Shown here one piece after another: positions 1 through 64,000 of a stretch of 64,000 bases of DNA (position 1 is its first letter; each line of letters begins with the position of its first letter). The notes beneath the pieces are model-generated. The model made no database searches and was not told the DNA's origin. It was given only the letters and a program-made list of their open reading frames with translations. Made by a program: the position numbers and the translations under genes. The stretch comes from Bradyrhizobium diazoefficiens (GTDB lineage Bacteria > Pseudomonadota > Alphaproteobacteria > Rhizobiales > Xanthobacteraceae): contig NZ_CP067041.1 in NCBI RefSeq assembly GCF_016599855.1, positions 2,232,001 through 2,296,000 of the forward strand, written 5' to 3'.

Positions 1-169
1 TGGCGCAGAAGATGGCAGGCAGCGCGAGAAAGAGCCCGCCCACGGAGACGCCGAAGCGTGCACCCGCGATCCCCGCCAACACTGTTGCCAGTCCGCCGAG
101 CAGGAAACGAATGCCATACTCGTACCAGCGCGTTTGCTTGAGCGACGACGGCGACAGCTTGACCAGCAT
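1..169 (-). CDS. DUF3147-like small membrane protein (partial)
   Basis: The 56 codons visible here begin MLVKLSPSSLKQTRWYEYGI and run off the left edge, so the C-terminus is missing. Hydrophobic segments rich in Gly and Ala (around residues 20-38 and 42-56) resemble the next gene upstream, including a GGLFLALPAIF stretch that parallels GGLLGAAPSVAL in the neighbour. The two therefore look like tandem paralogues of the same short integral-membrane family. The start ATG shares one base with the neighbour's stop (TGATG), which indicates translational coupling. The biochemical role of the family is unknown to me. Confidence 0.7.
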   Translation of the reverse strand, partial: MLVKLSPSSLKQTRWYEYGIRFLLGGLATVLAGIAGARFGVSVGGLFLALPAIFCA

Positions 170-516
170 CAGGCAGCACCTCCGAAACCCGCAAGCAGGC
201 CGAAGGCGACGACAAGCCACACCGCAAAAGCGATGATGGTGGCGGGCAACGCGGCAAGCCGGAACCTCATCAGCAAATGGCAGACGGCGACGCTATAGCA
301 GGCGAGGGCGGCCGCACCATAGATCATGCTCCAGCTTTCGGCTGCGGCGTAGGATGCGCCGTGCTCAACGACGGCGATGCCAAGCGTGGCAAGCGCGACG
401 GAAGGGGCGGCGCCGAGAAGTCCGCCGAAGCTCTTGGGCCTGAGCATATCGCCGAGGATCGCGAAAGCGGACACGATGACGCCGCCGGCAATGAAGCGCA
501 GGACATATTCAGTCAT
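169..516 (-). CDS. DUF3147-like small integral membrane protein
   Basis: 115 residues with about four hydrophobic helices (roughly residues 4-20, 35-50, 62-82 and 88-110) and no soluble domain, which fits the DUF3147 family of small inner-membrane proteins of unknown function. Its 5' end overlaps the last 8 bases of the upstream PAP2 phosphatase gene, and its stop overlaps the start of a second copy of the same family. The three genes therefore form one tightly packed transcription unit. Pairing with a lipid-phosphate phosphatase suggests a membrane-envelope job, but that is inference from position only. Confidence 0.75.
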   Translation of the reverse strand: MTEYVLRFIAGGVIVSAFAILGDMLRPKSFGGLLGAAPSVALATLGIAVVEHGASYAAAESWSMIYGAAALACYSVAVCHLLMRFRLAALPATIIAFAVWLVVAFGLLAGFGGAA

Positions 517-1081
517 GGTCGTGCCTGTCGGTCCACCTCATGTATGTCCGTGGCCTCAGCATCCGCTCGACGGCGACGCCGAGCGAGAAGCCGGCGATGA
601 CGTCGCTGGTCCAGTGCGCAAGCAGCGCGACGCGGCTCAGCGAAAGGAATACGGCGATCAGGCGAACGAGACGCCGTCGCGCCGGCGGCAGCAGGCCGGC
701 AGCGGACGCCAGCGCTCCCATATGTACGGCATGGCCGGAAGGAAACGCATCATGCGGCTGTCCGGAGAATGGAACGCCGCGCCAATGGCCTCGAACGGTC
801 AGCCGGTCGGGCCTGACCTGATCGAACACCGATTTCAGGATGTGCGGCAATACCGCGGTTGCCAGCGAAACCACCAGGAGGTGGTTTGCGATGCGACGCT
901 CTTCGCGAGATCGAAGCTGCGCGTACAGCCAACCCGCGGCTGCCAGCGCGAGTAGCACGTGCTCGTCCGCGCCCCAGGTCAGCGCTTCGGCGGATCGCTC
1001 GAGCCCCGAGTTGGTATGATCCGCGATTTCATTCGCGACCGCGATATCCGCACGGGTCGGTTCGATAGTTAGAAGGGCCAT
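509..1081 (-). CDS. PAP2-superfamily membrane phosphatase
   Basis: 190 residues. All three PAP2 catalytic motifs are present: K83 with R90-P91 (motif 1), PSGH at 114-117 (motif 2) and SR at 149-150 followed by H156 and D160 (motif 3). Hydrophobic helices lie between them. Such enzymes dephosphorylate lipid phosphates such as undecaprenyl pyrophosphate or phosphatidic acid at the membrane; the exact substrate cannot be read here. I start at ATG 1081 because the open frame upstream of it is low-quality, Arg/Cys-rich sequence. The gene leads an operon with two DUF3147 proteins. A weak EcfG-like element (GGAAC-N17-CTT, 1120-1144 on the minus strand) lies just upstream. Confidence 0.85.
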   Translation of the reverse strand: MALLTIEPTRADIAVANEIADHTNSGLERSAEALTWGADEHVLLALAAAGWLYAQLRSREERRIANHLLVVSLATAVLPHILKSVFDQVRPDRLTVRGHWRGVPFSGQPHDAFPSGHAVHMGALASAAGLLPPARRRLVRLIAVFLSLSRVALLAHWTSDVIAGFSLGVAVERMLRPRTYMRWTDRHDHD

Positions 1082-1214
1082 CAATCCATCAGCAGAGCTT
1101 CGTTTGTGACGATTATGTAAAGCTTCCGCGACAGATCGGGTTCCAAGACAAACAAGGACGGACCGCCATGATGCTTGAATCGAGCCGGCTGCTACGAAGT
1201 TGCAATTGCGCGGT

Positions 1215-1619
1215 TTAAGGCTGCCCCGATCCTCCTGCCGAGCCATACACCTGCCCGGTCGCGTAGCTGGCGTCAGCCGCGGCAAGCTGCACGTAGATCG
1301 ACGCAAGCTCGGCGGGCTGGCCGGAGCGGCCGAGTGGCGTCATTCCGCCGAACTTTTCCAGCTTCTCCATGGTCGCGCCGCCGGAGACCTGGAGCGGTGT
1401 CCAGATCGGTCCGGGTGCCACCGCATTGACGCGGATGCCCTTGGAGGCAAGCTGCTTCGCCAGCGACTTCACGTAATTCATCGTAGCGGCCTTGGTCTGC
1501 GCATAGTCATAGAGGTCGGGTGAGGGATCGTAGGCCTGCTCGGAGGCTGTTCCGATGATGCAGGCGCCCGGCTCCAGATGGGGCAGCGCCGCCTTGATGA
1601 TCCAGAACGGGGCGTACAC
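1215..1619 (-). pseudogene. 5'-truncated short-chain dehydrogenase/reductase
   Basis: The reading frame gives the C-terminal half of a classical [18 protein letters not shown], the active-site YAQTK (Tyr-x3-Lys), [12 protein letters not shown], and a [10 protein letters not shown] end typical of the ytfG/YhdF-like group. The N-terminal Rossmann half with TGxxxGxG (about 130-150 residues) is absent. Upstream of the GTG at 1619 the frame continues for only nine unrelated codons before a stop. The break is therefore abrupt, near 1620, and looks like a deletion or insertion scar. Without the NAD(P)-binding half the product cannot be an active dehydrogenase. Confidence 0.8.
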
Positions 1620-1708
1620 GAGTCTCCGCGAGTTTGCAGTGTCAACTCACGCAGAGAAGCATCGTTGCCAAAAGAGGACGCCGGCAGAGCCGGCGCCCTC
1701 CGAAGCTG

Positions 1709-2260
1709 CTACTTCGACTGTCCGACGCTCGGCGCCCTGCCGAGCTCCTTGGCCATGTCGAGATGATGCCTGAGTGTCGGCAGCGTCTTGTCGGCCCAGT
1801 CCTTCAGTGCAGGATTATCGCCGCCCTTGGCATAGCGGTTGAACAGCGAGATTGCGTCCTCGTGCGCGCTGACCTGGTAGGAGTCGTAATCCGAGCTGAA
1901 GTCCTTGCCCGAGGCGCTCTTGAGCTTGTCCAGCTTGCTCTGGTGCGAGCTGTCGAGCGCCGTCGGCAGCGTCGCTTTCACCTTGCCGTTGCCGACCAGA
2001 TCCTTCAGCTCGCTGCTGGTCTTGGTGTGGTCGGTGACCATTTGCTGCGCGAAGCTCTTCTCCTGCGCGTTGCCCTTCTGCTCGGCAAGCTTGCTCGATT
2101 CAATCTCGAACATGTCGCTGATGGCCACCTCCTTGACGAAATCGGCGGTGGCGGGCGCGACGCCGAGCGCGGAGTTGATGCCCGTCTTTTCGCCGACCGA
2201 CTGGGCCAGTGCGGGGCCTGCGAGCAGCACACAAGCAAATGCGATAACGGTGCGTTTCAT
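1709..2260 (-). CDS. DUF4142 periplasmic stress protein
   Basis: 183 residues beginning with a clean signal peptide (MKRTVIAFACVLLAGPALAQ). A DUF4142 domain follows, seen as an alpha-helical ferritin-like arrangement with TADFVKEVAISDMFEIESSK and an MVTDHTKTSSEL segment. Members are exported, often stress-induced proteins of unknown biochemical activity. I chose ATG 2260, which has an AGAGGG Shine-Dalgarno region; upstream in-frame codons give no signal peptide. A good EcfG-type promoter sits at 2315-2339, overlapping the stop of the upstream small gene, so general-stress control is likely. Confidence 0.9.
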   Translation of the reverse strand: MKRTVIAFACVLLAGPALAQSVGEKTGINSALGVAPATADFVKEVAISDMFEIESSKLAEQKGNAQEKSFAQQMVTDHTKTSSELKDLVGNGKVKATLPTALDSSHQSKLDKLKSASGKDFSSDYDSYQVSAHEDAISLFNRYAKGGDNPALKDWADKTLPTLRHHLDMAKELGRAPSVGQSK

Positions 2261-2314
2261 GGTCGATCCCTCTGGATTGGCGCGGCCGCCGGCCACGCGG
2301 CTGTTCGCGCCGAC

Positions 2315-2339
2315 AACACCGCGCCGGGACCGTGGTTCC
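2315..2339 (-). promoter_or_regulatory. EcfG (general stress sigma) promoter for DUF4142 gene
   Basis: Read on the minus strand: GGAAC, exactly 17 bases, then GTT, the consensus of alphaproteobacterial EcfG promoters. The -10 element lies about 55 bases before the DUF4142 ATG. Confidence 0.65.
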
Positions 2340-2566
2340 TAATCGGTCGGATTGCGGCCGGTGCGCGGATTGATCGGATCAGTCGGCCGGCGCCGCAGCC
2401 TTTCAGGCAGGAATGGTTCTGCCGGCGAGGCCGATGGATCCGCGCGCACATCGGCGTGGCGTTGTGCCCGCTCGTGCGGGGTCTGGTTGGTGTTGATCTG
2501 TCGCTTGACGTCGACGCCATCGACGGGATCGTTGACGCCATGCTGGATGTCGCGGAAGTCGCTCAT
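2339..2566 (-). CDS. small hydrophilic protein of unknown function
   Basis: 75 residues starting MSDFRDIQHGVNDPVDGVDV, rich in Arg, Pro, Asp and Asn, with no membrane segment or signal peptide. The C-terminus (RRRPTDPINPRTGRNPTD) looks disordered. ATG 2566 is preceded by GAGG at good spacing. I do not recognise the family. It lies between a DUF4142 gene and a divergent PRC-barrel gene and has its own EcfG-type promoter about 100 bases upstream, so I take it as a real small stress-regulon gene and not a chance frame. Confidence 0.55.
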   Translation of the reverse strand: MSDFRDIQHGVNDPVDGVDVKRQINTNQTPHERAQRHADVRADPSASPAEPFLPERLRRRPTDPINPRTGRNPTD

Positions 2567-2664
2567 GGTTCGCCTCATTCCTTTCCGGGTGTCGGTCTTC
2601 ACTTCCAGGATGACCGGTATCTCGCTCGCCAGCGCAGCTCCCAGGCCGAGCCCACGCCCCAGAG

Positions 2665-2689
2665 AACCGCAGGTTTCCGGCGATGTTCC
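2665..2689 (-). promoter_or_regulatory. EcfG-type promoter, minus strand arm of divergent pair
   Basis: Minus strand GGAAC-N17-GTT about 100 bases before the ATG of the 75-residue protein. It lies back-to-back with a second match on the plus strand (2712-2736). Confidence 0.6.
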
Positions 2690-2711
2690 TGATATTGCGC
2701 GGGCGCACGCC

Positions 2712-2736
2712 GGAACGACCGCTCGGCTTTGCGGTT
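2712..2736 (+). promoter_or_regulatory. EcfG-type promoter for PRC-barrel gene
   Basis: Plus strand GGAAC at 2712-2716, a 17-base spacer and GTT at 2734-2736. The -10 ends 30 bases before the PRC-barrel ATG, the usual geometry for an alphaproteobacterial general-stress promoter. Confidence 0.7.
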
Positions 2737-2765
2737 GATTCATATTGGTTGAGTGGAGAATTGAC

Positions 2766-3140
2766 ATGCTGAATCAAAGCGAACTGGACCGCAGCGAGAT
2801 GGGCCGGCTGATCGGAAGCGACAAGGTCGAGGGGACGTCGGTTTATGGTATCGACCGCAACCGGATCGGTTCGATCGAACGCCTGATGATCGACAAGATC
2901 AGCGGCAAGGTATCCTACGCCGTGCTCGGCTTCGGCGGATTTCTGGGCCTCGGCAATGATCACTATCCCTTGCCCTGGCAGTCGCTGAAATACGATACCG
3001 AGCTCGGTGGCTACGTCACCGGGATCACCGCCAAGGCGCTCGAAGGTGCGCCGAAATATGGCGAGCGCAGCGATTGGAACTGGGGCGATGACGCCGCCAT
3101 GCGCAGCATCAATGCCTATTACGGCGTTCCCTTCGTTTGA
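2766..3140 (+). CDS. PRC-barrel domain protein
   Basis: 124 residues. The PRC-barrel core spans about residues 15-90: IGSDKVEGTSVYG, then NRIGSIERLMIDKISGKVSYAV and FGGFLGLGNDHYPLPW. The C-terminal tail reads NWGDDAAMRSINAYYGVPFV. PRC-barrel proteins are small beta-barrels found alone as stress-induced proteins in rhizobia; no enzymatic activity is implied. The start is ATG 2766 with GGAG upstream. It is followed 27 bases later by a 52-codon gene in the same direction. The EcfG-type promoter at 2712 points to general-stress induction. Confidence 0.9.
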   Translation: MLNQSELDRSEMGRLIGSDKVEGTSVYGIDRNRIGSIERLMIDKISGKVSYAVLGFGGFLGLGNDHYPLPWQSLKYDTELGGYVTGITAKALEGAPKYGERSDWNWGDDAAMRSINAYYGVPFV

Positions 3141-3167
3141 ACCGCCTCACAGGCAGAGGGAGATCCG

Positions 3168-3326
3168 ATGAGCCAGGAAAAGCCCAATGACGATCCCCGG
3201 CTTCAGAATGACTGGGGATCGCATGCCCAGACGGACAAGCCCTGGAAGGGCAATCCGGAGAAGGAGCAGAAATCCGGCGAGAAAAAGTCTGACCTGGAGA
3301 AATGGCACGAGACCAAGACGCACTGA
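3168..3326 (+). CDS. 52-residue charged protein
   Basis: Very short gene, MSQEKPNDDPRLQNDWGSHA onwards, dominated by Lys, Glu, Asp and Asn with two Trp, and ending KWHETKTH. The ATG has a strong AGAGGGAG Shine-Dalgarno sequence and follows the PRC-barrel stop by 27 bases, so the two are probably cotranscribed. It has no membrane segment, no cysteine and no recognised domain; it is likely disordered. I call it real because of the ribosome-binding site, the operon position and the stress-protein-like composition. Function unknown. Confidence 0.6.
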   Translation: MSQEKPNDDPRLQNDWGSHAQTDKPWKGNPEKEQKSGEKKSDLEKWHETKTH

Positions 3327-3420
3327 CCGTGCGCAGACAATTGGTGAAGTGCGGCACTGATAGTGCCCCGTTTTTTCTTGCGCAATGCATTCACGAATGA
3401 CGGCGGTGCTCCCGAAACCC

Positions 3421-3445
3421 GGAACCATGCTTCAGGGCGGCGGTT
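3421..3445 (+). promoter_or_regulatory. EcfG-type promoter for efflux pump genes
   Basis: GGAAC at 3421-3425, 17 bases, GTT at 3443-3445, 67 bases upstream of the GTG start at 3513. Its position argues against an earlier start for the HlyD-type gene, because the promoter would fall inside the coding region. Confidence 0.6.
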
Positions 3446-3512
3446 ACGCCCGCGGCGTGTGCGCACGGCCAAGCCGTTCGCCGCGGCGATAGTTCCGATC
3501 GAGGTGTTCGCA

Positions 3513-4670
3513 GTGGATGCTCAAACCCGGGAGCGGGGGCCCTCCGCGGAGCAACCGCAGAAGGTGGAAGCTCCACAGAATTCGCCCGATACAAAGCGCG
3601 AGACCAGGGATCAGTCCGGGAAGCCGGAGAAAGCCCCGTCGCTGCGCGAGCGGCTCGCCGAGCACTGGCTGCTCGCGACCGTCGGCGCCATCGTGCTGGT
3701 CGCAGCGCTGGCCGGCGGTCTGCTCTATTGGCTCGAGATCCGCCACTACGAATCCACCGACGACGCCTTCGTCGCCGCGCGCAGCTTCTCCGTGGCTTCG
3801 AAGGTCGGCGGCTATGTCACGGATATCCCGGTGACGGACAATCAGCATGTCAATGCCGGCGATCTCCTCGCCAGGATCGACAAGCGCGACTATCGCATCG
3901 CCGTGGATCAGGCGGATGCGCAGGTCGAGGTCTCCAAGGCCAACATCGCCAATGTCGAAGCGCAGATCGATTCCCAGCAGGAGCAGATCAAGCAGGCCCA
4001 GGCGCAGCTCGAACAGGCGCAGGCCCAGCTCAAGTTCTCGCAAGAGGAATTCGTGCGCGCCCAGGATCTGGCCGAGAAGGGCGCCGGCACCGTACAGCGT
4101 CAGCAGCAGACGCGCTCCGATCTTCAGGCGCAGCAAGCCAATACCGAGCGCGCTAAGACCGCGGTGATCGCCGCGCAACTCGGCATCAAGACCTTGCAGG
4201 CCCAGCTCGAAGGCGCCAAGGCGCAGCTCCAGCAGTCGCAGGCGCAGCTCGATCAGGCCCGGCTGAACCTGCAATACACCAGCGTCGTCGCGGCGCAATC
4301 CGGCCGCGTTGTCAAGCTCTCCGGCGCCAAGGGCACGTTCGTGACCGCGGGGCAGAGCCTGATGATGTTCGTGCCCGACGATGTCTGGATCGTCGCCAAC
4401 TACAAGGAAAGCCAGCTCAATGACATGCGGCCGGGCCAGCCGGTCGAGATCCGCATCGACGCCTATCCCGGACGCAAGCTGACCGGCCATGTCGATTCCG
4501 TGCAGCCGGGCTCCGGCACCGCCTTCAGCCTGCTGCCGGCGGAGAACGCCACCGGCAATTACGTCAAGGTGGTGCAGCGCGTGCCGGTGAAGATCGTGGT
4601 CGACAACTGGCCGGCCGATCTGCCTGTTGGTCCCGGCATGTCGGTCGTACCCTGGATCAGGGTGCGATGA
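3513..4670 (+). CDS. HlyD/EmrA-type membrane fusion protein of a multidrug efflux pump
   Basis: 385 residues from GTG 3513 (GAGG seven bases upstream). It has a disordered charged N-tail, a single membrane helix at about 52-73, a split lipoyl/barrel-sandwich domain (SVASKVGGYVTDIPVTDNQHV) and a long coiled coil with repeated QAQAQLEQAQ-type heptads. A beta-barrel ends around VWIVANYKESQLNDMRPGQPV. This is the EmrA architecture: a periplasmic adaptor linking an inner-membrane MFS pump to an outer-membrane channel. Its stop overlaps the start of the EmrB-like gene (ATGA). An in-frame ATG at 3363 exists but lies upstream of the EcfG promoter and lacks a ribosome-binding site. Confidence 0.9.
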   Translation: MDAQTRERGPSAEQPQKVEAPQNSPDTKRETRDQSGKPEKAPSLRERLAEHWLLATVGAIVLVAALAGGLLYWLEIRHYESTDDAFVAARSFSVASKVGGYVTDIPVTDNQHVNAGDLLARIDKRDYRIAVDQADAQVEVSKANIANVEAQIDSQQEQIKQAQAQLEQAQAQLKFSQEEFVRAQDLAEKGAGTVQRQQQTRSDLQAQQANTERAKTAVIAAQLGIKTLQAQLEGAKAQLQQSQAQLDQARLNLQYTSVVAAQSGRVVKLSGAKGTFVTAGQSLMMFVPDDVWIVANYKESQLNDMRPGQPVEIRIDAYPGRKLTGHVDSVQPGSGTAFSLLPAENATGNYVKVVQRVPVKIVVDNWPADLPVGPGMSVVPWIRVR

Positions 4671-6286
4671 CGGACGCCACGCAAGACGGCACGTCCGCCG
4701 GAGACTGGTCGCCGGAGCGCTCTGCGGCCGGCGGACATAACCCTTACCTCATCGCTTTCGTGGTTTCGATTGCGACGTTCATGGAGGTGCTCGACACCAC
4801 CATCGCCAATGTCGCGCTGCGCCACATTGCCGGCGGGCTCGCCGTCGGCCTCGACGAGAGCACTTACGTCATCACCAGCTATCTCGTCGCCAACGCCATC
4901 GTGTTGTCGATCTCGGGCTGGCTATCGACGGTGATCGGCCGCAAGCGCTTTTACATGATCTGCGTCGCGACGTTCTCGGTGGCTTCACTGCTGTGCGGTT
5001 TGGCCTGGAACCTGCAAGCGTTGGTGCTCTTCCGCATCATTCAAGGTCTCGGCGGGGGCGGCATGGCCACCAGCGAGCAGGCGATCCTCGCCGACTCCTT
5101 CCCGCCGCAGAAGCGTGGGCAGGCTTTTGCCATCTACGGCGTTGCCGTCGTCGTCGCGCCGGTGGTCGGCCCGACCCTCGGCGGCTGGATCACCGACACC
5201 TACAGCTGGCACTGGGTCTTTCTGATCAACGTGCCGATGGGACTGCTCTCGCTGTTCTTGGTTGGCATGCTGGTCAAGGAGCCGTCGGGCGCGGAAGAGG
5301 AAAGGGAGAAGCTGCTCAGCAAGGGCCTGCGCGTCGACTATGTCGGCTTCGCACTGGTTGCGATCGGGCTCGGCTCGCTCGAATACGTGCTCGACGAAGG
5401 CCAGCGCCATGACTGGTTCGGCTCCAACATGATCACCTTCTTCGCGGTGCTTTCGGCGGCGTCATTGCTCGCGTTGATCCCGTGGGAGCTGACGCGCGAG
5501 GAACCGATCGTCGATCTCCGGTTGCTTGGCCGGCGGCAGTTCGGCGCCTGCTTCCTGGTCATGCTCGCCACTGGTGCGGTGTTGATCTCGACCACGCAGC
5601 TGCTGCCGCAATTGCTCCAGACCGAGCTGAACTACACGGCGATGCTCGCCGGTCTCGCGTTGTCGCCCGGCGGGGTCGCGACGTTGATCTTGATGCCAGT
5701 CGCGGGTCGCCTCGTCAGCGTGGTGCAACCGAAATACCTCATCATGTTCGGCGCCACGGTGGTCGCGTTCTCGATGTGGCATCTCACGGGCCTGACTACC
5801 GACATCACCTATGGCTACGCGGCGCTCTCGCGCATCTTCCTCGCGATCGGCCTTCCTTTCCTTTTCCTGCCGGTGACGACGGCTTCCTATGACGGCGTGC
5901 CGCCGGACAGGACCAACCAGGCATCGGCACTGATCAACGTCGCTCGCAATATCGGGGGCTCCATGGGCGTGGCGCTGGCGCAGACGGTTCTGGCGCAGCG
6001 CCAGCAATTCCATCAAAGTCGCCTGATCGAGCACGCCGCGCCGTCCGACCTCGGCTACCAGCAGACCATCGATACAATGACGCGCTTCTTCCAGGCCCAG
6101 GGCTCGAACGCGAGCGACGCGGCCGCGCAAGCGGTCGCGTGGGTCGGCAGGACCTTGCAGCAGCAGGTCGACTTCCTCGCCTATATCGACGTGTTCTGGA
6201 CGCTCGCGATCGTCGCCTTGCTGATGATTCCGACCGCGGCAGTGCTGCGCCGGATCGATTTCGGCGCGCCGGCGCGGGGGCATTGA
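4667..6286 (+). CDS. DHA2-family MFS drug efflux transporter (EmrB-like)
   Basis: 539 residues with about 14 membrane helices. Family motifs include MEVLDTTIANVAL in the first helix and the VIGRKRFY loop (motif A-like) between helices 2 and 3. The motif C-like GPTLGGWITDTYSWHWVFLINVP is also present. It is a proton-driven exporter of hydrophobic compounds in the inner membrane. Start and stop overlap the EmrA-like gene by four bases, so the two form one tripartite-pump operon without an outer-membrane TolC gene nearby. Substrate cannot be deduced. The EcfG promoter in front suggests induction in stress or stationary phase. Confidence 0.93.
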   Translation: MTDATQDGTSAGDWSPERSAAGGHNPYLIAFVVSIATFMEVLDTTIANVALRHIAGGLAVGLDESTYVITSYLVANAIVLSISGWLSTVIGRKRFYMICVATFSVASLLCGLAWNLQALVLFRIIQGLGGGGMATSEQAILADSFPPQKRGQAFAIYGVAVVVAPVVGPTLGGWITDTYSWHWVFLINVPMGLLSLFLVGMLVKEPSGAEEEREKLLSKGLRVDYVGFALVAIGLGSLEYVLDEGQRHDWFGSNMITFFAVLSAASLLALIPWELTREEPIVDLRLLGRRQFGACFLVMLATGAVLISTTQLLPQLLQTELNYTAMLAGLALSPGGVATLILMPVAGRLVSVVQPKYLIMFGATVVAFSMWHLTGLTTDITYGYAALSRIFLAIGLPFLFLPVTTASYDGVPPDRTNQASALINVARNIGGSMGVALAQTVLAQRQQFHQSRLIEHAAPSDLGYQQTIDTMTRFFQAQGSNASDAAAQAVAWVGRTLQQQVDFLAYIDVFWTLAIVALLMIPTAAVLRRIDFGAPARGH

Positions 6287-6631
6287 GGGCGGGCAATGTA
6301 GATCGGTCTTACTGCACTTATAGTTGTATCCCCGCGCGAGCTCGGACCGAAGAACATTCATATTGTCCACCTCATCATCGATTCCGGCGTCGATACCGAA
6401 TGGGTGCGGCAGCGCCGGCTCGAGGCGCTCGGCCCGAATGCGCTCGAGAATCCCGACCTCTTGATGCCGCCGCCGGCGGTGGCTGAGTCCTTTGGCAGCT
6501 CCATCGGCAGCCGAAGAGCGCCTGGATCTTCGAGATGGAGATCAGGCCGTTCGGAGAGAAATGGTAACCGCGGCGCAAAAGTCCGGTTAGACTGAACGCA
6601 AGGGCCAAGCAAATCCTGGGGGGACATGTAA
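6287..6631. other. intergenic, no recognised gene
   Basis: 345 bases between the efflux operon and the nitronate monooxygenase gene. Short open frames exist on both strands, but none has a ribosome-binding site or a recognisable product. The composition is coding-like, so a gene remnant is possible; I cannot name it. Confidence 0.4.
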
Positions 6632-7633
6632 GTGAAGACCGCGATCACCGAACTGTTCGGCATCGAGCATCCCATCATCCAAGGCGGCATGCATTTCGTC
6701 GGCTTTGCCGAACTGGCGGCCGCCGTCTCCAATGCCGGCGGGCTCGGCATCATCACCGGCCTCACGCAGAAGACGCCGGAGCTGCTCGCCAGGGAAATCG
6801 CGCGCTGCCGCGACATGACCGACAAACCGTTCGGTGTGAATCTCACGTTCCTGCCGGCCTTCTCGGCGCCGCCTTATCCGGAATACATCGCGGCCATCGT
6901 CGAAGGCGGCATCAAGGCGGTGGAGACCGCGGGCCGTAGTCCGGAAGCCTACATGCCCGCGCTGAAGTCGGCCGGCATCAAGGTGATCCACAAATGCACC
7001 TCGGTGCGTCATTCGTTGAAGGCCGAGCGCATCGGCTGCGACGCCGTCAGCGTCGACGGCTTTGAATGCGGCGGTCATCCCGGCGAAGACGACATTCCCA
7101 ATATGATCCTGCTGCCGCGCGCGGCGGAGGAGTTGAAGATCCCGTTCGTCGCCTCCGGCGGCATGGCCGACGGGCGCAGCCTTGTCGCGGCGCTGTCGCT
7201 CGGCGCGGCGGGCATGAACATGGGCACGCGCTTCATCGCCACCAGGGAAGCACCGGTCCATCAGAACGTGAAGAACGCGCTGGTCGCGGCGACCGAGCTC
7301 GACACCCGCCTGATCATGCGAAGCTTGCGCAATACCGAGCGCGTCCTCAAGAACGCCAATGTCGACCGGCTGCTCGAGATCGAGCGCGAGAAGGGCGCCA
7401 AGCTCACCATCGAGGACATCCATGACCAGGTCGCGGGCGTCTATCCCAGGATCATGCTGGACGGGCAGATGGATGCAGGCGCCTGGAGCTGCGGCATGGT
7501 CGCAGGCCTCATCCACGACATCCCCTCCTGCAAGGAACTCGTCGATCGCATCATGACTGAAGCGGAACAAATCATCCGCAGCCGCCTGATGGGATTCCTG
7601 GAGGGGACGAGTGCGGCGCGAAAAGTCGCCTGA
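6632..7633 (+). CDS. nitronate monooxygenase family flavoprotein (NPD-like)
   Basis: 333 residues from GTG 6632 with a GGGGGGAC ribosome-binding site. This is an FMN-binding TIM barrel: N-terminal GIEHPIIQGGMHFVGFAELA, AAVSNAGGLGIITGLTQ, a central VDGFECGGHPGEDDIP loop carrying the conserved His, and PFVASGGMADGRSLVAALSLGA for phosphate binding. The enzyme oxidises alkyl nitronates such as propionate-3-nitronate to the aldehyde or acid and nitrite; some relatives are enoyl reductases. It appears monocistronic. The family call is firm, the exact substrate is not. Confidence 0.9.
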   Translation: MKTAITELFGIEHPIIQGGMHFVGFAELAAAVSNAGGLGIITGLTQKTPELLAREIARCRDMTDKPFGVNLTFLPAFSAPPYPEYIAAIVEGGIKAVETAGRSPEAYMPALKSAGIKVIHKCTSVRHSLKAERIGCDAVSVDGFECGGHPGEDDIPNMILLPRAAEELKIPFVASGGMADGRSLVAALSLGAAGMNMGTRFIATREAPVHQNVKNALVAATELDTRLIMRSLRNTERVLKNANVDRLLEIEREKGAKLTIEDIHDQVAGVYPRIMLDGQMDAGAWSCGMVAGLIHDIPSCKELVDRIMTEAEQIIRSRLMGFLEGTSAARKVA

Positions 7634-7740
7634 CACCGCCAAACTTCTTAACCACGGCGGCGATCGGCCGCTGGAAATAGCCGCGGCGCCTCCTAAATAC
7701 GGGTAAATTACTCGTTTAATAATCAATTCAGGAGGCGTCA

Positions 7741-8160
7741 GTGGTCCTGAAGAGCATCCCTTTTGCAGTTTCCGTCGCCCTCGTGCTCGCATGGGGCGGC
7801 GTCGCGCGCGCCGACGACTACAAGCCCGACGACTATCTCAGCCTCGACCTCTCCAAGGCCGTGCTGTCGCCGAAGCGGCTCGGGCCGGAGACGCAATTTG
7901 CCCCGGTCGCGCTGGAGGCAAAGGGTGGCAGCGCAGCGCAGGCGCGCGCCGAGCCGGTTGACGTGCCGAAGAAGATTGCGGCCGAACGCGTCCACGTGCC
8001 GGAGCCCAAGGTCGTGCACGCAAGAAGCGCGCACCCGCGTGGCGCGGCCCGCACCAAGCTCGCGCATCGTCGCGGCAATCCGCTGAACGCGCAGGCCATG
8101 GACACTCGCATCCAGACCTGGCCGTGCCGGTCCGGCGGCATCTGCAACTGGAAGCGCTAA
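7741..8160 (+). CDS. secreted basic protein of unknown function
   Basis: 139 residues from GTG 7741, behind a perfect AGGAGG at 7730-7735. A signal peptide (about residues 1-24, ending GVARA) precedes a short acidic DDYKPDDYLSLDLSKAVLSP segment. A His/Arg/Lys/Ala-rich stretch then leads to a C-terminus with two Cys (WPCRSGGICNWKR) that could form a disulphide. I know no domain for it; the pattern fits the short exported proteins common in Bradyrhizobium. Repeat DNA follows directly. Confidence 0.7.
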   Translation: MVLKSIPFAVSVALVLAWGGVARADDYKPDDYLSLDLSKAVLSPKRLGPETQFAPVALEAKGGSAAQARAEPVDVPKKIAAERVHVPEPKVVHARSAHPRGAARTKLAHRRGNPLNAQAMDTRIQTWPCRSGGICNWKR

Positions 8161-8179
8161 AACGGAGCGCTGCGGCCGC

Positions 8180-8314
8180 TTCACCTCGCCCCGCTTGCGG
8201 GGAGAGGTCGGATTGCGAAGCAATCCGGGTGAGGGGTGCAGGTCTTTCGATCATCTCACGTGTGGAGAGAAGCCCCTCACCCCAACCCTCTCCCCATAAG
8301 AACGGGGCGAGGGA
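8180..8314. repeat. palindromic intergenic repeat, family A
   Basis: Two palindromic arms, one with CGCTTGCGGGGAGAGGTC and one with CCCTCACCCCAACCCTCTCC, enclosing a variable centre. Related copies lie at 9081-9235 and 41875-41997. It is non-coding and folds on itself. Confidence 0.8.
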
Positions 8315-8447
8315 GCAGACCGCCGACGCCGTGTATCGCGCGCGCCAACTCGGCGTCGTAAAACCGTAGGCGCGGGGTCAAGAAACCGTAAGCTGGGAGT
8401 CAAACGGCGCAGGCACCTTCCGTCGCGATTCGACGAAGGTCTCCTGA

Positions 8448-9062
8448 ATGGCAACGCTCCGCGCTTCGTGCGCATGGACCCGGCGGCGCGGCTGGATTCT
8501 CGGCGCCGGGCAGCTCGCCTGGCTGAAGCGCGAGCTCGCCGCCTCACGCGCGACCTGGAAGGTGATCGCGGCCGACTTGCCGATCGGGCTGATCAGCCTC
8601 GATGCCGTTGCGCTCGGTGATGGGCCGCCCGACAGGCGCGAGCGCGAGATCGCCGATCTCCTCGCATCCATCAAGCACGCCAGTGTCCGCAACATCGTCT
8701 GGCTCACCGCCGACATCCACTACACCGCCGCGCATTATTACGACCCGAACAAGGCCCAGTTTCAGGACTTTGAGCCGTTCTGGGAATTCGTCTCGGGCCC
8801 GTTGCATGCCGGCAGCTGGGGGCCGGGCGAGCTCGACAACACTTTTGGTCCGGTGACGATGTACCAGAACGGCTGCAGCGAAGCGCAGGGCGAGAACCTC
8901 GCACCCAGCTTCGGCCTGCAGTTCTTCGGCCGCGTCGACATCGACGGCACCAGCGGTGTGATGAGAGTGACCTTGAAGGACGTTGACAACCGCGACCTCT
9001 GGTCGGTCGAAATCGTACCGCAGCCGCAGGCGCGCCCCGCCGTGGTGGCGCAGCATTCGTGA
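8448..9062 (+). pseudogene. N-terminally truncated PhoD-like alkaline phosphatase
   Basis: The frame encodes the C-terminal part of a PhoD-family metallophosphatase: LGAGQLAWLKRELAASRATW, KVIAADLPIGL, then NIVWLTADIHYTAAHYYDP with the metal-binding Asp and His, and FVSGPLHAGSWGP. PhoD-like proteins are about 500 residues with a Tat signal, a phosphatase N-domain and the nucleophile region; all of that (about 300 residues) is missing. The first 15 codons are Arg/Cys-rich and unlike the family, so the start is fortuitous. Family A repeats flank both ends, which may explain the deletion. Confidence 0.75.
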
Positions 9063-9080
9063 GGGACGGTTGGCTCGTTG

Positions 9081-9235
9081 AACCTCTCCCGCTTGCGGGA
9101 GAGGTCGGCGCGTCCCGGGCGATGCGAAGCATCGTCCCGCGCGCCGGGTGAGGGCTTTCTCCGCTTGGGGATTGTCCCGTTGCGGATGCACCCTCTCCCC
9201 AACCCTCTCCCGCAAGCGGGAGAGGGGCTCACCCT
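9081..9235. repeat. palindromic intergenic repeat, family A
   Basis: Second copy: CCTCTCCCGCTTGCGGGAGA near 9082 and its inverse near 9203-9225, with an inner palindrome around 9115-9145 (GGGCGATGCGAAGCATCG). It sits directly behind the truncated PhoD-like gene. Confidence 0.8.
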
Positions 9236-9404
9236 CACTTGTGGTGACAATCGCCCCAAAAGCTAACCCGATCTTGATTAGCCGCCGCGCGCCTGCCGCG
9301 TTATAGTGTCCGTTCCCGCCATCTCTTTTCCATCACCAAAGGGTCTGCTCACGCGGCACCGCCGCGCGCAGCCAGCGGGTTGAAATAACTCGGGAGCCCG
9401 TTCA

Positions 9405-10223
9405 ATGGACAATCTGGAAACACAGGGCATCAGCATCCCCAAGCTCGGCCTCGGCACCTTCCGCATGCAGGGCGATGCCTGTCGCGCCGCGGTCGAGAGC
9501 GCGCTGTCGATCGGCTATCGTCATATCGATACCGCCGAAATGTACGCCAACGAAGAGGCGATCGGCGCCGCGCTCGCAACGGCCTCGGTGCCGCGTGGCG
9601 AGCTGCACGTCACGACAAAAGTCTGGCACGAGAATCTGGCGCCGGACGCGATCCGCCGCGCCTTCGATGCCAGCCTGAAGAAGCTCAGGCTCGACCACGT
9701 CGACCTCTATCTCGTGCACTGGCCGTCGAGATCGGCGGATTGGGGCGCGGTGTTCGAGACCTTGATGAAGCTGAAGGAGGAGGGGCGCGCACGAGCGATC
9801 GGCGTTGCCAATTTCACCACGGCGCTGCTCAAGATTGCGGTCGAGGAGGTCAAGGCACCGATCGCCTGCAACCAGATCGAATATCACGCAATGCTCCATC
9901 AATCGAAGGTGCTGGCCTATCTCAAAGCCAAGTCGATCCCGCTCGTCGCTTACTGCCCGCTCGCGCAGGGGCGTGTCGCCTCGGACCCGGTGCTGAACGA
10001 AATCGGCGCTAAACACGACGCGAGCGGCGCGCAAGTGGCGTTGAAATGGCTGCTCGATCAGGACGGCGTCGCCGCGATCCCGAAGGCGTCACGCCGCGAG
10101 AGCCAGCAGGCCAATCTGGATGCGCTGAAGATCACGCTCGACGATGCTGACCGCAAGAAGATTGCCGCGCTGTCGAAGGACAGGCGTTGCGTCAATCCAG
10201 GCTTTGCGCCGGCTTGGGATTAG
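9405..10223 (+). CDS. aldo/keto reductase
   Basis: 272 residues, the normal length for the AKR3/AKR5-like group of NADPH-dependent reductases. The catalytic tetrad is intact: D42, Y47, K72 and H105. LGLGTFRMQG forms the first barrel strand, and the coenzyme-binding IPKASRRESQQANL segment lies near the C-terminus. It reduces aldehydes or ketones, 2,5-diketogluconate-type in many relatives; the physiological substrate is not determinable. It stands alone, followed by a bidirectional terminator at 10251-10274. Confidence 0.93.
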   Translation: MDNLETQGISIPKLGLGTFRMQGDACRAAVESALSIGYRHIDTAEMYANEEAIGAALATASVPRGELHVTTKVWHENLAPDAIRRAFDASLKKLRLDHVDLYLVHWPSRSADWGAVFETLMKLKEEGRARAIGVANFTTALLKIAVEEVKAPIACNQIEYHAMLHQSKVLAYLKAKSIPLVAYCPLAQGRVASDPVLNEIGAKHDASGAQVALKWLLDQDGVAAIPKASRRESQQANLDALKITLDDADRKKIAALSKDRRCVNPGFAPAWD

Positions 10224-10250
10224 TCTCGGCAGTCACTGTTGAACGCAGAG

Positions 10251-10274
10251 AAATGGCCCCGCGTGGGGCCATTT
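10251..10274. terminator. bidirectional hairpin terminator
   Basis: Perfect 10-base stem AAATGGCCCC / GGGGCCATTT with a GCGT loop, between the convergent aldo/keto reductase and His-rich protein genes. A/T tracts on both sides of the stem suit termination from either direction. Confidence 0.75.
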
Positions 10275-10289
10275 CCATTGCGTTCCGCA

Positions 10290-10511
10290 TTAGTAGTCCA
10301 TGTGGCGGTGACCGCGCTTGATCACCACGACGTTGTCGTGATGGTGCCAGCCGCGATGCCAGCCATAGTCGCGATGTTCGCGGAATTCGGCACGGGCGCC
10401 GTACGGGCCGTGATGATGACCCTTGATCACCACAGTCTCAGCACTTGCCAACGTCGGCGCCGCAACCGCGAGCGCACCCAGAGCGGCAACGACATAACCA
10501 AGCTTCTTCAT
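10290..10511 (-). CDS. small exported histidine-rich protein
   Basis: 73 residues: a signal peptide (about residues 1-24, MKKLGYVVAALGALAVAAPT then LASA) and a mature part of about 49 residues with ten or more His, several Arg and Trp (GHHHGP, WHRGWHHHD, KRGHRHMDY). The His clusters could bind metal, but no defined site is visible. The start has GGAGGA upstream, and an EcfG-type promoter ends 31 bases before the ATG, so it is probably a general-stress gene. Family unknown. Confidence 0.8.
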   Translation of the reverse strand: MKKLGYVVAALGALAVAAPTLASAETVVIKGHHHGPYGARAEFREHRDYGWHRGWHHHDNVVVIKRGHRHMDY

Positions 10512-10541
10512 GATGTCCTCCTCCAGTGGAATGCAAAGTTA

Positions 10542-10566
10542 AACCGCGCATTCGCAGGAACGTTCC
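10542..10566 (-). promoter_or_regulatory. EcfG-type promoter for His-rich protein
   Basis: Minus strand GGAAC, 17 bases, GTT; the -10 is about 31 bases before the ATG at 10511. This is the fifth full match in the window. Confidence 0.6.
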
Positions 10567-10616
10567 GGAACAACGGCAAGAGAATTCTGAATGGATATTC
10601 AGGATCGAGACGATCG

Positions 10617-11066
10617 TCAGTCGCAATGGTGTTGTGCAGGTGTCGGCGCGCCGGTCTTGACGTACTTGCCGTCCCTGATCGTGTATTCGCCGCGCTCGCT
10701 CCGATTGTAGATCGCGCGCAAATTGCCCTCGTTCGAAAGCATCAGTCCGAACTCGCGCGTTTGATGCAGCGACGGGAAGAACACCATCACATTGAGCAGG
10801 CCTTCGGCGTCGACCGTGGCGGATACCACCTCGTTCTCGTCCCTGGCGTGGCCGAAATTGCGCCGATATATCACCCGGCCGTCCTTGCTGATCTTGTAGG
10901 TCAGCACCGTGCCCTCGTGGCGGTCGGGCGGCAGCGTGCAGTCGACCGACCATGAGCCGAGCAGCCCCCACCGCTCGACCGTCGCCGCTAGCGTCTCGGC
11001 GTGAGCCAGGGATGCGAAAGCAATCCAAAGCACCGCCGCGGCCATCAAGCGGCTCAAACGATGCAT
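10617..11066 (-). CDS. exported protein of unknown function
   Basis: 149 residues with a signal peptide (MHRLSRLMAAAVLWIAFASL then AHA). The mature part begins ETLAATVERWGLLGSWSVDC and continues with beta-strand-like segments (LTYKISKDGRVIYRRNFG, GEYTIRDGKYVKTG). Two Cys (one in WSVDC, one in the final HHCD) may pair in the periplasm. The GLLGSWSVDC opening is shared with lipocalin-like exported proteins of rhizobia, but I cannot assign a function. ATG 11066 or the adjacent ATG 11069 could be the start; AGGA lies just upstream. Confidence 0.75.
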   Translation of the reverse strand: MHRLSRLMAAAVLWIAFASLAHAETLAATVERWGLLGSWSVDCTLPPDRHEGTVLTYKISKDGRVIYRRNFGHARDENEVVSATVDAEGLLNVMVFFPSLHQTREFGLMLSNEGNLRAIYNRSERGEYTIRDGKYVKTGAPTPAQHHCD

Positions 11067-11157
11067 CATGTCCTGAAAAGCCCCGCCGCGATCAGTTCGA
11101 AATTGTAGCATTCCGCGCATCGTCGTCCATGTCAGCCCCAGGCGGCCTAAGCGAACC

Positions 11158-12390
11158 TTAGGCGCGCTTCTCCACATTGGCGCTGCGGGCCGGCACGCCG
11201 AACTCCTTTCGGCAGACTTCTGCCAGCACGGCGACGCCCTCGCGGATTTGCTGGTGCGACGGGCTCGCAAAGCACAGTCGCAGCCGCGAGCCGGAGTGGC
11301 CCTTGTCGGTCGACCATTCCGGCCCCGGATTGATCGAGACGCCGGCGGCGAGCGCGGCCTGATAGAGTTTGAGCGTATCGACCTGGTCGGGCAGCTTCAC
11401 CCACAGGAAGATGCCGCCCTTGGGCTCCTCGAATTCGGCCGCGGTCCCGAACTGTTCGTTGACAGCCTCCATCAGCGTGTCGAGCTTGGTGCGCAGCGCT
11501 TTCGTCAGCGCCGGCACGTGGCTCGCGAAATGCGGCTTGCAATAGGCGGCCAGCACCATCTGCTCCAGTGCGCCGGAGCCGGCATCGGTCTTCAGCGCCA
11601 GCATACGCGACATCACATCCCAGGGGGCGACGATGAAGCCGACGCGCAGCGCCGGCGCGATCGATTTCGAGAACGAGCCGATATGGATCACGCCGCCATT
11701 GGGGCTCATTGCGTAGATTGCCGCCGGCCGCTGTCCCGACCAGACCAGGTCGGCATAGCAATCGTCTTCAAAAATCGGCACGCCATATTCGGCCGACAGC
11801 CGCAGCAATTCGGCGCGGCGTGTCTCCGGCATGATGCTGCCGGTCGGGTTCTGCACCGTCGGAATGGTGTAGATGTATTTCGGCCGGATGCCGCGGCCCT
11901 TCAGCTCGGCCAGTGTCGAGGCCAGCACGTCCATGCGCATGCCGTCTTCGTCGAGCGGAATGCCGATAGTGTTGACACCCAGCCGTGTCAGGCGCTGAAG
12001 CGCTCCCTGATAGGTCTCCTGCTCGACGATCACGGTGTCGCCGCGCGCCAGCAGCGTGTTGTTGACGAGATCGAGCGCCTGGAGCGAGCCGGAGACGATC
12101 ATGAGATCGTCGACCGTGCAGCTGATGCCCGCATCGCGCTTCAGTTTTGTCACCAGAAATTCGCGCAGCGGCAAGTAACCTTGGGGCCCATGCGCCAGCC
12201 CGTAAGTGGCGAGCGAGCGGCCCTCGCGTTGCAGGGCCTGATTGGCGGCCTCGATCAGCTCGTCGAGCGGGACCTGCTCGGAGTCGTTGTTGCCGCCGAC
12301 GAAGCTGTATTTCGCGAGGCCCGTCCAGCGTGCAGAAGGGGCCGGCAGCCCCGCGGGAAACAGGGGCGCGAAATCGAAGCTGGACGTCAT
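11158..12390 (-). CDS. PLP-dependent fold-I aminotransferase (2-aminoadipate/MocR-like catalytic type)
   Basis: 410 residues. Class I/II aminotransferase: cofactor-stacking region VSGSLQALDLV near 99-109, NPTG at 181-184, the EDDCYADL motif with the PLP-contacting Asp and Tyr (208-215), and the Schiff-base Lys at 242 in GSFSKSIAPALRVG. A substrate carboxylate Arg lies near SGSRLRLCFA. The best family match is the KAT/AAD and 2-aminoadipate group that resembles MocR regulators without their DNA-binding domain. The start is ATG 12390; its leader is identical over 18 bases to that of the binding-protein gene at 18113-19318. Confidence 0.9.
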   Translation of the reverse strand: MTSSFDFAPLFPAGLPAPSARWTGLAKYSFVGGNNDSEQVPLDELIEAANQALQREGRSLATYGLAHGPQGYLPLREFLVTKLKRDAGISCTVDDLMIVSGSLQALDLVNNTLLARGDTVIVEQETYQGALQRLTRLGVNTIGIPLDEDGMRMDVLASTLAELKGRGIRPKYIYTIPTVQNPTGSIMPETRRAELLRLSAEYGVPIFEDDCYADLVWSGQRPAAIYAMSPNGGVIHIGSFSKSIAPALRVGFIVAPWDVMSRMLALKTDAGSGALEQMVLAAYCKPHFASHVPALTKALRTKLDTLMEAVNEQFGTAAEFEEPKGGIFLWVKLPDQVDTLKLYQAALAAGVSINPGPEWSTDKGHSGSRLRLCFASPSHQQIREGVAVLAEVCRKEFGVPARSANVEKRA

Positions 12391-12394
12391 GGGA

Positions 12395-12412
12395 GCGTTC
12401 CTCGTTGTTCTT
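12395..12412 (-). promoter_or_regulatory. shared 18-base translation leader (copy 1)
   Basis: AAGAACAACGAGGAACGC on the minus strand, ending four bases before the aminotransferase ATG. It contains the Shine-Dalgarno GAGGA. An identical 18-mer at the same spacing precedes the ABC binding-protein gene (19323-19340). Confidence 0.5.
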
Positions 12413-12659
12413 ATTGAGCCGCCGGCCCGGTGCCGACCGGGCACCGCGATTTCGATGATGTCATCATGCCAGTGTTTTGCCCGACGCGTCAAACAAAATT
12501 CGTAAAATCCGTATCCTGCGTGTCAACAAGCCATTGATTTTGCGGGGCATGGCTACTGTGCATGGGGTTGTTTTCGCCTTTTCGATCTGCGGGTCGCGCC
12601 AGCGCTCGCTTAAAGCAGCGGCCGATCGGCGTCGTCGATCCCGGCCGCTTCGACCTGCG

Positions 12660-13178
12660 TTACTTCTTGCTGACCGTCCGGGTCGGACGTCCCTGGCTGA
12701 TGAAAGCGTAATGCGCATTGGCGACACCGCCAACCATCAAGGCCTCGACCGCCGGCTCGGCGATCTCGCCCGTGGCGGCCCAGTCGACGATGAAATTGGC
12801 CCCGGTCCCGCCGCGCACGTCGTCGGTCGGAATGAAGATCGAGATGGTCGCGAGCGGCTTCACGGCAATGGGCGCCTTGAGATAGGTTTCCACCTGCTTG
12901 CCCGCGGTATCGAAATAGGCGATGCGCCTGACCACCAGTGCTTGCGTCTCCGAGGCGTTGTGGACGCTCAGCGTCACAGAGAAGTCGACGCGCAGCTTGC
13001 CCTGGCTCATCGCGACGCTGGAATAGGCCGGCACGTAGAAGCCTCCGGAGACGGCGAGTTCCTCCTTCGGCATCGCCGTCAGCGAATCGGCGAAGGTCTG
13101 TTCGAGGTTCGTCTTGGGCTGCGCAGCCGCCGGCAAAGCGGACCCGAGCGGACCTAGCAGGACCATCAGCCAGAGCAC
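12660..13178 (-). CDS. DUF3124 exported protein
   Basis: About 172 residues from GTG 13178: a signal peptide (LWLMVLLGPLGSALPAAAQ) and a DUF3124 body with GGFYVPAYSSVAMSQGKLRV, FSVTLSVHNASETQALVV, VKPLATISIFIPTDDVRGGT and GANFIVDW. The Ig-like beta-sandwich pattern suggests a periplasmic binding or structural role; the family has no known activity. The start is uncertain: ATG 13166 gives a shorter signal peptide, and in-frame ATGs at 13268 and 13370 add Arg-rich sequence that is unlikely to be exported. Confidence 0.8.
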   Translation of the reverse strand: MLWLMVLLGPLGSALPAAAQPKTNLEQTFADSLTAMPKEELAVSGGFYVPAYSSVAMSQGKLRVDFSVTLSVHNASETQALVVRRIAYFDTAGKQVETYLKAPIAVKPLATISIFIPTDDVRGGTGANFIVDWAATGEIAEPAVEALMVGGVANAHYAFISQGRPTRTVSKK

Positions 13179-13444
13179 GATCCGTAGGTGATGGGCTGCT
13201 CGCTTGCCGCATCGCGACCGGTCTTCACGGGGCGGCAAAAGCGACCAATCTGGCAAGTATGGGCTCATTCGCGAGATCACCCTCCGTGGTCTGTTTGGCG
13301 GGATGCCGGGACCTGCTCGCCCACCCCGCGGCCGCCGATCCTGCCCTACCTTTATCGCCGGCGTCTGCATAGGTCCATTCGATCCGGGACTGCGGTCAGG
13401 TCGCAGGAATCCGTTGCGTCCAGAACACTAGCGCTTGGGCCCAA

Positions 13445-13483
13445 GTCGGGCTAAGGCGTCGGGCTAAGGCGTCCGGCTAAGCC
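13445..13483. repeat. three 13-base tandem repeats before ribB
   Basis: GTCGGGCTAAGGC twice, then a diverged GTCCGGCTAAGCC, ending 26 bases before the ribB start. The ribosome-binding site lies between the array and the ATG. Confidence 0.75.
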
Positions 13484-13509
13484 GGCCCGTAACCAATAGA
13501 GATTGGGAA

Positions 13510-14586
13510 ATGCCCGATAACGTTCAGGAAGTCTTGCAGGCCTTTGCCCGGGGCGAACTCGTTGTCGTGACCGATGACGAGGACCGCGAGGGCGAGGGCG
13601 ATCTGATCGTCGCCGCCTCGTTCTGCACGGCGGAAAAAATGGCCTTCATCATCCGCCACACCTCCGGCATCGTCTGCGCGCCGATCACGACCGAGGACGC
13701 GCGCCGGCTGCGGCTCGACCCGATGGTCGCCCACAATGATTCCGCCCACACCACCGCGTTCACGGTCTCGATCGACTACAAGCCCGACGGCGGCACCGGC
13801 ATCTCGGCGGAGGAGCGCGCCTCGTGCTGCCGCGCGCTCTCCAATCCCAATGCCGGCGCCAACGACTTCGCCCGGCCCGGCCATATCTTTCCGCTGATCG
13901 CCAAGGACGGCGGCGTGCTGCTGCGTTCCGGCCATACTGAAGCCGCGGTCGATCTCTGCAAGCTCTCGGGCCTGCCGCCGGTCGGCGTCATCAGCGAGTT
14001 GATGAACGACGACGGCAGCGTGATGAAAGGCGAGCAGGTCGCCCGCTTTGCCGCCCAGCACAAGCTGAAGCACGTCACCATCGCCGACATGATCGCTTAC
14101 CGGCAGGCGCGCGAAAAGCTGATCGAGCGGGTCTCGACCTTCACGACCGAAAGCCCGATCGGGCCGCTTCAGGGCTATGCCTACCGCTCGCCGTTCGATT
14201 CCATCGCCCATGTCGCTTTCGTCTATAACGGAGTCGGCGACGGCAAGAACGTGCTGACGCGCTTCCACAAGCCGAATATCGTCAAGGACACCTTTACCGG
14301 CCACAAGCGCATGGCGGCCGTGCTCGAGCACTTCAAGAAGTCCGGCCGGGGTGTGCTGGTTTACTTGCGTGACGGTGCCGCGGGCGTCCCCGTGGCGCCG
14401 CTGCCGGACGAGACGTCGACGGAAGCCGACCGCAACCGCCAATGGCGCGAGGTCGGCGTCGGCGCGCAGATCTTGCGCGATCTCGGCGTCACCTCAATCC
14501 GCCATCTCACCTCGTCGGTGCACGACTACAAAGGCCTGTCGGGCTTCGGCATCGAGATCGTCGCCAACGAGCAGCTTGATAGCTAG
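13510..14586 (+). CDS. ribB: 3,4-dihydroxy-2-butanone-4-phosphate synthase with degenerate GTP-cyclohydrolase-II-like domain
   Basis: 358 residues. Residues 1-205 are a complete DHBP synthase: acidic Mg site [10 protein letters not shown] (22-31), the catalytic loop [16 protein letters not shown] (89-104), RPGH (122-125) and GHTEAAVDL (141-149). It converts ribulose-5-phosphate to the four-carbon precursor of riboflavin. Residues 210-358 align with GTP cyclohydrolase II but lack the three zinc-binding Cys; the usual position reads [14 protein letters not shown]. The second domain should therefore be catalytically dead, a pattern known for RibBA-like proteins of rhizobia. No FMN riboswitch is visible upstream. 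Confidence 0.93.
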
Positions 14587-14726
14587 CGCGATCATTCCGA
14601 GGTGCGCCACGCGCATCCCCGGGATTTGCGCAGACCCGTACATCCGCAACGCAATTGCACTTGTTGCCGCGGCGTTTTAGTTTGTCGGGCAATTTTAAGA
14701 CGGAACCAGACCCGAAAGGACGTTTC

Positions 14727-15941
<1,215 letters not shown>

Positions 15942-15950
15942 TATGTTCTC

Positions 15951-16050
15951 CGTCATTCCGGGGCGATGCAAAGCATCGAACTATGGTGCGCAATTGCGCA
16001 CCTGAGAATCTCGAGATTCCGGGTTGCCCTTCGAGCGCCCCGGAATGACG
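15951..16050. repeat. palindromic intergenic repeat, family B
   Basis: Begins CGTCATTCCGGGGCGATGCA and ends in its near inverse CGCCCCGGAATGACG, with inner palindromes. Other copies or partial copies are at 17003-17043, 31149-31230 and 47590-47695. Confidence 0.85.
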
Positions 16051-16071
16051 TCAAAGAACAAAGAAGATGCC

Positions 16072-16995
16072 ATGTCCGACAACTACGACGTCCCGTTCAA
16101 CCGCAACTTTCCGCTTAAGCCGGGTGTCGTCGAGGAAGTCCGCCCCGGCGTGCGGCGCGTCCTGTGCAACAATCCGAGCCCGTTCACCTTCACCGGTACC
16201 GTCAGCTACATCATAGGCACAGGCAACGTCGCGATCATCGATCCCGGCCCAGACGATGAGGCTCATGCGGCGGCGCTGCTCGAGGCCGTGCGTGGCGAGA
16301 CGGTGAGCCATATCTTCGTCACCCACACCCACCGTGATCATTCGCCCAATACACCGCGCATCAAGCAGGCGACCGGCGCGCCGGTGTATGCCGAGGGCCC
16401 GCATCGCGCCTCGCGCCCGCGCTTCGAGAGCGAGAAGCACAATCCGGAATCGGGCGCCGACCGCGACTTCGCGCCCGACGTCAGGATCGCCCATGGCGAC
16501 GTCGTCGAAGGCGCAGGCTGGCGGCTCGAGGCCGTGGCCACGCCCGGCCATACCGCCAATCACCTTGCTTTTGCCTGGCCCAAGCGAAAGTTCAGCTTCG
16601 TCGGCGATCACGTCATGGGCTGGTCGACCTCGATCGTGGCGCCGCCCGACGGCTCGATGATCGACTACATGGAGTCGCTCGATCGCCTCGCCGCGCGCGC
16701 GGAGGATCTGTACTTCTCCGGCCACGGCCCCGAAATCCCTGATGGTCCTCGCTTCGTGCGTTTCCTGATCCGTCACCGCAAGGCACGCGAGGCCTCGATC
16801 CTGCACCGCCTCGCCAAGGGCGAGGCCGACATCCCGACCCTGGTGCGGGCGATCTATATCGGCATCGATCCCAGGCTGACCACGGCCGCCGGCTATTCCG
16901 TGCTGGCGCATCTGGAAGACCTCGTCGCACGTGGTGTCGTGGCGACCGACGGCGATCCCGTGATCGGCGGAACGTATCGGATGGCGGGCGCTTAG
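16072..16995 (+). CDS. metallo-beta-lactamase-fold hydrolase (LACTB2/GloB-like)
   Basis: 307 residues. The binuclear zinc site is intact: HTHRDH at 85-90, the conserved His in TPGHTANHLAF and the bridging Asp in FVGDHVMGW, with a late His in FSGHGPE. A winged-helix-like C-terminal domain (about 225-300) is typical of the LACTB2 group, which includes RNA endonucleases and thioester hydrolases. In Bradyrhizobium these genes are usually annotated only as MBL-fold hydrolases, so the substrate is open. It lies between two family B repeats. Confidence 0.88.
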   Translation: MSDNYDVPFNRNFPLKPGVVEEVRPGVRRVLCNNPSPFTFTGTVSYIIGTGNVAIIDPGPDDEAHAAALLEAVRGETVSHIFVTHTHRDHSPNTPRIKQATGAPVYAEGPHRASRPRFESEKHNPESGADRDFAPDVRIAHGDVVEGAGWRLEAVATPGHTANHLAFAWPKRKFSFVGDHVMGWSTSIVAPPDGSMIDYMESLDRLAARAEDLYFSGHGPEIPDGPRFVRFLIRHRKAREASILHRLAKGEADIPTLVRAIYIGIDPRLTTAAGYSVLAHLEDLVARGVVATDGDPVIGGTYRMAGA

Positions 16996-17002
16996 CCTTG
17001 AG

Positions 17003-17043
17003 CGTCATTCCGGGGCGCGCGTCAGCGCGAGCCCGGAATGACG
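17003..17043. repeat. short family B palindrome, possible terminator
   Basis: CGTCATTCCGGG and CCCGGAATGACG arms close around GGCGCGCGTCAGCGCGAG. It lies between the convergent MBL and DUF1499 genes, so it can act as a transcription end for both. Confidence 0.75.
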
Positions 17044-17050
17044 GCGGGAG

Positions 17051-17905
17051 TTATTTCTTCACCGTCTTCGCCGGCGCTTTCGGCGGCGCCACCGGGGTCT
17101 TCTTCACCGGCTTCAGTGCGTCGGCATCGGCGGCGGTGTTGAGGTCGTCGATGAATTTCGTCACGCGCGCGGCGTTGCTGCCGAGGTCGCTCTCGAAATA
17201 GCGCGAGGCGGAGCGAATATCGACGCGGGAATCCTCGCCGTCAGGCATGACCCTGATCGAGATGTCCTCGCGAAAGCCCATGATCGGTGTGCGCGCCACC
17301 GCCTCGATGCGGCCCATGCGGCGCGGTGGCTGCGGCTCGCGTTCGTCGATGACGGTCCATTTGCGCTTGATGACGAGCTGGCGCGCGATCGCATAGGCGC
17401 GGTCGACGGGGATCTCGAGCTCGATCGGCTCGATATCGGGATAGAACTGGCGCTGCTGCTCGGCCGAGTAGAGACCGGCATAAACAGCGGTGTTGGTGCC
17501 GTCGCCGGTGCGCAGGCGCGACAGCGCCTCGAAGCGCGGCGGGTCGATGGGATCGGTGGTGATGTCGTGGATATGAGGCAGCTTGCGGTAGAGCACGGCT
17601 TGATAAGCGGGATAGGCGAGGATCGCCCCGTCGATGAGGAAAGCGAGCAGGATGCGCGCCATGCCGCGCGAGCCGTTCTGCCAGATCGCGGCAAAGCCGG
17701 CGAGCCCGAACAGGATGGAAAGCCCGGCGATAGCGAGCCCGCCGAAGAAGGTAGCTAGCGCCGGCTTCATCTCCAGGAAGTCGAAGCGGACGATGATGAT
17801 CGACACCACCACCGCCACCACGGCGAACACGGCCAGATTGCGCGCCCAGGTCGCGAGGCTGGACACGGGCTCCGACTGATAGGGAGCGGAAAACCTGCGG
17901 GCCAT
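17051..17905 (-). CDS. DUF1499 membrane protein
   Basis: 284 residues. Three hydrophobic N-terminal helices (about 22-40, 48-72 and 83-100) are followed by a soluble DUF1499 domain from about residue 110 (LPHIHDITTDPIDPPRFEAL, then ARTPIMGFREDISIRV and DSRVDIRSASRYFESDLGSN). The C-terminal tail is a Lys/Pro/Ala linker. DUF1499 proteins are of unknown function and often face the periplasm. It has no obvious partner gene. The start at ATG 17905 gives a good N-terminal membrane topology. Confidence 0.85.
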   Translation of the reverse strand: MARRFSAPYQSEPVSSLATWARNLAVFAVVAVVVSIIIVRFDFLEMKPALATFFGGLAIAGLSILFGLAGFAAIWQNGSRGMARILLAFLIDGAILAYPAYQAVLYRKLPHIHDITTDPIDPPRFEALSRLRTGDGTNTAVYAGLYSAEQQRQFYPDIEPIELEIPVDRAYAIARQLVIKRKWTVIDEREPQPPRRMGRIEAVARTPIMGFREDISIRVMPDGEDSRVDIRSASRYFESDLGSNAARVTKFIDDLNTAADADALKPVKKTPVAPPKAPAKTVKK

Positions 17906-18055
17906 AATGCTCGATCACCGATTTGGGTCGCCGGTTATGGGTTGGGACGGCGACGGGAACACGCTGACCTAGCCATTTTTCGAGGAGCTGTGAAGCGGAT
18001 TATCCCGGGAGGTTCTGCCGGTGGCGATTGGCCTTCGCAGTCCCGCGTCTGCGAA

Positions 18056-18085
18056 AACGGGGCGCGCCGGCAAGCGCGCCCCGTT
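18056..18085 (-). terminator. terminator after ABC binding-protein gene
   Basis: Perfect 12-base stem AACGGGGCGCGC / GCGCGCCCCGTT with a 6-base loop, 28 bases past the stop of the minus-strand binding-protein gene; the minus strand continues with T residues. Confidence 0.7.
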
Positions 18086-18112
18086 CTTCCGATCATCGGC
18101 TGGATGTCAGTA

Positions 18113-19318
18113 TCAGTGCGTGACCAGCGGGCAGGCTGAGTCGGACAGCTTTCCGAACGCCTCTTCGCCGGACATGGTCTGAACGAGCTTGTAGTAATCC
18201 CAGGGGGCCTTGGACTCATTGGGCTTCTTCACCTGCATGATGTACATCTCGTGTTCCATCAGGCCGTCGGCGCGGATCTTGCCGTTGCTGGTGAACATGT
18301 CGTCGATCTTCATCTTCTTGAGCTCGGCCATCACCTTGTCCGAGTCGGTGGTGCCCGCAGCCTTGACTGCATTGAGGTAGGTCATCGTCGCTGAGTAATA
18401 CCCCGCCTGATTCATGGTGGGCTCACGCTTCGTCTTCTCGTAATAGCGCTTGGCGAAGGCGCGGGTCTTGTCGTTGAGATCCCAGTACCAGCCAGTCGTA
18501 AGGTAGAGGCCCTGTGCGGTCTTGAGTCCAAGGCTGTGAATGTCGCTGATAAAGGCCAGCAGCGCAGCGGGCTTCATCGTCTTGGCGATACCGAACTCGT
18601 CGGCAGCCTTGATCGAGTTGGTGAAGTCGTTGCCGGCGTTGGCGAGCCCCAGCACCTGGGCACCCGAATTCTGGGCCTGAAGCAGATAGCTCGAGAAGTC
18701 GGACGTCGAGAGCGGAACGCGCACTGCGCCGATGACCTTGCCGCCATTGGCTTCGACGACCTTCGAGGCTGCTTCCTGCAACTGCGTGCCGAAGGCATAG
18801 TCGGCCGTGAGGAAGAACCAGGTCTTGCCGCCCTGCTTCACCATGGTCTTGGCGGTACCGTTGCCGAGTGACGTGGTGTCGTAGACGTAGTGCACGGTGT
18901 AGGGCGTGCAGTCCTTGCCGGTGAGCGAAGCGCCGGCTGCCCCGATCGCGATGAACGGGATCTTCTTCTCCTTGGCGGCATTGCTCATCGCCAGGCTGAC
19001 GCCGGTGTTCGATCCGCCGAGAACCATCGTGAGGCCGTCGCGGTCGGCCCATTCGCGGAATTTCTGCGCACCGACGTCGGGCTTGTTCTGGTGGTCGGTG
19101 ACCATGAACTCGATCTTGTTGCCGAGCACCTTGCCGCCAAAATCCTCGATCGCCATCTTGGCCGCCTCGACGCCACCAGGTCCGATCACGTCGGCGTAGA
19201 GGCCGGACATGTCGTCGATGTCGCCGATCACGACTTTGTCATTGGCCGCGTGTGCAGCTGTAGCTGCGACTGACGCAGCAAGCAGCCAGGGGATCGTCTT
19301 CAACGCAATGTATTTCAT
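18113..19318 (-). CDS. periplasmic binding protein of a branched-chain amino acid-type ABC transporter
   Basis: 401 residues: a signal peptide (about 1-24, ending AAHAA), then the Peripla_BP_6 fold with KVVIGDIDDMSGLYADVIGP, GGVEAAKMAIEDFGG, and the Leu/Ile-binding-protein-like VLGGSNTGVSLAMSNAAKEK. Two Cys (one in DCTPYT, one in SDSACPL) could form a disulphide. This subgroup often binds aromatic or amide compounds as well as amino acids. No permease or ATPase gene adjoins it. It follows an acyl-CoA ligase gene by about 150 bases and may serve the same catabolic route. Confidence 0.92.
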   Translation of the reverse strand: MKYIALKTIPWLLAASVAATAAHAANDKVVIGDIDDMSGLYADVIGPGGVEAAKMAIEDFGGKVLGNKIEFMVTDHQNKPDVGAQKFREWADRDGLTMVLGGSNTGVSLAMSNAAKEKKIPFIAIGAAGASLTGKDCTPYTVHYVYDTTSLGNGTAKTMVKQGGKTWFFLTADYAFGTQLQEAASKVVEANGGKVIGAVRVPLSTSDFSSYLLQAQNSGAQVLGLANAGNDFTNSIKAADEFGIAKTMKPAALLAFISDIHSLGLKTAQGLYLTTGWYWDLNDKTRAFAKRYYEKTKREPTMNQAGYYSATMTYLNAVKAAGTTDSDKVMAELKKMKIDDMFTSNGKIRADGLMEHEMYIMQVKKPNESKAPWDYYKLVQTMSGEEAFGKLSDSACPLVTH

Positions 19319-19322
19319 CTGG

Positions 19323-19340
19323 GCGTTCCTCGTTGTTCTT
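19323..19340 (-). promoter_or_regulatory. shared 18-base translation leader (copy 2)
   Basis: Identical to the leader at 12395-12412 and, like it, four bases before the ATG. It contains GAGGA as the ribosome-binding site. Confidence 0.5.
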
Positions 19341-19464
19341 TCTGAAGTTGGGCCGGAAGTTAGAAAGCCAACGCGTCGGTTCCAATTGGTCTTTCGTCGC
19401 GCTGTTCCAAACAAAATCCCCCAGAAGAGGGACCGGATGGCTCGATCTCGCGGCCATTCTGGAC

Positions 19465-21093
19465 CTACGCCGCCGCGTTCGGGAAGCGGTAGTCCTTGAA
19501 CTGGTCGCGTAGCGCCGTCTTCAGGATCTTGCCCGTGGCCGTATGCGGGATGCCGTCGACGAAGGCGACGTCGTCGGGCATCCACCATTTGGCGATCTTG
19601 CCGTCCATATATTTGAGGATGTCGTCGCGCGTGGCCTGCTGGCCCTGCTTGAGCTGAACAATCAGCAGCGGCCGCTCGTCCCATTTGGGGTGGAAGACAC
19701 CGATCACGGCGGCCTCCGCCACGGCCGGATGGCCAACCGCGAGGTTCTCGAGGTCGATCGATGAGATCCATTCGCCGCCGGACTTGATCACGTCCTTAGA
19801 GCGGTCGGTGATCCGCATATAACCGCCCTCGTCGATGGTCGCGACGTCGCCGGTGTCGAAGAAGCCCTCCTCATCGAGGATATTGGCATCGACCCGGTAA
19901 TAGGCCTTGGCAACGGCCGGTCCCGAGACCTTGAGGCGGCCAAAGGTGTTGCCATCCCAAGGTAGCTCCTTGCCGGCATCGTCGGTGATCTTCATTTCGA
20001 CGGCGAAGGGCGCATAACCCTGCATCTGCAGCACGTCAAGCCGGGCCTCGCCGGTTGCGTTCTGGAACGGCGGCTTCAGCGCCGCGACGCTGCCGATCGG
20101 GCTCATCTCGGTCATGCCCCAGGCGTGGCGCACGTTCGAGCCCATGTCGAGGAAAGCCTTGATCATCGAGCGCGGCATCGCCGAGCCGCCGCAGATCACC
20201 ATCTTCAGGTCGGGCAGCTTGAGATTATTCGCGCTCATGTGCTGGAGCAGCATCAGCCATACCGTCGGCACGCCGGCGGTATGCGTCACCTTCTCGGTCG
20301 AGAGCAGCTCGTAGACCGAGGCGCCGTCGAGCTTGGGCCCTGGCATCACCAGTTTGGTGCCCTGCGAAGGCGCGGAGAAGGCGATGCCCCAGCTATTGGC
20401 ATGGAATAGCGGCACGACCGGCAGCATCGTCTCCGAAGCACTGGTGCCGAGCGCGTCGACATTGTTGGCCATCAGCGCGTGCAGCACGTTGGAGCGATGC
20501 GAATACAGTACGCCCTTCGGATCGCCCGTCGTGCCTGACGTGTAACACATCGCGGCCGCCGTGTTCTCGTCAAAGTCCTTCCATTTGAATTTGCCGTCGG
20601 CCTCGGCGATCCAGTCCTCATAGGCCACGACGTTCTTCAAATTGGTCTCCGGCAAATGCGCTTTATCGGTGAGGATGACGTACCGTTCGACGCTCGGCAG
20701 CTTGTCGGCGAGCTTCTCCAGCACGGGCACGAAGGTGAGGTCGACCATCACGATGCGATCCTGCGCATGGTTGATGATCCAGGCGATCTGCTCAGGGAAA
20801 AGCCGGGGATTGACGGTATGGCAGATGGCGCCGATGCCCATGATGCCGTACCAGGCTTCGAGATGGCGCCAGGTGTTCCAGGCGATCGTGGCGATGCGGT
20901 CGCCGAGCTTGATGCCGTCGCGCTCCAGCATCTGCGAGACCTTGAGCGCGCGCTGGTGGATTTCGGCATAGGTGGTGCGATGGATCGGTCCTTCGACCGA
21001 TCGCGTGACAACCTCCTGCTTGCCGTGAACCTTGGCGGCATGTTCGATGATCCGGTGGCAGAGCAGGGGCCAATCTTGCATCAAACCGAGCAT
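19465..21093 (-). CDS. acyl-CoA synthetase (long/medium-chain fatty acid-CoA ligase family)
   Basis: 542 residues of the AMP-forming ANL superfamily. The phosphate loop [12 protein letters not shown] is intact, with the later [10 protein letters not shown] adenine site and the [23 protein letters not shown] hinge. The C-terminal Lys lies in [15 protein letters not shown]. It activates a carboxylic acid with ATP and CoA; similarity is to the AlkK/medium-chain and 3-methylmercaptopropionyl-CoA ligase group. Together with the downstream binding protein it may process an imported acid, which is inference from adjacency. Confidence 0.92.
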
Positions 21094-21158
21094 TCAGACG
21101 TTCCTCCGAGAAGTCGCTGGACGCGTTATCGCTCTCAGCGCAGGGCCAAAGAATTGTC

Positions 21159-22232
21159 ATGAGTTTTAGCCTGCCGGACTTTCGCCGCAAATGGTCTTGT
21201 CGTGGCAATATGTCCGCCGGCGCGGCAATGGTTACCGCCGGGCTCGGCCTGTCTCTCCTGCTGTCTGAGCCCGCGAATGCGCGAAACCATGCTGCGCCGC
21301 TCGATATCTTTGGTCTTGGTGCACCACGGCCGCGCGGAAGGGTTCATTCCGCCAGGGTACCGCTACCAAAGCCTCGCCCCGAGGAGGCTGCCAAAGCAAC
21401 AGACGAGCCCGCACCGGAGGGCGAGAGCAAGCCTTCCCCCGATAAATCCAACAAGCCGGCCGAGGCTGCTCCGCCTCCCGAGAAGCAGCTCTCAGCATGC
21501 CGCATCGCGCTGACTGAGGAGATCGCGATCGCGCCATCCATTCCCGATATCCACGGCCCCGGCGGCTGCGGTGGCGAGGATCTGGTACGGCTGGAAGCGA
21601 TCGCGCTGCCGGACAAGCGTAAGGTCGCGGTCAAACCGGCGGCGATCCTCCGCTGCACCATGGCATCAGCGGTCGCGGATTGGGTCCGCACCGACATGGT
21701 GCCGCTGGCCGCGAGCCTCGGCTCAACCATCACGGACCTCGACAATTTCGACAGCTTCGAGTGCCGTGGCCGCAACCGCATCACAGGTGCGACGCTGTCG
21801 GAGCACGGCAAGGCCAATGCGCTTGACGTGCGCTCGCTCAAGCTCGCCAACGGCCAGTCGCTCGGCCTGACCGACCGCACCCTGTCCCGCGACGTGCGTG
21901 AGCGCGTGCTGCATTCGGCCTGCTCGCGTTTTTCCACCGTGCTCGGCCCCGGCTCGGACTGGTACCACGAGGACCACATCCATCTTGATCTCGCGCAGCG
22001 GCGCAACGACTATCGGATCTGCCAATGGAATGTCTGGGATCCCTTGCCCCAGATCGCCCCGCTGCTCCCGGCGGAGCGACCCGAGGAGGCGCCGCCGCGC
22101 GAGGTCGCGGCGCGACCGGAGACCAAGGACGGGACGGAGGACGAAGGGGCGGTAAAGTCAGCCGCACCTGCCGAGAGGCCGCTGACCGACAAGATCCAGC
22201 CGTCCAAGCCGGCAATAAAAAAGCGCCGGTAA
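21159..22232 (+). CDS. extensin-like C-terminal domain protein
   Basis: 357 residues. There is a hydrophobic N-terminal export signal (about 18-40), a Pro/Glu/Lys-rich linker (60-115) and the extensin_C domain (about 118-300) with paired Cys and the zinc-type motifs SEHGKANALDV and GSDWYHEDHIHLDLA. These residues match M15-like peptidoglycan peptidases. The tail is again Pro/Glu/Ala-rich. It is probably a periplasmic cell-wall enzyme or binding protein. It is convergent with an L,D-transpeptidase gene, and the two share a bidirectional terminator. Confidence 0.9.
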   Translation: MSFSLPDFRRKWSCRGNMSAGAAMVTAGLGLSLLLSEPANARNHAAPLDIFGLGAPRPRGRVHSARVPLPKPRPEEAAKATDEPAPEGESKPSPDKSNKPAEAAPPPEKQLSACRIALTEEIAIAPSIPDIHGPGGCGGEDLVRLEAIALPDKRKVAVKPAAILRCTMASAVADWVRTDMVPLAASLGSTITDLDNFDSFECRGRNRITGATLSEHGKANALDVRSLKLANGQSLGLTDRTLSRDVRERVLHSACSRFSTVLGPGSDWYHEDHIHLDLAQRRNDYRICQWNVWDPLPQIAPLLPAERPEEAPPREVAARPETKDGTEDEGAVKSAAPAERPLTDKIQPSKPAIKKRR

Positions 22233-22245
22233 ACCGGCGCCTTTT
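22217..22245. terminator. bidirectional rho-independent terminator
   Basis: AAAAAAGCGCCGGT, AA, ACCGGCGCCTTTT: an 8-base GC stem flanked by an A-run on one side and a T-run on the other. It serves both the extensin-like and the L,D-transpeptidase genes. Confidence 0.85.
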
Positions 22246-22265
22246 AAACTGCCATGCGGAGGCGA

Positions 22266-22949
22266 TCAGTACTGCGAGGTGCTGTTGCCGCCACCCTGCA
22301 GTGCCAGCCGCGAGTTGTAGGGGGAATCGCCGTGCTTGGGCTCGAGCACGACCACGATCGTGCCGACCTTGACACGGCTATAGAGATCGATCGCGTCCTC
22401 GTTGGTCAGGCGGATACAGCCCGACGAGATCGAAGCGCCGATATATTCAGGCTGGTTGGTGCCGTGAATGCGGAACAGCGTGTCCTTGCCACCCGAGTAG
22501 AGGTACATCGCGCGCGAGCCCATCGGATTGTCGGGGCCGGGGGGGACGTAAGTCGGCACGCCCAGACGTGAGATCTCGCCGGGAGTCGGATGCCATGCGG
22601 GCCACTCGGTCATGCTGCCGACTTTGGCAATACCGGACCACGCCATGGCCTCTTCGCCGACGGTGATGCCGTAGCGGATCGCCTTGCCGCCATCCATCAC
22701 GTAGTAGAGGTAGTGGTTGTCGGAATCGACCACGATCGTGCCGGGCGCCTCCTTGCGGTGGTAGTCGACGATGGCGCGACGGAACGGCTCTGCCACCGGC
22801 GTATTTTCGTACCGGATCTTGGCAAGGAGCTCCTTGTCCTTCGGCTTGAAGGCCTTGGTGTCGGTCGCCTCAAAATGCGTGGCCTGCATGCAGCCCGACA
22901 GCATGAAACCGGCAGCCAAAATTCCCAACATAACTTTCAGCGACGACAT
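22266..22949 (-). CDS. L,D-transpeptidase lipoprotein (YkuD domain)
   Basis: 227 residues. The lipobox ends at Cys20 (FMLSGC), predicting a lipid-anchored envelope protein. The YkuD catalytic motif is complete: H162 in RIHGTN, then SISSGCIRL with nucleophile C178 and R180. Such enzymes make 3-3 cross-links in peptidoglycan or attach proteins to it, using the meso-diaminopimelate stem. ATG 22949 is the only start that gives a lipoprotein signal. Its pairing with the convergent extensin-like gene makes this a small wall-remodelling locus. Confidence 0.93.
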   Translation of the reverse strand: MSSLKVMLGILAAGFMLSGCMQATHFEATDTKAFKPKDKELLAKIRYENTPVAEPFRRAIVDYHRKEAPGTIVVDSDNHYLYYVMDGGKAIRYGITVGEEAMAWSGIAKVGSMTEWPAWHPTPGEISRLGVPTYVPPGPDNPMGSRAMYLYSGGKDTLFRIHGTNQPEYIGASISSGCIRLTNEDAIDLYSRVKVGTIVVVLEPKHGDSPYNSRLALQGGGNSTSQY

Positions 22950-23283
22950 GGTTTGGTTCCAATTAAAACAATACCGCAGGTCCTGAGCGTAGCACCCAAG
23001 GCCTTCGACTCCGTTGATTTCATTATCGTTGAAATCTGCCACAATTCCAGCATTTAGGGGCTTTTCCCGCGCTGCGAGAGCCAACCTGTGGCTTTTTTGC
23101 CGCAAGTTTAGCAGGTTTGGGCTGGTTTTTGGGCACGAATGCCGAACTGTCGATTCCGTGCCACAGTTGAGCCACGTCGCCGCCACAAATGCAAACGCTC
23201 CGTTAATGTGGTTGTCATGATGAACTTGTCAGAATCGCGCTAAGCGCGATCAACCTGTCGCAGGCCCTTCGCTGGAGTTGTTC

Positions 23284-24261
23284 ATGTTTTCTGTATTTGT
23301 TCCCTCCGACTCCTCGCTGAAGAAGGCCATCGTCGAGGACCTCGCGGCGGTGCCTGAGCACGCGGTATGGGTTGACCTGTTCAACCCGACCGCGGCCGAG
23401 GACAAAGCGGTGGAACGGCTGCTGGGGATCGCGATCCCGACCCGGGAGGACATGCAGGAGATCGAGATCTCCAGCCGCCTCTATATCGAGAACAGTGCGC
23501 GCTACATGACCGCGACGCTGATGTGCCAGTCCGACACCGACATGCCCCGCACCACGGCGGTGACCTTCATCCTCGGCGATCACCGCCTGGTGACGGTGCG
23601 CTACGACCAGCCCAAGCCATTTTCTCTGGTGGAGGCCAAGCTGGCGCGGTCCTGCACCCCCGCGATCACAGGCGAGATGGTGCTGATGGAACTGCTCGAC
23701 GCCGTGATCGACCGCTGCGCCGACATTCTGGAACGCTGCGGCATGGAGATCGACCAGGTCTCGCACGACATCTTCGAGCCCGAGAGCGAGCGTCACGGCC
23801 ACGCCAAGCAATATTCGCAGATCCTGATCTCGATCGGCCGCAAGGGCGATTTGACCTCCAAGGTTCGCGAGAGCCTGGTGTCGATCGGCCGCGTCGTTAC
23901 GTTTCTCTCGGCAGTAGTGGAGGGCGTGAAATGGTCGAAGGACATGCGCGAGCAGCTCAAGACCATGCAGCGCGACGTCGCCTCGCTGACCGACCATGCC
24001 TCCTATCTCTCCAGCAAGATCACCTTCGTGCTCGATGCCATGCTCGGCGTCGTCAATCTCGAGCAGAACAACATCATCAAGCTGTTTTCGGTCATGGCCG
24101 TTGTCCTGATGCCGCCGACGCTGATCGCTTCGATCTATGGCATGAACTTCAAGGCGATGCCGGAGCTCGAATGGGAGCACGGCTATCCGTATGCAATTGT
24201 GCTGATGGTGTTCGCCGCGATCGTGCCGTACTGGATATTCAAGTGGAAGAAGTGGCTCTGA
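23284..24261 (+). CDS. corA: CorA-family magnesium/divalent cation channel
   Basis: 325 residues: a long cytoplasmic domain, two C-terminal membrane helices, and the signature GMN at 286-288 (YGMNFKAMPELEW) between them; the Lys-rich C-terminus is normal for CorA. It forms a pentameric Mg2+ channel in the inner membrane. ATG 23284 follows GGAG by six bases. The TTG two codons upstream is less likely. No other transporter gene is adjacent. Confidence 0.93.
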   Translation: MFSVFVPSDSSLKKAIVEDLAAVPEHAVWVDLFNPTAAEDKAVERLLGIAIPTREDMQEIEISSRLYIENSARYMTATLMCQSDTDMPRTTAVTFILGDHRLVTVRYDQPKPFSLVEAKLARSCTPAITGEMVLMELLDAVIDRCADILERCGMEIDQVSHDIFEPESERHGHAKQYSQILISIGRKGDLTSKVRESLVSIGRVVTFLSAVVEGVKWSKDMREQLKTMQRDVASLTDHASYLSSKITFVLDAMLGVVNLEQNNIIKLFSVMAVVLMPPTLIASIYGMNFKAMPELEWEHGYPYAIVLMVFAAIVPYWIFKWKKWL

Positions 24262-24447
24262 TAGCTACCGAGACCTTACGCCGGTCGCAAAGACGGGGCT
24301 GATGATGTCGCAGAATAGATCGCCATTGCGGCTGCGCCGTGATGTGTATGCCGCGCCCCAATTCCTCCGGTAAAATTTGAGCGGTGAGCTGAACGTTTGC
24401 GCGAAACTTGTCTGCGATAAGCAGCGGGTTAGCCGCGAGGAACAACC

Positions 24448-24666
24448 ATGGTTGAAAAACACATAACGACGCCCCGTAATGTCATCGACCTGACGAGCTA
24501 TCGTCAGCTCGTGGCGAGCGGCAAGGCGCCGTCGTTGTCGGCGCGCATGTGCCGGCACTGTGGTGCTCCGCTGCTCGACGGCGAGAACGATGACGATTGC
24601 TCGACTGCGTTCAACGCAGCCGGTCCACGACTGCGCGAGCGGTCGCGTCGGATTCGCCTAGATTGA
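24448..24666 (+). CDS. small zinc-binding-like protein of unknown function
   Basis: 72 residues starting MVEKHITTPRNVIDLTSYRQ, with CRHC at 35-38 and one more Cys (51) in DDDCSTAF, ending in an Arg-rich tail. Only three Cys are visible, so a zinc ribbon is possible but not complete. GAGGA lies nine bases before the ATG. The composition is like short conserved proteins of Bradyrhizobium that carry a CxxC. Function unknown. Confidence 0.65.
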   Translation: MVEKHITTPRNVIDLTSYRQLVASGKAPSLSARMCRHCGAPLLDGENDDDCSTAFNAAGPRLRERSRRIRLD

Positions 24667-24740
24667 GGAGCGGAAGGGAGGGAGGGCGATCCAGTCTTGC
24701 GGCGGCGTTATCTGGATCGCCTTGCTTTCTGGCCAATTTT

Positions 24741-24823
24741 GTCATCGCGAGGAGCGAAGCGACGAAGATCCAGACTGCCTCCGCGGAGGCAGTCAGGATT
24801 GCTTCGCTTTGCTCGCAATGACG
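24741..24823. repeat. palindromic intergenic repeat, family C
   Basis: GTCATCGCGAGGAGCGAAGC at one end pairs with GCTTTGCTCGCAATGAC at the other, with an internal perfect palindrome GACTGCCTCCGCGGAGGCAGTC. Only one copy is seen in the window. Confidence 0.8.
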
Positions 24824-24831
24824 AGCGAACG

Positions 24832-25590
24832 CTACACGTGCTGGCCGCCATTGATGTGGATTTCGGCGCCATTGACGTAGGACGAGGTCTCCGTGCACAG
24901 CACGTAGATGATCTTGGCGACCTCGTCCGGCGTGCCGAGGCGGTGCATCGGAATCTGCTGCTCGACGATCTTCTCGGTGCCCGGCGACAGGATCGAGGTG
25001 TCGATCTCGCCCGGCGCGATCGCGTTGACGCGGACGCCGACGCGGCCGAAGTCGGAGGCCATTTCGCGTGTGAGCGAAGCCAATGCAGCCTTGGAGGTCG
25101 CATAGGCCGCGCCTGCGAAGGGATGCACGCGCGAGCCCGCGATCGAGGTGACGTTCACCACCGAGCCCCTGGCCGCCTTCAGTTCATCGATCAATCCGCG
25201 CGCGATCATGATCGGCGCGAAGAAGTTGACGTTGAAGACGTGCGTCCAAGTGTCGAGCTCGGTATCAACCGAACCGAGCCTGGAGCCGCCAGGACCTTTC
25301 GGCGAGATCGCGGCGTTGTTGACCAGCGCGTGCAGCATGCCGCCTTCGAGGCGGTTGCGGATGTCGGAGATCGCACGCAAGGTGTCCTGGGGATTGCCGA
25401 GGTCGACCTGGATGTGATCCTCGGGGCCGGCGTCCCACGGGCAATCCTCCGGGAAGGGATGCCGCGAGCAGGTGATGACGCGCCAGCCCGCCGATGAGAA
25501 GCGGATCACGGTGGCGTGGCCAATGCCGCGGCTCGCTCCGGTCAGGAGCAGCGTGCGGCGCGGCGCATTGGACGAATGCGGCATGGACAT
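24832..25590 (-). CDS. short-chain dehydrogenase/reductase
   Basis: 252 residues, a complete classical SDR: TGASRGIG at 17-24 for cofactor binding, NNAA at 91-94, catalytic S149, Y163 and K167 (YATSK), and the C-terminal INGGQHV. The Arg and Ser near the first strand end (CSRHPF) hint at NADP preference. Substrate unknown. It is adjacent to pdxH in the same direction, 20 bases downstream of it, but no link with pyridoxal metabolism is implied. Confidence 0.92.
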   Translation of the reverse strand: MSMPHSSNAPRRTLLLTGASRGIGHATVIRFSSAGWRVITCSRHPFPEDCPWDAGPEDHIQVDLGNPQDTLRAISDIRNRLEGGMLHALVNNAAISPKGPGGSRLGSVDTELDTWTHVFNVNFFAPIMIARGLIDELKAARGSVVNVTSIAGSRVHPFAGAAYATSKAALASLTREMASDFGRVGVRVNAIAPGEIDTSILSPGTEKIVEQQIPMHRLGTPDEVAKIIYVLCTETSSYVNGAEIHINGGQHV

Positions 25591-25610
25591 CTTTCAGGTC
25601 GGCTTAAAGC

Positions 25611-26252
25611 TCAAGGATACATCCGCGTCTTGGACCATGGCTGGCCGGCCGCGTCACGACGAAATTCGATGCGGTCATGCAGGCGGAATGGGCGGTCGTG
25701 CCAGAACTCGATGCGCACCGGCGTGATGCGCCAGCCGCTCCAGCCCGGCGGCCGCGGCACCTCGCCGATGACATATCTGGCCGCGACCTTGGCGATGGCC
25801 TGCTCGAAGGCGAAGCGGCTCTCGAGCGGCTGCGATTGTTTGCTGGCCAAGGCGCCGATCTGAGCCTGCTTCGGTCGCGTCGCGAAATAGGCGTCGGCCT
25901 CGGCATCGGTCACCGGCATCACGTTGCCGCGGATGCGGACCTGACGGCGCAGCGACTTCCAGTGAAAGAGTAACGCCGCCTTAGGATTTGCGGCGAGTTC
26001 GCGGCCTTTCTGGCTCGCGATGTGGCTGTAGAACACGAAACCCTCGGTATCGAAGCCTTTCATCAGCACCATGCGCACGTCGGGCAAGCCGTCAGCATCG
26101 ACGGTTGCGAGCGCCATGGCGTTGGGATCGTTCGGCTCGCTCTTGATCGCCTCGTTCAACCAGGTCTCGAACAGCGCAAAAGGCTCGTCGGCGGCGGTGA
26201 AATCACCGGATGTTAAGGGTGTCTGGTGTTTCATCGAGGTCGTATCGGTCAT
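25611..26252 (-). CDS. pdxH: pyridoxamine 5'-phosphate oxidase
   Basis: 213 residues, the standard length. It makes pyridoxal 5'-phosphate from pyridoxine or pyridoxamine phosphate with FMN and oxygen. Family features: [20 protein letters not shown] and [20 protein letters not shown] for FMN binding, [14 protein letters not shown], and the conserved end [12 protein letters not shown], followed by RLHDRI and the terminal TRMYP. It appears to be cotranscribed with the SDR gene that follows. Its start region overlaps the 5' leader of the divergent lipoprotein gene. Confidence 0.96.
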
Positions 26253-26344
26253 GTCTGGAGTCCGAATTGCGTCCCGCGGCCCAAAGCGCGCTGTTGTCTG
26301 CTACTGCCCTATATAGGGCATGGCGACGCGTTGGCCTATCGGCG

Positions 26345-26767
26345 ATGCGGTCGTCGGGTCTCGCCGTCACAATGATTCTGATCGGCCTCGGCGCCGGCGG
26401 TTGCAGCCTGTCCCGCACCGACGCCTACGCCAAGGCCGACGACAGCGACCTCACCGGTTCGATCGCGCGGCCGGCGAAGGATACTCCGCCGACGGAGACC
26501 GATCTCGCTTTTGCCCGTAACGCCGCCTCCGACGTGCTGAGCATGGACGACAAGGACGCCAGCCAGCACTGGGAGAATCCGGAAACCGGCGCACGCGGCT
26601 CGGTGACGCCGATCGCGCAATCCTACGCCGCCGAGGATGGTCGCAAGTGCCGTGACTTCCTGGCCAGCTATGTCAACGGCACCACCGAAAGCTGGCTCCA
26701 AGGCGCCGGTTGCCAAAGCAGCCGTGGCCGTTGGGAGATTCATACGCTAAAGCCATGGCGGCGCTAG
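26345..26767 (+). CDS. surface antigen-like lipoprotein
   Basis: 140 residues. The N-terminus is a lipoprotein signal: hydrophobic AVTMILIGLGAGG then Cys in a GGCS lipobox (about residue 20). The mature part ends with CRDFLASYVNGTTESWLQGA and a second Cys, the pattern of the rickettsial 17 kDa surface-antigen/RT0821 C-terminal domain. It is an outer-membrane-associated protein of unknown function. I start at ATG 26345; a longer frame upstream overlaps pdxH antisense and gives no signal. Confidence 0.75.
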   Translation: MRSSGLAVTMILIGLGAGGCSLSRTDAYAKADDSDLTGSIARPAKDTPPTETDLAFARNAASDVLSMDDKDASQHWENPETGARGSVTPIAQSYAAEDGRKCRDFLASYVNGTTESWLQGAGCQSSRGRWEIHTLKPWRR

Positions 26768-26876
26768 GATTCGGCTCGATCGACTAGTTGCAAAAATGCC
26801 ACTCCAACCCCACATCGGTCGCAGGTGGGGCGGGGAGCCCTTTGAACAATTCGATTTCTTGAAGGAGACGTGACGG

Positions 26877-27842
26877 ATGCGCGACCCCTATGAGATCTTG
26901 GGGGTGCCGCGGAGCGCTAGCGCTGCCGCGATCAAGAGCGCCTATCGCAAGCTGGCCAAGAAGCATCATCCCGACAACAATAAGGGTGATCCCAGGGCCG
27001 CCGAGCGCTTCTCCGAGATCAACTCGGCCAACGAGATCATCGGCGACGAGGACAAGCGCAAGCAGTTCGACCGCGGCGAGATCGACGCCGAGGGCAAGCC
27101 GCGCTTCCAGGGCTTTCCGGGTGGCGGCGGGCCGCGTGGTCGCGCGGGACCTGGTGGCTTCGAGAGCTACACGTTCCGCAGCGGTGGCGCAGGCCCTGGC
27201 CAGGGTGCCGGCGCGTTCGAGGACATCCTCAACAGCATGTTCGGCGGCGGGATGCGCGGCGCGCGGCCCGGGGCCGGCGGCGGTGCCCAGTTCGAATTCG
27301 ACACCGGCGGGATCGGGCTCGATCTCGACGTCAATGTCGCCATGTCCGTCTCGCTCGAGGAAGCGGTCAAGGGTGGCGAGAAGCGCGTCCGACTGCCGAA
27401 TGGCAAGGAACTCAACGTCAAAATTCCGGCTGGTGTGGTCGAGGGCCAGCAGATCCGGCTACGGGGGCAGGGCGAGACCGCCCAAGGGCATCCGCCCGGC
27501 GATCTCCTCATCACCATCAGCATCGCGCCACACCCCTTCTTCAAGATCGAGGGGGCGGACCTGCGGATCGATCTGCCGGTCACGCTTTATGAGGCCGTGC
27601 TCGGAGGCAAGGTCCGCGTGCCGACGCTTGGTAATGCCGTGGAACTGTCAGTCCCGAAAAACACCTCCAGCGGCCGGACCTTCCGTCTCAAAGGGAAGGG
27701 TTTGCCGAAAGCCGGCGGAACCGGGGATCTCTTCGTCACCATCAGGATTATGTTACCGGACGGGAACGACGCCGAGCTTGAAGCATTGATGGAAAGGTGG
27801 CGGGATCAACACCCCTACAATCCACGTAGCGGACTCGGCTAG
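26877..27842 (+). CDS. DnaJ-family co-chaperone without zinc finger (CbpA-like)
   Basis: 321 residues. The J-domain spans 1-70 with HPD at 31-33. A Gly/Phe-rich region follows (75-150, several GGG and PGG runs), then the two C-terminal beta-sandwich substrate-binding domains ([51 protein letters not shown]). The CxxCxGxG zinc repeats of DnaJ itself are absent, so this is a type II/CbpA-class Hsp70 co-chaperone. GAAGGAGA precedes the ATG. It stands alone; the main dnaK/dnaJ operon is not in this window. Confidence 0.92.
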
Positions 27843-28168
27843 GGCGCTATCCCAGGCCGCTTCGACGATCGGAGCATTCTTTATTCCGACAGGATGATGT
27901 TCAACTTACGCTTGAAGCGCGGACCGCGCTTCGACGCTGACGTTCAGACGTATCGCCTGTCCGGCGGGGCAGGCGACAAAAAAAAGGTGCGGCCTCGAGA
28001 GGGGGACCAGCGCGGTACCAAAAAACCCCAATCGAGGCCGCCCGCGTCGATCGGCGGATCGAACGCTGCTCATTTTCGCGTGAGCATCCGGTGCGATAAT
28101 GAGACGTGCCGATGTCTTGATTCCAAATTTTCAATGTCGGAATCGAGGCACAACGTTCGCGCGGTTGT
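27843..28168. other. intergenic with two inverted repeats
   Basis: 326 bases between convergent genes. A short hairpin GAAGCGCG-GAC-CGCGCTTC lies at 27914-27932. A longer inverted repeat has arms GCGGCCTCGA (27989-27998) and TCGAGGCCGC (28032-28041) with A-runs beside both arms. No credible gene; a structured RNA or terminator is possible. Confidence 0.5.
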
Positions 28169-28939
28169 TTAGGTGCCGTTCTTCTCTGCCTGGTCGTAGA
28201 CCGCCTGCGCCACCTTTGTCAGCCGGTCGCGGTCGGCGCCGCCGCTGACGACGTAGCCGACGCCGCGGTCGGCCCAGAACAGGGCTCCGTCCTTGTCCTC
28301 CTTGGCGTACCGCATCTGCGTTGCGCCGCTCTCGGTCTTGGCGGTGTAGATCGTGTAGCGCTCGCCCGAGGCGCCCTCATACATCAGGAACGACGCCGGC
28401 CCGTTCGGTCCCGGCAGCAGCCGGCCGCCGACGAGCTTCAGCCCGCTCGCCTCCAGATTGGGCGCGAACACGGTCCAGCCGCAGCGCCGGGTCAGCCAGG
28501 CCTGGAGATGGTCGCGCTCGTTGCCGGGGACCTCGACGGGATGGCGAACCTCGACGACGTAGAGGCGGTGGGCATCGAGTGCGTCCGCCGTAAAGCTCTG
28601 GAAGGTCGAGGGCGCATTTGCGGCGCCATGCGCGACCCACCCGGCTGCGCCGCCGGCAACGAAGGCGAGCAGCGCGGCCGCAACCGCACCGTAGAGCCAT
28701 TGCCGTGGACGGCGCTCCAGCCGCTCGAGCTCCAGCCGCGCCGGCACCGGCTCCTGGGCGACGCCGTCGTAGCGGGCGTGCAGCATCTCGGCCATGGCGC
28801 GCCAGGATTGCACCCGTTCGGCATCCTCAGGATGCGCGGCAAGCCAGGCCTCGACGTCGGCGCGGCGCTCGGGCGGCAGCTCGCCATCGACAAAGGCATG
28901 CAGCTCGTCTTCGGTCACGGGAATATTGCGGTCGTTCAT
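28169..28939 (-). CDS. membrane anti-sigma factor
   Basis: 256 residues: a short N-terminal anti-sigma domain (VTEDELHAFVDGELPPERRA, 8-27) that lacks the HxxxCxxC zinc site of ZAS proteins, one membrane helix (81-103) and a periplasmic domain of about 150 residues ending in YVVSGGADRDRLTKVAQAVY. The gene follows the ECF sigma factor by 106 bases in the same direction, the usual arrangement for a sigma factor held at the membrane. The inducing signal is unknown. Confidence 0.87.
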   Translation of the reverse strand: MNDRNIPVTEDELHAFVDGELPPERRADVEAWLAAHPEDAERVQSWRAMAEMLHARYDGVAQEPVPARLELERLERRPRQWLYGAVAAALLAFVAGGAAGWVAHGAANAPSTFQSFTADALDAHRLYVVEVRHPVEVPGNERDHLQAWLTRRCGWTVFAPNLEASGLKLVGGRLLPGPNGPASFLMYEGASGERYTIYTAKTESGATQMRYAKEDKDGALFWADRGVGYVVSGGADRDRLTKVAQAVYDQAEKNGT

Positions 28940-29045
28940 ATCGGTCGTCTCTGGCTCTGCGGCCCAAAATATTTGACGCGGTTCAACTGCGCTGCTCCTC
29001 TCTCTGAGCAGGAGACGCCGCATGCGCGATGCATCAATCCTGCAA

Positions 29046-29582
29046 TCATTTCACCCGCCTGAGCGCCGGGCGCTCGCCCTCCAGCGACGCTTTGACGTGG
29101 GATCTCGCCCGCGCCAGGCGCGACATCACGGTGCCGATCGGCACGCCCTGGATGTCGGCGACCTCGCGGTAGCTCATGCCTTCCAGCATCACCAGCAGCA
29201 GCACCGAGCGTTGCTCCTCGACCAGCGTCGAGAGCGCCCTCTCAATGTCGCGTCCCTCGGCCTCCGTGCCGCTGGCATCCGGGTTGTTCTCCGTCAGCTG
29301 CATGAATTGCGGCCGTCTTGCCAACGAGCGCCGCCGGTTCTTGTTGAGGTTGGTCAGGATCGTGTAGAGCCAGCTCCTGACGTCGCCCCCGAGAAACAAT
29401 CGCTCCGAACGCAATGCACGCACCAGCGTGTCCTGCACCAGATCGTCCGCTGCATCCGCGTCGCGCGTGAGCGCGCGCGCATAGCGGCGCAACGCTGGGA
29501 TCATGGCTTCCACGCTCTGCCGAAACGCACTCATTGCCGTCTTCACGTCCCTCGCGTTCGGCGCAAGCGCCTCAACGATCAT
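29046..29582 (-). CDS. ECF-type RNA polymerase sigma factor
   Basis: 178 residues. Region 2 is at about 30-95 (YARALTRDADAADDLVQDTL then RSWLYTILTNLNKNRRRSL). Region 4 is at about 125-175, a helix-turn-helix with MSYREVADIQGVPIGTVMSR followed by RLARARSHVKASL. There is no region 3, as in all ECF factors. The short linker and absence of a C-terminal extension fit the group regulated by a cotranscribed membrane anti-sigma, here the downstream gene. It is not EcfG itself: no PhyR or NepR gene is adjacent. Confidence 0.92.
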   Translation of the reverse strand: MIVEALAPNARDVKTAMSAFRQSVEAMIPALRRYARALTRDADAADDLVQDTLVRALRSERLFLGGDVRSWLYTILTNLNKNRRRSLARRPQFMQLTENNPDASGTEAEGRDIERALSTLVEEQRSVLLLVMLEGMSYREVADIQGVPIGTVMSRLARARSHVKASLEGERPALRRVK

Positions 29583-29705
29583 AACACCCGAATGGAACGG
29601 CTATTCCGGCGCTGGAAACAGCGTCGACGCCGCGTATTAGGACTGTACCGCAGGGGAGGGCTGGTGTACCTCCAGACCCCAACGCGAGCTACAGGACGTT
29701 AGCAG

Positions 29706-30527
29706 ATGGCGCAGAATTCAGGTCTGATGCAAGGACTGATGCAAGGCAAGCGCGGGGTCATCCTCGGCGTGGCCAACAACCGCTCGATCGCCTGGGGCAT
29801 CGCCAAGGCATGCCAGGCGGCCGGCGCCGAGCTCGCCTTCACCTATCAGGGCGATGCGTTGAAGAAGCGCGTCGAGCCATTGGCTGCCGAAGTCGGCGCA
29901 CTTGTGCTCGGCCATTGCGATGTCACGGATGCCGCGACCATCGACGCGGCCTTCGATGCCCTCAAGGCAAAGTGGGGCAAGATCGACTTCGTCGTGCACG
30001 CGATCGCTTACGGCGAACAGCTCGACGGCCGCTACGTCGACACCACGCCGGAAAACTTCTCTAAATCGATGCTGATCTCCTGCTACTCGCTCACCGCGCT
30101 CGCGCAGCGCGCCGAGAAGCTGATGACCGACGGCGGCTCGATCCTCACGCTCAGCTATTACGGCGCCGAGAAGTGGATGCCGCGCTATAACGTGATGGGT
30201 GTGGCGAAGGCCGCACTCGAAGCGAGTGTGCGATACCTCGCCGCCGACCTCGGCGAGAAGGCGATCCGCGTCAATGCGATTTCTGCCGGTCCGATCAAGA
30301 CGCTTGCCTTCGCGGGCATCTCGGATTCCCGCCTGCTGCTGAAATACAACGAGGTCAACGCGCCGCTGCGGCGCAACGTGACGATCGAGGAGGTCGGCGA
30401 CAGCGCGGTCTATTTCCTGTCGGACATGTCGCGTGGCGTCACCGGCGAAATCCATCACGTCGATTCCGGTTACAACGTGCTGGGCATGAGCCGGCCCGAG
30501 GCATCCGGCACGGCGCCGAAGGACTGA
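29706..30527 (+). CDS. fabI: enoyl-[acyl-carrier-protein] reductase (NADH)
   Basis: 273 residues of the FabI type: GVANNRSIAWGIAKA for NADH binding, catalytic YNVMGVAK (Tyr-x6-Lys) and SAGPIKTLAFAGI at the substrate lid. It carries out the last reduction of each fatty-acid elongation cycle and is the target of triclosan. In rhizobia several fabI copies occur, so this may be one of two or more. It is followed after 12 bases by a histidine-phosphatase gene. The divergent ECF sigma gene starts 123 bases away. Confidence 0.95.
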   Translation: MAQNSGLMQGLMQGKRGVILGVANNRSIAWGIAKACQAAGAELAFTYQGDALKKRVEPLAAEVGALVLGHCDVTDAATIDAAFDALKAKWGKIDFVVHAIAYGEQLDGRYVDTTPENFSKSMLISCYSLTALAQRAEKLMTDGGSILTLSYYGAEKWMPRYNVMGVAKAALEASVRYLAADLGEKAIRVNAISAGPIKTLAFAGISDSRLLLKYNEVNAPLRRNVTIEEVGDSAVYFLSDMSRGVTGEIHHVDSGYNVLGMSRPEASGTAPKD

Positions 30528-30539
30528 TCGCCTCCCGAA

Positions 30540-31139
30540 ATGCCCGTGCCCACGATCTATTATCTTCGCCACGGCGAGACCGAGTGGAATGCGCTCGGCA
30601 GGCTTCAGGGCACCAAGGATATTCCGCTCAATGCGCGCGGCTGCGGCCAGGCCGTGCAGGCCGGCGGCATTCTGGCCGATCTCCTGAGACGTGACGGCAA
30701 GGACAAGACGGCGCTGTCCTATGTGTCGAGCCCGCTCGGCCGTGCGCGCCAGACCATGGAACTAGCGCGCGGCAGGCTCGAACTGCCGGTTGCCGACTAT
30801 GTGCTGGACGATCGCCTGCGCGAGATCGGCTACGGCGTCTGGGAAGGGCTGACGCTGGCCGAGAGCGAGGCGAACGATCCGGACATCTATGCCAGGCGTC
30901 TCGCCGACAAATGGACCGTGGCGCCTGCGGGCGCGGAGACTTACGCCGATGTGCAGGTCCGCGTCCGTGCCTGGTATGACGAGCTTCGGACCGACACCGT
31001 CGCGGTCGCCCATGGCGGCACCTGCCGGGCCCTGATGGTCTCGCTCGGCCTGGAGACGCCGGCCAGCGCCGCCGAGCTCTATATCGAGCAGGGCGCCGTC
31101 TACGTATTCCGCGACGGCCGGCTGGAGAAGTTTAGTTAA
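30540..31139 (+). CDS. histidine phosphatase (phosphoglycerate mutase-like)
   Basis: 199 residues with the phosphohistidine motif LRHGETEWN near the N-terminus (RHGE at 10-13). Later conserved parts are SSPLGRARQTME, the catalytic Glu in LREIGYGVWEGL, and the second His in VAVAHGGTCRALM. Relatives include cofactor-dependent phosphoglycerate mutase, alpha-ribazole phosphatase and broad phosphatases; the sequence does not separate them. The start lies 12 bases behind the fabI stop, so cotranscription is likely. Confidence 0.9.
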   Translation: MPVPTIYYLRHGETEWNALGRLQGTKDIPLNARGCGQAVQAGGILADLLRRDGKDKTALSYVSSPLGRARQTMELARGRLELPVADYVLDDRLREIGYGVWEGLTLAESEANDPDIYARRLADKWTVAPAGAETYADVQVRVRAWYDELRTDTVAVAHGGTCRALMVSLGLETPASAAELYIEQGAVYVFRDGRLEKFS

Positions 31140-31148
31140 TCCCACCGG

Positions 31149-31230
31149 CGTCATTCCGGGGCGGTGCGCAGCACCGAACCCGGAATCTCGAGATTCCGGG
31201 TTCGGTGCTTTGCATCGCCCCGGAATGACG
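31149..31230. repeat. palindromic intergenic repeat, family B
   Basis: CGTCATTCCGGGGCGGTGCG to CGCCCCGGAATGACG with internal TCTCGAGATTCCGGG. It separates the phosphatase gene from aroC. Confidence 0.85.
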
Positions 31231-31318
31231 GAACTAGGGTTGAACCCGATGCTCCTCGGCGCTAGGACATTGACAAACAACGTTTATGCAAAACGTCAAC
31301 GCTAAGTGGCAGTTCGGC

Positions 31319-32407
31319 ATGTCCTTCAACACCTTCGGCCACATGTTCCGCGTCACCACCTTTGGCGAGAGCCACGGGGTGGCGATCGGCTGTGTGGTCG
31401 ACGGCTGCCCGCCGATGATCCCGCTCACCGAGGCCGACATCCAGCAGGACCTCGATCGCCGCAAGCCGGGCCAGTCGCGCTTCACCACCCAGCGCCAGGA
31501 GTCGGATCAGGTCAAGATCCTGTCCGGCGTGATGGCGCATCCAGAGACCGGCGTGCAGGTCACTACGGGCACGCCGATCGGGCTCCTGATCGAGAATACC
31601 GACCAGCGCTCCAAGGACTATTCGGAGATCAAGGACAAGTTTCGTCCCGGTCATGCCGACTTCACCTATGAGGCGAAGTACGGCCTGCGCGACTATCGCG
31701 GCGGCGGCCGTTCCTCGGCGCGCGAGACCGCGATGCGCGTCGCCGCGGGTGCGATCGCGCGAAAAGTGCTGCCCGATGTGAAGGTGCGCGGCGCGCTGGT
31801 GCAGATGGGGCCGCACAAGATCGACCGCGCGAAATGGGATTGGGACGAGATCGCCAGGAATCCGTTCTTCTGTCCGGACAAGGACAAGGCCGCGTTCTTC
31901 GAGACCTATCTCGACGGCATCCGCAAGAACGGCTCCTCGATCGGCGCGGTGCTCGAAATCGTCGCCGAAGGCGCGCCGGCCGGTTTGGGCGCGCCGATCT
32001 ACGCAAAACTCGATTCCGATCTCGCGGGCGCGATGATGACCATCAACGCGGTGAAGGGCGTCGAGATCGGCGCAGGCTTTGGCGCGGCCGAGCTGACTGG
32101 CGAGGAAAACGCCGACGAGATGCGCACCGGCAATGACGGCACGCGCTTCCTCTCCAATCACGCCGGCGGCGTTCTCGGCGGCATTTCCACGGGACAGCCG
32201 ATCGTGGTGCGTTTCGCGGTGAAGCCGACCTCGTCGATCCTGCAGCCGCGCCTCACCGTCGATCGCCAGGGCGCCGACACCGAGATCTTTACCAAGGGCC
32301 GCCACGATCCCTGCGTCGGCATCCGCGCCGTCCCCGTCGGCGAAGCCATGATGGCGTGCGTGCTGGCCGACCATTTCCTCCGCGATCGCGGGCAGGTCGG
32401 GCGTTGA
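31319..32407 (+). CDS. aroC: chorismate synthase
   Basis: 362 residues starting [20 protein letters not shown], the canonical N-terminus; FMN- and phosphate-binding basic motifs are [32 protein letters not shown] and GEENADEMR. It catalyses 5-enolpyruvylshikimate-3-phosphate to chorismate, the last common step to aromatic amino acids. An in-frame ATG eleven codons earlier (31286) lacks a ribosome-binding site and family support. The gene stands alone between a repeat and a cyclase gene. Confidence 0.96.
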
Positions 32408-32469
32408 TGCCGCGGTACTAGCCCACCGCGCAGCTTGACGATTCCACAACTTCGTCCGCAAATGCAGGC

Positions 32470-33660
32470 ATGGAAAGCTCCGGGCTCCAGCGTGTCCTGA
32501 ACTGGCTGATCGACGGCGCGAGGACCTCGGGGACTTCGGCCGACATGATCGCCGCCGTCTGCGAACGTCTGGTCGATGCCGGCCTGCCGCTGTCGCGCTT
32601 CGGCATCTTCATCCGCACGTTGCATCCGGAAATCTTCGGCCGCAACTTCATCTGGCGGCAGGGCCAAGAGGTCGAGATCGGCACGGTCGATTTCGAGATT
32701 CTGGAGACGCCTGAATTCGCCAGGAGCCCGCTTCGCATCGTGTTCGAGCAGGGGCTCGAGGTGAGGGGCCGCATCGACGATCCCGACAGCAGGCGGTTTC
32801 CGTTTCTCGACGATTTGCGCACGGAAGGGGCGACCGACTACATCGCGCTGCCGATGCCGTTTCTCGATGGCTCGATCCATGCGACGAGCTGGACCACGCG
32901 GCATCCCATTGGGTTCAGGGACGACGACATCGCCGCGATCAGGAGCATCATGGCGCCGCTCGCCCGCGTCAGCGAAATCATCAGCCTGCGCCGCACCGCC
33001 GCGATGCTGCTCGACACCTATGTCGGCAACCGCGCCGGTGCGCGTATCCTCGGCGGCCAGATCCGCCGCGGCCACAACGACACCATGCAGGCCGCGATCT
33101 GGCTCTCGGACCTGCGCGGCTTCACCGCGCTCTCGGACCGGCTGCCGGCCGAGACGGTGGTCCAGATCCTCAATCATTATTTCGACTGCCAGGTCACCGC
33201 GATCCGGGGTCATGGCGGCGAGGTGCTGAAATTCATGGGTGACGGACTGCTCGCGGTGTTTCCGATCGACGAATATGTCGGCGACGCCGCGCATGTCTGC
33301 ACGCGCGTGCTGGAGGCGGCGCGGGAATCCCGTGCCAGCGTCGAGGCGCTGGCTTTTCCGGTCGGCGATGTCATCGAGCGCTTCCGCTTCGGTGTCGCCC
33401 TGCATGTCGGCAACATCCTCTACGGCAATATCGGCGGCGGCAACCGGCTCGACTTCACCTGCATCGGCCCCGCCGTCAATCTCGCGGCACGGCTGGAGAA
33501 GATCGCGGGGCGCCTGGGGCGGACCGTCGTGGTGTCGGAGGGCTTTGCCAATGCCTGCCGCGAGGGCTGGCGCGAACTCGGCGAATTTCCAATCGCAGGA
33601 TTTTCCAAGGCGCAGCGCGTATACGGGCTTGCCGAGGAGACGCCAGTGCTGATGGCTTAG
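32470..33660 (+). CDS. class III adenylate/guanylate cyclase
   Basis: 396 residues. The N-terminal half (about 20-180) has no named domain that I recognise but looks like the GAF-like sensor of the CHASE-free rhizobial cyclases. Residues 205-385 are the catalytic cyclase homology domain, with metal-binding Asp at 214 (WLSDLRGFTALSDRLP) and 258 (EVLKFMGDGLLAVFPI) and substrate Lys 254. It has no membrane helix and so is cytosolic. The product is probably cAMP; rhizobia carry dozens of such genes. Confidence 0.9.
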   Translation: MESSGLQRVLNWLIDGARTSGTSADMIAAVCERLVDAGLPLSRFGIFIRTLHPEIFGRNFIWRQGQEVEIGTVDFEILETPEFARSPLRIVFEQGLEVRGRIDDPDSRRFPFLDDLRTEGATDYIALPMPFLDGSIHATSWTTRHPIGFRDDDIAAIRSIMAPLARVSEIISLRRTAAMLLDTYVGNRAGARILGGQIRRGHNDTMQAAIWLSDLRGFTALSDRLPAETVVQILNHYFDCQVTAIRGHGGEVLKFMGDGLLAVFPIDEYVGDAAHVCTRVLEAARESRASVEALAFPVGDVIERFRFGVALHVGNILYGNIGGGNRLDFTCIGPAVNLAARLEKIAGRLGRTVVVSEGFANACREGWRELGEFPIAGFSKAQRVYGLAEETPVLMA

Positions 33661-33699
33661 GGGCGCTGAATTTGTTCGGCGTCGCGCCCAGATGCTTCC

Positions 33700-34005
33700 C
33701 TATTCTTCCGGCTCGGTCGTGAACAGCAGCGGATAGCCCTTGGCACGGCCGGCGTCGGTGGCGCGGGTCGCCTTGGTCTCGGCGACATCCTTGGTGAACA
33801 CGGCGACGACGCAGGCCCCCAGCTTGTGCGCGGTGATCATGACCTTGTAGGCCTGATCCTCGGTCATCCGGAATTCGGCCTTGAGGATCCTGGTGACGAA
33901 CTCACGCGGCGTGAAGTCGTCGTTGATCAGGATGACCTTGTGCAGCTTCGGCCGCTCGACCTTGGTCTTCGTCCGCATCTTCGGCTTGGTGACAGTGTCG
34001 TTCAT
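33700..34005 (-). CDS. clpS: ATP-dependent Clp protease adaptor
   Basis: 101 residues. Core ClpS features are VILINDDFTPREFVTRIL, the ClpA-binding tyrosine region DQAYKVMITAHKLGACVVAV and FTKDVAETK. It delivers N-degron substrates with bulky N-terminal residues to ClpAP. Alphaproteobacteria often carry two clpS genes; the slightly basic N-tail and single-copy position here do not tell which one this is. clpA is not adjacent. Confidence 0.93.
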   Translation of the reverse strand: MNDTVTKPKMRTKTKVERPKLHKVILINDDFTPREFVTRILKAEFRMTEDQAYKVMITAHKLGACVVAVFTKDVAETKATRATDAGRAKGYPLLFTTEPEE

Positions 34006-34049
34006 TCCGCCTCCCGGAAACGGCGGGCTCAGGTTCCCAGCCGGAGCGA

Positions 34050-34391
34050 TCAGTTCGCGGCCTTCGCACCATATTGCAGGACCTGCACTTTCTCCAAGGT
34101 GATCAGGCCGCTCGACATCATGCCATCCAGGATGGGCAGGAATGCGTCGATGTTGTCCTCGCTGTCGACGATCTCGATCAACAGCGGCAAATCCTCCGAG
34201 AGCCGCAAGATTTTCGAAGTGTGCAGCCGGCTCGATTTGCCAAAGCCCATCGGTCCGCGCAGCACGGTGGCGCCGGCGAGGCGCTGTTCGCGTGCCTTCA
34301 TCACGATGGCTTCATAGAGCGGCTTGCCATCGCAATGATCGCTCTCGCCAATGAAGATCCGGAGCAAAACGGCCTGACGCGGGATCTGCAT
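34050..34391 (-). CDS. DUF190 protein of the fluoride operon
   Basis: 113 residues: VLLRIFIGESDHCDGKPLYE, then GATVLRGPMGFGKSS and LPLLIEIVDSEDNIDAFLPI, a compact PII-like ferredoxin fold. DUF190 proteins are repeatedly found beside crcB genes and may be regulatory partners of the channel. Here the gene begins two bases after the crcB stop (gap 34392-34393), so it is translated from the same fluoride-responsive transcript. Confidence 0.88.
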   Translation of the reverse strand: MQIPRQAVLLRIFIGESDHCDGKPLYEAIVMKAREQRLAGATVLRGPMGFGKSSRLHTSKILRLSEDLPLLIEIVDSEDNIDAFLPILDGMMSSGLITLEKVQVLQYGAKAAN

Positions 34392-34393
34392 GA

Positions 34394-34819
34394 TCAGCTC
34401 CTTTTCAAGCGATTGTAGCGGGTCGCCATCATATGCCCGAACCAGACCGACACCAGCCAGCAGACGACGGAGGCTCCGATATAGGTCAGCGCCGTATATT
34501 TCATACCTCCGTGGAACAGGCGGAAGGTCTCGAGGCTGAAGGTCGAGAACGTGGTGTAGCCGCCGCAGAAGCCGGTCATGACGAACTGCCGATGCTCCGG
34601 CCGCGCCAGCATGCGGCCATCAGGGCCGGTCAGCGTCGCGTAGAAGCCGATGATGAGTGAGCCCGTCGCGTTGATGAATAGCGTTGCAAAGGGAAAGCCG
34701 GGGCCGGTGTCGAGGGCGAGCCCGACCAGATAGCGCGTCATCCCGCCGACGATGCTGCCGGCAGAAACCCAGGCATAGAGCATCGCAATGCGCCTGCGAT
34801 CGGCAGAGGAGGGCTTCAT
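34394..34819 (-). CDS. crcB: fluoride channel subunit (CrcB/Fluc), second copy
   Basis: 141 residues with four membrane helices: GGMTRYLVGLAL, FATLFINATGSLIIGFYATL, FVMTGFCGGYTTFSTFSLET and the C-terminal helix. The conserved Asn in NATGS and the TTFSTFS polar track mark a Fluc fluoride exporter. Fluc channels are dual-topology dimers; two adjacent non-identical crcB genes generally make a heterodimer of opposite orientations. It ends just before the DUF190 gene. Confidence 0.93.
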   Translation of the reverse strand: MKPSSADRRRIAMLYAWVSAGSIVGGMTRYLVGLALDTGPGFPFATLFINATGSLIIGFYATLTGPDGRMLARPEHRQFVMTGFCGGYTTFSTFSLETFRLFHGGMKYTALTYIGASVVCWLVSVWFGHMMATRYNRLKRS

Positions 34820-34825
34820 CTGCCG

Positions 34826-35215
34826 CTAGCCTCCCAGACTGTCGGCGAGGAGGAAGCCGCAGCTCACAGCCGCGAGGCACAGTCCGACCGAGAACACGAC
34901 ATTGCCGAGTGCGTGCACCGGCTCACCGTTACGGGCGAGCGTCAGCGTTTGCAGGCTGAAGGAGGATACCGTGGTGTAGCAGCCGAGAAAGCCCGTCACC
35001 GCGAACAGCCACGGATTGGGCGAGGCGAAGGCCGAGCCGGGGTGGGTCGCCAGCGCGCCAAAGATACCGATCAGGAAGGCGCCGGTGACGTTGATCGTCA
35101 TGGTGCCCCAGGGAAAGGTCTCGCCCAGCCGTCGCGCGATCGCGCCGGAGACGAAATAGCGGGCGCAGCCACCGAGCACGCTGCCGACCATGATTGCGAT
35201 CACTCCGCTCAGCAC
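34826..35215 (-). CDS. crcB: fluoride channel subunit (CrcB/Fluc), first copy
   Basis: 129 residues with the same four-helix plan: GSVLGGCARYFVSGAIA, GTMTINVTGAFLIGIFGALA, FAVTGFLGCYTTVSSFSLQT. The TTxSSFS track and Asn (INVTGA) match Fluc. The sequence is clearly divergent from the copy six bases downstream, supporting a heterodimeric channel with the partner of opposite membrane orientation. It starts 15 bases after the MFS gene stop. Confidence 0.93.
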   Translation of the reverse strand: MLSGVIAIMVGSVLGGCARYFVSGAIARRLGETFPWGTMTINVTGAFLIGIFGALATHPGSAFASPNPWLFAVTGFLGCYTTVSSFSLQTLTLARNGEPVHALGNVVFSVGLCLAAVSCGFLLADSLGG

Positions 35216-35230
35216 GATGAACAGCCCCCG

Positions 35231-36439
35231 TCATTCCTTGTCTTCCGCCGTCAAGCCGCTGCCGATGGCGAGCAGTCCCACCAGCGCGGCCAGTGCGAAG
35301 CCGAGCCCAGCGAGGAACGTTCCCGTCGCGCCGTAGGTGTCCCACAGCGCGCCGGCGATCACGCTCGCGGCCAGCATTGCAAGGCCGGTGAACAGATTGA
35401 AATAGCCGAACGCGGTCCCGCGCAGGCTTGGCGGTGCAGTATCGGCGATGATGGCCGAGAGCAAGCCTTGTGTCAGTCCCATGTGCAGGCCCCATAGCAC
35501 GACGCCGAGCGCGAGGCCGGTGAGACTCGGCAGCAGCGCGAGGGCGAGGTCGGCGCAGGCGAGAAAGACCAGGCCGAGCGCGAGCGGGGCGATCCGGTTG
35601 ATCCGGTCCGACAGCACGCCGGCGGGATAGGCCGAGAGCGCGTAAGTGATGTTCATCAGCACCAGCACCGCCGGCACCCACATCGCATTGAGGCCGATGT
35701 TCTGTGCGCGGAGAATCAGAAAGGCCTCGCTGAAACGCGCGAGCGTGAAGATCACGCCGACTGCGACGACGCGCCAGTACACGGATCCAAGCTGCCGCAT
35801 CGCGGCGGTGTTGAGCGGGTTCTTCGCAGGCGCCCGGCTCGGATCCGCTTCCGGCTCCTTGACCGCGAACGCGATCAGGCCAAAGGACAAAAACGCCGGC
35901 ACCACCGCCACCCAGAACACGGCGACAAAATGGTCGGCCGTCCACCACATCAGGCCCATCGCGGCGAGCGGTCCGACAAAGGCGCCGATCGTGTCGAGCG
36001 ACTGCCGCAGGCCGAAGCTCGCGCCGCGCAGGCCGCTAGGTGCGATATCGGCGATCAGCGCATCGCGCGGCGCGCCGCGAATGCCCTTGCCGACGCGATC
36101 GATGAAGCGCGCCGCCACCAGCCAGCCGACGCTGGGCGCAAGCGGGAACAGCGGCTTGGTCAGGGCGGCAAGGCCATAGCCGAGTGCGGCGAGCAGCTTG
36201 CGCCGGCCGAGCCAGTCCGACAACGCTCCGGAAAAGATCTTCGTCATCGACGCAGTTGCCTCCGCGACGCCCTCGATGAAGCCAACGGTGAGCGTGGAGG
36301 CGCCGAGCACGGTGACGAGATAGACCGGCAGCAGCGCGTGGATCATCTCGGAGGAGATATCCATCAGCATCGAGACGAAGCCGAGCACCCAGATTCCGCT
36401 GGGCAGCTTAGTGCGCGCAACATTCGGTATGATCTTCAC
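35231..36439 (-). CDS. MFS transporter in fluoride-responsive operon
   Basis: 402 residues from GTG 36439 (AAGGAAGG just upstream); an earlier ATG at 36463 lies close to the terminator and is less likely. It has 12 membrane helices, with motif A-like DWLGRRKLLAALGYG between helices 2 and 3 and an early MDISSEMIHALLPVYLV that is typical of the sugar/metabolite-efflux MFS group. It is the first gene after a fluoride riboswitch and is cotranscribed with two crcB genes and DUF190. Whether it moves fluoride, a fluoride complex or another compound is unknown. Confidence 0.88.
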   Translation of the reverse strand: MKIIPNVARTKLPSGIWVLGFVSMLMDISSEMIHALLPVYLVTVLGASTLTVGFIEGVAEATASMTKIFSGALSDWLGRRKLLAALGYGLAALTKPLFPLAPSVGWLVAARFIDRVGKGIRGAPRDALIADIAPSGLRGASFGLRQSLDTIGAFVGPLAAMGLMWWTADHFVAVFWVAVVPAFLSFGLIAFAVKEPEADPSRAPAKNPLNTAAMRQLGSVYWRVVAVGVIFTLARFSEAFLILRAQNIGLNAMWVPAVLVLMNITYALSAYPAGVLSDRINRIAPLALGLVFLACADLALALLPSLTGLALGVVLWGLHMGLTQGLLSAIIADTAPPSLRGTAFGYFNLFTGLAMLAASVIAGALWDTYGATGTFLAGLGFALAALVGLLAIGSGLTAEDKE

Positions 36440-36471
36440 GTGTCCTTCCTTGGCCTTCGTCATCAGGCAAC

Positions 36472-36495
36472 AAAAAACCCGCCATCGGCGGGTTT
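36472..36495 (-). terminator. intrinsic terminator of riboswitch expression platform
   Basis: Minus strand AAACCCGCC-GAT-GGCGGGTTT followed by further T residues: a 9-base stem with a 3-base loop. A GGCGGG sequence about ten bases upstream on the same transcript could pair with CCCGCC instead and form an antiterminator, as expected for a riboswitch-controlled terminator. Confidence 0.8.
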
Positions 36496-36540
36496 GTCCA
36501 TTGCTCCCGCCAAAGGCAGAGGTTCATTGCCTCACCTCGA

Positions 36541-36604
36541 GCAGGAGTCATCAGCCCACTACGGTCGATCGACCGCCGGGCAGTTGTCGGGGGACTCCAT
36601 CCCC
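36541..36604 (-). ncRNA. fluoride riboswitch aptamer (crcB motif)
   Basis: Minus strand begins GGGGATGGAGTCCCCC and ends GGGCTGATGACTCCTGC. These are the conserved fluoride-aptamer ends: GATGGAGTxCxCC and CTGATGACTCCT, in which GGAGTC pairs with GACTCC and the outer GGGG pairs with CCCC. The bases in between (TGCCCGGCGGTCGATCGACC) form the internal helix. A terminator and the MFS-crcB-crcB-DUF190 operon follow, giving strong functional support. Confidence 0.88.
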
Positions 36605-36616
36605 ATCTGTATGGTC

Positions 36617-36644
36617 AGCCTAGCATGGAAATCACTGGGAACAA
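36617..36644 (-). promoter_or_regulatory. candidate promoter for fluoride operon
   Basis: Minus strand TTGTTC, 16 bases, TAGGCT; the expected start would lie only a few bases before the aptamer's first GGGG. It is a weak sigma-70-like match, supported by position. Confidence 0.4.
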
Positions 36645-36718
36645 GTGGGTGGGCGCGCGGCGGCGCAAGCGTGGCGGCATGACGGCAGTTTCGCGCTGGC
36701 GCACGAAAATCCTAACTC

Positions 36719-36748
36719 GCAAATCTGTAACCTGCAAATCTCTAACCT
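36719..36748. repeat. two 15-base tandem repeats
   Basis: GCAAATCTGTAACCT and GCAAATCTCTAACCT directly adjacent, in the leader region of the VWA-domain gene. They differ by one base. Confidence 0.6.
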
Positions 36749-36829
36749 GAATGTGAAGCACAAGCGATCTTCGCACTTTGCGGCAAGCCGTTTGCATGTC
36801 ACCATCGCGTCATACGACGGGAGGCGGCG

Positions 36830-37693
36830 ATGCGCGTGCTATTCTCGATCGGGGCTGTGCTGGTGGCCGGCGTGCTTGCCGGAGGGGACGTCGCGGGCAT
36901 CGCGGCACCGGGACCCAAATTTGAACCTTCCAAATCTCAACCGCAGCGGCAGGCGGCCGACGGTGATGCACAGTCGGTCGATACCGAGCTGATCCTTGCA
37001 GTCGACGTCTCCTACTCCATGGATATGGACGAGCTCGCGGTCCAGCGCGAGGGCTATGCGCAGGCGATCCAATCGAAAGACTTTTTGCAGGCGCTTAAGG
37101 TTGGCCCCAATGGCAGGATCGCAGTGACCTATTTCGAATGGGCTGCGTCCGGTGACCAGAAGATCATCATCCCCTGGCGCCTCATTGACGGACCGGAGAC
37201 CGCAGATGCGGTTGCGACCGAGATCATGAGGACGCCGGTCCGGCGTGCCTCGCGCACCTCGATATCAGGTGCGATCGGATTTGCGATGCCGCTGTTCGAC
37301 GAGGACCCCTATCACGGACTTCGCCGCGTCATCGACATCTCCGGCGACGGCCCCAACAACAACGGCGGCCCGGTCACCGTGGCGCGCGATGCGGCGCTCG
37401 AGAAGGGCATCGTCATCAACGGCCTGCCGATCATGGTCAAGGAGCCATCCTATTCGACCATGGATATCGACAATCTCGATTATTACTACGAGGATTGCGT
37501 CATTGGCGGGCCCGGCTCGTTCGTGATCGCGATTAAGGATCGCGAGAAGTTCAAGGAGGCGATCCGCACCAAGCTGCTGTTGGAGGTCGCCGGCCGCACG
37601 CCCGAGCGTCCGGTGATGCGCGTTGCGGACAAGGAGCCGCGCGTGAGCTGCCTGATCGGCGAGAAGATCTGGTCGGACCGCTGGGGCCGCTAA
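36830..37693 (+). CDS. exported DUF1194 (von Willebrand factor A-like) protein
   Basis: 287 residues. A hydrophobic signal occupies residues 1-25, then a VWA fold with the metal-ion site DVSYSM (D59, S61, S63) and the conserved Asp in DISGDGPNNNGGP. The family is DUF1194, exported by alphaproteobacteria, of unknown role but possibly mediating protein-protein contact on the envelope. It ends with a Cys and a Trp-rich tail. A hairpin with a 10-base stem follows at 37696-37724. Confidence 0.85.
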   Translation: MRVLFSIGAVLVAGVLAGGDVAGIAAPGPKFEPSKSQPQRQAADGDAQSVDTELILAVDVSYSMDMDELAVQREGYAQAIQSKDFLQALKVGPNGRIAVTYFEWAASGDQKIIIPWRLIDGPETADAVATEIMRTPVRRASRTSISGAIGFAMPLFDEDPYHGLRRVIDISGDGPNNNGGPVTVARDAALEKGIVINGLPIMVKEPSYSTMDIDNLDYYYEDCVIGGPGSFVIAIKDREKFKEAIRTKLLLEVAGRTPERPVMRVADKEPRVSCLIGEKIWSDRWGR

Positions 37694-37695
37694 AG

Positions 37696-37724
37696 GCTCC
37701 GATGACCGTTTGCCTCATCGGAGC
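37696..37724 (+). terminator. candidate hairpin terminator
   Basis: GCTCCGATGA and TCATCGGAGC with a 9-base loop, immediately after the VWA-gene stop. It lacks a strong T-run. Confidence 0.45.
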
Positions 37725-37846
37725 AGGCTCTCGAAATTAACCGCTCGTTAACCGCGGCATGGCCTATTATTTCAGAGTGTTTCTGACGCCGCCTGCCAAT
37801 GCGCGAAAGCAGGTAATGTCGCCGGGGCCATTCACCGAGCGAGCCC

Positions 37847-38479
37847 ATGGCCATCGTCACGCAAAGCACCAGCCAGATTTCGCCCGTCAATGAGCGGATG
37901 TATCATCAGAGCGCCCTGCTCGGCGACTGGAAGGGCAATTGGGCGGGCAACAACCAGCCCGTCGGCTTCAAGGTCGTGAATATCCGAGGCAACCGCGCAC
38001 AGGTCGAGTACACCCATAACGGCCACACCGAACGGGGCATCGCCCAGGTCGACGGTACGCTCATCACCTACGGTGCGCTCACCGTCGGAACCAAGGACGG
38101 CAAGAACCTGGTGCTGCTGTTCTCCGCGGGCGGCGGGAGGCAGACGGCGACGCTGCAGAAGCAGGCGCCCCCGGCAGACGACAACCGCCTCATCGGGAGC
38201 TGGGGCGGCTACTCGCCCGACAATGGCAAGAGCGCGAGCTTCAAGGTGCTATCCGTCAACGGCAACGAGGCGCAGGTTGCCGTCACGACCGACGGCATCA
38301 CCCGCCAGGGCAGCGGCATCGTCTACAAGAACGTCATCATGTTCGGGCAGGCGCAAATCGCGACCGACGACGGCCAGAACGGCAAGATCATCTACCAGGT
38401 CGGCAACAAGTCCTTCCTGGTACCGGTGACGAAATATCCGCCGGCGGATTCATCATCCTCGGTGGACAGGACGGCCTAG
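37847..38479 (+). CDS. protein with two tandem homologous domains, function unknown
   Basis: 210 residues. Residues 24-105 and 115-195 are two copies of one domain of about 80 residues: LLGDWKG/LIGSWGG openings, GFKVVNIRGNRAQVEY/SFKVLSVNGNEAQVAV, and TLITYGALTVGTKDG/NVIMFGQAQIATDDG. Both halves predict beta-strands with aromatic and Gly turns. There is no signal peptide or membrane helix. The linker and C-tail are disordered (PPAD repeated at 109-111 and near 199). I do not recognise a named family. The gene stands alone, downstream of the VWA gene. Confidence 0.8.
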   Translation: MAIVTQSTSQISPVNERMYHQSALLGDWKGNWAGNNQPVGFKVVNIRGNRAQVEYTHNGHTERGIAQVDGTLITYGALTVGTKDGKNLVLLFSAGGGRQTATLQKQAPPADDNRLIGSWGGYSPDNGKSASFKVLSVNGNEAQVAVTTDGITRQGSGIVYKNVIMFGQAQIATDDGQNGKIIYQVGNKSFLVPVTKYPPADSSSSVDRTA

Positions 38480-38679
38480 CCGCTCACGGCTGCTTCCCGC
38501 TCGTTCGAATGTCTGTTGAGCTGGGGCGGTAGATATCCTTCGACGCGGTCGATACCGACGGCAATCAGGTCATATTCGGGATGGCGATCTCTGGAACCGG
38601 GGGAGGCCCGTGCCGGCTCCACTGGCATTTGCGGCATCGGTCGCTTATAGTTTACGGGCTATTCTGATGGTCATCCGAA

Positions 38680-39270
38680 ATGCCTAAGCTTGTACGTTCC
38701 TGCGATTTTGCCACTCTCCTCGCCGTGATCTGCTTCAGTGCAGCGCCGGCTCATGCGCAGGTCGCGCCCCTGAGGTATTGGATTCCGGGCGGGGCTTTCG
38801 GCTATGGCGGCAGCGCCGACGGCTACGGTGGCTTTCCAAGCTTCAATGCCGGCGGCGCCAATAGCGGATACGACTTTCGCCCCGGCTTCTTTGTCGGAAG
38901 CCAAACTGGCAGTCTCGGCTTGAGCGGTTTCAGCCAGACCGGGCCAGCGAGCAATTTCAGCGCGCTGTCCTACGACAGCACGCAGTTCGGCTACAACATG
39001 AAGAGCGCGGGCGGTTCGCCCGTGACGTTCTTTGCCGGCTTCGACACGCTGAAATATGGAAACGGCATCGGCAGTTCGGTTGCGCCGCTGACCTCCGGCG
39101 CTGCACCCGGCTATGGCGGCTTCGCCGGTGTCGAGTTCAGGCCGACTTCCAACCTCAGCCTGTCGTTCGGGGCCGGGTTCACCCAACGGGACTCGGGCCT
39201 CATGGACAGCGACATCAGATCGAACATGCTGCCGGGCGAGTCGCCGGCGTTGGGTGCACTTCGACGTTAG
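38680..39270 (+). CDS. exported outer-membrane-like beta-rich protein
   Basis: 196 residues: a signal peptide (about 1-27, ending AHAQ), then Gly, Ser, Tyr and Phe-rich alternating strands ([54 protein letters not shown]), the composition of small outer-membrane beta-barrel or porin-like proteins of Bradyrhizobium. No conserved motif gives a function. Its stop overlaps the stop of the convergent methyltransferase gene by two bases. Confidence 0.7.
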
Positions 39271-40514
39271 CGCGCAAACTTCGCCACCAGCTCGACATGC
39301 GGTGTGTGGCGGAATTGATCAACCGGCACGACAGTCTCGATCTTATAGCCACCGTCGATCAAGAGCCGCGCGTCGCGGGCGAAGGTCGCGACGTTGCACG
39401 ACACCGCGATCACGACGGGCACCTTGCTCGCAGCGAGCTTTAACGCCTGTGCCTGCGCGCCCTGGCGCGGGGGATCGAGCACGACGGCGTCGAAGTCGCG
39501 TAGCTCCGGCGGGACCAGCGGACGGCGGAACAGGTCGCGCGGCTCGGCCTTGATCGGCTTCAGCCTGGGCGTGCGCGCGGCTCTCGCGAGGGCGGCAATA
39601 GCTCCCGCATCGTTGTCATAGGCCGTGACGCGGGCCTTCTCTGCGAGCCTGAGCGCAAACGGACCGACGCCGCAGAAGAGGTCGAGGACTTCTTTGGCTT
39701 TGCCGATGCGCTCGGCAACGAGAGATGCGAGCGTCTCTTCGCCCGCCACTGTTGCCTGCAGGAACGAGCCCGGTGGCAGCGTCACTTCGGCGCGGCCCAT
39801 TTTAATAGTCGGTGGCAGGCGTTGCAGCACCAGCTCGCCATGCCGCGTCAGCCGCGCCAGGCGATGCTGTTCCGCAACGCGCGAGAGTGCGGTGACCAGC
39901 GGCGTCGGCAGCGGCCCGGAGCCGCGCACGTCCACATCGAGACCGTTGGCCGTGGCGGTGACCTGAATGTCGAGCGGCTTCGTCACCGGCATTTTCGACG
40001 TCAGCGGTTCGGCCAGCGCCCAGGCGGCATCGAGTGCGCCCTCCAGCGCCGGATCGAGGATCGGGCAGCGATGGATCGGGATAACGTCATGCGAGCTCGC
40101 CGCCGAGAAGCCGACCTTGAGCACGTCATGCGTGCCGAAGCGGCCGTGCAGCGTGACGCGGCGGCGGCCGGCGCCGTGGGCATCGATCAGCGGCGCTACC
40201 GTGCAATCGATGCCGGCCTGCGCCAGCGTCTCGACCACGATATTGCGCTTCCAGGCCTGATACGGCACTGCCGCCCAGTGCTGGATCGCGCAGCCGCCGC
40301 AGATGCCGAAATGCGGGCAGAACGGTTGGATGCGCTCGGGGCTGGGGACGTCGACCGCCAGCAGTTTGCGGCGGTCGGGATGATGGCCGGCGACATGATC
40401 GACCTCGACGCTTTCGCCGCCGAGGGTGTAGGGCACGTAGAGCGCATCGCCTGTCGTGAGCGAGACACCGTCGCCGCGATGGCCGACATGATCGATCGTG
40501 ATGCGTTCAACCAC
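39267..40514 (-). CDS. class I SAM-dependent RNA methyltransferase (TrmA/RumA family)
   Basis: 415 residues from GTG 40514, overlapping the end of tlyA by eight bases. A TRAM-like N-domain ([17 protein letters not shown]) is followed by the 4Fe-4S site [15 protein letters not shown] with Cys 66, 72 and 75 plus a later Cys, the SAM-binding [17 protein letters not shown], and the catalytic Cys in [16 protein letters not shown]. The nucleophile context is SCNV instead of the usual SCNP. It methylates uridine C5 in tRNA or rRNA; the target is not evident. Confidence 0.88.
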
Positions 40515-41241
40515 GGCGCGCGCCCAGGAAGAATTCGATATTGCCGTCGCCGCCTGCAATCGAGGAGGGAAACACCTCGATGTCGGTGCAGCCGAGCGAC
40601 GCGGCAAAGGCAGCGATGTCGTCGCAGATCTCCTTGTGCACGGCAGCGTCCCGGATGATGCCCTTCTTGTTGTGCTTCCGGTCGGCCTCGAACTGCGGCT
40701 TGATCAGCGCGAGCAGGCTCATGGGGGCAGCTGCGAGCGACAGCGCAACTGGCAGCACGCTCTTCAGCGAAATGAAGCTGACGTCGATGACGACGACATC
40801 GGGCCGCGCCGGCAGCCGCTTGCCCTCGTACCTGCGGATGTCGGTCTCCTCCATTGACACGATCTTGGGATGATCGCGCAACGAGGTGTGGAGCTGGCTG
40901 GTGCCGACGTCGATGGCGAACACTAGGCTCGCGCCGTTGGCCAGCAATACTTCAGTAAAGCCGCCGGTCGAGGCCCCGACGTCAAGGCAGACATGGTCCT
41001 CGATATCGATCGGGTAGCGCTCGAGTGCGCCTGCGAGCTTGACGCCGCCCCGCGACACATAGGGATGCGCCGGCTCGGCCTGGATCACAGCGTCTTCGGC
41101 GATCATCTCCGACGGTTTTGCGACCTGCTTGTTATCAGCCGTGACGAGGCCAGCCTCGATGGCCGTGCGCGCCCGCGCCCGGCTCTCGAACAGGCCGCGC
41201 TCGACCAGCAGAACATCCGCGCGCTTGCGGGCAGGGGACAT
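40507..41241 (-). CDS. tlyA: TlyA-family rRNA 2'-O-methyltransferase/hemolysin
   Basis: 244 residues. The N-terminal S4 RNA-binding domain (1-60: [20 protein letters not shown]) leads into an FtsJ-like methyltransferase fold with the SAM motif [18 protein letters not shown] and the Asp/Lys/Glu catalytic residues in [19 protein letters not shown] and [12 protein letters not shown]. In mycobacteria TlyA methylates 16S and 23S rRNA and affects capreomycin sensitivity. The downstream methyltransferase gene overlaps its stop, so the two are translationally coupled. Confidence 0.93.
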
Positions 41242-41266
41242 CGGATCTCCGGAACAGGATTGCAGC

Positions 41267-41821
41267 TTATGTAGCGATCAATCGCGCGGCTGCCATCCGG
41301 ACGCAAGTCTCGAACGCGGCGAGATCACGCCAGGCATCGATCGGCTGCGCTGCCGGCGTCACCAGCGGGCAGCCGTGCAGCTCCAGCGCATGGATCATCA
41401 TGAGATTGTCGACGAGGCCAAAATCCTCGACCGTCAGCCCCTGCGCGTCGACCAGCCGTCCGTTCTCGGAGGTGACGTTCATGAAACGCGTGGCGCGGTC
41501 GGCATAAGTGGCGCCATCGTTGGAATAGGCCAGGCAAAACTTGCCGCGGCCGGCCATGTAGCCGAGCTCATAGACGGTGCCGGGATCGGCGCCGGCGCCA
41601 CGGAACGGGGTGAGATTGGCAATGATGGCATCGGCCTCGTCCATCATCACCTCGTTGCCGCAGAAGATCTGTCGCGATGCGTCGGGCGCGGTGAGGTCGA
41701 CCGCGTTGTCGAGAGGATAGAGGCCGGTGAGGTCGTGCGCCGCGCAGATATCGACCTTGCGCCGGCCGATCTCAATCGCGTCCGGCAGGAACACGTCGGG
41801 GCCTGCCAGATAGATTTTCAT
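41267..41821 (-). CDS. nucleoside 2-deoxyribosyltransferase
   Basis: 184 residues: MKIYLAGPDVF at the N-terminus, then QIFCGNEVMMDEADAIIANL and the catalytic Glu in DPGTVYELGYMAGRGKFCLA. Enzymes of this family move 2-deoxyribose between bases, or hydrolyse modified nucleotides in relatives. The gene sits between tlyA and a repeat and has no partner in purine salvage nearby. The length and motifs are complete. Confidence 0.88.
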   Translation of the reverse strand: MKIYLAGPDVFLPDAIEIGRRKVDICAAHDLTGLYPLDNAVDLTAPDASRQIFCGNEVMMDEADAIIANLTPFRGAGADPGTVYELGYMAGRGKFCLAYSNDGATYADRATRFMNVTSENGRLVDAQGLTVEDFGLVDNLMMIHALELHGCPLVTPAAQPIDAWRDLAAFETCVRMAAARLIAT

Positions 41822-41874
41822 GGAGTGGATGCTCTGAAGAAATCAGACGAGCTAGAAGCCGCGCGAAAGCTGCG

Positions 41875-41997
41875 CTCCCTCCCCCGCTTGCGGGGGAGGG
41901 TTGGGGAGAGGGTATCTCGGCGACGAAGACTCCCCCAGAGGAGAGAGCCCTCACCCGCGCCTTCGGCGCGACCTCTCCCGCAAGCGGGAGAGGTGAA
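41875..41997. repeat. palindromic intergenic repeat, family A
   Basis: CTCCCTCCCCCGCTTGCGGG at one end and CTCTCCCGCAAGCGGGAGAG at the other, directly before the end of dxs. It is the third copy of the family. Confidence 0.8.
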
Positions 41998-42000
41998 CGA

Positions 42001-43929
42001 TCAAGCCAGCTTGACCGTCTCGGTCTTGGCGTCCTTGCCGAGCGCCTCGAACACCTTGGCGACGATGCCCTTGGCGTCGAGACCGGCGCGGGCGTACATC
42101 GCGGCCGGCGTGTCGTGGTCCAGGAACACGTCGGGCAGCACCATGGAGCGGAAGCGCACCATACCGCTGTCGAGCACGCCCTGGTCGGTGAGGAACTGCG
42201 CGACATGCGAGCCGAAGCCGCCGATCGAGCCTTCCTCGACCGTGATCAGGATCTCATGGTCGCGGGCGAGCTTGAGCACCAGCTCGGTGTCGAGCGGCTT
42301 CATGAAGCGCGCGTCGGCGATCGAGGTGGAGAGGCCATGGGCGGCGAGTTCGTCGGCCGCCTTCTCGCATTCGGCCAGACGCGTGCCGAAAGAGAGCAGG
42401 GCGATCTTGTTGCCCTGGCGGATCATGCGGCCCTTGCCGATTTCGAGCGGAATGCCGACCTCGGGCATTTCGATGCCGCGGCCTTCGCCGCGCGGATAGC
42501 GCAGCGAGCTCGGACGGTCATTGATCGAGACCTGGGTCGCCACCATGTGCACGAGCTCGGCCTCATCCGCTGCCGCCATGATCACCATGTTCGGCAGGCA
42601 GCCGAGATAGGCGTTGTCGAACGAGCCGGCATGGGTCGCGCCGTCGGCGCCGACGAGGCCGGCGCGGTCGATGGCGAAGCGGACGGGCAGGTTCTGGATC
42701 GCGACGTCGTGGACGATCTGGTCGTAGCCGCGCTGCAGGAAGGTCGAGTAGATCGCGCAGAACGGCTTATAGCCTTCGGTCGCAAGGCCGGCGGCGAAGG
42801 TCACCGCGTGCTGCTCGGCGATGCCGACGTCGAAGGTGCGGTCCGGGAAAGCCTTGTTGAAGATGTCGACTCCGGTGCCCGACGGCATCGCCGCGGTGAT
42901 GGCGACGATCTTGTCGTCCTTCTGCGCTTCCTTGACGAGGCTCTGGCCGAACACGTTCTGATAGGCCGGCGCGTTCGGCTTTGCTTTCGCCTGGGTGCCG
43001 GTCGCGACGTCGAACTTGACAACGGCGTGGTACTTGTCGGCGGAGGCTTCCGCCGGGCCGTAGCCCTTGCCCTTCTGAGTCACGACATGAACCAGGATCG
43101 GGCCGGTCTCCATGTCGCGCACGTTCTTCAGCACGGGCAGGAGATGGTCGAGATTGTGGCCATCGATCGGGCCGACGTAATAGAAGCCGAGCTCCTCGAA
43201 CAGCGTGCCGCCGTCCATCATGAAGCCACGGGAATATTCCTCGACGCGGTTGGCGCGATTGGCGAGGATCTTCGGCAGCCGCTTGTTGATCTGCTTGGCC
43301 GCATCGCGCAGCGTGCGATAGGTCTTGCCGGAGTAGAGACGCGACAGATAGGCGCTCATGGCGCCGACCGGCGGCGCAATCGACATGTCGTTGTCGTTGA
43401 GGATGACGATCAGGCGCGAGTTCATGGCACCGGCATTGTTCATGGCCTCATAGGCCATGCCCGCCGACATCGCACCGTCACCGATCACTGCGATAACGTT
43501 GTTCTTGCCGCCGGAGAGGTCGCGCGCGACGGCCATGCCGAGACCGGCGGAGATCGAAGTCGAGGAATGCGCTGCGCCGAACGGATCGTAATCGCTCTCG
43601 CTGCGCTTGGTGAAGCCGGACAGGCCGCCGCCGGTGCGCAGCGTGCGGATACGGTCGCGGCGACCGGTAAGGATCTTGTGCGGATAGGCCTGGTGGCCGA
43701 CGTCCCAGATCAGCCGGTCGCGCGGTGTGTCGAAGACGTAGTGGATCGCGGTGGTGAGCTCGACCACGCCGAGACCCGCGCCGAAATGACCGCCGGTCAC
43801 GGAGACGGCATCGATGGTCTCCTGACGCAGCTCGTCGGCCACCTGGCGAACCTGCTCGATCTTGAGCTTACGCAGGTCGTCCGGCGTCCGGATGGTGTCG
43901 AGAAGCGGCGTTTTACTGTATGCGTTCAC
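42001..43929 (-). CDS. dxs: 1-deoxy-D-xylulose-5-phosphate synthase
   Basis: 642 residues from GTG 43929 (GGAAATCGCC leader). The thiamin-diphosphate motif is [18 protein letters not shown]. The substrate-loop His residues lie in [17 protein letters not shown] and GDGHxxxx-like [16 protein letters not shown]. The transketolase pyrimidine domain has [15 protein letters not shown], and a C-terminal transketolase domain follows. It condenses pyruvate and glyceraldehyde-3-phosphate in the first step of the MEP isoprenoid pathway. The neighbourhood dxs with tlyA and xseB is conserved in rhizobia. A 563-base leader region separates it from xseB. Confidence 0.95.
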
Positions 43930-44492
43930 GGCGATTTCCAATTTGTCAGCGCCGGAAGGTCATTCCGGTGCGCGATGGGTTTGCACAATATCGGCGCAGC
44001 GCGAGTCCTTAACCGTCGGAGCCACCTGCACGGGGCAATGCCCCGTCTTCAAGCTTAGGTGAGCTTACGTGCGCTCCGGTTCAGTCTCTGTGATCCCTGT
44101 CACTTAGATCGGCTTCGTCCGTCCCAGCTAATTCATTAGCGATTTGAGGCGCTTGTCCTAGGTTATCGGTCCCCACGTCAAGGCTAACAAAAAGCCACAC
44201 TCCGCGCAGCTTTACACCAAAGCTTGGGCCAAAGCCAACCCGCCGGACTGATTGGGGTTATGCGGATGCAACCGGCGGGCCAATTTGGTTAATCACGGCG
44301 CCGGGGCGGAGGTTCCAATCCTGCCCGGTTCCTTGGCAGGATTCCGGGCGAACAGACGGCATTTGGCAGGACTCACCGGCCAAAAGCGCAGGCCGAAAAT
44401 TGTTCAATTCCGGTGCCGGCTACCCGCGGCGTGCGATCTTGAGAAAGCGCAGGCGATCGGGGCCCGAAATGGGCAGCTTCGAAGGGCGTTGG
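43930..44492. other. 563-base non-coding region before dxs
   Basis: It contains an inverted repeat CCCGCCGG / CCGGCGGG (44239-44279, loop 25) and a perfect 9-base hairpin AATCCTGCC / GGCAGGATT (44317-44343). No credible gene. It may hold the dxs promoter or a structured leader; nothing here matches a known riboswitch to me. Confidence 0.45.
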
Positions 44493-44744
44493 TTACTGCA
44501 CGTCGAGCGGCGCGGTACCGGTAGCCTGGCCACTGGCATCGGTCGTGATCTTGTCGACGCGCGCCTCAGCCTGGCGCAAAAGCTCCTCGCAGCGCCGCTT
44601 CAGGGCTTCGCCGCGCTCGTAGATCGTGACGGATTCCTCGAGCGGCACCTTGCCGTCCTCGAGCCGCTTCACGATCCTTTCGAGTTCCTCGATCGCGCGC
44701 TCGAAGGTGAGCCTGCTGACGTCGACTTGGGTATTTTCGGCCAT
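44493..44744 (-). CDS. xseB: exodeoxyribonuclease VII small subunit
   Basis: 83 residues: VSRLTFERAIEELERIVKRL then EDGKVPLEESVTIYERGEAL, the conserved XseB helices, and a short Thr-rich tail. It associates with XseA to form the exonuclease that degrades single-stranded DNA. xseA is not adjacent; in alphaproteobacteria xseB is commonly linked to dxs or the geranyl transferase gene, as here. The start is ATG 44744. Confidence 0.93.
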   Translation of the reverse strand: MAENTQVDVSRLTFERAIEELERIVKRLEDGKVPLEESVTIYERGEALKRRCEELLRQAEARVDKITTDASGQATGTAPLDVQ

Positions 44745-44818
44745 ATCCGTTTCCGATTGCCCGATTCGCTTTCCTGGTAAAACAGCAGAGTTTTGCGGGC
44801 TTAATGTGGCGGGTCGTT

Positions 44819-45748
44819 TCAGGCGCCCATCAGGGCGCCGACATGCGCCGTAACAGATTCTTTCAGTCCCTGCAGGTCGTAGCCGCCTTCGAGCACAGAT
44901 ACAACGCGCCCTCCGGCGGACTTGTCGGCGAGGTCCATCAGCTTGCGTGTGACCCAGGCATAATCCTCCGCGTGCAAATTCAGCGAGGCCAGCGGATCGC
45001 GATAATGCGCGTCGAAGCCTGCCGAGATGATCAGCAGTTCGGGACCGAACTTTTCGAGCTGCGGCAGGATCAGGTTCTCGAACGCGGAGCGGAATTCCGG
45101 CCCGCCGTCTTCCGAGGCGAGCGGCGCGTTGACGATGGTGTCGTGGTCGCCGCGCTCGCCCTTGGCGCCGGTGCCCGGAAATAGCGGCATCTGATGGGTC
45201 GAGCAGTACATCACGGTCGGGTCGGACCAGAAGATGTCCTGGGTGCCGTTGCCGTGATGGACGTCGAAATCGACGATGGCGGCCCGCTTGATGCCGTATT
45301 TGCGCTGCGCATGGCGCGCGGCGATCGCGACATTGTCGAAGAAGCAGAAGCCCATCGGCTTGCCGATCTCGGCATGATGACCGGGCGGGCGCACGGCGAC
45401 GAAGGCGTTGCGGTGCTCGCCATTCATCACCGCTTCGGTTGCCGCCACCGCGCCACCGACGCCGCGCATCACCGCTTCCCACGTGCCAGGAGACATCGAG
45501 GTGTCGCCGTCGAGATAGACCTGGCCGCTAGTCGGCGCGATGTGGCGGAGCTCGGTGACGTAATGTTCGTTGTGGCAGAGCGTGACGAGATCGAGATCGC
45601 CCTCGGGCGCCTTGTCGCGCGCCAGGAACTGGAAGCGCTCATGCGACAACGCTTCCTCCACCGCGCGCAGGCGGTCGGGCCTTTCAGGGTGTCCGGGCGG
45701 CGTGACGTGGTCGAGGCAGGCCTTGTGGGAGAGAAGAAGCGTGCTCAT
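44819..45748 (-). CDS. histone deacetylase-like zinc hydrolase (HdaH/AcuC family)
   Basis: 309 residues. The zinc-hydrolase core is intact: HAEIGKPMGFCFF with RPPGHH before it, DFDVHHGNGTQDIFW, SAGFDAHYRDPLASL and a late VLEGGYDLQGL. Bacterial members deacetylate acetylated polyamines, acetyl-CoA synthetase or other small amides. ATG 45748 gives a standard N-terminus (MSTLLLSHKACLDH). It lies in the same direction as xseB, 74 bases upstream of it, so it may be part of a xseB-dxs-linked block. Confidence 0.92.
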   Translation of the reverse strand: MSTLLLSHKACLDHVTPPGHPERPDRLRAVEEALSHERFQFLARDKAPEGDLDLVTLCHNEHYVTELRHIAPTSGQVYLDGDTSMSPGTWEAVMRGVGGAVAATEAVMNGEHRNAFVAVRPPGHHAEIGKPMGFCFFDNVAIAARHAQRKYGIKRAAIVDFDVHHGNGTQDIFWSDPTVMYCSTHQMPLFPGTGAKGERGDHDTIVNAPLASEDGGPEFRSAFENLILPQLEKFGPELLIISAGFDAHYRDPLASLNLHAEDYAWVTRKLMDLADKSAGGRVVSVLEGGYDLQGLKESVTAHVGALMGA

Positions 45749-45883
45749 CAGGTCGGCCTCACTGGGAACGAACTCTCGATGTCGCTTGGCGCATCCGGCG
45801 CCAAAACGCAATGCGAATCCCAATCTAGACATTCCATAGGGAATGGCAAAGGGCCGTTCCGTTCCGCCCAGGTTCGATCCGGA

Positions 45884-47542
45884 TCAATTCACGCGCTGGA
45901 TGCGGGTCGGCGGCAACGGGCCGATCGGCCCGTGTGCTTTGAAGAAGGCAAACAGGGCATCCGCGTCGTACCCGCCATATTGCGGCGAGACGCCCTGTTT
46001 CGCAACCGTGAAGCCGTCGCCGCCGACGGCGAGATAGTCGTTGAGAGTGACGCGGTACCCCGTGTTTGCCTCGATCGGCCTGCCATTGAGCGTTATCCTG
46101 TCGGCCATGAGGCGGTTGCCGAGCGGCTTCGATGCATCCCAGGTGTAGCTGAACCCGTTCGACACCTGAAGAATCCGCGGACGCTTCGGATCGAGCCATT
46201 GCTGCTCCAGCATGTCCTTGAGCTGGCTGCCCGTCAGCGTCATCGTGACGAGGCGGTTGCGGAACGGTTGGCTCGCGAACAGTTCGCCGTAGGACACCGC
46301 GCCGTTCTCCTTCGGCACGATGTCGGTGCGGATGCCGCCGGGATTGGTGAGGGCGATAACAGCGCCGCCGTCCTTGACGTCCCTCGTCGCCGCAAGCTGC
46401 GCATCGGCGATGACGTCGCCGAGTGGGCTTTCGCCCGCTTCGTTCGGAACGCGCGACAGCGTCTGCGTCACCGATCCGGCCGGACGATTGGCGATCGGCG
46501 CCGAAAGCTTGTCATAGGCGTCGATCAGCGCGGTCTGCTCGGGATCCTTGGCCAGCGAGGCGTTGGCGACGATAACGTTCTCGGCCCGCGCGCTGACGAT
46601 GTCGCGTGTTGCCGGATCGAGCTTGAGGTCGATCGCCGTGACCAGCGTGCCGTATTTGTCCCCGCTGGTGACGAGTCTGCCGTCGATGTCGCAGACATAA
46701 GCGCGATGGGTATGGCCGCTGACGACGACGTCGACGGCGCGATCGAACTTCTTGACGATATCGACGATTGGCCCTGTGATTGCAGGACACTCATTGTAGT
46801 CGCCCGAGGGCTCACCGCCTTGGTGGATCAGCACCACGATCGCTTCGACGCCGCGCGCCTTCAGTTCCGGGACCACCGCGTTCACCGTCTCGGCCTCGTC
46901 ACGGAATTCGAGCCCGGCAATGCCTGACGGGGAGACGATGCCGGCGGTCTCCTTCAAGGTCAGCCCAATGAAGGCGACCGGAATGCCGTCGAATTCCCTG
47001 ATCTCGTACGGCGGCAAAATGCTCTTGCCGGTCGCGGTCTCGACGGTGGACGCCGCAAGATAGTGGAATTTCGCGCCGGCAAAGGGATGCGGTCCCTGAC
47101 AGCCGTCCTCCGGATGGCAGCCGCCATTCTGCATCCTGAGCAGCTCGGTCTTACCCTCGTCGAATTCGTGGTTGCCGACGGAGGTGATCGCAAGCCCCAT
47201 CATGGAGAGCGATTCGATCGACGGCTCGTCGTGAAACATCGCCGACAAAAACGGGCTCGCGCCGATGAGGTCGCCGGCAGCGACAAAAATTGTATTCTTG
47301 TGCCCCTCGCTCAATTGCTTGACCAGCGTCGCCATGTACTCGGCGCCGCCGGCGGCGACCATCACGTTCTTGCTCTTGTCTTCAGGGTCAGAGATGCGGA
47401 TGCCGCCCGGCGGCGGACGGAGATTGCCGTGGAAATCGTTGATCGCGAGAATGCGCAACTCGATGGGCGCTGTGGTTTGCGCGAAAGCGGGCCGGGCGGC
47501 GAAGGCGAGCGCGAAAGCGGTCAGGCGGAGAAGATGTCGCAT
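45884..47542 (-). CDS. periplasmic 5'-nucleotidase/2',3'-cyclic phosphodiesterase-like metallophosphatase
   Basis: 552 residues: signal peptide to about residue 22 (AFAQ), then the calcineurin-like N-domain with D36 and H38 in INDFHGN, GNHEFDEG and SGHTHRAYV. The C-terminal 5'-nucleotidase domain begins near residue 320 and holds a substrate region around GVSPQYGGYDADALF. It dephosphorylates periplasmic nucleotides and may supply nucleosides and phosphate. It is monocistronic, with a repeat beyond its upstream end. Confidence 0.9.
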   Translation of the reverse strand: MRHLLRLTAFALAFAARPAFAQTTAPIELRILAINDFHGNLRPPPGGIRISDPEDKSKNVMVAAGGAEYMATLVKQLSEGHKNTIFVAAGDLIGASPFLSAMFHDEPSIESLSMMGLAITSVGNHEFDEGKTELLRMQNGGCHPEDGCQGPHPFAGAKFHYLAASTVETATGKSILPPYEIREFDGIPVAFIGLTLKETAGIVSPSGIAGLEFRDEAETVNAVVPELKARGVEAIVVLIHQGGEPSGDYNECPAITGPIVDIVKKFDRAVDVVVSGHTHRAYVCDIDGRLVTSGDKYGTLVTAIDLKLDPATRDIVSARAENVIVANASLAKDPEQTALIDAYDKLSAPIANRPAGSVTQTLSRVPNEAGESPLGDVIADAQLAATRDVKDGGAVIALTNPGGIRTDIVPKENGAVSYGELFASQPFRNRLVTMTLTGSQLKDMLEQQWLDPKRPRILQVSNGFSYTWDASKPLGNRLMADRITLNGRPIEANTGYRVTLNDYLAVGGDGFTVAKQGVSPQYGGYDADALFAFFKAHGPIGPLPPTRIQRVN

Positions 47543-47589
47543 GGAGCCAGATTAGTCGCTCCGCGCGAAGATTTCACGAAGCTTCTTGC

Positions 47590-47695
47590 CGTCATTCCGG
47601 GCGCGCCTCTCGGGCGCGAGCCCGGAATCCATTCATCCACCAACTCTGTTGCCCAATGGATTCCGGGCCCACGCTTCGCGTGCCCGGGAACGACG
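47590..47695. repeat. palindromic intergenic repeat, family B
   Basis: CGTCATTCCGGGCGCGCCTC to CCCGGGAACGACG with an internal palindrome around ATGGATTCCGGGCC. It is a more diverged copy than the others. Confidence 0.75.
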
Positions 47696-47714
47696 AGCAA
47701 ATCGATTGGTACTG

Positions 47715-48473
47715 CTACCGCTTCTTCCTGTTCGCAAACGCGTTGAACGCGGCAATCGCCTCGTTCGATGTCAGTCGGTCGCCGAACAGATGGCGTTCCT
47801 GGTCGATGCGGCGGGTGAGCTCCTCCGGTGAGGCACGCAGGAGCTTGCGCGAGGTCGCGACGGCCTCCGCCGGCAACCGGCAGATCTCGCGCGCCACCTT
47901 GCGGGCCTCGACCTCGGTATGTCCAGGCGACACCACGGTGTTGACGAAGCCGGCAGCGTGGGCCTCGGCGGCGGTGAAGCTGCGTCCCATCACCAGCATG
48001 GCGAAGGCGCGCTGGTAGCCCATGGTGCTCGGCATCAAGAGGCTCGCGGCGCCGACCGGAACGAGCCCGAGATTGATGTAAGGCGCCGAGAAGGTCGCTG
48101 CGTTGGAGGCGAGCACGTAGTCGCAGTGAAACAGCATCACGGTACCCATGCCGATCGATGCTCCGTCGACGGCTGCGATGATCGGCTTGGCGTTGAGCGC
48201 CAGCGAATAGAGGAATCTGACTCCATCCGATAACGTCTCGGGACGCGATGCGTCGGCCTTCATGAAATCGTCGATGTCGTCGCCGGCCGTGAACACGCCG
48301 GAGCCGCCGGTGATGATCATGCAGCGGATGTCGGGATTGTTCTGCGCGGCGTCGATCGCGCGGCTCATCTCGCGGTACATATCCTGCGTGATCGCATTCT
48401 TCTTGCCGGGGCGGCGCAGGGTGATCACGCGTGTGGCGCGGTCCTCCGTGACGATGATATTGCCGTTCGGCAT
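47715..48473 (-). CDS. enoyl-CoA hydratase/isomerase
   Basis: 252 residues of the crotonase fold: TLRRPGKKNAITQDMYREM, the oxyanion region IITGGSGVFTAGDDIDDFM and PIIAAVDGASIGMGTVMLFHCD. The catalytic Glu positions are replaced by shorter residues in the usual GExA stretch (LGLVPVGAASLL), so it may act as an isomerase or another crotonase-fold activity. ATG 48473 follows GGGAG by five bases. The gene is divergent from an MFS transporter. Confidence 0.85.
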   Translation of the reverse strand: MPNGNIIVTEDRATRVITLRRPGKKNAITQDMYREMSRAIDAAQNNPDIRCMIITGGSGVFTAGDDIDDFMKADASRPETLSDGVRFLYSLALNAKPIIAAVDGASIGMGTVMLFHCDYVLASNAATFSAPYINLGLVPVGAASLLMPSTMGYQRAFAMLVMGRSFTAAEAHAAGFVNTVVSPGHTEVEARKVAREICRLPAEAVATSRKLLRASPEELTRRIDQERHLFGDRLTSNEAIAAFNAFANRKKR

Positions 48474-48773
48474 GAACACTCCCTGCGGCCGACTCGGCGC
48501 CTGCCCTCGGCGAGTCGTGCAGGGCTCAGCCTACATGATCCCACCGACCTGCCAATGCTGCGGCTCAATCATTTCGGCCGTGACGCTCCATGAGCGGTTG
48601 CATGACACCCGCCTGATGGTCGCGTTCGTCGGGGAACTGTGACGCGAAAGTTGCATCACATATCTCCTGCGGGGTCTTGCGCATTGCAACAATCGGCTAC
48701 AATGTTTCATTTGAAAAACCGGGGGTTGTACGGCACTATCAGCAGTCTCGTTCCATTTGGCCATACTCGATCG

Positions 48774-50000
48774 ATGATTGCCGCAACGGGCGTTGACGAA
48801 TCCTCGCTGCACTACCGTGGCTGGCGCGTCGTGCTGGCCTGCTTTCTGATGGCCTTCTTCATGTTCGGCTTCGGCCTCTACGGCCAGGGCGTCTATCTCG
48901 CCGAGCTCCAGCGTTCCCATGGCTGGCCTGGCACGCTCCTGTCGGCAGCTAGCACCTTCTCGTTCCTGCTGACCTCCATCCTCGTCATCTTCACCGACGA
49001 TCTGCTCGCCCGCATCGGGCTAAGGGCGCTAATCCTGTGCGGGCTCGCGGCGCTCGGCGCCTCGACGGCTCTGATCGGCTTGATGCAGGCGCCCTGGCAG
49101 CTCTATCTCGCCTATGCGCTGATGTCGGTCGGCTGGACCGGAATGGGCTCGGTGGTGATCGCAACTGTGCTGAACGGTTGGTTCCAGCGGCGACGCGGGC
49201 TCGCCCTCAGCCTTGCCTTCAACGGCGCCACCTGCGGCGGCATCATTCTCGTTCCGGTCTTGCTGGCGCTGAGCGGCAGCATCGGCTTCCGCTCCGCCAT
49301 GCTGGCGGCCACCATCGTGATGGTGGTGCTGGTGCTGCCGGTGGTGGTCGTCTTCACCGGCTGGCCGGTCGATGCATTGCCCAATGCAGGTGTCTCCGGC
49401 GGCGAGGCCGCACGTCACCCGCGGAAGGAGCTGCTCGCGAACGCATCCTTCTGGACCATGGTGCTGCCGATTGCGATTGCGCTGCTGGCGCAGATGGGAT
49501 TCATCATCCACCAGGTCTCGTTTCTCGAACCGCTGATCGGCCGCGCCAGTGCCGGCCTTGCGGTCACCCTCATGGCGGCGATGGCGGTGGTCGGGCGGCT
49601 GTCGCTCGGTCTGTTCGTCGACCGGCTCGATCCGCGGCTTGCCTGCGCGGCGTCGATGACGAGCCAGGCGGCGGCGCTGCTCGTCCTCCTGCAGAGCCAG
49701 AGTCCGGCCGTGCTGCTCACGTGCTGCGCCGTCTACGGCTTCTCGATCGGCAACATGATCACATTTCCGCCTTTGATCATCCAGCGCGAGATCGGCAGCG
49801 CCGCTTTCGCGGCCGCGATGGGGCTGGGGACCTCGATCAGCGGCATCGTCAGCGCATTTGGCCCCGGCATCGTCGGTCTCATGCGCAGCATGAGCGGCGA
49901 CTACACGATGGCGTTCGCGATGTGCGTGGCGCTGGACGTCGTCGCGGCGGGAATTGTGCTGTGGCGGCCCGGGAGAAGGGCAAAGGTCGCAGCGTCGTAG
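48774..50000 (+). CDS. MFS transporter (monocarboxylate/OFA-like)
   Basis: 408 residues with 12 helices. The first helix follows LHYRGWRVVLACFLMAFFMF, and the GLRALILCGLAALGASTALI and QRRRGLALSLAFNGATCGG loops resemble the OFA/monocarboxylate family. The substrate is probably an organic acid, a guess from family. A possible promoter lies at 48676-48703 (CTTGCG, 16 bases, TACAAT). An earlier in-frame ATG at 48702 would overlap that -10 element, so 48774 is preferred. Confidence 0.85.
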   Translation: MIAATGVDESSLHYRGWRVVLACFLMAFFMFGFGLYGQGVYLAELQRSHGWPGTLLSAASTFSFLLTSILVIFTDDLLARIGLRALILCGLAALGASTALIGLMQAPWQLYLAYALMSVGWTGMGSVVIATVLNGWFQRRRGLALSLAFNGATCGGIILVPVLLALSGSIGFRSAMLAATIVMVVLVLPVVVVFTGWPVDALPNAGVSGGEAARHPRKELLANASFWTMVLPIAIALLAQMGFIIHQVSFLEPLIGRASAGLAVTLMAAMAVVGRLSLGLFVDRLDPRLACAASMTSQAAALLVLLQSQSPAVLLTCCAVYGFSIGNMITFPPLIIQREIGSAAFAAAMGLGTSISGIVSAFGPGIVGLMRSMSGDYTMAFAMCVALDVVAAGIVLWRPGRRAKVAAS

Positions 50001-50046
50001 CCCGAATGGATTGCGCCCTCGCGCCCCCGGACACGAGCGCTCCGCC

Positions 50047-51825
50047 TTACCCCAACAACACCGCATCCGCCGCTGCAACGGATCCCGCGCTCTCCGTCAC
50101 CGTGCGCTCGAGTGCGCCGGCTTGCACGGTGATGTTCTCGGCGAAGAAGCGCGCGAGCGAGACGTAGCGCGCGGCGTCGGTGTTGCCGTCGGCCTTGGCA
50201 GCGAGCGCCTCCGAGGCCAGCAGGCAGCCGCCGAGCGTGGCGCCGAACTGCTGCAAATACGGCGTGGCGCCGGCAAGGGCCTCGTTCGGCGCCGACGTGA
50301 CGCGCTCCAACAGCCATTTGCTGGTGCGTGTCAGCGCCTCCAGCGCTTCGCGCAATTTCACACCCGTGGTGCCAAAGCCGGGATCGTTGGAGGCTTCGAC
50401 TTGGCTGACGGTCGCGGAGAGCTCGTCGAGCAGCGCCCACACCGCAGCACCGCCGTTCGCCGCAAGCTTGCGCGTGACAAGGTCGATTGCCTGGATGCCG
50501 TTGGTGCCCTCATAGATCGTGGTGATGCGAGCGTCGCGATAATGCTGCGCAGCGCCGGTCTCCTCGATGAAGCCCATGCCGCCGTGCACCTGCACGCCGA
50601 GATAGGCGACCTCGTTGCCGATGTCGGTGGAATAGGCTTTTGCCATCGGCGTCAGCAGCGCGGCGCGCGCGGCGGCATCGGCCCGCACGCTGGGATCCCC
50701 GGCGCGCATCGAAACGTCCAGTGCGACGGCGGTGGCGTAGCAAATGGTGCGCGCCGCCGCCGTCTGCGCGCGCATCCGCATCAGCATGCGCTTGACGTCG
50801 GGATGCACGAAAATCGCGTCCGAGCCGTCGCCTGTCTTGCCGATTGCGCGGCCCTGCTTGCGTTCCTGCGCATAGGCCAGCGCCTGCTGATAGGCGCGGT
50901 CGGCAACGCCGACACCCTCCAGGCCGACGCCGAGGCGGGCCTGGTTCATCATCGTGAACATGCAGCGCATGCCCTGATTCTCTTCGCCGATCAGGAAGCC
51001 GATCGCACCGCCATGGTCGCCCATGGTCATGGTGCAGGTTGGGGAGGCGTGCATGCCGAGCTTGTGCTCGACGCCGGAAGCAATGATGTCGTTGCGCGCG
51101 CCGAGGGAGCCATCGGCATTGACCATGAACTTGGGAACAAGAAAGAGCGAGATCCCTTTGGTGCCGGCCGGCGCATCCGGAAGGCGCGCAAGCACGAAAT
51201 GCACGATGTTGTCGGTCATGTCGTGCTCGCCGTAGGTGATGAAGGTCTTCGTCCCCTTGATGCGATAGGTGCCGTCGGCCTGCTTTTCGGCGCGGGTGCG
51301 CAGCGCACCGACGTCGGAGCCGGCCTGCGGCTCGGTGAGCTGCATCGTGCCGGTCCACTCGCCGGAAACGAGCTTTTCGAGATAGATCGTCTTCAGCTCA
51401 TCGCTACCATGCGCATGGAGCGCCTCGATCGCGGACGCCGTCAGCAGCGGGCAGAGGCCGAAGGCGACGTTGGAGGCGCTCCAGATCTCGGTGCAGGCCG
51501 CGTTGATCGCGAGCGGCAGGCCCTGGCCGCCGAAATCCTCCGGTCCGGACACCGCGTTCCAGCCGCCCTCGGTCCAGCGCTTGTAGGCATCCGGCCAGCC
51601 CGGCGCGGTCGTGACCTTGCCGTCGGCAAGCTTGATGCCGTGCTCGTCGCCGATCTTGTTCAGCGGCGCCAGCACGTCGGTTGCGAACTTGCCGGCTTCC
51701 TCCAGCACGGCGCTCGCGATGTCCGCGTCGAAATCGCCGTAATGGCCGGCTTCCACGGCTGCCTTGAGGCCGGCGCCATGGTTGAGCGACAAGAGCATGT
51801 CAGAGATCGGCGCGCGGTAGGTCAT
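50047..51825 (-). CDS. acyl-CoA dehydrogenase (FadE/DmdC-like)
   Basis: 592 residues, the long bacterial acyl-CoA dehydrogenase type: N-terminal helical domain, FAD segment MQLTEPQAGSDVGALRTR, KGTKTFITYGEHDMTDNIVH and catalytic Glu in ITTIYEGTNGIQAIDL. The C-terminal extra domain (about 460-590) is that seen in 3-methylmercaptopropionyl-CoA dehydrogenase relatives. It dehydrogenates a medium or branched acyl-CoA; chain length is not readable. It ends before the MFS gene and is transcribed towards it. Confidence 0.92.
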   Translation of the reverse strand: MTYRAPISDMLLSLNHGAGLKAAVEAGHYGDFDADIASAVLEEAGKFATDVLAPLNKIGDEHGIKLADGKVTTAPGWPDAYKRWTEGGWNAVSGPEDFGGQGLPLAINAACTEIWSASNVAFGLCPLLTASAIEALHAHGSDELKTIYLEKLVSGEWTGTMQLTEPQAGSDVGALRTRAEKQADGTYRIKGTKTFITYGEHDMTDNIVHFVLARLPDAPAGTKGISLFLVPKFMVNADGSLGARNDIIASGVEHKLGMHASPTCTMTMGDHGGAIGFLIGEENQGMRCMFTMMNQARLGVGLEGVGVADRAYQQALAYAQERKQGRAIGKTGDGSDAIFVHPDVKRMLMRMRAQTAAARTICYATAVALDVSMRAGDPSVRADAAARAALLTPMAKAYSTDIGNEVAYLGVQVHGGMGFIEETGAAQHYRDARITTIYEGTNGIQAIDLVTRKLAANGGAAVWALLDELSATVSQVEASNDPGFGTTGVKLREALEALTRTSKWLLERVTSAPNEALAGATPYLQQFGATLGGCLLASEALAAKADGNTDAARYVSLARFFAENITVQAGALERTVTESAGSVAAADAVLLG

Positions 51826-52070
51826 GGCTCACTCCCCGTGGACAAAGCTTGGCGACGTATTCCCATGAAACGGGCGGGGTCTCAATGGCCGGGAACGGAG
51901 CGAACGGTCCGGGGTCGGGCTTATAAGGAGTGTGGCCAGGCCGGCCCCCCGGGGCCTGTGGTATTTTGCTCCTCCAGGCGGTTGAAATGCCTCGCCGCTC
52001 CCTATAGACCGGCTGCGACCAAAAGGAATCTGCGGTAGCCAGTTCTTCCGCCGTTTCTCCAGTCGCCTGA
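51826..52070. other. intergenic before tRNA-Gln
   Basis: 245 bases with no credible gene, holding the upstream region of the acyl-CoA dehydrogenase gene and the tRNA promoter region. Nothing further identified. Confidence 0.4.
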
Positions 52071-52145
52071 TGGGGCGTAGCCAAGCGGTAAGGCAGCGGA
52101 TTTTGATTCCGCCATTCGGAGGTTCGATCCCTCCCGCCCCAGCCA
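52071..52145 (+). tRNA. tRNA-Gln (anticodon TTG)
   Basis: Seven-base acceptor stem TGGGGCG/CGCCCCA, anticodon stem GCGGA/TCCGC with loop TTTTGAT and anticodon TTG, a T arm with GGTTCGATCC, and an encoded CCA end. Its 3' half is repeated at 59211-59276, which marks it as an integration target. Confidence 0.95.
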
Positions 52146-52165
52146 GCAATTAAGCTGCTGAGTTC
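52099..52165 (+). repeat. attL-like direct repeat (3' end of tRNA-Gln)
   Basis: The last part of the tRNA gene and about 20 bases beyond, including the identical 25-base core at 52123-52147 and AAGCTGCTGAGTTC. The matching copy is at 59211-59276. Together they frame an island of about 7.1 kb. Confidence 0.85.
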
Positions 52166-52461
52166 GCTATGAAGCAGGAGTGATGTCGTCGCTCCCTGGA
52201 TCTGACCGCTGGGAAACTCTACTCTCTTCTGCTTCGGTCTCCGCATTCGACTACAACGTCCGCACGAGCCTCGCCGGTTGAACGCGCCTCGGCCGCGCGT
52301 CTCCTGCGAAACGGCAGGTCTCTTGCCAAAATTATCAGGCTTGATTCTGACGGCAGGCAACGCAAATCTCAGGACCTCACAGCAACTTCGCCCCGGACGT
52401 CTCGTTGACGATAGCTGAGGGCAGGTGCGCTGGCGATGCAGCCAGTGAAAGGAGGATCCCC
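52146..52461. other. island left-end intergenic region
   Basis: 316 bases after the tRNA. It contains the second half of the att repeat and no credible gene. It should hold the promoter for the DUF5132 gene; I see no recognised operator. Confidence 0.4.
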
Positions 52462-52755
52462 ATGGCTTTTTTCGAGGACATCTTCAAGGGTGGTAATATT
52501 GTCACTGGGCTGGCCATAGGTATCGGCGCGGGAGTCGTGGCGCCGGCACTTATGCCCGTCCTCAGGCCGATCGCAAAAACGGTCATTAAGGCCGGGCTCG
52601 TCGCTTATGATCAAGGTCGGGTCGCATTGGCAGAGCTCAATGAGCAAACCGGCGACGTGCTGGCTGAGGCTCGGTCTGAGCTTGCCGAACAAGCCGAGCA
52701 AGAGGAAAAATCGAAAAGACCGAGAAAAGCGGAAACTGCTCACCAGGGCACGTAG
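52462..52755 (+). CDS. DUF5132 membrane protein (island gene 1)
   Basis: 97 residues starting MAFFEDIFKGGNIVTGLAIG behind a perfect AGGAGG (52450-52455). One glycine-rich hydrophobic helix (about 10-37: IGIGAGVVAPALMPVLRPIA) is followed by an amphipathic region and a Glu/Lys-rich tail (EQTGDVLAEARSELAEQAEQ). This is the DUF5132 pattern, commonly beside HMA-type P-type ATPases. It directly precedes the island ATPase gene, 96 bases apart in the same direction, so it is likely an accessory membrane subunit or regulator. Confidence 0.82.
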   Translation: MAFFEDIFKGGNIVTGLAIGIGAGVVAPALMPVLRPIAKTVIKAGLVAYDQGRVALAELNEQTGDVLAEARSELAEQAEQEEKSKRPRKAETAHQGT

Positions 52756-52851
52756 CTTTCAAACTAAATTAAGCTCGGCCAAATTGCGTGCAGCGATTTG
52801 ATTGCGGCGCAGTGGGGTTGTGTCACTCGGCAAGCTGCGGGTCCGAGGACG

Positions 52852-55800
52852 ATGAGTCTTGTTGCTCCATCAAACAAAAGGGCGATAGTTCCGCTGTCGT
52901 CGCGGAACCCACAAGCCCAAATACCCATCTCGATCGTGCCGCTGCACACGGCCGTGGCCGGACGAGTTCGGCTGAAGATCGAAGGCATGCGCGGCGCGCC
53001 GGCAATTGCGAGCCTGCTGGAACGAGGATTCACAGGGATGCCTGGCATCCATGATGTCTCGGCCAACGCCCTCACTGGCAACATTCTCATCCACTACGAG
53101 GACTCGGTCTCGATCGATCAGCTCGTCGAACGGATAAGCGGACTGCTCCTGGGCGACATCACACCCACCGTAGACGATCCGGCCGAGCTCCCGTGGCATA
53201 CAATTGAGACGGGAGCCATCGCGTCCGAACTCGACACCTCCTGTTCGGATGGCCTATCGAGCACGCGAGTATCGGAACGACTTGCTCAGGGGCTTGGTAA
53301 TTCGATCCCGCTGCTGCATCAGCGCTCGGAACTCAGCATTTTTCTCGATCAATTCCAGAGCATGCCAGTGGCACTCTTGGCCGGCGTCGCCGTGGTTTCA
53401 CTCGTGACCGGGACGTTGCTTGAGGCCGGGGCGATCATGGCTGTCGTGGCGTTCAACGCCGCTATCGGGTTTACAACTGAAAATCAGGCTGAGCAGACCA
53501 TCCGGAGCCTCGGAGCCCCCGCCTCGCTGACCGCGCGCGTGGTGCGCGACGGATCAGAGATGGATGTAGGCGCCGACCTGCTCGTCCCTGGCGATCTCGT
53601 CCTTCTCCGGCGCGGCACCGTTGTCCCCGCCGACGGCAGACTCGTAAGCGCCCGCGCGCTCACTATCAGCGAGGCTGCTCTCACTGGCGAGAGCTTGCCG
53701 GTCGCAAAATCAGTCGAAACCGTGCCTCACAGGGCGGCGCTCGCCGATCGAATGAACATGGTCCATCGGGGGACCATCGTGACAGGCGGGAGTGGAACGT
53801 TTGTCGTCGTGGCGACCGGGGCGAGAACCCAGCTCGGACGCATCCAGCGGCTTGTCGGCGCAACCAACACACCCGAAACTCCGATGCAACGACATCTCAG
53901 CGAGCTCGGAGAACAACTCGTCTGGGCCACACTGGCGGCAAGCGCTGCGGTATTCGGTGTAGGTTGGCTGCGTGGGCTGGCGGTCCTCCAGCTGGTACGT
54001 TCATCGCTATCGGTAGCGGTCGCGGCTGTTCCGGAAGGGCTGCCGATGGTTGCCACGACGACCCTCGCCCTTGGCGTCGAGGAGATGCGGCGGCAAGGAA
54101 TTCTGGTCCGACGGCTCGAAGCACTGGAGACGCTGGCCTCCGTCGATGTCGTTTGCTTCGACAAAACGGGCACGCTGACCCACGGCTCCATGTCATTGGG
54201 AGTCGTTGCTGTCGGTGACCGCGTCTGCGGTCGACAGGAGAACGGCCTGGTGGACCAGAACGGGCTGGTTGCCCGACCGGAGCAGGACCGCCGTCTTCGC
54301 ATGCTGCTGTTGGTCGGCGCTCTTTGCAGCGAGACCGAGGTAGAGGAGCGCGACGGGCAAATGCAGCTCAGCGGCTCAGCAACTGAAATCGCGCTCGTTC
54401 AGGCAGCACTCGATCACGACATTGACGTGAGCGAGCTGCGGCGCCGCTACGTAAGGCGGTCGATTCAGCATCGCACCGAGGCCTACAGGTTCATGGCGAC
54501 GACGCATGCTGACGAAGCTCGCGTCTTGATCGCGGTGAAGGGCAGCCCGGGCGAGGTGTTGGCACGTTGCGCGTTTGAAGCATTGCCTGACGGTACTCGG
54601 CAAATTCTCACCGCGAGACGGCGCGCTCAGATCGAAGCTCAAAATGCCAAGATGGCTGAGCAGGCACTTCGGGTGCTGGGAATGGCGTACCGTGAATTAC
54701 AGGTGCCTGGTGCCGATCTTGAGGCAGGGGAGCTCCACATAGAAGAACTGATATGGAGCGGTCTTGTCGGTCTTGCCGATCCGGTGCGGTCCGGCCTTCC
54801 CGCGCTGATGCAGAAGCTGCATCACGCTGGCATCCAGACCATCATGCTGACTGGCGATCAGAGTACGACGGCGCGCGCAGTGGCGGAACGAATTGGCCTT
54901 AGTTCAGATGGTCAGGTCAAGATCATCGATACGGCAGACCTTGACCACGTAGCGCCTCTCGAGCTCGCCGCCAAGGCGCGCGAGGCGCATGCCTTCGCAC
55001 GAATCAGTCCCGGGCAGAAGCTTCAGATCGTGCGTGCCCTTCAGGAGGCGGGGTCTGTGGTGGCGATGATCGGGGATGGCATCAATGATAGCCCGGCGCT
55101 GCGTGCGGCTAACGTTGGGATGGCTATGGGACGAAACGGAGATGCAGCAGCAAGAGAAGTCGCCGACATCTTTTTTGCGAATGACGATCTTGCGTCGTTG
55201 CCGCTCGCCATCGAGCGCGGCCGTGGCACTTACACCAGTATCCGCAATGCGGTTCACTACATCATCAGCAGCAACACGAGCGAGATCCTGCTGATGCTGG
55301 CGGGGGCCGCTGCCGGCTTTGGTGAGATGCTCTCGCCAATTCAGCTGCTATGGATCAATCTCATCTCCGATGTCCTTCCCGCGATCGGTCTCGCTATGGA
55401 GCCTATCGATCCCGACGTGATGGAGCGCGGACCGCGCGCCGCCGATGAACCGATAATCCGATCCGACCAATTCTCCCGCCTCGGCAGCGAAGCCGCCGTG
55501 CTCACGGCAAGCGCGTTCGGCACGGCTGTCTTCGGTGCAATGCGCCACGGCTTTAAATCGCCCGAAGGGAGAACAATGGCTTTTGGCAGTCTGGCCGTGG
55601 GCCAACTTCTGCACACTCTTAATTATCGCTCGTCTAAGCCAAGCAAATTCAGGCCAGCTCAGCTCTGGGCGGAGTCACGTTTGGTGCAGATCATTTCCGG
55701 CTCGGTCGCCGCGCAAATCGCAGCTATGCTTGTGCCGGGCGTGCGAAGCGCGCTTAACGTTGCACCGCTCGGCTTGCTGGATGCCGGTGCCATGATTGCG

Positions 55801-55992
55801 GGCGGAGTATTGCCCAGCGCAATAGCGCAGATGCGTAGCTCTGAGCTGAACCGGTTGCACTTCCGTAGGCCCGACATCGAGGGTCGTTCGGAGACCTTAT
55901 GCGAAGGCGCTAAACGACCGGACTCGCAACAGGCCGGCGCTATGTCGCCGCCTATTCCGAAGGTGCAACGAGGAGCGCGTGGCGACCCATAG
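52852..55992 (+). CDS. P-type cation ATPase with N-terminal HMA_2-like domain (island gene 2)
   Basis: 1046 residues. An N-terminal HMA_2-like domain (about 30-98, GRVRLKIEG, GIHDVSANALTGNILIHYED) lacks the CxxC metal site. Then comes the P-type core: TGES in ALTGESLPVA, PEGLP at 394-398, the phosphorylated D437 in CFDKTGTLTHG, GDGIND at 741-746. The transport helices carry N808 and E811 (SSNTSE) and N836 and D840 (WINLISDVLP). These match calcium-pump-type (P2) ligands, not the CPC of heavy-metal (P1B) pumps. It probably pumps Ca2+ or Mn2+. A shadowing start at 52798 (TTG) is unlikely; GAGGAC precedes ATG 52852. Confidence 0.93.
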   Translation: MSLVAPSNKRAIVPLSSRNPQAQIPISIVPLHTAVAGRVRLKIEGMRGAPAIASLLERGFTGMPGIHDVSANALTGNILIHYEDSVSIDQLVERISGLLLGDITPTVDDPAELPWHTIETGAIASELDTSCSDGLSSTRVSERLAQGLGNSIPLLHQRSELSIFLDQFQSMPVALLAGVAVVSLVTGTLLEAGAIMAVVAFNAAIGFTTENQAEQTIRSLGAPASLTARVVRDGSEMDVGADLLVPGDLVLLRRGTVVPADGRLVSARALTISEAALTGESLPVAKSVETVPHRAALADRMNMVHRGTIVTGGSGTFVVVATGARTQLGRIQRLVGATNTPETPMQRHLSELGEQLVWATLAASAAVFGVGWLRGLAVLQLVRSSLSVAVAAVPEGLPMVATTTLALGVEEMRRQGILVRRLEALETLASVDVVCFDKTGTLTHGSMSLGVVAVGDRVCGRQENGLVDQNGLVARPEQDRRLRMLLLVGALCSETEVEERDGQMQLSGSATEIALVQAALDHDIDVSELRRRYVRRSIQHRTEAYRFMATTHADEARVLIAVKGSPGEVLARCAFEALPDGTRQILTARRRAQIEAQNAKMAEQALRVLGMAYRELQVPGADLEAGELHIEELIWSGLVGLADPVRSGLPALMQKLHHAGIQTIMLTGDQSTTARAVAERIGLSSDGQVKIIDTADLDHVAPLELAAKAREAHAFARISPGQKLQIVRALQEAGSVVAMIGDGINDSPALRAANVGMAMGRNGDAAAREVADIFFANDDLASLPLAIERGRGTYTSIRNAVHYIISSNTSEILLMLAGAAAGFGEMLSPIQLLWINLISDVLPAIGLAMEPIDPDVMERGPRAADEPIIRSDQFSRLGSEAAVLTASAFGTAVFGAMRHGFKSPEGRTMAFGSLAVGQLLHTLNYRSSKPSKFRPAQLWAESRLVQIISGSVAAQIAAMLVPGVRSALNVAPLGLLDAGAMIAGGVLPSAIAQMRSSELNRLHFRRPDIEGRSETLCEGAKRPDSQQAGAMSPPIPKVQRGARGDP

Positions 55993-56440
55993 CGCGTCGT
56001 TGAGCCTCATGCCTTGCAGCTCGAACGATGGCGTCGATGACCCATTCAACTAATTGTACACCGACCTGCTTGGTGATGACCGCCACAATCAGCTTGAGTG
56101 CCCCCGAGGCGAGAGTGAGTGTGGGCAGCAGGCAGTCAATTCCATCGTTCGGCTGCGCCATAGGGGCCGGACAACCGCTCGTCGGCAATGCGCCTTTTGT
56201 TTCGAGCATTTGCAATCCGAGAAACCGGCGGTGTTGTGCCGTCAGGTCGAATCCTTTCCGACACACGATGATTACGCCAGCCGTGAGGGGATTTGAGTGG
56301 ACGCGGACAACATCGGGGTGCTCGATGAGAACCCGCTCAAGGGCGGCGAAATAAGCCTGCTGCCGTTGTCGCTGCGGTATCTTTATTCGAATGCGCGTCG
56401 GTGTGCGATGGACAACAAAGGCCCGGGTTTGTGCGTGCAT
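55952..56440 (-). CDS. HMA_2-like membrane-associated protein A (island gene 3)
   Basis: 162 residues. The N-terminal part (10-60: TRIRIKIPQRQRQQAYFAAL then HPDVVRVHSNPLTAGVIIVC) has the HMA_2 ferredoxin-like pattern. A hydrophobic helix (about 105-135: LTLASGALKLIVAVITKQVG) follows, with a basic tail. There is no CxxC. Its 3' end overlaps the convergent ATPase gene by 41 bases. AAGGA lies ten bases before ATG 56440. Probably a partner of the ATPase, by shared domain and position. Confidence 0.78.
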   Translation of the reverse strand: MHAQTRAFVVHRTPTRIRIKIPQRQRQQAYFAALERVLIEHPDVVRVHSNPLTAGVIIVCRKGFDLTAQHRRFLGLQMLETKGALPTSGCPAPMAQPNDGIDCLLPTLTLASGALKLIVAVITKQVGVQLVEWVIDAIVRAARHEAQRRAMGRHALLVAPSE

Positions 56441-56622
56441 GATCCGCAGTCCTTAACCAGCGTTGGCTCGCCACGCTGATGGCCCGGACACTGCACCCGA
56501 TTTGACGAAGCTAATGTGACACTAAGTCTGTCTTTTTCATCGTTCCCGCGGTTCTCCCCAAGTGGGAGCCTGGTCTGTGCCAATGGAAGCGCGCCTGGAT
56601 ACCGAACGTCCGGCAATCCTAA

Positions 56623-57234
56623 CTAGCCGGTCTGCTGATCGCCCGAGACGCTCGGGGGTGGCACCCCCGAGTCGTTGGATGCGGTCGCGCCGCGAGCAAC
56701 TGAAGCCAGGTGACGCGTGATCAGGGAGTAAAACAAGAGCGAGGAGGCCGACCCGAGCAACTGGCCCCTTAGCACTTGAACAATGCCCAGCAGGACAAAT
56801 CCCGCTGCGATCTCTGGACGGCCGAGAATGCGCTGCGCGCCATATGCGTTCCAGAGATTCTCAGCAGCATTGCCGGTCAGCTGGCCCCGTGCGACTTGGA
56901 GTAGTGCCAATCCGCTCAATCCCGTGGCCGCTGTATCGCGCAATCCGGAATGGGGCGGTCGGCGAGTGGATGGAGCAGGAGCCTTTTTGGGGTCCTCTGG
57001 TCCGATTTCGAAAAGCCCTTGTTCGGTGGCCGCTGCGGCAATCGCCTGCGCCGATCCAGAGTGATGAATAATGATGCTTCCGGTGAGGGGGATCGCATTG
57101 AGTCCTGCGATACCGGGAAGCTTCGAGAGCGCCTGGACTATGTCATGGAAGAACGAGACGTCCCCGCGCCGAGCTGGAATTCGAAGGCGCAGCCGTCCCG
57201 GAATCTGATGCTGGATGATGGCAATTGGGGTCAT
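56623..57234 (-). CDS. HMA_2-like membrane protein B (island gene 4)
   Basis: 203 residues. An N-terminal HMA_2-like domain (GRLRLRIPARRGDVSFFHDI, then GIAGLNAIPLTGSIIIHHSG, about 10-60) is followed by a Pro-rich linker and two hydrophobic helices. These carry an internal repeat: ALLQVARGQLTGNA and GIVQVLRGQLLGSA. The repeat suggests a helical hairpin in the membrane. It is divergent from the DUF445 gene. GGAGG is eleven bases before ATG 57234. A related domain is seen in the ATPase and in protein A, so three HMA_2 domains occur in this island. Confidence 0.8.
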   Translation of the reverse strand: MTPIAIIQHQIPGRLRLRIPARRGDVSFFHDIVQALSKLPGIAGLNAIPLTGSIIIHHSGSAQAIAAAATEQGLFEIGPEDPKKAPAPSTRRPPHSGLRDTAATGLSGLALLQVARGQLTGNAAENLWNAYGAQRILGRPEIAAGFVLLGIVQVLRGQLLGSASSLLFYSLITRHLASVARGATASNDSGVPPPSVSGDQQTG

Positions 57235-57337
57235 CTCGACACGCGCCTCCACTCGGTTCGATCGCGTCAGGGTGCAGCTCAAGAATGCCGATCATACATG
57301 CAGCACGTAACGAAGGCAGCACCGAAGCGAGAGCCAA

Positions 57338-58627
57338 ATGTCTCCAGAGTACGCACCGGCATCGCCGCGCAATCCACTCCCATTGTTCACAAGCGAATCC
57401 GACGGGGCGGCACGTACCCGGTTAAGACGAAATCGGATCGTTGCCAGTACCATGCTCGCCGGTATGGGAGGTATATTCGCCTTGACACGCTTGGTTCCAG
57501 AGCCCGGTTTTGCGACGCTGCTCATCCAATCCGGTGCGGAAGCGGGCATGGTGGGTGGTATCGCCGATTGGTTCGCCGTGACCGCGCTCTTTCGCCACCC
57601 GCTGGGTCTGCCCGTTCCGCATACCGCGATCATTCCCAAGAACAAGGACAGGATTGGCCGCACGATCGGGCATTTCATCGAACGCAATTTTCTAACGCCG
57701 GATGTACTTCTGCCGAAGCTGCGCCAAATGCGTGTTGGGGCACGCTTTGCGGCTTGGCTCGCGGCGCCAAGCACTGCGCCCCTGATCGCACACTCGATCA
57801 CGGCAGTTCTGCCCTATCTCATCCACTCGCTACGCAACCCGGATTTTCATGAGTTCTTGCAGCGGATCTTGAGCGACCAGCTTCGTCAGGCGGATTTCGC
57901 GCCCATGATTGCACGCGGCCTTCGTATTCTTACGGCGAGCGACGAAGCAAATGCTCTGTTCGAACGTATCAGCGAGATCGCGAGCGACCGGCTTGAGAAG
58001 AACCGCGACCAGATCGAAAAGCTTGTCGCCGCGCGCAGCCGCTGGTGGATCCCGAAGGCTATCGATCGCCGGATTGCGACTGCCATTATCAACGGTATCA
58101 CCGAGTTGCTCAGCGGATTGTCTCGGCCGGACAGCGAAGCCTCCGCGAAGTTTCGCGAGGCACTCGCCTCGACAATCGACGACATGCTCAATTCACCGGA
58201 GCAGCGGGAAAAAATAAACGAGGGCGTGAGGCGTCTGCTGGCTCAGCCCGAGGCGCTGGCTTGGGTCAGATCGGTTTGGGACGAGCTCTGCCAGGCGACG
58301 CTCGACGACTTGGCGCAACCATCATCGCGCCTGCGACGAAGTCTTGAAAAGCCCATTTCGATTGTAGCTGAGGCGCTGGCGACTGACACTGTGATGCAGC
58401 GGCACATCGATGAAGTGATGGAGCACTTGGCTGATTCCGTCATCGCGTGGCGCAGCGAGATCGGCTCTTTCTTCGCGGAGGTCGTGCGAAACTGGGATAC
58501 GGCTACCCTTTCCGATCGCCTTGAACTCGTTGTGGGAAGCGACCTCCAATATATTCGCATGAACGGTACCATCGTCGGAGCTTGTACAGGCTGCCTCATA
58601 TTCACCGTCGCCTGGCTTTTTGGGTAG
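57338..58627 (+). CDS. DUF445 membrane protein (island gene 5)
   Basis: 429 residues: a hydrophobic N-terminal helix (about 33-55, STMLAGMGGIFALTRLV), the conserved GMVGGIADWFAVTALFRHPLG and NKDRIGRTIGHFIERNFLTP of DUF445 (YjiN-like), a long helical coiled region, and a C-terminal helix (GTIVGACTGCLIFTVAWLFG). The family is an inner-membrane scaffold of unknown function. It is divergent from HMA_2 protein B and the last large gene of the island. Confidence 0.88.
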   Translation: MSPEYAPASPRNPLPLFTSESDGAARTRLRRNRIVASTMLAGMGGIFALTRLVPEPGFATLLIQSGAEAGMVGGIADWFAVTALFRHPLGLPVPHTAIIPKNKDRIGRTIGHFIERNFLTPDVLLPKLRQMRVGARFAAWLAAPSTAPLIAHSITAVLPYLIHSLRNPDFHEFLQRILSDQLRQADFAPMIARGLRILTASDEANALFERISEIASDRLEKNRDQIEKLVAARSRWWIPKAIDRRIATAIINGITELLSGLSRPDSEASAKFREALASTIDDMLNSPEQREKINEGVRRLLAQPEALAWVRSVWDELCQATLDDLAQPSSRLRRSLEKPISIVAEALATDTVMQRHIDEVMEHLADSVIAWRSEIGSFFAEVVRNWDTATLSDRLELVVGSDLQYIRMNGTIVGACTGCLIFTVAWLFG

Positions 58628-58759
58628 GCGCTCTATCGCCTCGAATCGGATGCTTCGTCCAATTCGGTCGCTGGAACGAGCATTTCGAGTGGGTTGATGG
58701 CGTGCTCTCAGCGCGTGCGAGTCGCACAAGGATTGGCGAATCCACGCACTGAGACGTCC

Positions 58760-58951
58760 CTAACCTCGAATGCCTTTAATCGACGGCTGTATCGTCAGGC
58801 GATAGGCGACCAGCGCGTTGCCGTCAAATTTCTCCAAGATCTCATGGCAGGCAGGGCAGCGGTATTCGCCGGTGGTGCCGGGTCCCAACGGCAATTCAAG
58901 ACGTCGAAAGCCCGCCCCGCACTCCGGACACGTCACGTCGCTCCTTTTCAT
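58760..58951 (-). CDS. small zinc-ribbon protein
   Basis: 63 residues with two CxxC pairs: C8-x2-C11 and C32-x2-C35, the pattern of a zinc ribbon (CPECGAGFRRLELP ... YRCPACHEILEKF). Either ATG 58951 or GTG 58936 (AAGGAG with CGAC spacer) could be the start. It lies at the right end of the island, on the minus strand. Function unknown. Confidence 0.75.
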   Translation of the reverse strand: MKRSDVTCPECGAGFRRLELPLGPGTTGEYRCPACHEILEKFDGNALVAYRLTIQPSIKGIRG

Positions 58952-59210
58952 GCGTCACCCGTAGTGTCCCATTGGCGCAACTTTAACACAGGATGGGGCG
59001 GGACTTCGAATATACTGAGGTTTACTTCACCGGTCGCGGCGGCTTCGAATGCGAATTATGACGGGATATGATCTTCGATGACCGGGCTATTCAGGCGCGC
59101 AAGCTTCTCGTAGTTCAGAGGCGATCCCGGGAGAGCCGCTTCTTATTTGGAAATGCATGCTAAGCAATCATATTTCCAACTACGCTCTGAAATCGTTGAA
59201 TAACCAAACA
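58952..59210. other. island right-end intergenic region
   Basis: 259 bases between the zinc-ribbon gene and the second att-like repeat. No integrase remnant or credible gene was found. Confidence 0.4.
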
Positions 59211-59276
59211 GATTTTGATTCCGCTATTCGCGGATTCGATCCCTCCCGCCCCAGCCAGCGTCAAGCTGCTGAGTTC
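59211..59276 (+). repeat. attR-like direct repeat (partial tRNA-Gln copy)
   Basis: Second copy of the tRNA-Gln 3' end: GATTTTGATTCCGC then a few substitutions, an identical 25-base core at 59235-59259, and AAGCTGCTGAGTTC shared with the first copy. The 5' half of the tRNA is absent, so it is not a functional tRNA gene. Confidence 0.88.
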
Positions 59277-59746
59277 ACGACCTAAACAGCTCTACCCTCG
59301 CAAAATTCCTGGGCGCGTTTGGAAATAGAGCTTGTGAAGCTCGCTGCAGAACCGAACTAAACCGCTTTGTGTGTCACGCAGTCCGTTGGCTTATCTCTGT
59401 GGAGTTCATTCAAGCATATTCCCTGGAGACTGGTTCGGGGCAGGTTCGTTACGTTCCCATCGTAGAATAGGATATTGCGGTGAGCAAATCGGGGGCCAAT
59501 AGGCGCAAGACATCCCCTTTGGTCCCGCGCCTTCGCGGGACGACCCAGCCGGCTTTCAGCTTCCGCTGATCCAGGCAGATCATTATTGTACAACAGGGGG
59601 CGGGAAAAAATTGCAACGAAGCAGGGGGGCGCCTGCGTCCAGAGCGCCAGATTTACCGGTAGCCAGATAAGTCGAAAGCGAAACCAGCGAGAGGTCCACT
59701 TTGGGGCGTCATCAACGCCAATCCGCTTCTGGTCCGGCGTCGGTTC
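59277..59746. other. non-coding stretch after island
   Basis: 470 bases with only short frames lacking ribosome-binding sites. Less GC-rich than the chromosome backbone. No recognised element. Confidence 0.4.
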
Positions 59747-59950
59747 CTAGTGCCTAGGGTCTTCGGCGCCGTTTGCGCCTGTCGAGGCCAGCACACGCTG
59801 GAGACGTTCAGCGCGCTCTTTCGTCAGATTCTCAGCTAGATCGATCCCGATCGCCGCCGGGCCTTTTCTTTCTCGGTCGTACACCATCCAACCCTTGCCG
59901 CCCATTCGAATGAAAAATCTGTTCAGCGACAGCGTTCGGTCGGTCACCAC
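59747..59950 (-). CDS. small conserved-type protein of unknown function
   Basis: 67 residues, with RFFIRMGGKGWMVYDRERKG, GPAAIGIDLAENLTKERAER and a polar tail. The sequence looks like a compact folded protein found in Bradyrhizobium islands, with an aromatic-rich first half and a helix in the second. GTG 59950 has GAGGAG upstream at suitable spacing. It has no signal or membrane helix. Function unknown. Confidence 0.6.
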   Translation of the reverse strand: MVTDRTLSLNRFFIRMGGKGWMVYDRERKGPAAIGIDLAENLTKERAERLQRVLASTGANGAEDPRH

Positions 59951-60441
59951 AGGGCTCCTCGTCGTGGGCTCGGGAAGCGAACCCTATTCCGAGCTGGCTC
60001 AGGCTAGCATTTGCATATGTGAATCGGACCGGGAAAATTCGGCAGTTTCCTCTCGAATGCGGCGATCCTCAAGAATGGGATATTTCACGGGTCGTCACCG
60101 TCTGCAGCTTGCTCCAACTTCAGAGGTCTGATTGGACAAAATTGCTGCAGCCTGCTCATGCGTTGTTGCGCGACAACTGCCCCTTCGCATCGTGAGTTGA
60201 GCTCGACTCCAGACCAGCGATCCGGGGTGTGCAAGGTGCTCGAAACTATCCTGTGGTGCGTCGGTGGCTCACGGCACACGATCGAAAATCTTCCCTTGCT
60301 TCATACAAGGGAGATCCATCGACGCTCCCCACGAACCAATATGATTGCGCGGAGCCACAGGAAGTATTTCGAACGAGGTTAATCAGAGCGACTTGGCATG
60401 CCGGTGCCTGGCACGGTGCCGCCTCGATGAAAGGTTATAGT
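59951..60441. other. non-coding stretch
   Basis: 491 bases with no credible gene. AT-richer than the backbone; short frames of poor quality only. Confidence 0.4.
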
Positions 60442-60876
60442 TCACGTCAGTGAACCGTGCGGGTTCACAACTGTGTACCCTCTCAATGAACGCGCGTGTA
60501 TCCTTGTTGCGTGTCCACCTGAGTTGGCGTCGTATGCCATCCAAACGTCGCTCCCGATATGCTGCTCCAGGATGAAGACGTGCCCGCGTCTTGCTGCGAC
60601 CATTCCTGGTGCCGGCGACGTACGCGGAAATCGCAGCCAGTTCGCCGCGAGATTCAATTCCGGCACGATGCGACCAAACAAACGCAGGGCGACCGCACAA
60701 CCGCAAAATGCGGAGGGGCATCCCTGGGGCCGGCCGCCGACGATCCGATCGCTTACAGGAGTATCAAGCGCCGTAATAGTCTTGATGGCAGCGACGGTGA
60801 GTTGTCTTGAACGATGTGTCTGCAATGAGTTTCGCTTGCTCGAGGTTTGCGAGTAGTACGAGAAGTCGCATGGCAT
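60442..60876 (-). pseudogene. decayed or diverged secreted Bradyrhizobium protein
   Basis: The frame's C-terminal half (IVGGRPQGCPSAFCGCAVAL through LAANWLRFPRTSPAPGMVAA and RRGHVFILEQHIGSDVWMAYDANSGGHATRIHARSLRGYTVVNP) has the pattern of a conserved exported protein family in Bradyrhizobium with several Cys. The N-terminal half, with the expected signal peptide, is degraded (LTVAAIKTITALDTPVSD carries polar substitutions), and no start has a ribosome-binding site. I call it a probable pseudogene or a strongly diverged copy. Confidence 0.45.
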
Positions 60877-61202
60877 GGTGATGTTGCATTCGGAGGCGCT
60901 TTCTATTCGGTATGGTCGTGCTTCCGAATTGAAGCAGGTGATTACGATGAAACCGCACGCAGAAATAACTTGCTTGAACATCGCAGGCTCCGGATTTAGG
61001 GATCCTGCCCCAAGCAACGAAGGACCAACAACAGATTGGCTGAAATCGGTCAAAAGAGCGGCCTGACGCTGGTGGAGGGGCCGACTATACTTCTGGGGTA
61101 ACTCCAAGCGTCTCGAACGTTGAAGAAGGTCTCTTGCTTGCAAATGGGCCGCTGCTTGCAAATGGGCCGCTGCTTGCAAATGGGCCGCGGACGCGACCCG
61201 CT
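60877..61202. other. intergenic with 18-base tandem repeat
   Basis: 326 bases with no credible gene. It holds the tandem array at 61135-61187. Confidence 0.4.
61135..61187. repeat. 18-base tandem repeat, nearly three copies
   Basis: Unit CTGCTTGCAAATGGGCCG, two perfect copies and one missing its first base. It is non-coding; no CRISPR-like spacers are present. Confidence 0.8.
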
Positions 61203-61406
61203 TCACGTGTTGATCATGGCCACGTACTCCATATGAAGAGTAATTGGACCCTTCGATCCGTCCAAAATCACGCGGAGGCTCTTGGGATAGTACCCGGCTC
61301 CAACCACGGTCCCGGTCTTTCCGGCTAAGCGAGGGCCGGCTGCCGGCTTCACCTGAATTCGTGAGCCCGGCGGAAATTTGGGCTCGGTTTGGGCCGATCC
61401 TGACAT
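61203..61406 (-). CDS. small KOW-like/SH3-barrel protein
   Basis: 67 residues starting MSGSAQTEPKFPPGSRIQVK. The middle, AGKTGTVVGAGYYPKSLRVI, has the KOW/SH3-like hairpin seen in ribosomal and RNA-binding proteins, followed by LDGSKGPITLHMEYVAMINT. GAGGA precedes the ATG by five bases. It is short but well-formed. Function unknown; an RNA or protein-binding role is inferred from the fold pattern. Confidence 0.65.
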   Translation of the reverse strand: MSGSAQTEPKFPPGSRIQVKPAAGPRLAGKTGTVVGAGYYPKSLRVILDGSKGPITLHMEYVAMINT

Positions 61407-62065
61407 GACGTCCTCGGCAGCGAATGAGCTAATTCTACGCAAATAACCGACAATGCGTGGCACAGTGAACGAACGGGTGCATTGGACGAGGCATATGCGA
61501 TTGCGCGCGCCAGGTGAAAAGAGGTCTCCAACAACGGTCCTGAAGATGCAAGGCAATGCGACTAGATAAAATTCGTTGCATTGGCAACTCGCAATTGCCG
61601 CAGCAACGAACTCGACTGCAGTGCTAGAATACCGATTTCAAACCAATGCCAATCCGAGATGAAGGTCTCGAGCCGACCTGTACTGGACGACGGAAACGCT
61701 TCGATGAGAACATCCGTCATCAGGAGTAATCCGCAGGCATTAATCAACCCGGTGTGGTGCCCGTCTCGGCATTGACCAATTTTGTCGGCGTTGTGCCAAG
61801 TTTCTAATGATCTTTTCAGCCTCGATCAGCCTGCATATCGTTGAATCCTCTTCTGAAACAGCGTTACCCACAGGTTTTGCGACAAAGCGCTGGCGAGTTG
61901 TCGTGCCAACTTTGGGCACAACAATCCCTTGGTTCGGCCTAACGAAGCGGAGATTCCTGCCTCAAACGTAAACATACGTTCACCGCCGTGGGACGCACGA
62001 TCGGTTGTCGGCGCTCAGACCCGAATTGGGTCACTGGGGGTTTCAACACGCAGAGGGGAATAGCA
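61407..62065. other. non-coding stretch before the secreted-enzyme gene
   Basis: 659 bases. An open frame on the minus strand (61562-61747) has no start signal or recognisable product. The last 100 bases should hold the promoter of the gene at 62066. No operator recognised. Confidence 0.4.
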
Positions 62066-63415
62066 TTGACTACCTTACACTACGCCGCGGGTGGCGGTCT
62101 CGACTCGCAAGGTAACTTCACAGCGGGTGCAGATGGCTTCAATCTCGCAGACATCGAGTATGCCGACCAGGCGAATGCACTGCCGAGCGGCGTGCAGGGG
62201 CTGGCCTGGCTCGATCAATATCATGGCGTGACTCAGGACTTCATCAACCAGGTGACGCCCTTCCTCAACAATCCGAAAGTGTTCGGCTTCTATCTCGTCG
62301 ATGAGCCCGACCCGAGCGGGCAGTCGGGCCCGCAGGCCAGCGCGGCTGACTTGATGGCGGAATCCGACTGGATCCACCAGCATGATCCCGGCGCCAAGAC
62401 TTTCACCGTCCTGGACAACATGGGCACGTCGGACAATCCGAGTTACGACAATACCTATAACACCGCGAACACCCACATCGACTACTTCGGTCTGGATTGG
62501 TATCCAGTGTGGTCGGATCGTTCGAACGTCGATCTCAGCACCATCGACAAGTACGTCGCTGCTGCGGAGCATGCAGGCATTCCGCTCGACTCGATCGTTC
62601 CGGTGTACCAGGCGTTCGGAGGAGGCGGCTGGACTACCGAAACCGGTAGCCAGGTCGTGATGCCGACTGCCGAGCAAGCGCAGGCAATGATCAATCACTG
62701 GGCGGACCTCGTTCCCAACCCGGCGTTCGACTATGCCTACGCGTGGGGTTCGCAGAATGGCGACACCGCGCTTGCGGACTCGCCGGAATTGCAGAAGGTG
62801 TTCCTCGCGCACAACACGAGCGAGAGCACATCGACCTCCGTCCCTCCGGCCGCTAGTGCTCCGATCGCCGAAACGCCGACCGGCACGCCGGTTTCCGATC
62901 ATAGCGGAAGTTCGGCCACCGACGGCAGCACGTCTCCAATTGCCGATGCAGCCGGAAGCACTGCGACGGACGGCAGCACGACGCCTGTTGCCGATGCCGG
63001 CGGAAGCACCGTTGGCACAACCGGAAGCTCCACGCCGACGACCAGCCCGACTGAAGGCACGACACCGGTTTCCGCTTCGGACGGAACGACGGGCACCTCG
63101 ACCGGCGGTACCATTGATACCGGTCACTGGAATGGTCATGATCACTGGTCGGCCGGCTCATCCGGGTCGACGATTGCGGACACCGGCGGGCACAGCAACC
63201 ACGGCGGGAGCTTCGATTTCTCGCAGTTGATCAATGGCGCCACGTCGCCTTCGTCCGGAGATCATGGCGGGTGGCGAGGCCTAACCACGATGTCGTCATC
63301 CGCGACGTCGGATCCGACCACTGACCAGACGGCTACGTGGGACTCGGGATCTTTCGTCGGACATCTGGCTGACTTCATGACTCACCATAACGACCATCAC
63401 GCCTGGCACTCGTGA
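62066..63415 (+). CDS. glycoside hydrolase-like protein with low-complexity His-rich tail, probable type I secretion substrate
   Basis: 449 residues from TTG 62066 (AGAGGGG seven bases upstream). The N-terminal 250 residues resemble a TIM-barrel glycoside hydrolase: KVFGFYLVDEPDPSG with a likely acid Glu80, THIDYFGLDWYPVWS and FDYAYAWGSQNGD. A low-complexity Ser/Thr/Gly/Asp linker (about 255-360, ATDGSTSPIADAAGST repeated) follows, and a His-rich end (HHNDHHAWHS). It lacks a Sec signal. It is followed by a type I secretion ABC transporter gene, which suggests export by that system. Confidence 0.8.
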   Translation: MTTLHYAAGGGLDSQGNFTAGADGFNLADIEYADQANALPSGVQGLAWLDQYHGVTQDFINQVTPFLNNPKVFGFYLVDEPDPSGQSGPQASAADLMAESDWIHQHDPGAKTFTVLDNMGTSDNPSYDNTYNTANTHIDYFGLDWYPVWSDRSNVDLSTIDKYVAAAEHAGIPLDSIVPVYQAFGGGGWTTETGSQVVMPTAEQAQAMINHWADLVPNPAFDYAYAWGSQNGDTALADSPELQKVFLAHNTSESTSTSVPPAASAPIAETPTGTPVSDHSGSSATDGSTSPIADAAGSTATDGSTTPVADAGGSTVGTTGSSTPTTSPTEGTTPVSASDGTTGTSTGGTIDTGHWNGHDHWSAGSSGSTIADTGGHSNHGGSFDFSQLINGATSPSSGDHGGWRGLTTMSSSATSDPTTDQTATWDSGSFVGHLADFMTHHNDHHAWHS

Positions 63416-63440
63416 GTTCGTAGCGTAGTTTGCAACAAGA

Positions 63441-63468
63441 GCATACGCGCGGTCCGCCGCGCGTATGC
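63441..63468 (+). terminator. candidate hairpin after secreted-enzyme gene
   Basis: Perfect 12-base stem GCATACGCGCGG / CCGCGCGTATGC with a TCCG loop, 26 bases after the stop. It lacks a T-run, so it may be an RNA-processing or attenuation structure instead. A second hairpin CATTCCGC / GCGGAATG lies near 63519-63540. Confidence 0.45.
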
Positions 63469-63618
63469 CCAATGTGGGGGAATTCCTCGCGACCGCAGTG
63501 GTCGAGAGGCGGGGTGCCATTCCGCGCACGGCGGAATGTTGAAATGCGGGCGTCCTGACGCTCGATTGCATGCAATTTTCAACCCGCTTACCGCCGCCCG
63601 ATCAAGGGCGGCCCGGAT

Positions 63619-64000
63619 ATGCATATGCACGCTTCGGCAAAACAATCTGCGCTCGCGGGCGCTTTTCGTCGGATACGTCCCGGTCTGATCGCGGCCGGCG
63701 GATTATCCATCTTTATTAATCTGCTGGTGTTCGTTTCGCCGCTCTACACCATGCAGATCTACGATCGGGTGCTGACGAGCCGCAACGGGATGACGCTGTT
63801 GCTGCTCTCGCTTATCGCGCTCGCGCTCTTCGTCAGCTACGCGGCCCTGGAGCATTTTCGCAGCCGGGTGCTCGTACAAACAGGGCTTCATTTCGATGGG
63901 CTTATCTCGGGGGAGACGTTCGAGACCGCGCTCGGACAGGCGCTGAGCACAAGCAGCTCGCATCATGTTCAGCTGCTGCGCGACGTCGACACCTTGCGAG
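63619..64000 (+). CDS. type I secretion ABC transporter/permease (partial)
   Basis: The first 127 codons are present: MHMHASAKQSALAGAFRRIR, then the membrane segments LIAAGGLSIFINLLVFVSPL, YTMQIYDRVLTSRNGMTLLL and LSLIALALFVSYAAL. This is the permease half of a PrtD/RaxB-like type I secretion ABC exporter, whose ATPase half would lie beyond the window. An ATG at 63619 or 63625 could start it. It is preceded by the putative substrate gene by 203 bases, so the two may be one operon or two. Confidence 0.82.
   Translation, partial: MHMHASAKQSALAGAFRRIRPGLIAAGGLSIFINLLVFVSPLYTMQIYDRVLTSRNGMTLLLLSLIALALFVSYAALEHFRSRVLVQTGLHFDGLISGETFETALGQALSTSSSHHVQLLRDVDTLR

Follow-up and report, generated by a model that had tools for sequence, protein, structure and literature searches.

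Introduction

Two described systems offer the closest comparison for the locus reported here, the effluxosomes of Mycobacterium and the ferrosomes, whose pump FezB is a P1B-6 ATPase. According to excerpts of two reports, residues K9, G17 and G20 of the small protein PacL are essential for working effluxosomes, and its EA repeats maintain pump stability and are drawn in contact with the N-terminal domain of the pump (PMC9374683; PMC13043812). In Rhodopseudomonas palustris CGA009, ferrosomes arise from six fez genes, as stated in an excerpt of PMC12016538.

Here, we analysed a window of Bradyrhizobium DNA, by which we mean the whole stretch of 64,000 nucleotides. It contains a 7.1-kb island, in a genome of 7.1 Mb, lying between a tRNA-Gln gene and a partial copy of the tRNA 3' end. 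The island encodes a DUF5132 protein, a P2-type ATPase whose N terminus carries an HMA_2 domain, two further HMA_2-type proteins that stand alone, a DUF445 protein and a zinc ribbon (Table 1). The functions of DUF5132, HMA_2 and DUF445 are unknown or barely known, and the word 'DUF5132' does not occur in the open-access literature searched. These families now gain a shared context with two classes of P-type ATPase.

Results

The first-pass annotation of this DNA had listed six genes, recognized three HMA_2-like products, one of them fused to the ATPase, and described the location as tRNA-linked. The six open reading frames lie where it placed them, and Pfam matches above the curated cut-offs identify the DUF5132 protein, the pump, the stand-alone protein P0004 and DUF445. 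The tRNA link turned out firmer than claimed, as the repeats at the two island ends are identical at 44 of 48 positions and a search of the entire genome with up to 3 mismatches returned these two sites only. Among the relatives' loci fetched for comparison, the island DNA matched solely the window's own genome. With a tRNA gene, a flanking direct repeat and its absence from the relatives compared, the island has the features of a tRNA island and was probably moved laterally. Measured against a sister island, the dN/dS values of its six genes range from 0.09 to 0.50, and the zinc ribbon is under the weakest constraint (0.50, on 16 changes). The only DUF5132 match of the genome and its only two Pfam HMA_2 matches all fall inside the island, which argues that the gene set is more than a chance assembly.

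Table 1. Features of the island and its boundaries, in window coordinates.
Feature	Position	Strand	Basis
tRNA-Gln (TTG), island integration site	52071..52145	+	ARAGORN, Rfam
Left att-like repeat, 3' part of tRNA-Gln	52100..52147	+	Repeat comparison, whole-genome search
DUF5132 small protein	52462..52755	+	Pfam PF17195, E 6.4e-8; alignment; hydropathy
P2-type ATPase, N-terminal HMA_2	52852..55992	+	Pfam, PDB comparison, conservation
Stand-alone HMA_2-like protein without Pfam family (P0003)	55952..56440	-	Comparisons, alignment, structure prediction
Stand-alone HMA_2 protein (P0004)	56623..57234	-	Pfam PF19991, E 7e-8
DUF445 membrane protein	57338..58627	+	Pfam PF04286, E 4.4e-96; tree
Small zinc-ribbon protein	58760..58951	-	Two CxxC pairs
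Right att-like repeat, copy of tRNA-Gln 3' end	59212..59259	+	Repeat comparison, whole-genome search

The pump matches E1-E2_ATPase, Cation_ATPase_N, Cation_ATPase_C and HMA_2 (E 4.2e-8) above the curated Pfam cut-offs. Its frame opens with a TTG at 52798, and the first ATG is at 52852. The PEGLP motif places it in class P2, and its closest solved structures are LMCA1 (6zhf) and then SPCA1 (7yag). As expected of a P2A Ca2+-ATPase, it combines PEGLP and DKTGT with the ion ligands of M4-M6. The equivalents of SERCA E309, N768, E771, N796 and D800 are conserved in no fewer than 120 of the 121 sequences compared, namely the query and 120 listed proteins out of 7772 matches, one of the listed proteins (P0012) being the window's own; the Glu of PEGLP is found in 121 of them, and N826, E829, N854 and D858 in 120 each. 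The acidic M8 ligand, E908 in SERCA, is absent: its place, equated by eye, is occupied by Gln in 120/121 sequences with one gap, and a conserved His follows three residues further on. The pumped ion may therefore not be Ca2+. These motifs nevertheless suggest that the pump uses ATP to export a divalent cation from the cytosol, most probably Ca2+ or Mn2+, which are both likelier than Zn or Cu.

The gene for P0003 is convergent with that of the pump and overlaps its 3' end by 41 bp. For its product, Pfam gives no match at E 0.1; the protein matches the neighbouring P0004 (E 2e-8), belongs to a family in which R16, R18 and K20 are invariant across 44 aligned members (the query and 43 of 50 relatives), and has a predicted N-terminal domain with the strand-helix-strand-strand-helix order of HMA domains. 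Together with the Pfam matches of the pump and P0004, this bears out the count of three HMA_2-like proteins. The frame of P0004 opens at 57282, and its first ATG is at 57234.

Canonical HMA metal-binding domains have a CxxC metal site, which the HMA_2 domains studied here have lost. We found CxxC in none of 110 pump HMA_2 regions, 43 of which hold a Cys, and in none of 37 domain-like stretches from the loci, 10 of which hold a Cys; the latter come from a pattern harvest in which two look false (L079 10729-11616; L078, frame 4937-7075) and which missed other true domains. As R-x-R is kept while CxxC is missing, thiol metal binding is unlikely, and the HMA_2 name lends no support to heavy-metal binding. 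Cation transport, one side of the earlier proposal of a cation-transport or metal-homeostasis module, fits. The name of the domain and the conserved His in M8 could still speak for an island conferring resistance to Zn, Cu or Cd. We consider this the least credible of the readings weighed here and quite improbable, given the loss of CxxC, a pump that is not of the P1B type, the lack of any riboswitch detected by Rfam in 51500-61500 and of any known metal regulator in the listed family matches of the six proteins.

The DUF5132 protein has a single hydrophobic stretch containing G16xxxG20xG22, with an acidic stretch after it; residues 50-78 carry a net charge of -5. In an alignment of 23 family members (the query plus 22 proteins from the 120 listed, out of 262 matches), K9, G20, G22 and the acidic stretch are kept, and the tails are variable, with no conserved His or Asp that would form a C-terminal metal-binding motif. 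One predicted membrane helix, an acidic part after it and an adjoining P-type ATPase gene reproduce the layout of PacL. However, DUF5132 is the sole Pfam family found at E 0.1, and the protein matches neither DUF1490 nor DUF6110, so that the link to PacL is one of layout only.

If these genes form one module, as the first-pass annotation proposed, their families should recur together, and they do. DUF5132, HMA_2 and a second DUF445 copy are present in the same 11 of 117 genomes of the genus, clustered every time, with the extra DUF445 located 3.9-4.9 kb from DUF5132 in each of the 11. We compared ten loci encoding HMA_2-P2 pumps (the window, L023, L079, L135, L103, L104, L081, L083, L087 and L088). 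Nine of them have DUF5132 together with a separate HMA_2 protein, five have DUF445, four have a full-length relative of P0003 and two have a zinc ribbon. DUF445 was not found in the stretches examined of L081, L083, L087, L088 and L104, and in L088, a 7.5-kb contig, the pump has no companions. A second genus and a megaplasmid of Microvirga carry the five-gene set as well. Among genomes having HMA_2, the domain occurs without DUF5132 in 12/17 at the family level, 3/6 at the class level and 8/10 at the phylum level, and three Sinorhizobium plasmids with DUF5132 carry no pump within 9-10 kb on each side. The zinc ribbon has no Pfam family over the cut-off among the 25 of 41 matches listed, lies beside the set in two Bradyrhizobium islands only among the loci examined, and looks like an island passenger outside the recurring set. 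The data support the view that the island genes belong together, DUF445 less regularly and the zinc ribbon not.

One could argue that the island simply carries a Ca2+ or Mn2+ efflux pump with which the other genes travel without acting together with it. Unrelated cargo is common on islands, the zinc ribbon resembles such cargo, and half of the P2 loci are missing DUF445. Nevertheless, the five genes persist in genome G137 and in Microvirga at protein identities of 35-69%, and the accessory families are found again with a different pump class, which makes this explanation distinctly unlikely in our opinion.

That second class is of the P1B type. DUF5132, HMA_2, EcsC and DUF445 occur with a P1B-type pump in all nine of the other genus genomes, as well as in G243, G272 and all 19 named loci (18 from Bradyrhizobium and one from Methylocapsa, at least eight of which coincide with those nine genomes). 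Alignment A4 covered the window and, from the 18 loci having a DUF445 frame, 10 more. In a tree, the DUF445 proteins from both pump classes form a group of their own, away from the four housekeeping copies included. DUF445 is a frequent, non-obligatory candidate membrane partner, of a lineage distinct from these copies. The three families accompany a P1B-type pump in related genomes, so that the kit would accept more than one kind of pump, and these shared partners hint at a reusable kit for membrane pump assemblies.

The P1B pumps that go with DUF5132 are related to FezB; their identity to a presumptive FezB is 33% over 703 residues. It could be imagined that the set builds a ferrosome-like intracellular membrane compartment, loaded by the P2 pump with Ca2+, or else with Mn2+ or Fe2+, instead of an efflux platform at the cell surface. 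The Rhodopseudomonas cluster that we presume to be fez (L084, L085) comprises six genes, the last encoding a P1B pump with a DYSCALK motif, and a FUR-family gene adjoins it in L084. It has an HMA_2 stretch on the pump (27.6 bits, below the cut-off), stand-alone HMA_2 proteins, one clear (36.4 bits) and one weak (13.1 bits), and three small proteins. Storage genes are located near some relatives of the island set, encoding PPK2 (L026, L080), phasin (L026) and PHB polymerase (L083, L087). However, the Pfam matches of the six island proteins include no P1B pump, no FezC-type DUF4405 cytochrome and no FUR gene, and the pump that takes the place of FezB is P2-type. A comparison of DUF5132 with the 121-aa protein of the presumptive fez cluster gave an hhalign probability of 10. 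Such a compartment is unlikely, although it stands first among the alternatives.

Discussion

We tentatively favour, with a probability of about 0.4, a module of five genes with a zinc-ribbon passenger, in which the cation pump is exchangeable and DUF5132 may act as a PacL-like scaffold that gathers HMA_2-tagged pumps on a membrane platform, or possibly in a compartment. By analogy with PacL, the single membrane helix of DUF5132 would self-associate and its acidic helix would dock HMA_2 domains, such that the tagged pumps and the stand-alone HMA_2 proteins would collect in one platform. DUF445 would join as a frequent membrane partner. The pump would drive its divalent cation, Ca2+ or Mn2+ being the likeliest, out of the cytosol at the expense of ATP, and the kit of DUF5132, HMA_2 and DUF445 would accept different pump classes. 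Docking by simple charge is weakened by the net charge of the pump HMA_2 region, -1, as against +9 and +3 in the stand-alone domains. If the platform reading is true, the pump clustering of mycobacteria would be one case of a more general principle, and HMA_2 would serve as a tag for assembly and not as a metal-binding domain.

A bolder proposal would be that a general bacterial kit of DUF5132, HMA_2 adaptors and often DUF445 builds compartments or platforms around any HMA_2-tagged P-type ATPase. Ferrosomes would then represent a branch in which a P1B pump loads iron, and the Ca2+-type P2 pump on this 7-kb tRNA island would make a calcium- or manganese-loaded ferrosome analogue. We find this doubtful, and less probable than either the compartment or the co-travelling genes considered above.

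The island can be set against four known systems. As in other tRNA-borne genomic islands, the tRNA 3' end is duplicated at the distal boundary, but this one measures only 7.1 kb and has no integrase among its six genes. The pump has its catalytic core and most ion-site residues in common with the P2A Ca2+-ATPases LMCA1, SPCA1/PMR1 and SERCA, to which it adds the N-terminal HMA_2, the Gln at the E908 place and the conserved His in M8. With the presumptive fez clusters the island shares HMA_2-type stretches, both within the pump and in separate proteins, as well as clustered small proteins; it differs in its P2 instead of P1B pump, in having no DUF4405 cytochrome or FUR gene found, and in the addition of DUF5132 and DUF445. 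Compared with PacL, the island has a different Pfam family without a conserved metal-binding tail, a P2 pump instead of P1B, and additional HMA_2 proteins and DUF445. Yet, as far as the excerpts describe the mycobacterial effluxosome (PacL1-CtpC; DUF1490 and the related DUF6110), both have a small one-helix protein with an acidic or Ala-rich cytoplasmic part, a P-type ATPase as neighbour, and conserved Lys and Gly residues before and in the membrane helix (PMC9374683; PMC13043812).

A mobile island with a tRNA boundary

The six-gene island is mobile. It lies between a tRNA-Gln gene and a partial repeat of the 3' end of that gene (Table), and in the whole 7.10-Mb one-contig genome, searched with up to three mismatches, this tRNA-end sequence occurs at two sites only, 7112 bp apart. 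The tRNA and left flank were matched in 29 of the 31 genomes searched (the window's own and 30 relatives), and among the retrieved loci, most of which extend about 1.5 kb beyond the match, island DNA was seen in the window's own genome only. No integrase was found among the six genes.

A sister genome, G116, carries the island at 91.4% identity across 6951 bp, and there too it lies next to this tRNA and the acyl-CoA dehydrogenase gene; nothing in the G116 stretch matched the 4.7 kb that follow the island on the right in the window. Between the two genomes dS is 0.10-0.25 for island genes and 0.48 for the adjacent dehydrogenase gene, as expected if the island spread after the hosts had split. 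The corresponding dN/dS values are 0.09 for DUF5132, 0.16 for the pump, 0.37 and 0.40 for the HMA_2 proteins and 0.14 for DUF445, with 0.50 for the zinc ribbon, a value resting on 16 changes. Copies of the tRNA-Gln 3' end, about 47-52 bp long and remote from the tRNA, occur in seven genomes (G016, with five, G018, G002, G004, G005, G007 and G017), so that in this genus the tRNA appears to be an integration hotspot.

Table. Island features and other elements of the window
Feature	Position (strand)	Remarks
tRNA-Gln	52071-52145	left end of 7.1-kb island
DUF5132	52462-52755 (+)
HMA_2/P2-type ATPase (pump)	52852-55992 (+)
M8 Q-x-x-H of pump	55603-55614 (+)	pump residues 936-939
HMA_2-like protein P0003	55952-56440 (-)
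HMA_2 protein P0004	56623-57234 (-)
DUF445	57338-58627 (+)
Zinc ribbon	58760-58951 (-)
Repeat of tRNA-Gln 3' end	59212-59259	right end of island; 44/48 identical
Fluoride riboswitch aptamer	36535-36613 (-)	50.7 bits, gathering threshold 34
475-aa frame	61988-63415 (+)	Ser/Thr/Gly-rich repetitive tail; no Pfam match at E 0.1

The island genes belong together

The first-pass annotation had proposed a co-occurrence test for DUF5132, HMA_2 and DUF445, and their distribution passes it. In the sample of the genus, Bradyrhizobium, DUF5132 is present in 11 of 117 genomes and HMA_2 in those very 11; DUF445 is found in 113, and a second copy above cut-off occurs in exactly the 11 DUF5132 genomes, in every case 3.9-4.9 kb from DUF5132, and is absent from the remaining 106. 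This co-occurrence is inflated by shared ancestry, since in seven of the nine genomes with the other pump class a cytochrome P450-like gene, the same in each, flanks the set. The wider samples agree in one direction: DUF5132 goes with HMA_2, while HMA_2 often occurs without DUF5132 (12 of 17 HMA_2 genomes in the family sample, 3 of 6 in the class, 8 of 10 in the phylum). All three DUF5132 genomes of the class sample (289 genomes) and both of the phylum sample (299) are HMA_2 genomes. In the family sample five of the eight (among 198) have a Pfam-level HMA_2 match; of the remaining three, G122 and G166 have HMA_2-type frames by motif and G191 (locus L082) a weak match to P0004.

The set also recurs outside the genus. 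G137, from another genus, keeps the island order and orientation, with identities of 59% (pump), 50% (HMA_2), 62% (DUF445), 36% (HMA_2-like) and 63% (DUF5132). All five genes are found on the Microvirga sp. VF16 megaplasmid (pump 54%, DUF445 63% identity), with DUF5132 in two copies and adjoining the pump, and DUF445 and the HMA_2 gene reversed. Pump, HMA_2, DUF5132 and DUF445 are present in G336, from another family. Among ten HMA_2-P2 pump loci (the window, L023, L079, L135, L103, L104, L081, L083, L087 and L088), nine have both DUF5132, slightly below the Pfam cut-off in L083, and an HMA_2 protein apart from the pump; both are missing from L088, a contig of 7.5 kb. DUF445 occurs in five (not found in L081, L083, L087, L088 and L104) and a full-length P0003 relative in four. 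The zinc ribbon adjoins the set in the two Bradyrhizobium islands only, and a 34% relative lies several kb off the cluster in L026.

In the more distant P2 clusters L083, L087 and L103 the pump gene is followed by one for S-adenosylmethionine synthetase, and a PHB polymerase (PhaC) gene lies close by in L083 and L087. Plasmids of Sinorhizobium chiapasense, S. fredii NXT3 and CCBAU 05631 (L136, L138, L139) carry DUF5132 with no pump within the retrieved 9-10 kb; on pOM4 of Mesorhizobium onobrychidis (L137) a shortened HMA_2-pump frame runs into an HMA_2-protein tail. In the open literature searched, DUF5132 is not mentioned by name, and no paper brings together any two of PF19991, HMA2 domain and P-type ATPase.

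One kit, two pump classes

The same gene families stand beside two pump classes. DUF5132 and HMA_2 accompany a P1B-type pump (motif DYGTGIR), an EcsC-family gene and DUF445 in all nine other genus genomes, in 19 of 19 loci from a genome-contig scan (at least eight coinciding with genus-sample genomes), as well as in G243 and G272. L031/L040 give a partial DUF445 match, the Bradyrhizobium viridifuturi SEMIA 690 copy being split into two frames (G076:C29:101795-102873), and L034 has the shortest frame, of 375 aa. In a midpoint-rooted, narrowly sampled tree, five P2-set and seven P1B-set DUF445 copies group together, to the exclusion of four housekeeping copies from Bradyrhizobium. Polyphosphate kinase 2 genes lie near the P1B-type sets of L026 and L080, with a phasin gene in L026; this storage context may be due to chance.

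The ion site of the pump

Of the solved structures, Listeria LMCA1 is the closest, followed by SPCA1 and SERCA. Among 121 pumps (the query and 120 listed of 7772 matches), the positions that we take to be equivalent to SERCA E309, N768, E771, N796 and D800 are conserved in no fewer than 120, and that of T799 is Ser in 112. In M8, Gln at the E908 place and His three residues further are each found in 120 of the 121, and each of nine more HMA_2-tagged P2 pumps that were read has Q-x-x-H there. L082 and L083 encode two closely similar P2 pumps that lack HMA_2; in these the M8 place is Glu, and a QLLH stands elsewhere. Q-x-x-H is a possible selectivity signature. From these residues, our first guess for the transported ion would be Ca2+ or Mn2+; Fe2+ may be an alternative.

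Comparison with ferrosomes and PacL platforms

A presumptive fez cluster of Rhodopseudomonas, with six genes beside a FUR-family gene, encodes a pump that aligns with the P1B-type pump at 33% identity; the aligned 703 residues take in HMA_2. FezB belongs to class P1B-6. The island itself does not qualify as a ferrosome locus, since its pump is P2-type and no DUF4405 (FezC-type) cytochrome match was listed for its six proteins.

According to two studies, mycobacterial PacL proteins arrange P-ATPases in membrane platforms, functional effluxosomes require their K9, G17 and G20, and PacL without its EA repeats loses the pump, the authors' model being that the repeats contact the pump N-terminal domain (PMC9374683, PMC13043812). 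DUF5132 shares the layout of PacL: in an alignment of the query with 22 of 120 listed proteins (262 matches), an invariant Lys is followed by one hydrophobic stretch with invariant glycines and then by an acidic stretch. By analogy, DUF5132 would gather HMA_2-tagged pumps and adaptors. Two points count against this proposal: the HMA_2 region of the pump itself is nearly neutral in charge, and DUF5132 falls outside the PacL Pfam families. If DUF5132 does act in this way, the product may be a surface platform or a ferrosome-like compartment.
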